Assembly: GCF_000003605.2 (NCBI RefSeq) | Contig: NW_003123905.1 | Span: forward strand, 238,973-276,288 | DNA length: 37,316 bases | Direction of reading: 5' to 3' | Source of the DNA: Saccoglossus kowalevskii | Lineage: Eukaryota; Hemichordata; Enteropneusta; Harrimaniidae | Part shown: positions 1 through 37,316 of the stretch, piece after piece | How the letters are laid out: each line of letters opens with the position of its first letter | Position numbering within the stretch: position 1 is the first letter of the stretch | Position numbers and translations under genes: made by a program | Notes under the pieces: generated by a model | The model's database searches: none | The model's input: only the letters and a program-made list of their open reading frames with translations | What the model was told of the DNA's origin: nothing

Positions 1-825
1 TATATGTATTATGGAATGGGTTACTATATTATTGAAATTTATAGGTCATGTATTTAAGAACACTGTTTGAGAATATGCCAGAATGTACTCAATTAGACTC
101 AGTGCCTGTCAATCTAAAACTATTACGATGATATAATATTGCTTTCCAAAAACTTCAGTGAAAACTGTAACATATTTATTAAAACAGTCAGTCGTCAGTG
201 TTGGGCAATACAAAAACGTCACTCATTTAAGTGCAACATGTCGGGAGTACTAGTTGAACTGGACTAAGTGAACAGTTCAAAGTCAAGGCGACACAGAAAA
301 GTGATAAGTCGACAGCTGATCGGTTAGATCAATGGTCATCCTTAATAACAATGATATATAAGCCTAATATAATGCCGACCTTGTTTATTCAAAAGAAGTA
401 ACTAGATAACTGAAATCTAAGTAAACTAAAACCTATATGCTTTGCAATTCTTGGACATAAATACGTTAGGCAGTTTGGCATATGCATAACAAACTTCCAA
501 GTAGAAAACATTTTGTTCTAATCATTTCTATTGGCTGGCGCGATATGACGTCACTGTGACTTGCACTGAAGAAAAATCACAATATACTTGAAATCCACCA
601 GCGACAATTAAAAGGATTCACATTTAGATGAAATTGCTAAATTCTCTTAAATGACCAATTAATTTTTTCACCACATCACTAATATTAACCCGTGCCTAAT
701 AACATAACAACATGTTGTATATCACGAAATCCAGTTATCTTGTGTGTTGTATTTCCCTGGTTTCGTACAATCAATAATACACTACATACGAGTGGGATAC
801 TTCAAATGACAGTGGCATATGACAA
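1..825. other. no gene seen
   Basis: AT-rich sequence with no convincing exon, RNA gene or transposon coding. A 65-codon open frame starting at 692 runs into the tandem repeat and shows no domain or splice context. Confidence 0.6.
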
Positions 826-1045
826 GGTCAGTAAAGAGTTGGAAACAAACTGCGTTTATATAGTGTTTATTCAGGTAGAAGGTCAGTAAAGAGTTGGAAA
901 CAAACTGCGTTTATATAGTGTTTATTCAGGTAGAAGGTCAGTAAAGAGTTGGAAACAAACTGCGTTTATATAGTGTTTATTCAGGTAGAAGGTCAGTAAA
1001 GAGTTGGAAAAAAACTGCGTTTATATAGTGTTTATTCAGGTAGAA
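826..1045. repeat. 55-bp tandem repeat, 4 copies
   Basis: Four head-to-tail copies of a 55-bp unit start at 826, 881, 936 and 991. The unit begins GGTCAGTAAAGAGTTGGAAA. The first three copies are identical and the fourth has one C-to-A change about 20 bases in. Such near identity implies recent expansion or active homogenisation. No coding role is seen. Confidence 0.97.
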
Positions 1046-2411
1046 ATTATTTGGGTCGGTCCATTGCCTCCTACAAAATGAAGAGAAAACAATCCAGAAT
1101 ACTTGTTTGGCTCCTCGTCATCACATCACGGAATCAATGCAATCCTTTTCATTTAAGAGTCTTAAACTGTATGCTATTCCACATGCATTCAGAAATACTG
1201 CCAAAGATGAAATCGATTTGAAAATAACTATATTCTTCACCAATTCAATGACAAAAAAAGGATGATGCCATTAGGTTTGCAATGGTTTTCATGCCCTTAA
1301 CCAGATCAAGGTATCAATGCTGAAACCTTACCTGACCCTGAAGAAAGATGTTCTACTCTATCCAATGACCGATATTTCAGTAAAATTTATCAATGCAAAT
1401 GCGAGTTTGTGCTCCAAGTTGATCATGCCTAGTTTATATTCAGAGAGAAAGCATGAATAATGCGCGTGTAATGCGGTGGGCATTGGAATTGCAATCTTCT
1501 AGATTTCACATCGAGGGTATAAGGGGCTCGGACAATGTTGGCGACGACTGTCTGAGTCGTAGTGTCTAAAACCAAGGGAACCATTTGTGTTTAATTGTAA
1601 AAAAAAAACATACATAAGGTAAATATGTTTAAGAAAAGGGAAATGTAGCAAGCCTTTCCTGTTGGAAAGAATTTGGAGCGGAGTGTAATACTCTGGAAAT
1701 GTGTGGTGAGTGTGGAGTCAATACATTGTCACATGGAAAATGCATTGTTTGTACAATTGGAGTGTGATGTTTGCTGTGGATAGGGAGTGCAGTAACTTCA
1801 GTCGTTCTCGTGGTGAGCACATGTTTACTGGTTTGTGTAGGCGTACATAGAAACATTTCAAGTTCCTACAGTTGCTTCACCAGAGTAATTGTATTATTTC
1901 TTTAGGTAGCATAGGTTTGAAAACACTGGTCTCTATTGGGACGAGTAGAACAATATCACACCATTGTTGTTTTTTCTAGATGCTTGGAAGGTAATGATGA
2001 CTAATAGCTACAATCTCAAGGAACTGCAAATGACTGGACATACCGTACATTCCATAGGTACAATCCATGGACTGTTTGTTGCAGATTACCCAGGTGGCAG
2101 TGACTTTGTAGTGGTTTAAGAGCTCTTATTTGTATTTAGTAAATGACCAATTGTAATTGTATGTACATGCGCATATATACACGTTAAATGTATAAGGATG
2201 TCTATTGTGAAAGTAATGTAAATGATTATTGACAGAGATAAAAAGTAAAATAAGTGTACATCAATGAGTGCTCCAAGTGTTTGTGTGATATTATTTGGTG
2301 CAATCTGGCTGCTGAATGAGGAGGGGATTCCTATTCGTGACATTGTGCAGTGAGATTAACAATTTGTCAACATTCATATCTTAGATTTGCATTTATTGTG
2401 TATTCGCTTAC
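1046..2411. other. mostly non-coding; weak Thr/Ser/Pro-rich minus frame
   Basis: A 75-codon minus-strand frame (1856-1629) is rich in Thr, Ser, Pro and His (for example TPTQTSKHVLTTRTTEVTAL). It lies downstream of the WxxW exon on the same strand, so it could be a mucin-like exon of that gene. No matching splice sites were found, so this is a weak inference. Nothing else is supported. Confidence 0.25.
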
Positions 2412-2674
2412 CTTAGCAGCAGTATCTGACTTCCTAGTCGAAGCATGGGGCGTTATTAGTCGGTGTTCAGGTATTCAAACGAATCCGGCATATGGCTCAT
2501 AAAACTGGTAATATTGACCACTATTTTCTGCAGCAACTCCATCTACGGTCTGTGCTTGTATTGCAGTAGGAGTACTGCAGATTTGGTCTAGTGGTATCAA
2601 CGATTTCCATTCTTTATCCCCGCCCCCACCAGGACCATCCCGATTAAACCAGTCGGTCCATGTTCCATCACACT
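2412..2674 (-). pseudogene. exon of a WxxW-domain secreted protein, broken
   Basis: The exon follows a pyrimidine-rich acceptor ending CACAAAG (AG at 2676-2675) and ends before a GTAAGC donor (2411-2406). Entered in phase 1, it reads ECDGTWTDWFNRDGPGGGGD, then an ICSTPTAIQAQTVDG stretch: the pattern of the Mucin2 / cartilage-intermediate-layer WxxW domain (W-x2-W-F-N-x-D, then C-x2-P-x-A-I). Reading reaches GFV and a TGA near 2480. One frame over, the domain continues as LNT, a TGA, NNAPCFD, a TAG and EVRYCC, which is the family's normal C-terminal end. One frameshift and two internal stops therefore break an otherwise complete domain. Length 263 nt is one short of a multiple of three. Either a pseudogene or assembly error; WxxW domains occur in secreted mucin-like proteins. 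Confidence 0.75.
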
Positions 2675-3314
2675 CTTTGTGTTTAAACAAAGGAAAAAAT
2701 TGTGTGTGTATGTGTGTATTTGTATGATTTAAGTAATGGTTTTCTAAAAACGCCCAAATATGTGCAGGTCTGTTTGTTTCTGTTCGTTTTAAACTGGTGC
2801 TATGTCTAACAGGAATAAATGATGGATGTTTGAAACATCGAATAATTGTTCGTGCTTTCAATTTTACGAACCTAGCCTGAACCCTAGTAGTAAACACTGG
2901 TTGATAGTCAATCATTGCCCACTGTGGCACACATATTTGTTGCATGGCTTGGACAAGTCAGTAAAGTAAAGCTATTGAAAATTGGTTGTTTGAAAATTAT
3001 TATTTGAAGATATTTTCCTGAATCTTGAGGCTTGAGGAAAAGCGTGCATGTGATTGATCGTACTTGGAAAGAAGACGGATTTATCAGTATACCGAGAATT
3101 GGATTTTATTGAACAAAAGTTGTTATAATAATAGCACAGTTAGAGTGAACAATATCAAGGTGGCTTGATTTGCAGTTGAAATGCGAGGGTTGGTGGGTAG
3201 GGTTGGTGTATAATAATAACAGTATCAAAATTGTTATCAAAAATAATCAACTGGAACGTGCTTTCATTTGAAGGGCTTCTACTCAATGTTTATTGATTAA
3301 ATGCATATACTCAC
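2675..3314 (-). other. intron between WxxW-gene exons
   Basis: Lies between the donor of the 3381-3315 exon and the acceptor of the WxxW exon. It holds a short TG-rich run near 2700-2723. No other feature seen. Confidence 0.55.
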
Positions 3315-3381
3315 CAGCATCAAGACCTGCGACTGGTTTTGAAGTTCGGTAAACGTATGGCGTTGTAGTTTCCCAATGTTG
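3315..3381 (-). CDS. linker exon upstream of the WxxW exon
   Basis: A 67-nt exon flanked by an acceptor ending CTTCACATAG and a strong GTGAGT donor (3314-3309). Phase 0 in and phase 1 out reads QHWETTTPYVYRTSKPVAGL then DA, with one base left over. That base (G) plus the AG opening the 2674 exon makes a Glu codon just before CDGTW, so the two exons fit in phase. It probably encodes the linker between signal region and WxxW domain. Not recognised as a domain by itself. Confidence 0.65.
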
Positions 3382-4589
3382 CTATGTGAAGATCACGGAA
3401 ATACATTGAGTTAATTGAACCATTCCTGCAATGAATGAACCAAAGTCATCTCTATATCTCATAAGTGGAAGTTCAAGTACGTGTGCATTTATGCTGGAAC
3501 CATCTATTTGTAATAGACTGCATGATTTTATTACTATGATGAATTATAAGGCTTGATGTGTGTGAATACAATTTAAGTGAAAACCAGCTGCATTTGATAT
3601 GTTGGGTTAACTCTTCTAATAATGCCCTAACTGTATAGTCATTTGGGGAACTCGTATAGGATGATGCTGTTTAGAATTCGAAAAGAAATCACATTTTTTT
3701 ATTTTTTTGCGGCATATTCCTGTTTATAGTAAAATTCAAAAAAATTGTTAGGTTATTCTTTCATCAGCTAATTTGCAAATTCACTGTTTTTGTTCAATAT
3801 TCCTATAGCAAACTTTACATGGAAAAGTGTGGAAATTTGCATTTTCTATCTATTGATGAAGTGTTCTTTGTGATCTTTATTTTTCAAATTTGTATTTTTT
3901 GTTTGTAACTACTTGGTAAGAATCGATCATGCAAATAAAAATACTTTAATTGTAATTGTATGTTTCTTGATTATATATAATTTAATGATAAATATGCTGA
4001 TTTGAAAAGTAATGAGTGACCACACTCTAATGAAGTTACCAATAGCCCTCTTTTGTTCTGATGTTGAATTTTAAAATGGCATCTATTGGCAATTGATGTT
4101 GGCAATAGATAAATTCGTGAACAAAAATATTATTGTACGACTAATAATTAATGTTTTAACATTTTTTTTAAATATTTGTCTTTATTTTCACGACACAAAC
4201 TTAACTCCTGTTTTTATATAAACTGAAGATATAGTATATAAAACAATTTTATGGTGGCTGAGAAAAGACGATGCAAGCAGCCTTCAGAATAATGCGTTTA
4301 TAGGCAAAAATGTTCAAATATATGTGAATAATTGTGTATGTTGTTACCAAAATCAATAATCACAACATGTTATATGCATTTGTGTCTTATTTTACAGAAA
4401 AATGATAAAGTGCCCATTTTCTCCAGCACATACAATTCTGGAATACTAACCTACTTCTTGTTATTTTTCCATATTGAAGATTCATTGTCAATCGGTGGTT
4501 TCACAATTCAGTGTGTTTTGTGGTATCTCAAACATTTTGTAATATAGTGGACGGAATACAACAATTTTTACCAAAATAAATGTACTTAC
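3382..4589 (-). other. putative intron, AT-rich
   Basis: Between two phase-compatible minus-strand exons. Very AT-rich and low in complexity, with no gene or repeat recognised. A plus frame at 4332-4547 overlaps the neighbouring exon's antisense and has no support. Confidence 0.45.
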
Positions 4590-4666
4590 AACTGAATCGC
4601 GTACATTGGCACATATAATGGCAGTGTAGACCACAAGTAATACGGCAAAATTTATGATGTAGGGAT
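4590..4666 (-). CDS. hydrophobic (signal or membrane) exon
   Basis: A 77-nt exon after an acceptor ending TTCCAG and before a consensus GTAAGT donor (4589-4584). Entered in phase 1 it reads PYIINFAVLLVVYTAIICAN then VRDSV, leaving in phase 0, which matches the phase-0 entry of the 3381-3315 exon. The hydrophobic core followed by a small-residue Cys-Ala stretch looks like a signal peptide, with its start codon on a further upstream exon, or a single membrane segment. No in-frame ATG is present in the exon. The upstream exon was not found; the LINE at 5250-9289 lies in that direction. Confidence 0.5.
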
Positions 4667-5250
4667 CTGGAATCACAACATAAATGCATTAGGAGTAACA
4701 ACGCTCAAATCATAATTCATCGAATCTTGTGTCACTAAAGACTTGGATTTATAGCTATGTTATAGGATATGAGAAATATAAAATTCTATATATACAATTT
4801 AATTTCATCATCTTCTTGGTTTGAATAATAGTATAATCATGATACTCTTTGTTTGTTGCAAAAAAATTGTATTGTATAACACATAAATGCACATATGTAT
4901 CAACAAAAATGTCTACATTACTAGCAGAAAATATTGGTGATGAAGGAATCCTATGATGTGAGTAGTTTTTAAGGAAGAATTGGTAAACCTTATATTTACA
5001 AGTCATGAATTAATATACTAATAAGTTATCAACACATTTGTGTAGACAGTAGCTGATACTCGTAAAATGGAATACCAGAATGCAAAAGCGTATTTTTAGG
5101 TTATATGCTAATCTAATAGTCTTATATGTGGCCTACAGTCCCGAATGGTTTAATCACAGTAAATATCGCGACTATACAGTATTTAATTTTACAGCATACG
5201 TTTCACAAAAACACATTTTTATCTGATATGCTATGGTTTAATTTCACATG
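4667..5250. other. no gene seen
   Basis: AT-rich sequence between the hydrophobic exon and the recognisable start of the LINE. A minus frame of 83 codons (5006-4755) has no domain or splice support. Confidence 0.5.
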
Positions 5251-5387
5251 AAATGATTTCGATCAATATCGAAAACAGATTTTGATGTAAGCCATGTGAT
5301 AAATAGGAAATCCATGGGCGAACCGAAATTTCTCTCGTGCAACACCTGTACAAGTATACAAAACTCGGAGTAAATTGCGCAATATCG

Positions 5388-5396
5388 TAATTGAGG
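5388..5396. repeat. target-site duplication, left copy
   Basis: TAATTGAGG, repeated exactly at 5628-5636 on the other side of the MITE. The next base (G) also matches, so the duplication is 9 or 10 bp. Confidence 0.85.
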
Positions 5397-5627
5397 GGCT
5401 TAGTCTTTTCCACGAAACGAAACGAAACGAAACTCAAACCCAAACCCAAACCCTAACCCTAACTCGCATTTTTGTTTTCATTGGCCCAATAATATCTGAG
5501 AAAATTTCACACTGTGAAATACGGACGTGACGATGTTTGAGGTCGTTCAAAATCTAGGGTTAGGGTTAGGGTTTCGTTTCGTTTCGTTTTATTTTGTTTC
5601 ATTTCGTTTCGTGGAAAAGACTAAGCC
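5397..5627. mobile_element. 231-bp MITE carrying telomere-type repeats
   Basis: Both ends share the inverted sequence GGCTTAGTCTTTTCCACGAA, perfect for about 26 bp, followed by a run of ACGAA/AACGA units. Inside the left arm is (CCCTAA)n at 5451-5462 and inside the right arm (TTAGGG)n at 5555-5573, so the telomeric blocks face each other. The centre has a near-perfect palindrome at 5504-5520 (ATTTCACA-C-TGTGAAAT). There is no coding capacity. The 9-bp target duplication suggests a Mutator-like (or Merlin-like) source, but the superfamily is an inference. Confidence 0.85.
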
Positions 5628-5636
5628 TAATTGAGG
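5628..5636. repeat. target-site duplication, right copy
   Basis: Exact second copy of the 9 bases at 5388-5396, just outside the right terminal inverted repeat. Confidence 0.85.
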
Positions 5637-6039
5637 GAGGTATCGCACCTAAACGAAAAGTCTACATCAACGAAAGTTTGACAAAACGGAACTCAACAAC
5701 ATTTTATCATGCTAGAAACTTTGTCAAAGAAAACAAATGGTATCAAGCTTGGACTTTACTGGGTATCTCGTACGTGAAAAAATCAAAAGAAAGCTTACAA
5801 GTCAGATATGATGCTACAGGTGCTTTATTCAGTGCTTAACCCAACGAATTGGACATATTCTAGACGTCGGACACTGTAGTTTAATTTTATTGTTTTGTGT
5901 TTCCTGTTTCTTTGTAAGTAGATCGTACATCTGTACATCTGGTCTTGTTTTACTTTCAATTGTATGTTGTGTTGTAGTTTTGCTGTGAGGTACTGGATAA
6001 ATTCTTTACTTTGTTATGCTAATGAAGCAGGATAGCCTT

Positions 6040-9000
6040 GCATTATATTCATTAAATGTTAGGGTTTTAAACGACAGGAAAAAGAGAAGAGAATTTTTTC
6101 ACTGGTCTCACTGGCGGTGGGGGCCGGAACAGTGAATTGCGTATTTTGAGTGCAGTGTTTACGCAATTTACGGAAAAACACACACACAAGAGTTCGAGTA
6201 ATTGTGGTTGCTGATAATAATCTCGGATCTTTATTTTCATTTAGCCTAAGTAACAACAGATCATAGAGAGGTCAAAGGTCACACAAGCAAGACAGTGCAA
6301 TTGACCTGTGAGGGCGCTAATCCGAAATAGTCACAGGTCTGGAAAGCTGAATGGTTAGGTGATTGGTGGTTAGATTGTTTTTTCACACCGTTTGTCTACA
6401 GCACGTGGTGTTTGCGTTTTGTTCGCACGTGAGTTTGACTTTATTTTGCACAACAATTCATCTGACAAACACGGTAGATAAATGTGTGTTGACATAACTA
6501 TGCATGGAATCCGCTATACTTTAATTAACGTGTATGCCCCGACGAAAGATAAACAAACTGAACATGCTAATTTCTTCTTAGAATTAAGGGAACTGCTCGA
6601 TAATACCGATAACCAGGTTATTATTGGCGGTGATTTCAATACGTATTTATGTCCTGAGATCGACAAAGCTGGAGGGGCGGTTCCTGAAACATCACCTTCC
6701 ACTAAATCACTTCAGAATGTTATGTATGAATTTGATTTATGTGACATTTGGCGATTCTTAAATCCTGATACTAGGCGCTATACATGGCGCACATCTACTC
6801 CCCCATTCAATCCAGACTTGATTACTGGCTCGCTTCCACTCACGTTAATTGATAATGTAGTTAGTTGTGGTATAAACAATCAATTAAAACAGATCACAGT
6901 CTCATTTATTTCCGTTTACATTATAGTATTGAAAATCCTAGAGGTAAAGGTTTTTGGAAATTCAATTCCAGTCTACTTCAGTCTGTTATGCCTGTCATTG
7001 ATGATAGTAAACAAAAATATGCTAATGTGGAAAACAGATGTCTATTATGGGATCTTGTTAAGTGTGACATCAGACAGTTCTGTATTTATTTTTCGATCGA
7101 CAGATCTCATAAATATAAAGAAAAGGAAAGAATGTCATATAATGAGTTAGAGCATTTGGAAACATTACCGTCCGTTTCATATGATTTGAATGCAAAAGAG
7201 AGGTGCGACGTTGTTCGTCGCGAATTGGATGATATAAATCGGCATTATACAAATGATGCCATGATTAGGTCCAGAGCACAGTGGGTGGAGGAAGGAGAAC
7301 GGAACAATAAGTTTATTTCGCTTGAGAAAAAAAATGCAAAATTAAAATCAATTACTAAACTTTTTGACAATTCAGATAATATTATTACTGACCCCAAACT
7401 TATTCTAGATAAGCAGCGCAAATTTTACCAAAATCTTTATTCTGAACAAGAAGTGCACCTCAATGATTCTGATTTTACTCACAATTCTGAAGATATATTT
7501 ATTAACAAGTCTGGCATTCCTTAATTGACTGATACCTAGAAATTATCTTGTGATAAACATATTTCAATGGAAGAGTGTACACACGCCCTTGAAACCCTGC
7601 CTGTTGGTAAATCTCCAGGCACTGATGTGCTTACTACTGAATTTTACAAACATTTTTGGGAACACATTAAAGACTTGGTTTATAATAGCTTTCTTCACTC
7701 ACTTCGCACCGGGGAATTATCGATTGAACAAAAAAGAGGAATTATTACACTTATTCCATAAAAAGATAAGGATTTAAGGTATTTTAAACATTGGCGACCA
7801 ATTTCTGTCTTAAATACAGACTATAAAATTTTAACTAAATTGATTGCAAATAGACTTCACACGGTTTTAGATAGAATTATTGACCCAGATCAAACTAGAT
7901 ATATCCGAGGTAGATATATTGGCCAAAATATCCGTGTCATTAATGATATTTTTCATTTAGGAAATGTTAAAAACAATCGGTGGCATAATGCTTTTTATCG
8001 ATTTCGAGAAAGCATTCGATTCCATTAGGTGGGGCTTCTTTCATCGGTCACTTCAGGCTTTTAATTTTGGCCATGGGCTCCGTAAGTGGATTACAATTTT
8101 ATATACAGATATCTCCAGTTGTGTTACGAACAATGGCCATGCATCTCAATTTTTCACTTTGCAAAGGGGAGTCAGGCAGGGCTGTCCGGTTTCTGCTCTT
8201 TTATTCATTATTTCTGTCGAGCTGTTAGCTATCTATGCCAGGAAGTGTAATAATATTTGGGGTATTAATTTATTTAATAATGTTTTAAAGATTTCACAAC
8301 TAGCAGACGATACAGTGTTAGTGTTCAGAATGTATTGAATGTATTAACTTTATTTTATTTTGGAGCAGGTTTACGTTTAAACAGAGGGAAAACAATAGCT
8401 AAGTGTTTTGGTTATCACAGGTAATTAGAGAAGAAACTCTTTCGGCTAAAATGGAATAATGAGCCTATTTATGCTCTAGGTATTTGGTTTACACCAGATG
8501 ATAAGTCTTCCAGTATGTTGAATTTTAGTCCTAAAGTCGAGAAGTTGAAACTAGTTTTAAATATCTGGTCTCAACGTTATTTATCGCTTGTTGGCAAGGT
8601 AACTATTATCAAGACACTTGCCATTCCACAAATATTGTATGTTGCTTCTTTTTTACCTGTGCCAATTTATATTATTAATGAAGTAAACCGAGTAATTTAT
8701 AATTTTCTTTGGTCTGGCAAGCGGGATAAAATAAGCAGACAAATTATATGCCATCCATTAAGAAGGGTGGTCTAAGTATGTTTAATTTTGACTATCAAAT
8801 AAGGGCGATTAAAGATAGTTGGGTCAACCGACTGCTGTATTGTAAAGGCAGCTGGTGTCTTTTTCCTACAAGCTTATTTGAGAATATATCTTTAAAAGAT
8901 TTTGTTTCGGAAAAATACGATAAATCATATTTAAAAAAAGATATGCCTTTATTTTATAACCAAGTTTTCAGTTATTACAGTAATATAAACGTCACTCGGC

Positions 9001-9098
9001 CATTAATTAAGAATGAAGTGAAAAAACGATTAACTAAGAATGAAGTGAAAAACTATAATAGCCCATTGTTCTATCAGCATTTCTATGTTTTTTTCTAG
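6040..9098 (+). pseudogene. LINE ORF2: endonuclease and reverse transcriptase, broken
   Basis: Starts near 6040 with ALYSLNVRVLNDRKKRREFF, the usual opening of an APE-type endonuclease, lost after about 6112. The endonuclease resumes at 6482 with INVYAPTKDKQ, GGDFNTYL (6626 on) and YTWR. A frame change near 6880 leads to DHSLIYFRL and a linker ending at a stop at 7524. The RT follows: GKSPGTD, a TAA at 7759-7761, WRPISVLNTDYKILTKLIAN, a shift near 7990 to FIDFEKAFDSIRW, RGVRQGCPVSALLF and the catalytic LADDT at 8300-8314. Further breaks occur near 8338 and 8760. The thumb region (SLVGKVTIIKTLAIPQILY) is clear. The frame ends at 9098, shorter than a full ORF2, so the C-terminal zinc-knuckle region is missing. 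Confidence 0.85.
6105..6481. other. unrelated stretch inside the LINE endonuclease
   Basis: About 375 bp replace roughly 70 endonuclease codons. It contains a perfect 9-bp inverted repeat GACCTGTGA / TCACAGGTC (6303-6311, 6331-6339) and a perfect direct-repeat-1 nuclear-receptor half-site pair AGGTCAAAGGTCA (6269-6281). No clear terminal repeats or target duplication were found. It may be a deletion plus insertion of another element. Confidence 0.5.
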
Positions 9099-9289
9099 CT
9101 CCTACATGGATTTAGATGTTTTGATATTTAGAATTTCTTATGCAGTTAGGCTATCTTTGACCAGTTGTACCACAGCATACAGTCCTGTATGTTGTTTTAT
9201 TGTGTATTGTAAATGTCTATTGTAAAATTATTTTGTATTATTAATACTGTAATACATTTTTGAATATGAAAATAAAATTTAAAAAAAAA
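9099..9289 (+). other. LINE 3' UTR and poly(A) signal
   Basis: Short AT-rich trailer after ORF2 with AATAAA at 9271-9276 and an A-run at 9281-9289 marking the retrotransposed 3' end. Confidence 0.7.
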
Positions 9290-10285
9290 TGTGCCTCATT
9301 CAGTAGCTAAGGAATATAGATATGATTCATTGTGGGGAGTGCTTCGTCTTTAGTTGTCAGGTTTAATATCTATATCTGTAGTACATAGCAGGATATATCA
9401 GAAAACGTGGTTGTTTGAAATATAAGACAGGAAAAAATCACGGATGTGTCTGGTATCTTTTATCATCTGTGATCTATGTATATCATTTCAAACTGTATTA
9501 TTTTAAGTATTTTGTGCTTTACATAGTTGTTAATGATACGCGTTAGCAGAACGTTCAGCATTTTTAGACAGTGCATTTGTTTGTATTTTTTGAATGCATA
9601 ATGCAACATATATTTAAACGCATACAGTCAAATACATATAGTGGAGTGGAGTGTGACATTTTTTATAACTGCATGCAACCATTTTCTTTACCCCAAATGT
9701 TACAAAGTCAAGATCGGATAAATATTTGAGGAATTGCAATAACTATATAGTAGTCACAATTTAGAGCACATGTTGCATCAATTTTTGTTATCCAATGGGC
9801 AGTGAGTCTAATGTAACATCATTTTCATATACATCACAGTCATTCATTCTGAGTAGTTAAGGCACAATGATGTGAATACCGGTGGAATTGTTTGAAATAT
9901 GTAATGTAAAACTCAATATGGATGTACTTGATTGTCGTCAGACCGACTCTGTGTCGTCAGGGTTGGTTTTACTGTATAATCCCAATATTTTTTGTAAATA
10001 AGAATTATTGATGTGTCCAGCAACATTCAACACCCGGTATGTATGCATATCATTTTAGTGTTTTACCTTGCGATGACTTGTTAAATTTGAAATGTTTGTG
10101 TATATAAATGGTTGCCTAGTGCCTGATATTGTTAAATAGTATAAATTTAGCACGTGTTTACACTGAATCGTTGTTGTCGGACTTGGACATGAGTAGATGC
10201 CCACACAGATCATTAAGACGGGTATGCTGTGAACGACATTCACAGGGTAGGCATGTTTGCAGGACAGGCATCTGGCTGTGACATA
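9290..10285. other. no gene seen
   Basis: AT-rich intergenic or intronic DNA. Frames are short and without recognisable domains. Confidence 0.6.
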
Positions 10286-10381
10286 TTTAATTAATTAATT
10301 AATTAATTAAATTAATTAAATAAATTAATTAATATTAATTAATATTTAATTAATTAATTAATTAAATTAATTAATTAATTT
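10286..10381. repeat. (TTAA)n low-complexity palindromic tract
   Basis: About 96 bp of TTAA/ATTAA units, self-complementary throughout. The motif GACATATTTAATT occurs at 10280-10292 and again at 10384-10396, flanking the tract. It would form cruciforms or replication slippage sites. Confidence 0.95.
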
Positions 10382-11880
10382 TAGACATATTTAATTCATT
10401 CTGCGATGAGGATTTGTTACAGGGTAAACCAAAATGCAAATTTTGTTTATCACCAGAATAAAGGGATAATAGTTTTTACTCCCACAATATGTATACAAGA
10501 TACACCAGAGGACATTTCATTTCAGCTTAAATATCATGAACTGTTTTTGATATGTATTATCATTCTGTATGAGTATGAGTATGGATAGAATTATTTGTCG
10601 TACATCTACTTTCAAATGAGCAACAAACATGAGCATATTCATATTCATTCAGCCGATTTTTCACTATGATCAATATGATCACTCAAAACATAAAAACTGT
10701 GCCGTGGTGAGTTTGTATTCTTCGTTGTTCAATCGAAATTTAAATGTTAATATGTAGAAACCATTTAGAGAAGTACACGATGTGGGTAATAACGAAATGT
10801 ACGAAGATATTTCTAATATAGACATATACTTTCTTGCAGTCATAACTATGCACATCACATGCAGCTATACAAAATTTAAAAAGAAATACAATAAAAAAAG
10901 TATTCGTGAGTCTTTTTAAGTGTGTTTAAATTGCAACTATTCAATAAAATTGACGAACACTCTTCAAAAGTAAAAATAAATAGTTCTAGAATACGTCTAA
11001 ATGGTGCATTCATGAAATCATATTATTGTACTACATACTTTCTAACACTTGTATTCAACTTAAATGATACATTGTCAAATAAAATTAAACGTTGTTGAAG
11101 TACAACTAGAAGTAGGCACAAAATATACATTGCACTACGTCGTGTACACAATAATTAGTACAGACCACATATTTAAAATATATATTTTCCTTATCTGAAA
11201 GGTGATCAAATATTCTTAAGTTTGTTAGAGTTATCCACATTGCTTGTTTGAATACATGCCGCATGTGAAGGAAGTTAGGCTCAGACAATCCCCAGTAAGT
11301 GGCATACAGAATTCCCCGAATGTGTTTTAAACATTACGTGCTCTGTCCGTTAAGGCGAATGTAGATGGCAGATCACTAAGTACATTCTCTTATATAAACA
11401 AACATTAACTAATCCCTAAATGGTAACAAAGAAATCACATCCTTATATAGATGTCAATTCAACAGCGGTGCACATGTTCTTATACCGTCGTGAATGGATG
11501 TGTAACAGCGGCGGTAACATCAGCGTATACATTGAATTCGTAGTATCCCATACAGACAGATAAACATATATTGAATTCGTCAGTGAATTCACCAAGTTAG
11601 ATTATACAAAAACATGTTTATCTTTGTAAACGTTCTCTGCACAATGGAAAGGCTGGCGTCGGATGCTCCTTGCCACCCGAACCATTATTCATTTTAATAC
11701 CTGTGAGTGTTGTATTGGTTTTTAGTTTCATACACCGAGTGCACATTCTGCCAATAAAATTTTTATTTTGTGTCTCAATATGGCAGCATCTTGAAAACTT
11801 TGAAAAGTGGATTAGAAAACATATATTATATAAATAACCATAACGATTAATATATTGTAATACTTCTAAACTTCTAAACA
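10382..11880. other. no gene seen
   Basis: AT-rich, with scattered short frames (10406-10588 plus, 11288-11106 minus) lacking domain or splice support. Two copies of an ATTGAATTCGT motif lie near 11530 and 11570. Confidence 0.55.
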
Positions 11881-12680
11881 GAAAATTGTCAGTTTATGCT
11901 GATGGCACGACCTTTTGTCTCAAAGATAGCACATCTCTTCAAATTACTATGTCAGTAATGACGAGTAATTCAGGTCTGGAGTTAAATTCATCTAAATCAA
12001 AAATTGTTCGTGTTTACCTGGGTTCAAAGCACAATAAGAAAGGTAATTTGAATTTTTGGAACAAACTTATAAAAATGAGGAAGGCAAAGCATGCCTCGCA
12101 AAACGATTTGGTGCATCACAGCCAATTTTCCGGTACCAACAATGGTGGTTAAGAAAGTTCAAAAATTATTTTTTTCAGAGAGATAAAACACCATAATAAA
12201 AACAATACTGTACTTGGTGACTATTCTGAGGGATTAGAACGGTAGATTTAGAATTAGTATACAAAATTACTGAACCTGTATGAGATCAATATAATGTAGA
12301 ATTCTAAAGCAACGTGGGCCATTCCTAAATAATTTTACGAGAAGATATTGGGCTTAAATTTGTTGTTAAATTGTAACTATTACGTTGATTTTCTTCCAGT
12401 CAACATTCCAATATATTATAAAAAGAAACTTTCAATATCAAATCTTACATCGCGTCAATACTACAAATATTTTGTTTTAAAAGCAATAGGATTGTTGGCA
12501 ATGATAAGTGTAATAACTGTAAAAAGAACAGAACATATTTGCTCTGGAATTGTAGCGAGACGCAACAATTCAGAAAATTATTCCTCGTCTTTAATGCAGA
12601 CAACAAAACAACATTATGCATGATGATGATATATTATTCTAACAGGAACCAGTCATATTTATCGTTATTCTGATAATTAT
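11880..12680 (+). pseudogene. second LINE ORF2 fragment (RT core to C-terminus)
   Basis: Opens with LSVYADGTTFCLKDSTSLQI, the YADD catalytic block with the second Asp changed to Gly, then GLELNSSKSKI. Frame-shifted remnants continue through a LLLNCNYYVDFLPVNIP segment near 12350. The end has a C-x2-C (KCNNCKK) followed by LLWNCSETQQFRKLF and YYSN near 12510-12640, the zinc-knuckle-like C-terminus of Tx1/L1-type ORF2. It retains the C-terminal part that the 5250-9289 copy lacks. Both endonuclease and most RT are missing. Decayed beyond function. Confidence 0.7.
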
Positions 12681-12819
12681 AATCATACATAGGTATTGCA
12701 TGGGGTAGGCATTTAATATACTTGAATTCGCTCAACAGTTTTGTCTAAATTTGAAAATGTTGTCTTAATACATATATGTCTTATTCGTAAGACAGGAATA
12801 TGAATATCTATCCTCCGGT

Positions 12820-13160
12820 GGACATCCGGGCATTTTCACCTCATGGCAACCATCACGGTGAAAATGAAGGCTGAAAACTCTCAGAAAACTGTACTTTGGG
12901 ATGGTTGTTGAGACTCTGCTGAACAGTGTGATAGGATTCCCCTATGTGTGCAACACGTATACATTCGGTTATATATGATAACTTCAAAGTTGAGTTTGTT
13001 ATGTTTCCTCGACTATAGCCTTTTTCACCGGTTTTTCGACCGGCGTTTTCCAGCAGCTCGCGCAGAGCCCATAAAAATACATCGTACAGTTGTGCGCGTC
13101 TTCGAGCAACATATAGCGTCCTGTGACGTTGCCCCGCCCCGAGAATATGCATGTATTACC
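12820..13160. promoter_or_regulatory. GC-richer island with GC box and CRE-like site
   Basis: Unusually GC-rich for the window. A GC box GCCCCGCCCC lies at 13131-13140 next to a TGACGTT CRE-like site (13124-13130), and a small hairpin CCGGT-TTTTCG-ACCGG lies near 13027-13045. A 99-codon minus frame (13152-12853) spans it but shows no family resemblance. It might be a promoter or first-exon region; only base composition and motifs support this. Confidence 0.3.
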
Positions 13161-13264
13161 ACTCATCGCAATTCAATTACGTCATTCACATATTCCCAAT
13201 TAACGATTCACTAAAATACAAATAGTAAGTATATTAAATATTTCATGATTTCACAGATTGCTAT

Positions 13265-13329
13265 TTGGATTATTGGTGAAAATACATACAACCTGTTGCA
13301 AGAAGAAGTCATGGCATAATACTGATGGC
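13265..13329 (+). repeat. 65-bp direct repeat, copy 1
   Basis: Matches 13896-13960 with three mismatches, core ATTATTGGTGAAAATACATA. Spacing is 631 bp. Probably copies of a dispersed family or ends of an unrecognised insertion. Confidence 0.9.
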
Positions 13330-13895
13330 ATTGAATAGTTTACAAAAACAAATGGCAGGCATATGCGTAATATTAATGTACACGATTCCCGATGGCAATT
13401 GAAATCTCAGTTCAATCTGTTAAAATACAATTTCTCATTTTGAAACGTTAATTAACTTTTAATAATGAGATATTGTTTTCATTTCTTGTATTTCAGTGAT
13501 TTTATTTTCAACCACATTGACACTGGTCATATATAACTTCATGAATATACTTTTTCATTTAAATTCCTGAAAGTTACTTAGTCACGAGTTACAGTGAATA
13601 GCAGTATCTCTATTATTGCCATATTGCTATAGTGTTGACGTGAAAACGTTTGGCGATCTGCTCCGCTAAAAAGAATTTTTTTCGAGCGTTGCCATGGATA
13701 ATGGTAGACAGATGTTTTCCAAAGAATGAAGACCACAGACAAGAATGTGTTTTGACGCCAATACTCTTTGCATTAAACATTAATGTTAAAATCATACATA
13801 TACCCAACAAGTTTTGGAAACTTGGAAACTTGGAAAATGACCATTAATAAAGTCACAAGTTGCAATAGTAAATAAGAGAATTGTCTAACTGATTG

Positions 13896-13960
13896 TTGGA
13901 TTATTGGTGAAAATACATACAACCTGTTGCAAGATGAAGTCATGACATAATACTGCTGGC
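13896..13960 (+). repeat. 65-bp direct repeat, copy 2
   Basis: Second copy of the 13265-13329 sequence in the same orientation. The 566 bp between the copies has no coding I can recognise. Confidence 0.9.
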
Positions 13961-14630
13961 TATAAACTAATAAAAGAATTATCTAATACATGTAGATTTA
14001 AAGTTCACTAAAAGTGTATGGGGTGTTAAGCTCTACTGTCTGTAGTATGTGTTTGCATTGTCCCGCCCAATCAATCGATCACGTAATGGCGTCAGCTCAT
14101 GGTTCATTGTATCGGGAATCTGTCATGTATGTCTCAAGCTGTCATTATTTTTGATGAATAGCCCCGGTGAGTATTGTGATACTCTCGGGCTGTTGAGGTA
14201 AGATTAGAGACCACATGTTGTTTACGGAACAGTCTTACTAATGTCATACTCTTTGGACATTCATAACAGGAACTTGTCCCCATAGTAATATGTACAAAAT
14301 GCAAAATATTTAGCACTTTACTAGTGTGAAGACAGTCTTTCATCATTCGCAAATATGCAAAAACAAAATCCATAATATGCCACAAAACCTGGGTGTCATC
14401 AAATAAAAACTCTATCAAGGTATCTGACAAATTTCACAGTGACAGGTTTTAAGGAAATTTAAGGCAAGGTCCTACACACTTGGTTTTGAATATGAAAAAA
14501 GGAAATGAAAAAATAATACTTCTGAAGACACCTAGCACTTGCTCATGGTGTACGGACGAAGATGAAACCTTGGAGGTCCGTGGCTAATGACAGCCAAATG
14601 AATTTCTAATATTTTCTGGAATATAACATT
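13961..14630. other. no gene seen
   Basis: A 98-codon minus frame (14430-14134) is open but resembles nothing known to me and has no splice context. Otherwise featureless. Confidence 0.5.
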
Positions 14631-14920
14631 TTCATTTATTGAAGCGCTAGGAGGGGGGGGGGCGTTTCGGTTATTTGGACATTTTCAGTCAACGGCGAGC
14701 ACGAAAATAAATGAGACAAGCGCAAGCTACAATCTTACTAGTCAGTTGTGCGCCCACGCTTCATTTACATAATGGCCAAGGGTACACACCAGCGATGTAC
14801 ACTATATGTACTTTTTATAATATTAATCTGTTATTATTAATGAATATTGTGTATTAAAGTAATAAGAGTGAATAAATTGCGAACGTCGGGACAGGGAGTA
14901 TGGAGTGCCGTTAGGTACGA

Positions 14921-15328
14921 CCGACTGTCCGGTTCTGCAATTCACTGGTAAGATTTCTTACCAGATCCGGGTACTTTCACGTGCAAATGAATAGTCACGC
15001 ATTTGTCTATCATTTTATCGCGGCCAATTGTGAAAAGGGTCAGGGATGGCTGGCTACTAACATGGCCCACGACTTACGCGAAGTTTGTTTTGACTGTACT
15101 ATACGCGATCGTGACACTTTCCACAGCAGTTGTTGATATGATACAACAAATTTTGAAGAATGCATTATAAAAGTGCTGGAACGTTTAGACTACCATGATA
15201 TTTCTTGCAAAGAATACCAGCGATACACTATCGCAAACTACACAGAGGGGAGAGATGCATTCGTCTTGTCAAAACGAACTCGTTTCGACGAAACCAGAGA
15301 TCCCCACTTTCAGTTGCCATTCTCTTAG
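14921..15328 (+). pseudogene. possible helicase-like coding remnant
   Basis: One frame is open from about 14921 to 15133, has a single TGA at 15134-15136, and is open again to a TAG at 15326-15328 (about 135 codons). The second part reads NFEECIIKVLERLDYHDISC, KEYQRYTIANYTEGRDAFVL and then SKRTRFDE. The layout Q...I..F..G.D.FV followed by a spoiled T-x-x-x-x-x-T resembles the Q-motif and Walker A region of RecQ-like helicases found in invertebrate repeats, but the GKS/T residues are absent. The similarity is by eye and tentative. The remnant lies inside the inverted-repeat-bounded element. Confidence 0.35.
14945..14964. repeat. perfect 8-bp stem hairpin
   Basis: CTGGTAAG-ATTT-CTTACCAG. Lies within the coding remnant of the inverted-repeat element. 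Confidence 0.9.
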
Positions 15329-15796
15329 TCTAAGGAAAATGCCTGCGACCTTTCTAATAACTCTCGCTTAGTTTGTTGAAATTTCTTCCTGAACTCATCC
15401 ATGTTTTTATGCAGAGTCGACTCTCTCAGTCCACATTTTCTGCACGCATACAAACTGACAAGATGTAGATCGATTGTCACTGCCACAACATATTCGATTT
15501 CTTCTCATGTCGTAGTTCTATTGATTCTACGAAACAGTCTCTTCCGGTTTTCTATATTTATATTTGACTGCCACAAACAATGCACGTTGTTTCCTTGGTT
15601 CTAGGCGATTTTATGTTGTTTTTTTCTATTTTGGTTGGAGTGACTGTATTCATTGTGTCCATACTAACGTGAACAACCAACGCATTCAAGGGGTCATTTA
15701 AAATAAATTTGCATACATTATGTTAATATAATTTATTTCGTGACGTTAGCATCAGCTATGAATTATTCATATCAACTAGAAACCTGCAGAAAGGGA

Positions 15797-15908
15797 CAGT
15801 CTCTCGGGACTAAAGTTCCTCGCGGGAAATGGTTTGCATTTCCCATCAAACTCCTTCGGCGTTCGCGTGTCTAGAAAACACAATTACTTTCGGCCCGAGG
15901 ACTGTCGA
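15797..15908. repeat. nested inverted repeats
   Basis: An outer pair GACAGTCTCTCGGG (15797-15810) and CCCGAGGACTGTC (about 15896-15908) encloses a perfect inner hairpin GGGAAATG-GTTTG-CATTTCCC (about 15833-15854). The arrangement looks like a foldback element or a structured transposon end. Confidence 0.7.
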
Positions 15909-16030
15909 CAGACTAATTTTGAGGCAACGCGTAGAGATTTTTAAATACCTAAATATCAGAAATAACGAATACAAACACTGACGTCGTTTCCACGAGGAGA
16001 ATCAATCGGCCATCAATCAACCGATTGCTT

Positions 16031-16355
16031 GTTCATCACGTTCTATATTACAGCTACACCATTTGTTGAAAATGTTTTCGCTGTCGTTGGTCGTCACGTG
16101 GCTATATTCTAGCCATGTCATTTGTTGTTCACTGTAGTTGGTCGTCACGTGGCTATATTCTAGCCATGTCATTTGTTGTTCACTGTCGTTGGTCGTCACG
16201 TGGCTATATTCTAGCCATGTCATTTGTTGAAAATGTTTTCGCTGTCGTTGGTCGTCACGTGGCTATATTCTAGCCATGTCATTTGTTGAAAATGTTTTCG
16301 CTGTCGTTGGTCGTCACGTGGCTATATTCTAGCCATGTCATTTGTTGTTCACTGT
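16031..16355. repeat. two-variant 51/59-bp tandem repeat with CACGTG core
   Basis: Five good copies carry CACGTG at 16095, 16146, 16197, 16256 and 16315; a degenerate copy precedes at 16037. Spacing is 51, 51, 59, 59, from two alternative linkers (TTCACTG versus AAAATGTTTTCGCTG) joined to one shared core, GTCGTTGGTCGTCACGTGGC then TATATTCTAGCCATGTCATTTGTTG. Each core contains an E-box palindrome beside a TGGCTA-TATTC-TAGCCA hairpin. On the minus strand, part of it reads as repeated MTWLEYSHVTTN, but the stops in the 59-bp variant argue against coding. Confidence 0.95.
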
Positions 16356-16602
16356 CATTATTATTCAAAAGTGTTACTCATTTTCGAAATTGTACTTCAG
16401 TCTTTGAATGTGTTGATTGATATAATATTTAGGGGTTGGCGTCGGATCGTACAACGTTTTAGTCCCTTAATTTTGTTTACAGCTCCATTTCCAGTGCGTA
16501 TACATCAAAGTTATTAAAGCTGAGGGTGCGTTGTTTCGCTCGCCGTCGACTGAAAATGTAAAAATAACCGAAAAGGTCCGCTAGCGATTCAATTAAATGA
16601 AA

Positions 16603-17332
16603 NNNNNNNNNNNNNNNNNNNNNNNNNNNNNNNNNNNNNNNNNNNNNNNNNNNNNNNNNNNNNNNNNNNNNNNNNNNNNNNNNNNNNNNNNNNNNNNNNN
16701 NNNNNNNNNNNNNNNNNNNNNNNNNNNNNNNNNNNNNNNNNNNNNNNNNNNNNNNNNNNNNNNNNNNNNNNNNNNNNNNNNNNNNNNNNNNNNNNNNNNN
16801 NNNNNNNNNNNNNNNNNNNNNNNNNNNNNNNNNNNNNNNNNNNNNNNNNNNNNNNNNNNNNNNNNNNNNNNNNNNNNNNNNNNNNNNNNNNNNNNNNNNN
16901 NNNNNNNNNNNNNNNNNNNNNNNNNNNNNNNNNNNNNNNNNNNNNNNNNNNNNNNNNNNNNNNNNNNNNNNNNNNNNNNNNNNNNNNNNNNNNNNNNNNN
17001 NNNNNNNNNNNNNNNNNNNNNNNNNNNNNNNNNNNNNNNNNNNNNNNNNNNNNNNNNNNNNNNNNNNNNNNNNNNNNNNNNNNNNNNNNNNNNNNNNNNN
17101 NNNNNNNNNNNNNNNNNNNNNNNNNNNNNNNNNNNNNNNNNNNNNNNNNNNNNNNNNNNNNNNNNNNNNNNNNNNNNNNNNNNNNNNNNNNNNNNNNNNN
17201 NNNNNNNNNNNNNNNNNNNNNNNNNNNNNNNNNNNNNNNNNNNNNNNNNNNNNNNNNNNNNNNNNNNNNNNNNNNNNNNNNNNNNNNNNNNNNNNNNNNN
17301 NNNNNNNNNNNNNNNNNNNNNNNNNNNNNNNN
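16603..17332. other. assembly gap (730 N)
   Basis: Unresolved bases. The gap begins inside the right arm of an inverted repeat and just after a tandem array, both typical causes of assembly failure. Frames through it are meaningless. Confidence 1.
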
Positions 17333-18330
17333 ACTAGATATAAATTTACAGATTTCTTTATTCAAAAATAATTTTGTCGTTATCAGAGCTCAGCAGATAT
17401 TATAGATTTGAAGTTGAAGTGTGCGATACCAAATCAACATTTGTAGTTATATTCTTCCTAATTTAACTCAATGTTTCTCTTTTATAAGCAGAGGAAAAAT
17501 GAGATACCTATTCCCAAAGAAGCATGTACTGCCCTCGTCAGCAGTGATTCTGGTTAATAATACTGTTTACCGATCAGTTCGATTCGACCACTAATTTGGA
17601 AAGACAATTCAGTGCATTCCTATGTTATATACCTACTTACGTTTGCAGCTATCTCGTCTAGAGAATGTTAGCATTACGTAATATGCCATCTACATAAAAG
17701 ATATATGCACCAGCGTAATGCACGGTATATAAAGAAAGAATAGTCTGGCACTGCGTGGCAAATAAATAAATTGAACAGATGAAATGTTATGTACATAAAA
17801 TTTATCTTAATATTTATCTTACTGCTTCAATAAAATTTGATTTTAACATATATAAATCAAGGTGTAGGTAACATATCAATTTGCTTTTAATAGCAAGGTA
17901 AATTATAAACGACTCGAAGCTATTTATTAATTTTTTAAAGCTATTAGTTTTTATTTTACCTACTAGTGTCAAATCATTATTGGTTAATGTAAATGTTAAT
18001 TAGAAGCTAATTATGACAGAATATTTGGACGTTTCATGTATTTACACAGATGAGGAAGCATGCATGTCTCTAGGATTTCCATAAAAAGGTGATACACTTT
18101 ATTATATTTTTTTTCTATAAAATATAGAATTTTGAGACACTAATATTTGTAAGTGTATCCCAGCTCAAGTCTGCAAGTCGGATGCAATCAACTAACTTCA
18201 TAACCAGATCTCTTCTAACTGTTGCCTATGTTACTGATATATGAGTAGTTTTTTTTAGTTAATTTTCTTGTGCCGGGCGACAGTTCTGGACATTTAGTGT
18301 CACTCTGGATACTGAGTGTCACTGGACATT
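17333..18330. other. no gene seen
   Basis: AT-rich sequence after the gap. A strong GTAAGT donor on the minus strand at about 17640 has no convincing exon behind it. Confidence 0.5.
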
Positions 18331-18514
18331 GGAGTATCACAAATTGCAAGTGCTAGTGCTAACACATTTTGCCACAGAAACCGTATTTATGTTTGAGGCT
18401 ACATGATAGGGCTGTGCGACCATCTCTTTGTCAAATGACAATTGTAATGCGAACATAAGCCTTTGTTGAGTCTGTGGCACACTCACCAAGGGTAGGGGTC
18501 GATCCTTTGATGTC

Positions 18515-18583
18515 AGCCTAGCAGGATTTGAACTTGGTTCTCGATCATGAGTCTGATGGAACAACTACTATGCTACCAGTGAC
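18515..18583 (-). mobile_element. tRNA-derived SINE head
   Basis: On the minus strand this reads like a tRNA: A-box-like TAGCATAGTAGTT (18575-18563), an anticodon loop CTCATGA with CAT, and a B box AGTTCAAATCC (18534-18524), at tRNA-like spacing. The sequence TCAGACTCATGATC resembles the anticodon arm of tRNA-Met. The acceptor stem does not pair properly, so it is not a functional tRNA. The body probably continues to about 18330. Target duplications were not identified. Confidence 0.65.
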
Positions 18584-19099
18584 CGGTTAAACAATTTGAG
18601 TAGTTTGCAAACACCAATTTTATGGTTCTCATTTTGAACTATTAATTGATCATAGTATATTACAAAGGAAGATGGCGCGTTGTAGTTTTCCCGAGTTTTC
18701 GATGCTCATCAAAGCTGTCCGATTTGTTTTGTTTTAAGAATGGGTACTTTGATTTGCTGTTGAAATTCTGAAGTAAAAAAACACACAGATGCACTTCGCA
18801 TGTTATTAAAAGATGGTCAAATGACATTTGTTATCGGGAATGGGTGCTGTATTTACACGGGTTATTATATAGGGGTGAGCTGCACTCTGCCACAAATACT
18901 TTCACATAGAGATTGCAATGGAAACTATACAATTGGCGTTGACTGGCAGAATGAGAAACAAAACTACACAGCATACACACTGACGAAACATACAACTTAC
19001 AAAAGCATAGCATATTCAAAAGCAATATAAATGAATATATTTTAAATAACACTCATGTAGTTATATGTTTATAGTTTATATTTACATAGGTAAAAGTAC
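18584..19099. other. no gene seen
   Basis: Overlapping open frames on both strands (18800-19052) have no domain. No repeat recognised. Confidence 0.5.
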
Positions 19100-19132
19100 C
19101 TTTCGGGTTACTTATACGAGCTTCAATGTCAT
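19100..19132 (-). CDS. candidate micro-exon (33 nt), unit 1
   Basis: Follows a pyrimidine-rich acceptor (CCCTCTAG) and precedes GTACTT. In phase 1 it encodes DIEARISNPK plus junction codons, with no stop, and ends in G like the other micro-exons. The donor is weak, and the conserved intron block is not visible. If real, it is the most 3' exon seen for unit 1. Confidence 0.3.
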
Positions 19133-19908
19133 CTAGAGGGCATTTTGGAGACAAAGATAGTAAAAAAATAGCATAACAAATCATTGCTTTTTTTCTCACT
19201 TAAATAATTATTAATCACCATATAAAAAGAATGTATATTTATGTTATGTTTATTAAACTACTTTATGCAAATGATTTTTCATTTCAGTATGTAGTAACTC
19301 CATATTCTAACCATATATTCCTGTGTGGAAAAAATGGGTAAATGGTATTATAATTTTTTTTAAATAAACCACACCAAAAATATAGTGGATATGGTTATTC
19401 TTGAATGTCAATATTGCTACGACGGCTGCAAAACACACGTAGTCGTTGTACATATCTCAAAGTCACTGTTTATAGATGTTTTCTTACCAAACACAAATAG
19501 CTATAACCATGACCTACTCATTTGCCATCCTAAGAACAAATATAGATATAATGAATGTATATGATTTCATAAATAGCCCGAATTCCTTGCATGTATTCGA
19601 ACAGATCGTGTGATAAAGTACAACCCACCAATTAAATTTGTTGCAGCCCTGTCTATACCTACTCACTGTTGACTATGATTGTGTGGTTTTTTTAACTTAA
19701 TGATCGTTGTCTGATATATTTTATCAACTACAAGCTAATTATGCCTTTTGACACATATTAACATACTTGGCATAATGGACGTTGATGTTTGTATATACTT
19801 TACTCATTGATATGTATATGTATGTATTGTATATTGCTTATCTATTGTTTGTCAATTACTATAGTATTTTGTGTTTTATATGAATCATGCTCGATGACGT
19901 ATAGACAG

Positions 19909-19935
19909 AAAAATAATAATAATAATAATAATAAG
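19909..19935. repeat. (AAT)n microsatellite
   Basis: About nine AAT units, immediately downstream (minus sense) of the 19990-19961 micro-exon. Confidence 0.95.
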
Positions 19936-19960
19936 TTAAATTAATAGTACTCAAATTTAC

Positions 19961-19990
19961 CACTTGATAATGACGGCCGCTGTCTCTTTT
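19961..19990 (-). CDS. micro-exon a (30 nt), unit 1
   Basis: Acceptor AG at 19992-19991 (context TATAGAGTCAG) and donor GTAAAT at 19960-19955. Symmetric phase 1, open: KRQRPSLSS with split codons at both ends. Upstream on the minus strand is the duplicated intron block with a CTAAT branch-like motif then TTGGTGCATATTTCC. Basic and serine-rich, as expected of a secreted short segment. Confidence 0.6.
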
Positions 19991-20516
19991 CTGACTCTAT
20001 AATTAGGAAATATGCACCAATCATTAGATAGGATAGACAGTTGTTATTTGAACAACCCTCGCTATGTGTTTTAAACGACAGGAGCATTGCATGTTTTCTG
20101 TAATTATGTTGATATCGTGGATAATTGCAATAAGATATAGCATGACAGTAGTGCGGAGTTATGCTTCCACTGTCCGCGTATATTAATCAAAGCATGAATC
20201 ATCGCCATTTAATTGTCATAGGCGCGAGAATATTCTGGTCATGGCACAGTATTTGTTACTACAGTTGCTCATACTGTGTCAGCGTGTGCAAAAATGAGAA
20301 TCAATGTACGTTGAACTAATCTTCAAATATGTCATAACAAATCTTCCATTGCTCTCGAGTTATCAACAGTTATATCATGTACATATTGATGTATGTTTAT
20401 ATTTAGTCGATTCAAATGTATTTCGTGTTTTTCATACAGATTACAATTATCATCATGCTATGGAAGTGGATAATATATGCAAAATGATATTTTAAATTAA
20501 TGTTGCTCAGACTTAC

Positions 20517-20540
20517 CTCGTCCCGGTGCCCACCCTTCCT
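20517..20540 (-). CDS. micro-exon b (24 nt), unit 1
   Basis: Acceptor context TTGTTGTGACAG, donor GTAAGT (20516-20511). Symmetric phase 1: EGWAPGR plus split codons. It is paired with micro-exon c: the 31 bp downstream (plus 20486-20516 versus 22262-22292) differ at 2 positions, but the 24 exon bases differ at 7, giving EGWAPGR versus EGWVQEQ. The intron block upstream carries a CTAAC branch-like motif and TTGGTGCACATTCTC. Confidence 0.7.
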
Positions 20541-20879
20541 CTGTCACAACAATTAAACAAGAGAATGTGCACCAAGTGTTAGATTGGATAGACAATTGTT
20601 ATTTAAACAAGTCTTGCTATGTTCGTTAAACGGTGGAAGAGTTGCATATGTTCTGTAATTATGTTGATATCATAGATGAGTGTAATAAATCATAATAGCG
20701 TGACAGTGGTGTGACTATGTTTCAATCATAGCCATGTGTTATTTGTCCTGGCAAAATATTTGTTACTAGAATTGATTTTGCAAACGTGTATACAAACGTA
20801 AATCAAATCATACAATGAGAACCGTTGCAGTTAGTACGTATGTATGCAGTGTGTTTATGTTCGTTGCTATGATATGTCA

Positions 20880-21560
20880 AGAATTATATGAAAATTGATG
20901 AAACTTTATTTTGTATGCATAGATGCTTTGAGCTAATGCGCAGTTTTGATTAAGTTTTGGTTTTACATATTAATTACCTACTTTGCATGATAATTATCCA
21001 ATGTTTAGCTATTCCATTGTTGTTCCACTGATACCTAAAGATCCACGTGCACTCATTGTTTTATGATAAAAATTGGAACCTAGATGCTCTAGATTTATAC
21101 ATTTATTTGGTTAATTTTGGGTGAAAGTCCATGCATATTAATTATCTAATTGTATAAGAACTTTTTATTTTTGGCTTTTCGTCTGATATCTCAAGTAGTA
21201 ATCGACGTAATTTGCATAATTAGTCAAGTGTCAGCTTTTTGCTGATATTTCAAGCATATCAGTACATTTCAATGAAGTTTAGATGTTCTATGACTATGCA
21301 CAGATCTGGGGGGATTCTGACATATAAATTAAAAACTTGCTTAATTAGACAATTTTCGGTTTTTACATTGATATCTCCCATTGCAATGAAACGTGGTACA
21401 TAAATGGTCTGTGACATTGTGTTACATCAAATCTGTTCATATGAATTACCTAATTTACATAATAATTATAGTTCAGCTTTTACATCAATATTTCAAGTAC
21501 GTATCTTATTTCGATAAATGTTGGTACATAAATACTCAAAGAAAAAGCGACAAATTAGTT
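20880..21560. repeat. degenerate tandem copies of an AT-rich element
   Basis: Several imperfect copies of a unit containing TTTGCATAATTA (near 20982, 21212 and 21450) and TTTCAATGAAACTTGGTACA variants (near 20891, 21266, 21381 and 21505). A related copy lies at about 32900-33070 in unit 2. It fills the large intron between micro-exons b and c. No coding. Confidence 0.6.
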
Positions 21561-22292
21561 TTGGGTTTATATACATCCATATTAAACGCCCAATTTGCTA
21601 CAGAGGTTAAAACGACAGGCCGGGTATGCGGAAAATTAGCATATTTTACCTGGCAATATTGATAGAGCACAGGTGAGCAGATTTTGCGCGCAGACGTCTT
21701 ATATTTGTTATAAAATAACCGAACATACATGTTATAATCTCGATATGGCATGACAACCTTGAATAACCTCAATGCAACGTCCATGACTGAAACGAAGATA
21801 TGAAGCAAGCGCGAATAATACAGCAAGGACAATTCCTCATAAAAACTGACGTCAATTCATCCGAACCGTTTTGATGAAGCTATTCCAAAACAATTGTTTT
21901 CATTGCAATTGGAGCAAAATTTAATTCATCGAATTTGTATGAATCACAACCCTTTCTCAGCAAGCGTCACTTCGTAGTTTATTTTGCAATGCCGAATCAT
22001 GGAAAAGAAATCCGTTTTAATGGATGTAAAAGGAAGATTTTATCAAAAAAATATATAATTCTGTGTCTGAAGGTTAGCTCCTTTCATATATGTCATAAAA
22101 ATTATTTCAGACTTTTAAAACTATCAATGAACCAACGTCGTCAGCAAAATATTATGTATATGAATTGTAGTGTGTCTGTGTCTATTTAAATGTATATTGT
22201 GATTTCCATAAGCGAGTCATAATTAGCATGCTGTGGATGTGGATAGAATATACAAAATGATGATATTTTAAGTTAATGTTGCTCAGATTTAC

Positions 22293-22316
22293 CTTGTTCT
22301 TGCACCCATCCTTCCT
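22293..22316 (-). CDS. micro-exon c (24 nt), unit 1
   Basis: Acceptor context ATTGTTGCGACAG, donor GTAAAT (22292-22287). Symmetric phase 1: the base left by the 22871-22844 exon (A) plus AG gives Lys, then EGWVQEQ. It is thus directly splice-compatible with exon 2 of unit 1. Its intron block is a diverged copy of that around b. Confidence 0.7.
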
Positions 22317-22702
22317 CTGTCGCAACAATCAAACAAGGAAATATGATTTAAGTAAACACAACTTATCCAAACTCGCATTGTCATTTAAACAATTAAATAT
22401 TTGTATGCATATTGTATGTTAATATTATAGATCATTGTTATGAAGCATCATAGTGTTCCTATATGTTGATTTGTTATTATTAAAAAGTCACAATCTAAAA
22501 ATTCTAATAATTAAAATACTATTCATCGCAGTCCATAATAGGGCAAGAGTTTGTTCTGATCTTGGAACAATATTTTTATCGAAGATGCGCATGCTGCCTT
22601 ACATGACAAACAACATACATCAATGTACGCTGAAATATACGGTATTTATAATTATGGTAGTTAACATTAATAAACATGCAATCATTTTAAAATAACAAGT
22701 AA

Positions 22703-22729
22703 ACATACACACATACATACATACATACA
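22703..22729. repeat. (CATA)n microsatellite
   Basis: Short CATA/ACAC run in the intron between exon 2 and micro-exon c. Confidence 0.9.
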
Positions 22730-22843
22730 AAACCCAGCATAACATTACATTATTATCCGATTCTAAACGTCTACATACACACAAATATTGAAAACTGGAG
22801 TATGCATTGACGTATGAGAGCTTAACATTTAATGAAAACTTAC

Positions 22844-22871
22844 TTCTTGACGAAGGTCGATGACCTTGAGC
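22844..22871 (-). CDS. exon 2 (28 nt) of secreted micro-exon gene, unit 1
   Basis: Good acceptor (TTTTTATTTAAACAG) and consensus GTAAGT donor (22843-22838). Phase 0 in fits the signal-peptide exon; phase 1 out fits every micro-exon. It encodes AQGHRPSSR, so signal cleavage probably occurs close to this junction. The paralogous unit 2 exon encodes AQRGGHFR; only the Ala-Gln start and the phases are kept. Confidence 0.75.
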
Positions 22872-23383
22872 CTGTTTAAATAAAAACAAAAATATACAAA
22901 AGTCAAAGTTACATGAACGATGGTGACATATGTAAAATAAATCGACTGGTGGCAATGTACATTGTTATGAATGTGCCATTATAATTTGTCGTGATCATCT
23001 TAAAAACCCGTTCAGTCACAACTATTGTTTAATTATATTTGAGTTGTGTTCCTAAATAACAGGTATAATATTAAAAGTACTAACAACAAAGAACAGCTAT
23101 AGACAGTGCTCAAATTACAGACTACTGAATTAAAATATTGGTAACATAGTACGCATTATAGAAAAATTGTATAGCACGTAGTTGTGAATAATCTGTACGA
23201 TTTAATGCCCACGTTAAGTATTTGTTTTGGGTATTCAATGAAGTAGCTCGTATGTCATTCGATGTGTCAGTTGGATATTTTGTATGAATTTATAAATACC
23301 TAATGGAAGACAATTTGCATGATATCCAATGTTAAAATAAAAAAGAACATCAGATGTGTATGATTGGGAATACTTAAACTCAC
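22872..23383 (-). other. putative intron
   Basis: AT-rich, between exon 2 and the next candidate exon. No other feature seen. Confidence 0.45.
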
Positions 23384-23528
23384 AAAATACTCGTTATTAG
23401 CAGTACAGTTTGGTAATTCGAAAACATATATTGCAGGGCGGGGGTGATAATGGGCAACGAAAATATTGTCTTTCGATAAAATTGTGTCAAAATGCTTTCT
23501 GATTACCAATGTGCCATTTGTAAAATGC
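23384..23528 (-). CDS. candidate 145-nt exon, unassigned
   Basis: Flanked by a strong acceptor (ATTTTTTTTAGCATTAG) and a GTGAGT donor (23383-23378). In phase 2 it reads HFTNGTLVIRKHFDTILSKD then NIFVAHYHPRPAIYVFELPN and CTANNEYF, leaving in phase 0. It could join exon 2, but its phase-2 entry cannot follow the phase-0 signal exon, so it may be an alternative upstream exon or a chance frame. Not recognised as a domain. Confidence 0.3.
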
Positions 23529-23874
23529 CTAATGCTAAAAAAAATAATCGAAAAACGAATGTGATATTTTGATCTGATAAAAAAAAATTCTATGTTACCC
23601 ATATAAATTTTAATGGATATCCCACTCCCAGTAACCATCTTAATAGATAGAAACACACATATCTCACTTGTTATTGTTGTTTTATTGATCACGTATATGG
23701 GTGTATTACATTGCTATATTTTAAAAGATTGGTATAGTGCATATGATTTATTATATAATATTTTGCGGCATATTTGAGTTTATTTTATTCATTTGTGATG
23801 AGTATAGATCAAGTACGTCACATCTGCATGTGATTTAGGTGTATGTATTTCACAACGATAGCGGAAATCCTTAC

Positions 23875-23937
23875 CTTTATATCTACGACCAAAAGTAAAA
23901 CAACACATAATACCATCATTGCTTTATAGCTCGACAT
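23875..23937 (-). CDS. signal-peptide exon, secreted micro-exon gene, unit 1
   Basis: A 63-nt exon: ATG at 23937-23935 then MSSYKAMMVLCVVLLLVV and DIK, ending in phase 0 at a GTAAGG donor (23874-23869). This is a classical secretion signal with a basic residue, a hydrophobic core and then the Ala-Gln start of exon 2. A 3' splice site (TTTCACTTTTCTACAG) ends exactly at the ATG, so the 5' UTR is on another exon or is added by trans-splicing. Downstream on the same strand are exon 2 (22871-22844) and micro-exons c, b, a. The paralogue at 36760-36698 has the same length and about 8 differences in 63. The family is not recognised. The product would be a short secreted, basic, Gly/Ser-containing protein assembled from micro-exons. 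Confidence 0.75.
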
Positions 23938-25051
23938 CTGTAGAAAAGTGAAATTGAAATTGAATTTGATGTTAGTGGCATTATTATTCATAGACATGTT
24001 GATTCTAGGATTGCGTTGGAGAATATTTGCATTCAGGTTATTTATTCTTGATGCTGTCACTCATATCCAATAATTGCAAACGGGACCAACATGTTGCATT
24101 GAAAAGCAAATTCTAAAATCTTTGGTTCGAATCCACAATATTGCTATAAAAATTTTATAAATTTTATGCATATCATCTCACCTTGTAACAAAGTGCTTGT
24201 TTCTAAATATTTTGTTTTTTTCCATTCTAGTGTGGTTCTTGATATCAGTATGTAGCTTGCAATGTTCCACTGCTCTTTTTTTTGAGTAGTAGGTTATTGT
24301 GAGGGAGCGACACAGGTTGTCAGTAAGTGTAAACACAGACTTTGGTAAGTGATAGTGTACGTAATTCTGCTATTGTTTAACAGGATTAGGCTATATTTTG
24401 AGTGTGTGTGTGTGTATCAGAGTATAGTTTATTTTCTTTGAACACCCAAGCACATTTTCCAATATGCTAACATATGCGACGTGAGCCCGATATTTTACAA
24501 TATTCATTGTTATTTTTAATGTATTGCAAATATTCTGAAACAATGATTTTATAGGAATCTGGATTTTAGCAATGCTAGCATAGTGTAGTTCACGGCAACA
24601 TTATGATATCTATAATCATATATTCAAATCAACCATCGGCATTTTATTCAGAACTGCTGAAGAATTTCAAACAGTCGAATATAGTTAATTATAACCAGAT
24701 TGATGGCAGACAGAATTTGAATACACTTGCTAATAATCATAAAATTATAGAAATGTGTACTTTAAGATTACATTTATATTTCAGTATCTCTATATCTGAC
24801 GGAGTAGTATTGGGTGAATTGCAGTAAATTTCACTTGATCCCATTATTTTGTGGCAGTTATACCTCCCAATAAATCATCTGTTCATTAGTAACATTGCAA
24901 CGTCTTTTATAGTAATTACACTCTGAAGCATATGTTTACAGTTTTCTATCAGATACAGTAGTCTAATTCCCGTTTGATAAATATCAACGTGATCCATTTG
25001 TAGTATTTAATGCATATGAATCTGAAAAACTGTAAAAAATAAGAAACTTAC
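23938..25051. other. no firm gene; one weak micro-exon candidate
   Basis: A 21-nt symmetric phase-1 candidate at 24202-24182 (GTGAGA donor, AAATATTTAG acceptor) is too weak to annotate. A short (GT)n run lies at 24402-24416. A 74-codon plus frame (24603-24827) has no support. Confidence 0.4.
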
Positions 25052-25087
25052 AGCTCAATCTACCTCTGCTTGTGATGAATGCTTCTT
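25052..25087 (-). CDS. micro-exon i (36 or 24 nt)
   Basis: Acceptor context CTGACGACGAAAG. Two donors keep the exon symmetric: GTAAGT after 36 nt (25051-25046) or the weaker GTAGAT after 24 nt (25063-25058). Phase 1 is open in both: EAFITSR, extended by GRLS in the long form. Sequence after the short donor (GATTGAGC) resembles the intron after micro-exon b. It lies upstream of the unit 1 signal exon, so it belongs to a third, incomplete unit. An eroded relative of its acceptor region lies at about 33820-33860. Confidence 0.45.
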
Positions 25088-26540
25088 CTTTCGTCGTCAG
25101 ATAGGGAGTATGTCATAGATCGAGAGTGGGTTTAGTCTCCACTCTAAAAATAGCAGTTGTAAATAGTTGTTGTAAATATCAGAAGATATAATAACGAGTG
25201 GGTGTTTAATAAAAATAAAAAACAGGGAACTATCCGGATGTGTTTGAACGATTTTGTTCTTACGTGGTTGAGTGGTACTTAATAGTAGTATGTAATTTCC
25301 TAATATCAGTGTTTGTTTCGTTGTTTATTGAGTCAAGATTATTGCGACTGTAGAAAATATGCTTTAAGTTAGTGTGAACACAGACCTCAGGTGCAGCTGA
25401 AAAAATAATCGATTAGTGATTGGGTTAGTTGGCGTGTAGTTTTTGTGCATATGCCGGACGGCTTGCGAGTGGAGTGTCTGCCTGTTATCAACACCCCAGA
25501 TCTTGAGCTTATTCTGTGATGTGCTTTTGTCTCAGGAGACGCCAGAATAACTATAAGGAACCAGACTACATCTAAACTGTATGTACACCAAAGACAGTTG
25601 ACTTTGTTTACACAAAGATATAGTGAATTCAATTTGTCTGTCTATGGGATGACTGAATGTGTATATTAGTTTCATATGATTACATTCAGAACCAGAACAC
25701 ACCAATATGTATACAGGGGATGGTGGACCGCGACCTTTGCCCTGGACATTTGTCAGTGTATTTTGACTACCTCTATAAGACTATGGCGAACTGAATTTCT
25801 TTTAACTATGTATATGGATGCACAGTGCGATATTTCAACGACCTTAACACATGAAACAGTGGACTTCTGTGTGCTAATTTGTTGTCGTAGGAGTGGAGAT
25901 GCTATAACAATGCCTATACATAGGGAATAGTGGCCGGTGGTTCCACTACCCTTATATAGAAAATGGCGAAAATATATTTCAAAACCTTTATAAAAGAACA
26001 GTAGTCTGCGTTTCCACTGCAAGTATATGGTTAGTTGACCGTGTTTATAGTACTTGTATAAATAAGGATCAATTAGAACAAAATGTTGATGATTAAAATG
26101 TAAGAAAAATACATGCATTAGTCTGGCTTTTATTCAATAGTGGAACAAAATTAAACATAACATTACGTAAATGTGTACCCAGATCATTAGGGCCTTGTGA
26201 TTGTCAGATGTCTGTTTACATGCCTAGGAGGCCTGGGTCGTCATGTAGTGTATGTGACATGCATGATGACGTATCCCATTATGGCTACAGACATACACGG
26301 TGTGGAGCTGATAGACGAGAATGCGTGTCAGTGACACCTGGTTACATTTAAATGATTTTAATTTGAGTTTATTCTGCATCAGGCATTTCCCTGTTGGAGG
26401 GATAATGGGTGTTTAGGCATGGTCTGGGCTGATGGAGATGTCCCCGTTACTGTTTATGATAATTGTTGTTGATTTAGGTTTTTACCAACGATTATTCAGA
26501 TTATAGTAACTTTTCTGTCTTTTGAGTGTTTAGGCATCCC
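25088..26540. other. no gene seen; imperfect short duplication
   Basis: Two similar stretches about 190 bp apart (near 25765 and 25948) share CTACC...TATA...ATGGCGAA. Open frames on both strands between 25676 and 26118 have no domain or splice support. Confidence 0.4.
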
Positions 26541-26544
26541 AGGG

Positions 26545-27090
26545 TGGTGCGTTAGGCGCTTTGGTATGCATTCCTATCGCAGCTTTTCTATTAATTTCAA
26601 AAAACCTGCCGGACCTCTTGGAAAATGGAAATATTTCGGATGACATCTACTTGCACTTGCAGTTGGTACACTCGAATTACATATCCGTCCCCCAACCATG
26701 ACGTCCCTCCGAATTTTCTTGTAAGACCAAAGTTCCCGTTTTGCCGATTGTGCAAACATATAATTGTCCCAGTACTCCATTCAGCATTGTGAGGTCGATT
26801 GGAATGATCGGTATACCTGTCACTTCACTGTCATCGACACTATCACCTTCGTCATCATCATCAACATTTTCTTCGTACCAAGTTGTCGTTATTTTCCTCT
26901 CTGACACGGACATATTGTTTACATGGGAGTCGTCGCTGTCTGTAGCTCAAAGCCATTCGTCAGGCTGGTTGTAATACGAACCTCGGTCGCTATCCTTCAA
27001 CTTTTTAGCAGCGTCTGAGTGCATCTTAACCTTGTTCTACTTTGGTCTGCAACGCTTTCTTCTAATCTTAATGGGAGTAGGATTTACTTG
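26545..27090 (-). pseudogene. Mutator-like transposase N-terminal fragment
   Basis: Reading leftwards in essentially one frame with in-frame stops: AAKKLKDSDRGSYYNQPDEW, an acidic DDDDEGDSVDDSE tract, a TMLNGVLGQLYVC segment, then GTLVLQENSEGRHGWGTDM, a stop, FECTNC, another stop, and GRFFEINRKAAIGMHTKAP. The HGWG motif, the C-x2-C pair after it and the FEINR-x4-GM motif are the usual N-terminal zinc-binding region of Mutator-like transposases in animal genomes. The catalytic DDE part is missing. It shows that Mutator-like elements have been active here, relevant to the MITE at 5397-5627. Confidence 0.6.
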
Positions 27091-27690
27091 TTCCATACTA
27101 GACACAGTGGAATGAGTGAACTGAACCAAAGACACTAGTGTTTTTGAATGAACTCCGTCTTAATATGGAATAACCCCATTTCCTGTACTCACTCAAACAA
27201 AAGAGATGCAAATATCAAAATTACGAATGGTGGCAAATAAACATCGCATTATCTTGAACAAATCTTTGAAACTGATAGGCACACAGATTAAACTTGTGTT
27301 GTTGATTTTGGCAAACACTACTGAGGCTGCCCTGTTTCCCTTCAGGAAATATACATTTTAACCAACTTACATGATATTCTATGTTATGTTGACTTTGTCA
27401 TATGAAAGTTTATAGTGCAGTTCGTCAATTAATAAAGAAATGTGAAAATCGTAATTTTCAACACAAATAACAGTCTCGCTACCTTAAATGGTGCATTTGC
27501 ATTAGGATCTGATTGATATCCGATAAAATCCCATTGAGGAGTCAACAACAAAAAAAACAAACCGCAAAGTGATAAATTCAAGAAGAGACACGCGCAATGA
27601 CAAAATGATAAGCCCCATATAAATAACTGGTGGCAACATATCTAAAAAATATCTACTTAAAGTCTGACACTAAAATACAGCTTCAACTCA
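27091..27690. other. no gene seen
   Basis: AT-rich. A minus-strand reading QWDFIGYQSDPNANAPFK ending at a GTAGCG donor near 27490 looks faintly exon-like but has no matching partner. Confidence 0.4.
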
Positions 27691-27691
27691 C

Positions 27692-27694
27692 TAT

Positions 27695-27725
<31 letters not shown>

Positions 27726-27728
27726 TTC
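27692..27728. repeat. (ATTT)n microsatellite
   Basis: About nine ATTT units. Confidence 0.97.
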
Positions 27729-27950
27729 TATTGAATTGGTTAGGTTAAAAGGAAGGGCTTTTATATTGTAGTTTCCTCGATAGTGGTGCAGATGATGTTG
27801 ATGATAGATGTCTGATACTAATCTGTTTGCTATAACAGAACTTCGGAATATACTGATACAGTTTAAGATAAATCTTCCATGATGACATAGTTAGCAATTA
27901 ATGGTATACCCCTAGCATAAATTATATTTGTTAACTCGAGGAAAAGGTCA

Positions 27951-28103
27951 TTGACAATTCCCCCGTTTCCCTTATGCTCACATTATTGTCTGTTTTGTAG
28001 AGAAAATAATACGTCTTGTGCTGTTCATGTGAATGGATCAGCAAATGATGAAATATTTGAGCTAATAACCACCGGGGTACATATCGCACCCAAGATTGTA
28101 TTG
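27951..28103 (+). CDS. possible plus-strand exon
   Basis: An ATG-started frame reads MTIPPFPLCSHYCLFCRENN then TSCAVHVNGSANDEIFELIT and TGVHIAPKIVL, ending at a consensus GTAAGT donor (28104-28109). A textbook acceptor (TTGTCTGTTTTGTAG) ends at 28000, so the exon may instead begin at 28001 and enter in phase 2. The CLFC pair followed by an ELI-x-G-x-x-I stretch is faintly like the start of a ZAD-type zinc-finger region, but the second Cys pair is not in the window's visible exons. This is the only plausible host coding exon on the plus strand in this half. Confidence 0.35.
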
Positions 28104-28522
28104 GTAAGTGAAACTCCAAGCATGCCTTATTGAAGGACTAGATTTATTTTGGATTTCAGTATACGTTTTACCCGAATAATAGTTTTAGAAGATATCAAAC
28201 CACTTGTTAGTTTAAGTGTATGCATTTTATTAAGTCATATTTACCTTTTAAAGACTATTTGCAATGTGCTCTAATGTGACTGTGGTATAGTTTTGCGAAC
28301 AAGCATTGAGCTATTTAAGCTGTATAGAGGTCAGAAATATTGAACGCATATATACTGTTGTGTTTAATCAACTTTGCATCATTGTCAAAATGTATCATAT
28401 TACACATAGTTCTAATATACCGAAGTGATCCTTAAAACATTATGTCAGACTATACATAAAGTCAATGGGCGGTTAACACTGAATTTAGTTAAAACAAAAT
28501 ATATACACCGAAATAAATTTAC
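28104..28522. other. no gene seen
   Basis: AT-rich sequence, possibly intron of either neighbouring candidate. Confidence 0.4.
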
Positions 28523-28546
28523 CTCGTCTCTCGATTTGTAGTTGTA
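28523..28546 (-). CDS. candidate micro-exon k (24 nt)
   Basis: Acceptor ACCAACCTAAG and donor GTAAAT (28522-28517). Symmetric phase 1, open: QLQIERR with split codons, ending in G. The conserved upstream intron block is not clear, so this is weaker than a-g. With micro-exon i it may mark an incomplete unit between units 1 and 2. Confidence 0.35.
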
Positions 28547-29354
28547 CTTAGGTTGGTAAAACAATATTGTTGGCAAGATCATATAAGCGTACATATAATT
28601 AATTCTTCCACAAACTGGTGTTTGACATAAAATTATTTTCTGAATGTAATGCCATGACCCATCTCATTATGCGTTGAATTACGTTGAATTACGCCACCTT
28701 CGGTGATTGTCTAGTTGTCATATATACCATAATGTATTTTACGAGTTCCTATACTTTTCATTCAATTTTGTTAATAATGTTTGCATAAAATTGAATGCAT
28801 TAGTCCATACATATCTTTAGTAAATAAACACTTCAATGACACATGTATGTCCCCGTAAAACACTTAGTGTTTTATTTTGAAAAAATGTATTTTTGTGTGT
28901 TTAAAATGTTCTTCATTTTTTGCAAAAAAATGTTTTAATAACAACTTCCCAAAACACTACTGCTTTGATAAAAAACACAGATGTTTTTTTTTTATATAAT
29001 AAACCATTTTTTTATTACATCAATGTGCTTTCAATTACAACTGTGTGTTTTAATAAAAAAAACATGTGAATGCTTCCAAGAGTTACAGTGTAGCAGACAG
29101 TACGTAAATAATCACTAGTCAGTGTATGGATTACACTTTATATTCTGTAGACTGGTGATATAAAAGTCGTGAATAATCATGCCACGGTTTATGCTGATAT
29201 GCTGCTGTGTGTCAATAGTTATGTTACTGTTCTGTCATGTAATTTTTCGATACATGATTTGTTATTTTGTGAATCGCTGCATTACTTTGCAACACTAATC
29301 ATCAATTTTTACTCTATATTTTGTAACAGTTACTGATTACAACAATAAATGAGG
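28547..29354. other. no gene seen
   Basis: Very AT-rich, with repeated AAAACAC...GTGTTTT-like stretches near 28855-29060. No coding. Confidence 0.5.
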
Positions 29355-29959
29355 CTAAAGAAAATACAGCCTAATGGTTTAGTTCAGTTTCGACGAATGC
29401 CATGCGGACTTGTGAGTGCACCAGCCTCTTTCTCCTGTATGATGCGTATTTTGATGGAAATTTAATTGATGACATTTTAATTTATTCAAAATCATGGATG
29501 GAGTATATACAGATTGCACAGGACGTTTTGTTTAAGGAAGGCAGGATTAACCGCAAGACCTTCAAAGTGTTACTTTGGTTTATTGGTCACAAGGTAGGTG
29601 ACGGTACTGTAAAACATGTCTTTTTAGCTTTTTAGCTGTAAATTCGCTAATTCAAGATATAGTTAATTTAACAGAAATTATATTCTCACAGGAAGATAGT
29701 CGACACTTAAGACGCTAAATTAAGATTCTGTTAATTCATGCCAAGAGTCAAATCCGCTAAAACTGCATGCAGCTTATTGCAACATGTTCTACAGTATTTT
29801 GCAAGTATTGTCAGATAAAATAGAAGCCATACAGTCATTTTTAGGCATGGCTGGATACTATCGCAAATTTGTACCAAATTTGGCGACAATAATAGCAGCT
29901 CCCCTCAGAGAATTGAGCAGTAAAGGTCAGCCAAAACATGTAGTCTGGGGAGATTCCTA
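29355..29959 (+). pseudogene. Ty3/gypsy-type pol fragment (reverse transcriptase)
   Basis: Reads PNGLVQFRRMPCGLVSAPAS then FSCMMRILM, shifts frame near 29460 to LIDDILIYSKSWMEYI (the YxDD box with Tyr replaced by Leu), and continues to GHKVGDGTVK near 29615. About 190 bp of unrelated sequence intervene. From about 29812 it resumes with DKIEAIQSFLGMAGYYRKFV and PNLATIIAAPLREL to VVWGDS and a stop. The normal residues between IEAIQ and FLGMAGYY are missing, an internal deletion. No LTRs, integrase or gag were found. Inactive. Confidence 0.8.
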
Positions 29960-31766
29960 AGTACGCATCTTTAATCACTCAAAAGTACAAGACTAATATT
30001 AATGACAAATGCTTCACGTTAAATATTGATTTTGTAATATAGGCCATTTTCGATAGTCGAATAATGAATTCCGCGTGCAATACGACAACTTGATGACAAC
30101 CGAAACTAAAAAACTGCTTTTGGGCAGACGGACATCTCTCGAATCCCGTAGCTGTTATACTTATTACATGTATATATATTACATATATGTCAAAGACGCA
30201 AATCATATATACGATGCATTTATACTAGTGACTATACAATCTATCAAATCTGTGGCGGTATTATGCATTTTGTGATTATGCGCGAATTAGCGAATTTACT
30301 AAATACAAATATTGCGTATCTTAAAATTGATATTACTGCAATTGATTGATTTCATATTCGTATTTGATAAACGTGCGATGAAGTAAAGCACAGTCCCTCT
30401 ATAGATACTACAAGACAATGTACACATTCCGAGGACAATCCGCCTAGCAGTATTAAGTTATACATTTCACGTGCCCGGATAGAATAAGACATACCCCTTG
30501 TCTATACCACATTCAACAACCGGAATGCACGAACTCCCAAATCTCAACACAATGGTTTTTAAGACACGACAATGAAAACGACTATAATACAACGTCTACA
30601 TCATCAACACCAAAACGAACACGTTGTTCTGCCACCCGCATGGTTGGTGCTTTTTAATTTGATGAAAAAAATATTTAGAAAAATCGGATATGAAAGATCA
30701 CGTACACATTGAATGACCTTTGACTGAAATATTATAGTAGTTTATTTAACTAGGACGCACAAACTTTCTACAGTCTTGTTTGGTCCTACCCTATTTTGCG
30801 GAATTTAAAAAAACTGGCCTTAAAATCTCAAAATAAAACGTCTCATCGTGCATGCTGATTGTCGTCAGCGCCCAATGTAAGGGCGCCCTCATCGAGATAC
30901 AACTACACCTTTGTTTTTAAGGTTATAGGGCGCAAAAAAACAGTGTGAATAGCGTCATTAGTCATGTATGAAGTGGGAAACCAGAGAACAACTTTGAAAC
31001 GAAACTATTATAACATTCCGTAAACAATCTTTAAAACTTAAGGAATCGAATCGTGTCAGGGAGTCATGTGGATCTTAACATTTTGGTTTGAATATGACAA
31101 ATCAACATCGTTTATGACATTCCCACCCATACATTATTTACACGTATTTTTATACAGTTTCATTCAATTTTAAACCCATACGAACTCTGCCATCACGATA
31201 TTCATGCACTATATAGTCGGCGTCGGTGCCATATATTTGTCTATATTTATTTCCTGCCCATATACTTTGATTAGTCAATATGTAATTATAGAACTAAATT
31301 TGATAATCATGGCCTTCATTTCACCGATTATTAAGGGTTTTCTTATACGAAGGTTGTCCTTGGGATTATGATAAACACGGAATTAGGTAATCATATTAGT
31401 TTATATGGAAACGATAGAGGGCCTTTTCTGGAAAAGATAGCAACATGGTTGTGTAAAGAGGAACTTAATTGCACGGTTACTTGTTTCTCTCTACTTTATT
31501 AATTGATAAATATGACAAGTACATTTTATATCATGCGTACTACACTATTTTATTTCAATGTGTTTGTTATCAGTATAATGACATGTCCATGGTTAGCGAT
31601 ATATCAGCTTTAACGTCCTAGTTTACAGCTCTGTGTAAGAACAAATATTAAAATGTAAATAGGTCAAATCATGAAGATCATAATACTGCACAGATATATT
31701 GTAGATATATTATGATCGTCAAATTGTGTATGCTTCCAAAGTCAGAATTTCAGAATGGCTACTCAC
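29960..31766. other. no gene seen
   Basis: Mixed AT-rich DNA. Frames on both strands at 29979-30275 lack support. A GCGCCC...GGGCGCC pairing near 30868-30886 is a small hairpin of the kind seen in repeats. Confidence 0.45.
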
Positions 31767-31796
31767 CAACAACAAGTAGTTAGGAACGGCCACCTC
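31767..31796 (-). CDS. micro-exon h (30 nt) or terminal exon, unit 2
   Basis: Strong acceptor (TTTCTTTCTCTGAACAG) and strong GTGAGT donor (31766-31761). Length 30, ends in G like the others. In the family's phase 1 it reads GGRS and then TAA. It is therefore either the terminal coding exon of unit 2 or a micro-exon that has gained a stop. Phase 0 would be open (EVAVPNYLLL) but does not fit its neighbours. Confidence 0.5.
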
Positions 31797-31947
31797 CTGT
31801 TCAGAGAAAGAAATAGTCTAAGTGTGTTAATAACACAAAATAACGTCAATTTGTGTGATCGTATACTATCACTCGTTTGAGTTTACTTTTCTATTATCTG
31901 TCAATTAACAACCTTTTGTGTTTGATCGGTGTGAATAATATATTAAC

Positions 31948-31971
31948 CTCTTCCTCTGTTTACTCTCCTTT
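31948..31971 (-). CDS. micro-exon d (24 nt, or 30), unit 2
   Basis: Acceptor ATTGTAGAGACAG; an alternative TTGTAG six bases earlier gives 30 nt. Donor GTTAAT (31947-31942). Symmetric phase 1 in both forms: RRVNRGR with split codons; strongly basic. Preceded by the shared intron block (ATATTTTTTTAATTG). Confidence 0.6.
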
Positions 31972-32217
31972 CTGTCTCTACAATTAAAAAAATATGCAAC
32001 GTGAATTGGCAATGTTTTCGAAATGCTCAAGCAGTAAAGGGTAAGGTATGAGATATTTAATCTTAATTATTCTCGATCCTTATACGGTTGCGCAAATGGT
32101 CACGGATGTACTATCGTTTGTAATAAAATATTGATTTCGTGTTTTCTGTATACGTAGTACGATTCACTCCAAGCATGTAGATGTCAATAGAATATACACA
32201 ATGTTGCTACAATTTAC

Positions 32218-32244
32218 CATCTCCTGGTCTTCAGTCTTTCTTTT
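32218..32244 (-). CDS. micro-exon e (27 nt), unit 2, with in-frame stop
   Basis: Acceptor TTGTAACGGGAG, donor GTAAAT (32217-32212). Symmetric, but phase 1 gives KKD then TGA. Its intron block is well conserved, with TTTAACGCTTGGTGCATATT upstream. Being symmetric, it could be skipped without harming the frame; it may be a dead exon or an alternative end. Confidence 0.5.
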
Positions 32245-32572
32245 CTCCCGTTACAATTAAGCGAATATGCACCAAGCGTTAAATTGGATTGACAGTGTTT
32301 ATTCTAACCACACATTATGACATTGAAACGATTAGAATGGTCGTATGTATTCTACTAGTATGTTGATATTATAGATAATTGTCATAAATCATTAAGCCTC
32401 ATAGCATATTATTTTTACATGATTCAACATTTAGTTCTTCTACTGGTACAACATTTATGATGAGAGGTGCAAATGTAGTTTTGCAATATACATACATAAC
32501 TGCACAAAATGATGTGAAATGTGAATAATATACATAATGCTATTGGGCTTAAGTACAATTACTTGATTTTAC

Positions 32573-32599
32573 CTTTATCTGGTCCCAAATCTCTCGTTT
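32573..32599 (-). CDS. micro-exon f (27 nt), unit 2
   Basis: Acceptor TTGAAGTGGCAG, donor GTAAAA (32572-32567). Symmetric phase 1, open: TRDLGPDK with split codons. The intron block upstream includes TTCTAACGCGAGTGCATATT, with a CTAAC branch-like motif. Confidence 0.6.
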
Positions 32600-33305
32600 C
32601 TGCCACTTCAATTAAGAAAATATGCACTCGCGTTAGAATGTAAAAGAAGATGTTTATTTAAACAAACTAGCTATACAATTTAAACGATAGAAAGGTCACC
32701 AATGTCCTGAGTATATTGGTTCGCAAATGTAAATCAAAGTAGATCACTGTGCGTCTAATAGTGTTTATACTTCTGTTAATTTACAATAATAACTAACAAG
32801 ACAGAATAACAGCATTTGCTGACGCTTTTGACTCCCGGGTGCGAAAAACACAATAATGGTCTTTGCGGTTATTACATTAATTATCAGATTTATAGACATA
32901 CATGTATTTTAATGAAACTTAGTAAATAAATGTTCTGGGTTAGTACTCAGACCTGGCTAAGTTTGGTTGAAATTTGTGCATATCAATTTGGTAATTTGCA
33001 TGTTAATTAGCCGTTTCTAATCCGTTTAACTCTTTTATGTACTATTCAACTGATTTCAATGAAACTTTGGGCATATATATCAAAAATATCACCCAAGGGT
33101 GGCGATCTTGTTATCTCCGAGCATTGTTTGTACATGGATAAAGAAACTCAAAGACAAAGGCGGAGCCGTTTTTATATTAATGATCATAAAAACATTTCTT
33201 ATTGTGTTGATGATAACATTGTCAATGTAAATTTCATCTGCTGGAATGTTAATGAGTTAGGTTGATATCACACTATTGGCTTCAACTATTGGTACTGAAA
33301 TTTAC

Positions 33306-33341
33306 CTTCTTTTGGTATGCCTTGATTTCTCTTCATTGGCT
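33306..33341 (-). CDS. micro-exon g (36 nt), unit 2
   Basis: Acceptor TCTATATTGTAG, donor GTAAAT (33305-33300). Symmetric phase 1, open: PMKRNQGIPKE with split codons. The preceding exon leaves G, so the joint codon is GAG (Glu). Other internal AGs could shorten the exon but would break symmetry. Intron block upstream: TTTAACACTTGCTGCATATT. Confidence 0.6.
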
Positions 33342-34612
33342 CTACAATATAGAAAATATGCAGCAAGTGTTAAATTGGTGTCTACGGTGTATAAACCACA
33401 CTCGCTATACTCACATAATGATTGATGGATTGTATGTATCCTGCCAATATGCTGAGACAATAGATCATTGTCATAAATAACCATGGCATATCATCAGTGT
33501 GTCACATTACACGTATAATAAATAAAGCGCAGTGTCTTGTCATTCGTCAATTAAATTATTATATGTATAAAGATCATGATTTATATCGTGCATGATAGTG
33601 GTTTGATCTTATCATTCAATTGTCACATAATGTATGTAATAATTCGTCGCCGTGTGTCATATGACGCGATATAGATCTCGACCCTTCGCATACACGTAGA
33701 CAAAAGAATATTGCGTCGAAATGATTAGTTTATATCACATGTCATTGCCATAAGCATCATAGTGTAGGAGTATTGTGTTTTCGCGATTGAAAAATCACAT
33801 TACATGCACAATAATTAAAGCTTATGTCATCGCCGTTCGTCGTCAGATAAAGTTAGTTCTGATATATATAGTATATATATATATATTTATGTTTGTATTT
33901 TTTATAATAAATAATCGGGAAGCTGCAGTTTAAAATGAAACCAAAATATAAAAGAAATAGAGAATCAAGGACTTAAATAAATATATAAAAAAAATCATTT
34001 AGGCTATATTATATGTTTGTCAATTAGATAATGTCTTGTTTTTTTTTTCTATAATTGGTTAATTGTTGATATCATTTATTATTGGTGTGTATATTATATC
34101 TACAGTTTGTTAACATATTCTGTCTTTATATACTTCATCGGGTTTTAACATGCATCTGGCAGTTAAAACGAAAAACAAGGGCATTTTGTAACGAAATATA
34201 TAGTCTGATGGTAATTGAATATTTTTCGAGAAAATACTAATTGAGCACAAGTTAGCTCATTTTTTTAAACAAAGAATACAGTTTTTATACTCACAATATG
34301 AGAAAAAAACAAACTCATATCTATCTCATCTTCATATGTCATAACACAGTTGTTAACAATCATCAACAAAATTCGTTGTTTTAATGGTGATCTCTCCGGA
34401 AATCTACGAAATTGTTTGTGTGTGTGTGTCAATCACTATTATTTGGTCCATAACATACATCTTTGTTTGCATAAGCAACAGACAAAACAATCAAACAAAC
34501 GAAACTAACGCCAGCAAAAACTATTCTACGAATAATTTGATAACTGGATTATGCAAGGATTTATGGTGAATAGTATTATATGGTTTGTAATCAACAATTA
34601 CTGAATACTAAC
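33342..34612 (-). other. large intron with eroded duplicate blocks
   Basis: Copies of the micro-exon intron block recur without a usable exon: ATCATTGTCATAA-type motifs near 33465, CATCATAGTGT near 33755, and two related CACATTACA...TTCGTC stretches near 33500-33550 and 33795-33850. A (TA)n run lies near 33860-33890. These look like units whose exon has decayed. Confidence 0.45.
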
Positions 34613-34637
34613 CTCGAAAATGGCCACCACGTTGAGC
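34613..34637 (-). CDS. exon 2 (25 nt) of secreted micro-exon gene, unit 2
   Basis: Acceptor ATTTATATAAATAG, donor GTTAGT (34612-34607). Phase 0 in, phase 1 out: AQRGGHFR, leaving G. Paralogue of 22871-22844: same position in the gene, same phases, same Ala-Gln start, length different by exactly one codon, and otherwise different residues. Confidence 0.75.
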
Positions 34638-36697
34638 CTATTTATATAAATATCAAGGTATGTAAAAGTAAGATTATCATTATTAACAACAATGTATTAC
34701 AAGAAGGGTCACACAAATTAGATCGAGAAGATTTGATGTGAAGTAATTTTTTATGAATATAATGTCACGAAACTCACAATTGAAATTCTTCTGAGTAAAG
34801 TGTTATGTCACAATTATATTTAAATTTCTTCCATGAATGACAGATGAAAGTATTATATGTGTTTGGCAATTGTGAGGCGAACAATACAAACCGTACATAA
34901 ATCAGTTTGATAAATTAGTTTAATTGTCTACATATGCATATTTGATGTTGGTAATTGGTGTAGAAATTTATATGCAACATGATCTATTTTATGGATTCAT
35001 ATTCATAAATAAACATTTTCGAAATTATCTAACAAATATTACATGCATTCATCGACCAATCAAGAGAATTATGTTCAATGCAAAGAAACACAAAGTGCAT
35101 GTGAAATGAACATGCGTGTACATGCTAGTTCAAATTGACATGTCTGAAGTGTAGTTTGGGATATGTATAGAATGGTAGCCAAAGCATGTAAAGTTAACTG
35201 ACAATGTCAATGACTGTAGTTTTTGTAACAGTTTGTTTTTGATTTAACACATAGGCAATAACTGCTAATTTCAATTTGGTTGGTATCTCAAGAATCAAAT
35301 AAAAGTTAATGCTAGTTAGGTTGAGCGTGAAATGAAACATAGTAATATTTATTCTAAATTTAGCAGCAAGATTTCAGTGTAATTAGAAATACGGTTTGAT
35401 ACAGGACTGACTGAATTGACACCAAATTAAAATACGACCAGAAGGCGATACTGATAAATACACAGATGAAGACGATGACAATAAACCAGAATTGATATCC
35501 ACAGCAGCTTTACTGTGTGTTACTCAAGACAAAACAACAATAAAAAATTACTACTACTGAATCTCAAAATAACATGAAAAGATTAAATGTTTTGCGGATG
35601 AAACTATGTGTCATTAATTACTTTAGATTGAGATTAAAAAATAAATTAAATAATTTCAAGAGGAGAAGAGAGAGAAAACCCGGATCCACCACATATAATT
35701 AAGTGATAGTTAACATTGTTTATAGTATGAAAATAATCATAAGAATAATAGAGTTTGACTCCCGAACTTTGATGGTGAGTGGCAGAAATCATATATCAGA
35801 AATATGGAAATATGACATGGTAGAATGCAATGAGCAAAACCACAAAGCATAGTCAATATGGTCCATGGACTAAAATAGGGAAAGATTATTATCAAACAAT
35901 ATAGCTGAAAAGCTTCTTGGCTTGTAGGGTACATCACCACAGTTCGTTAACCCAGAGAAGAACAACACCACACAATCATCCCACAAACTGTCTTGTATGT
36001 CATTTACCATTGTGGAGGAATTATAAGCAAGCGACTATACAAAGATGATGGGATAGACAAACGACGTATAATGTGATAATCGATACAATGTTTCAATGAA
36101 TTTTGAAGACATTATTAGAACATCCAATATTGAATAAATTAATTAAATTAAGAGTCATCGCCACTGGAAGTGCAGTGATGCAACATGATGTATCAGTATC
36201 ATTAACACATTAATATGATACATCAGAGGAAGCAGTTTTAGGCAGAATGTTTCTTCTTGGGACTGACATCATATTTTAGATATTATGACCCACAAATGAT
36301 GTTATGATAACAGAGGTTTGAAGAGTTGACAAGATGATTAATTAACACCCAAATACTGGCATATAAAGATGAAGAGAGTGACATTCATGATTGGATAAAT
36401 TGGATGATAGTTTCTGAGCTGCACTGATGATATTGATACTGATGAGTTCGTCATGCAATATATGCATATCAATTGATATATCAGAATGTAGTTATTAAAA
36501 TGGCGTCATCATTCATCATCTTTGCAAAACAAAACATGGAGTCATTATTGACAAGAACATGCAATTAAAGCAGCACGTGTAAGTCAGCTAGTGTTGGTAT
36601 TCATAAAATTGAGTATGATTTATAATGTCATTCATATGCAATGTGTAGTTTATATGTTACATAACTGTGTGTACTATAACATATATACAAATTATAC
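34638..36697 (-). other. putative large intron
   Basis: Between the unit 2 signal exon and exon 2. AT-rich, with no gene recognised; the frame at 34924-35109 (plus) is unsupported. Confidence 0.45.
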
Positions 36698-36764
36698 CTT
36701 TATATCAGCGACCATAAGTAACACAACACATATTACCATTATTGCTTTATAGCTTGTCATCCTT
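36698..36764 (-). CDS. signal-peptide exon, secreted micro-exon gene, unit 2
   Basis: ATG at 36760-36758, then MTSYKAIMVICVVLLMVA and DIK, ending in phase 0 at GTATAA (36697-36692). As in unit 1, an acceptor (CATTTTTATGACAG) lies just before the start, here four bases upstream, so the 5' UTR is spliced in cis or trans. Codon count (21) and most residues match the unit 1 exon, while exon 2 and the micro-exons differ, so the leader is conserved and the mature part variable. Downstream order on the minus strand: exon 2, then g, f, e, d, h. Together this predicts a short secreted protein; splice choice among symmetric exons could give many variants. Confidence 0.75.
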
Positions 36765-37316
36765 CTGTCATAAAAATGAGAGATGTTCAATAAATTGTAG
36801 TTGTAATCAAATTGCTGTTGTCATGACGATACTATGGAGCGACGCCCTCAGTGGTGAAGTCCACATGCCGTCATGACAACGCATGCAAAGTATTAGGACT
36901 AATGGTTGAGCGATTAACATTCAGTGTCAATCGGGCTTATGGCGACGATTGAAGTTGTCATAAATATCTGTGTCACACGCAACGTAATATTACCGTAATT
37001 GGTATAGTACAGGTGTGATGGTTCAAATACCAAAATGGCAACAGTAACATAAAAACTTCCCTGGCGGCGATGATAACATACGAACACGGAGCCAACAGAC
37101 GAGGTTTCAACTGGTACTGGTATTATTATACTCTGCAAACATCAAGTACAATAACTCGGTAAAACTCCAAACCTCCAATAACTAGATACTTAAACTCCAA
37201 CACAATTCAACGAGATCTCCGATCTTATCTCAGTGCTGAACAACTCCCCTATATATACTCACACTGTCTATAAATAGACCATTACATCAGCATACATAAT
37301 GAGTCTGGAACTTACT
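36765..37316. other. upstream region of unit 2; no gene seen
   Basis: Would contain the promoter or 5' UTR exon of unit 2 if cis-spliced. A minus frame at 37138-36914 has no support. No clear TATA or initiator can be assigned. Confidence 0.4.

Follow-up and report, generated by a model that had tools for sequence, protein, structure and literature searches.

Known micro-exon genes and the present locus

Micro-exon genes (MEGs) are described in schistosomes and tapeworms as genes with a signal peptide in the 5' exon and small, mostly symmetric central exons, encoding short secreted proteins whose signal part evolves more slowly than the mature part, in families that grow via tandem duplication (PMC4350168, PMC10526429, PMC4671649, PMC7653826). 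One of these accounts presents MEGs as apparently restricted to platyhelminths (PMC4350168). Another gives, for flatworms, a definition of at least seven exons, at least half of them micro-exons (<70 nt and divisible by 3) and at least four of these consecutive (PMC7653826), and a third describes the micro-exons as flanked by two long 5' and 3' exons (PMC4671649). The bicycle genes of aphids are reported to be rich in small internal exons that begin, with few exceptions, at codon position 2, and to encode putative secreted effectors that diverge fast; they have about 17 exons on average, with a minimum of 5, and CYC motifs (PMC9168663). Finally, the neural microexons of flies that are under eMIC control are described as very short, with weak splice sites and with UGC motifs ahead of the acceptor (PMC8797185). 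Among the literature matches listed, in which subscription journals are thinly covered, the micro-exon gene families recognised belong to flatworms or are the bicycle genes of aphids, and no MEG-type family of another phylum was found.

The two genes considered here, A and B, lie in a window of 37,316 nt (the whole stretch of DNA that was analysed). They are like MEGs in carrying the signal in the 5' exon, in having symmetric small exons and predicted short secreted products, in a signal part that changes less than the mature part, and in being arranged as a tandem duplication; they are unlike MEGs in having three usable micro-exons (four in gene A if A7 is counted) and a short signal exon. 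As in the flatworm definition, the signal peptide is located mostly in the 5' exon, judged from hydropathy alone. Gene A, with seven predicted exons and a run of four micro-exons (A3-A4-A6-A7), would reach the flatworm threshold only on condition that A7 and A8 are genuine exons and that A5 is left out, and gene B has six predicted exons and a run of three, below that threshold. As for the long flanking exons of MEGs, the coding part of the 5' exon measures 63 nt here, and AATAAA occurs 66-76 nt into the last exons. Membership of the MEG family was rejected as a label: the comparison was made via Pfam and PDB sequence searches only, with no relevant match. Like bicycle genes, A and B have small internal exons that start at codon position 2, predicted products of a secreted type and rapidly changing sequences, but their predicted exons number 6-7 per gene and their conceptual mature peptides contain no cysteine and no CYC motif. 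Very short exons, weak sites and an upstream TGCAYATT element recall the eMIC-controlled microexons. The latter are inserted singly into conserved neural proteins, whereas in A and B micro-exons make up most of the predicted mature peptide.

Plan of the two genes

Both genes are on the minus strand, to which all positions below refer, gene A at 36760..31554 and gene B at 23937..19254. They have one layout: a 63-nt signal-peptide exon, a 25/28-nt Ala-Gln exon, micro-exons of 24-36 nt and a terminal exon. The sequence-only reading had proposed this plan up to the terminal exons, which are added here, the paralogy of the two genes, the shared rules of the micro-exons and the resemblance to schistosome MEGs, and our analysis bears it out except on one count: the sizes of its "many" small exons fit, the number was generous. 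It is likely that A and B are two tandem paralogous protein-coding genes of an animal, each built from a signal exon, an Ala-Gln exon, micro-exons that are symmetric and in phase 1, and a final exon bearing the stop; they would encode secreted peptides, and their micro-exons would have been multiplied by duplication of exon plus intron.

The paralogy is clearest in the signal exons. A1 (36698..36760; 63 nt, signal peptide MTSYKAIMVICVVLLMVADIK, donor GTATAA, a possible acceptor 4 nt ahead of the ATG) and B1 (23875..23937; 63 nt, signal peptide MSSYKAMMVLCVVLLLVVDIK, acceptor-like TTTTCTACAG immediately before the ATG) are identical at 55 of 63 bases (BLAST E 1e-14), whereas five intervals of their ungapped flanks reach 23-37%, and the identity ends at the exon boundaries. 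Both encode a secretory-looking hydrophobic core of 12 residues with a mean hydropathy of about 3.5. The differences between A1 and B1 comprise no stop and no hydrophobic-to-polar change, but 31% of random placements equal that, so these changes give weak support; amino-acid replacements among them are no fewer than under random placement (5 vs a mean of 5.6). In the second exon, A2 (34613..34637; AQRGGHFR, 25 nt, phase 0 to 1) shows a local match (E 8e-5) to B2 (22844..22871; AQGHRPSSR, 28 nt).

Three usable micro-exons follow in each gene. In gene A these are A3 (33306..33341; 36 nt, located by exact match and by the unit profile described below), whose acceptor is the distal member of a pair spaced 6 nt, A4 (32573..32599; 27 nt), with another in-frame AG 6 nt upstream, and A6 (31948..31971; 24 nt, or 30 nt via an upstream AG), with the weak donor GTTAAT. 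Between the last two lies A5 (32218..32244; 27 nt), a decayed copy with an in-frame TGA and the poor acceptor GGGAG. In gene B they are B3 (22293..22316; 24 nt, exact match and unit profile), B4 (20517..20540; 24 nt), which has the top splice score, and B5 (19961..19990; 30 nt, or 36 nt via an upstream AG). All six have a length divisible by three, are in phase 1, start with AA or AG and end in G, and each predicted exon sequence of A1-A6 and B1-B5 has a single match in an exact search, on the minus strand. A possible fourth micro-exon of gene A, A7 (31767..31796; 30 nt, phase 1, donor GTGAGT), has the stop TAA after GGGRS. The last exons, A8 (31549..31630; acceptor CACAG, reading E-L-stop when A7 is skipped, AATAAA starting at 31554) and B6 (19249..19320; GIYG-stop, AATAAA starting at 19254), each contain an in-frame stop and AATAAA, 66-76 nt in, which makes the ends of both genes plausible.

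Homologous units and splice grammar

The micro-exons sit in seven homologous units of about 340 bp, six with a usable exon and A5 as the seventh. A profile built from these seven copies recovers the same seven with nhmmer at E values from 9.8e-81 to 3.3e-29, the next best hit having E=1. The units of A3, A4 and A5 occupy 32105..33505, that of A6 31867..32111, that of B3 22159..22473 and those of B4 and B5 19817..20718; all are on the minus strand inside A and B, and no further copy is present in the window on either strand. In a tree drawn from an unanchored unit alignment, which understates the acceptor, the units of A and those of B fall into two distinct groups (SH-like support 0.977). By pairwise identity (0.60-0.63), A5 is the unit of gene A that comes closest to those of gene B. 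The data support a history in which the micro-exons would have arisen by repeated duplication of an exon plus its flanking intron inside each gene, one copy (A5) having decayed.

In the same unanchored alignment, conservation over 268 windows of eight columns has its two highest peaks at the donor site and at the element TGCAYATT, which precedes the acceptor. This element is the most conserved window (33355..33362 upstream of A3), with other copies whose 5' base is at 32626 (A4), 32271 (A5), 31998 (A6), 20571 (B4) and 20016 (B5); six of the eight minus-strand copies in the window fall at micro-exon units, and B3 lacks the element. It could simply be inherited, or belong to the branch-point region. 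In this alignment too, the donor is the sole column with GT in all seven units and, of six control dinucleotides, only CA, within TGCAYATT, is also present in 7/7. When the units are anchored at the exon ends, identity reaches 0.80 over the first 10 intron bases, 0.67 over the last 60 before the exon and 0.51-0.54 over the rest. The exon bodies, at a pooled identity of 0.494, are no more conserved than these introns, which counts against the gene models and leaves coding constraint on the micro-exons without support. The anchored exons are 24-30 nt long, all seven lengths are divisible by three, and six are open in phase 1. An apparent faster divergence of exon bodies than introns (core identity 0.389, with 11 of 222 windows as low) was lost after anchoring (0.494; 131 of 361); since the first alignment had the B3 and B4 acceptors out of register, no claim of accelerated exon change is made. 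A count of gap runs divisible by three (exon 9/15, intron 25/164) was set aside because it came from that alignment.

The six micro-exons are 77% purine, a value reached by none of 20,000 random sets of equal lengths from minus-strand 17401-37316, and the exon is the top purine window of its unit in 6/7 cases, B5 ranking 36 of 253. A splice-site matrix drawn from general knowledge and limited to the exon rules of the sequence-only reading, hence partly circular, yields 10 candidates scoring at least 0 on the minus strand and 3 on the plus strand, while 30 Markov simulations gave 1.2 on average and 4 at most. The 10 include A3, A4, B3, B4 and B5, this last also with its alternative acceptor; the remaining four are at 1352, 2674, 24226 and 25087. 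A6 scores below 0, and the weak sites, the A6 donor and the A5 acceptor, count against the gene models.

Predicted peptides and competing readings

Skipping micro-exons in silico left the frame open to a stop in 24/24 combinations, as had been predicted from the exon phases, and omission of exon 2 breaks the frame in both genes. If transcripts are spliced along the predicted exon chain, exons 1, 2 and the last would thus be obligatory for the frame, and each micro-exon would be a removable module of 8-12 residues, with Glu first in 5/6 of the full-length forms. The products would be secreted peptides which, with the signal still attached, are no longer than about 60 residues; cleavage would probably fall at A|Q and leave an N-terminal Gln. 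The conceptual mature peptides of A and B have pI values of 11.5 and 9.7 and GRAVY values of -2.0 and -1.7. Cassette skipping and the 6-nt alternative acceptors may then generate a small pool of basic, cysteine-free and probably unstructured peptides acting extracellularly, most likely in what a gland or an epithelium secretes, with a defensive or venom-like role. In such a design, MEG-like as far as the letters tell, exon duplication would supply variety among the peptides, and cassette splicing may add to it.

A serious contender, which disputes variable splicing only, holds that the genes are real and spliced and that all micro-exons are constitutive. The unit homology and the tree speak for it: copying one symmetric phase-1 exon yields symmetric copies automatically, and no selection for skipping is then required to explain the symmetry. 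The weak sites and the in-frame acceptor pairs spaced 6 nt in A4, A6 and B5 rather favour variable use, without proving it. We find it improbable that A and B encode prepropeptides of a neuropeptide or hormone type, with KR, RR and G-R as cleavage or amidation sites and exon duplication multiplying the peptides. There is a KR in A3 and in B5, an RR in A6, a GR before EKR in B and a C-terminal Gly in B. However, apart from the E-G-W common to B3 and B4, inspection reveals no peptide core that recurs between modules or genes, and the two peptides have no Pfam match at E up to 1. PDB matches (one for A, E 0.066; four for B, E 1 to 1.7) have the appearance of chance hits.

The homology over about 340 bp, mostly intron, with unconserved exon bodies, might instead mark a family of repeats or transposons whose ends resemble splice sites by chance, the genes being limited to exons 1 and 2. 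This is very unlikely given that the window contains no copy outside the two genes and none on the opposite strand, that few positions are as strongly constrained as the donor, that the lengths are all divisible by three and that the exons are purine islands in 6/7 units. Decaying pseudogene remnants that have lost expression, as the stop and poor acceptor of A5 and the weak donor of A6 might suggest, are hardly to be expected where both genes, A5 aside, have retained a signal exon, frames that stay open, a stop and a polyadenylation signal.

Returning to the main reading of the two genes, selection appears to keep the splice signals and the frame and little of the peptide sequence of the exons. 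We tentatively suggest, as a possibility short of our best expectation, that a non-flatworm animal independently evolved a MEG-like family in which the splice grammar (donor, acceptor, shared upstream element, phase and length divisible by three) would be kept while the peptide modules drift without constraint and multiply through exon duplication, a secreted pool being produced by cassette splicing. If the animal is not a flatworm, the combination of a conserved export signal with freely evolving, removable micro-exon modules would have arisen more than once. MEG-type genes are hard to spot for annotation pipelines, and the locus lends itself to a clean test of whether a splicing grammar can persist without its peptide being conserved, since it allows direct comparison among seven homologous exon units that include a decayed one. 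A search for relatives in viral and in bacterial/archaeal contigs, where an animal gene is not expected, gave 89 and 99 pattern stretches and none confirmed, and searches for RNA families and tRNAs at default thresholds found none. The LINE and the WxxW exon suggest an animal as the source of the DNA.

Exon map and reading frame of the two genes

Thirteen predicted exons were recovered as single exact matches on the minus strand, seven in gene A, including a decayed micro-exon (A5), and six in its paralogue, gene B. In gene A, a signal-peptide exon (A1, 36698-36760) and an exon beginning Ala-Gln (A2, 34613-34637) precede the micro-exons A3 (33306-33341), A4 (32573-32599), A5 (32218-32244) and A6 (31948-31971); gene B has the signal exon B1 (23875-23937), the Ala-Gln exon B2 (22844-22871) and the micro-exons B3 (22293-22316), B4 (20517-20540) and B5 (19961-19990). 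To the sequence-only reading we add the gene ends: A7 (31767-31796; 30 nt, phase 1, reading GGGRS-stop, donor GTGAGT), B6 (from 19320, reading GIYG-stop, AATAAA 66 nt into the exon) and, placed separately from the other 13, the last exon of gene A (A8, from 31630), which reads E-L-stop when A7 is skipped and carries AATAAA 76 nt into the exon. Splice sites scored unevenly: ten candidates reached at least 0 on the minus strand (six at reported exons, four elsewhere) and three on the plus strand, with a mean of 1.2 in 30 simulations; A6 scored below 0.

The symmetric phase-1 plan claimed for the micro-exons held for all six usable ones (all but A5), and their skipping proved frame-safe in silico: 24 of 24 include/skip combinations stayed open to the stop (16 in gene A, with three micro-exons and either A7 or A8 as the end, and 8 in gene B). 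Omission of exon 2 broke the frame in both genes. Symmetry by itself does not demonstrate skipping, since duplicates of a single symmetric exon inherit its symmetry. A4, A6 and B5 have a second AG 6 nt upstream, the use of which would add two codons in frame; the homologous acceptor thus appears to have moved by six bases between unit copies with the frame kept. An acceptor-like site also lies directly at the start codon in gene B (23938-23950, minus strand) and 4 nt before it in gene A (36761-36780, minus strand), so a 5' non-coding exon or a spliced leader may join there.

Descent and conserved sites of the micro-exon units

Each micro-exon lies with flanking intron in one of seven homologous stretches of about 340 bp. 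A profile of these units, run over the whole window on both strands, recovered the same seven (E 9.8e-81 to 3.3e-29) and no further copy better than E=1. A tree split the units into one group from gene A and one from gene B (SH-like support 0.977); the modules were thus either duplicated independently in the two genes or homogenised inside each gene. The decayed A5 unit is the A unit closest to the B units (identity 0.60-0.63; 0.46-0.55 for the others). Two minus-strand intron stretches, 20868-21032 (B3-B4) and 32882-33054 (A3-A4), are alike at 62%, either as an inherited intron segment or as a common repeat.

Conservation was scanned in 268 windows of eight alignment columns. The top window was TGCA[CT]ATT (0.96), the second separate peak was the donor, AGGTAAGT (0.83-0.84), and TTTAAATA, further upstream, made a third window (0.81). 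GT occurred in seven of seven units only at the donor column; among six control dinucleotides, CA alone reached 7/7, inside TGCAYATT. Exon bodies were not more conserved than introns (0.494 vs 0.535 further upstream and 0.509 downstream), and identity between units was 0.665 in the 60 intron bases that lead up to the exon and 0.803 in the 10 bases directly downstream. The window holds eight minus-strand and four plus-strand copies of TGCAYATT; six of the eight minus-strand copies sit at units, B3 being the unit without it. The element starts 26-31 nt upstream of A4, A5, A6, B4 and B5, and 21 nt upstream of A3, whose acceptor is the AG 6 nt further out. PMC8797185 describes UGC as enriched near acceptors of eMIC-dependent microexons in flies, and TGCAYATT also contains UGC. 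We regard this parallel as a lead, and a branch-point role would be equally likely.

The usable micro-exons (n=6) are 77% purine vs a random mean of 50%, a value reached by none of 20,000 random sets of pieces from minus-strand 17401-37316; their GC content (47%) was reached by 11 of the 20,000. Against non-overlapping windows, the exon was the purine-richest of its own unit in six of seven cases, B5 ranking 36 of 253. High purine content in an exon is a usual mark of splicing enhancers and could aid recognition of such short exons.

Signal exon, predicted products and similar architectures

A1 and B1 share 55 of 63 bases, and their ungapped flanks 23-37% (five intervals compared); a gapped BLAST match extends about 45 bases into the intron (112 columns, 75.9%). 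Six codons differ, five with a residue change, all mild. As these five replacements do not fall below the mean of random placement (5.6), the chief evidence is the sharp exon boundary rather than the replacement/silent ratio; a stop or hydrophobic-to-polar change arose in 69% of random placements and in none of the real changes. Exon 1 is either constrained or recently shared between the genes. Mean hydropathy is about 3.5 over a 12-residue core of the encoded peptide, and from the general -3,-1 rule we infer signal cleavage at A|Q. The full-length conceptual products have 63 (A) and 60 (B) residues, and the predicted mature peptides, after the assumed cleavage, 41 and 38; the latter are cysteine-free, strongly hydrophilic and basic (pI 11.5 and 9.7). 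Neither product had a Pfam match or a relevant PDB match.

The plan had been likened to the micro-exon genes (MEGs) of schistosomes. According to PMC4350168, the coding region of MEGs consists mostly of very small symmetric exons, with lower dN/dS in the signal part than in the mature part, and MEGs are apparently restricted to platyhelminths. Other sources describe micro-exons of 6-81 bp, mostly multiples of three (PMC10526429), two long flanking exons in MEGs 26-32, with 26 of 33 microexons symmetric (PMC4671649), and, in tapeworms, MEGs that expand through tandem duplication around a common signal-like motif (PMC7653826). By the operational definition of PMC7653826, gene A qualifies only on condition that A7 and A8 are genuine exons and A5 is left out, and gene B falls outside. 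By their architecture the genes would work like MEGs; the claim is one of likeness, not membership. Aphid bicycle genes (PMC9168663) resemble genes A and B in phase and in their small exons and differ in their CYC motifs and average of about 17 exons. Given the architecture and the MEG comparison, the products would most likely serve as a pool of extracellular peptides made by a gland or an epithelium. A prohormone is allowed by the basic doublets and by EGW, common to B3 and B4, but the lack of any other repeated core on inspection argues against it.

Other features of the window

A degraded LINE retrotransposon lies on the plus strand at 6482-9098, in pieces in several frames, with a reverse transcriptase (PF00078, E 9.5e-15) and an endonuclease-like match below its cut-off (PF14529, E 5.9e-5); another weak RT piece lies at 11844-12152 (E 0.022). 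A 55-bp unit is repeated four times in tandem at 824-1045 (99% matches) and a 59-bp unit about five times at 16060-16347 (91% matches), the latter near an N stretch (the window contains 730 N in all). On the minus strand, an open stretch at 2475-2957 carries a Mucin2_WxxW domain (PF13330, E 8e-7), with a candidate phase-1 acceptor at 2674; the stretch is probably an exon from a further gene for a secreted multi-domain protein, oriented like genes A and B.
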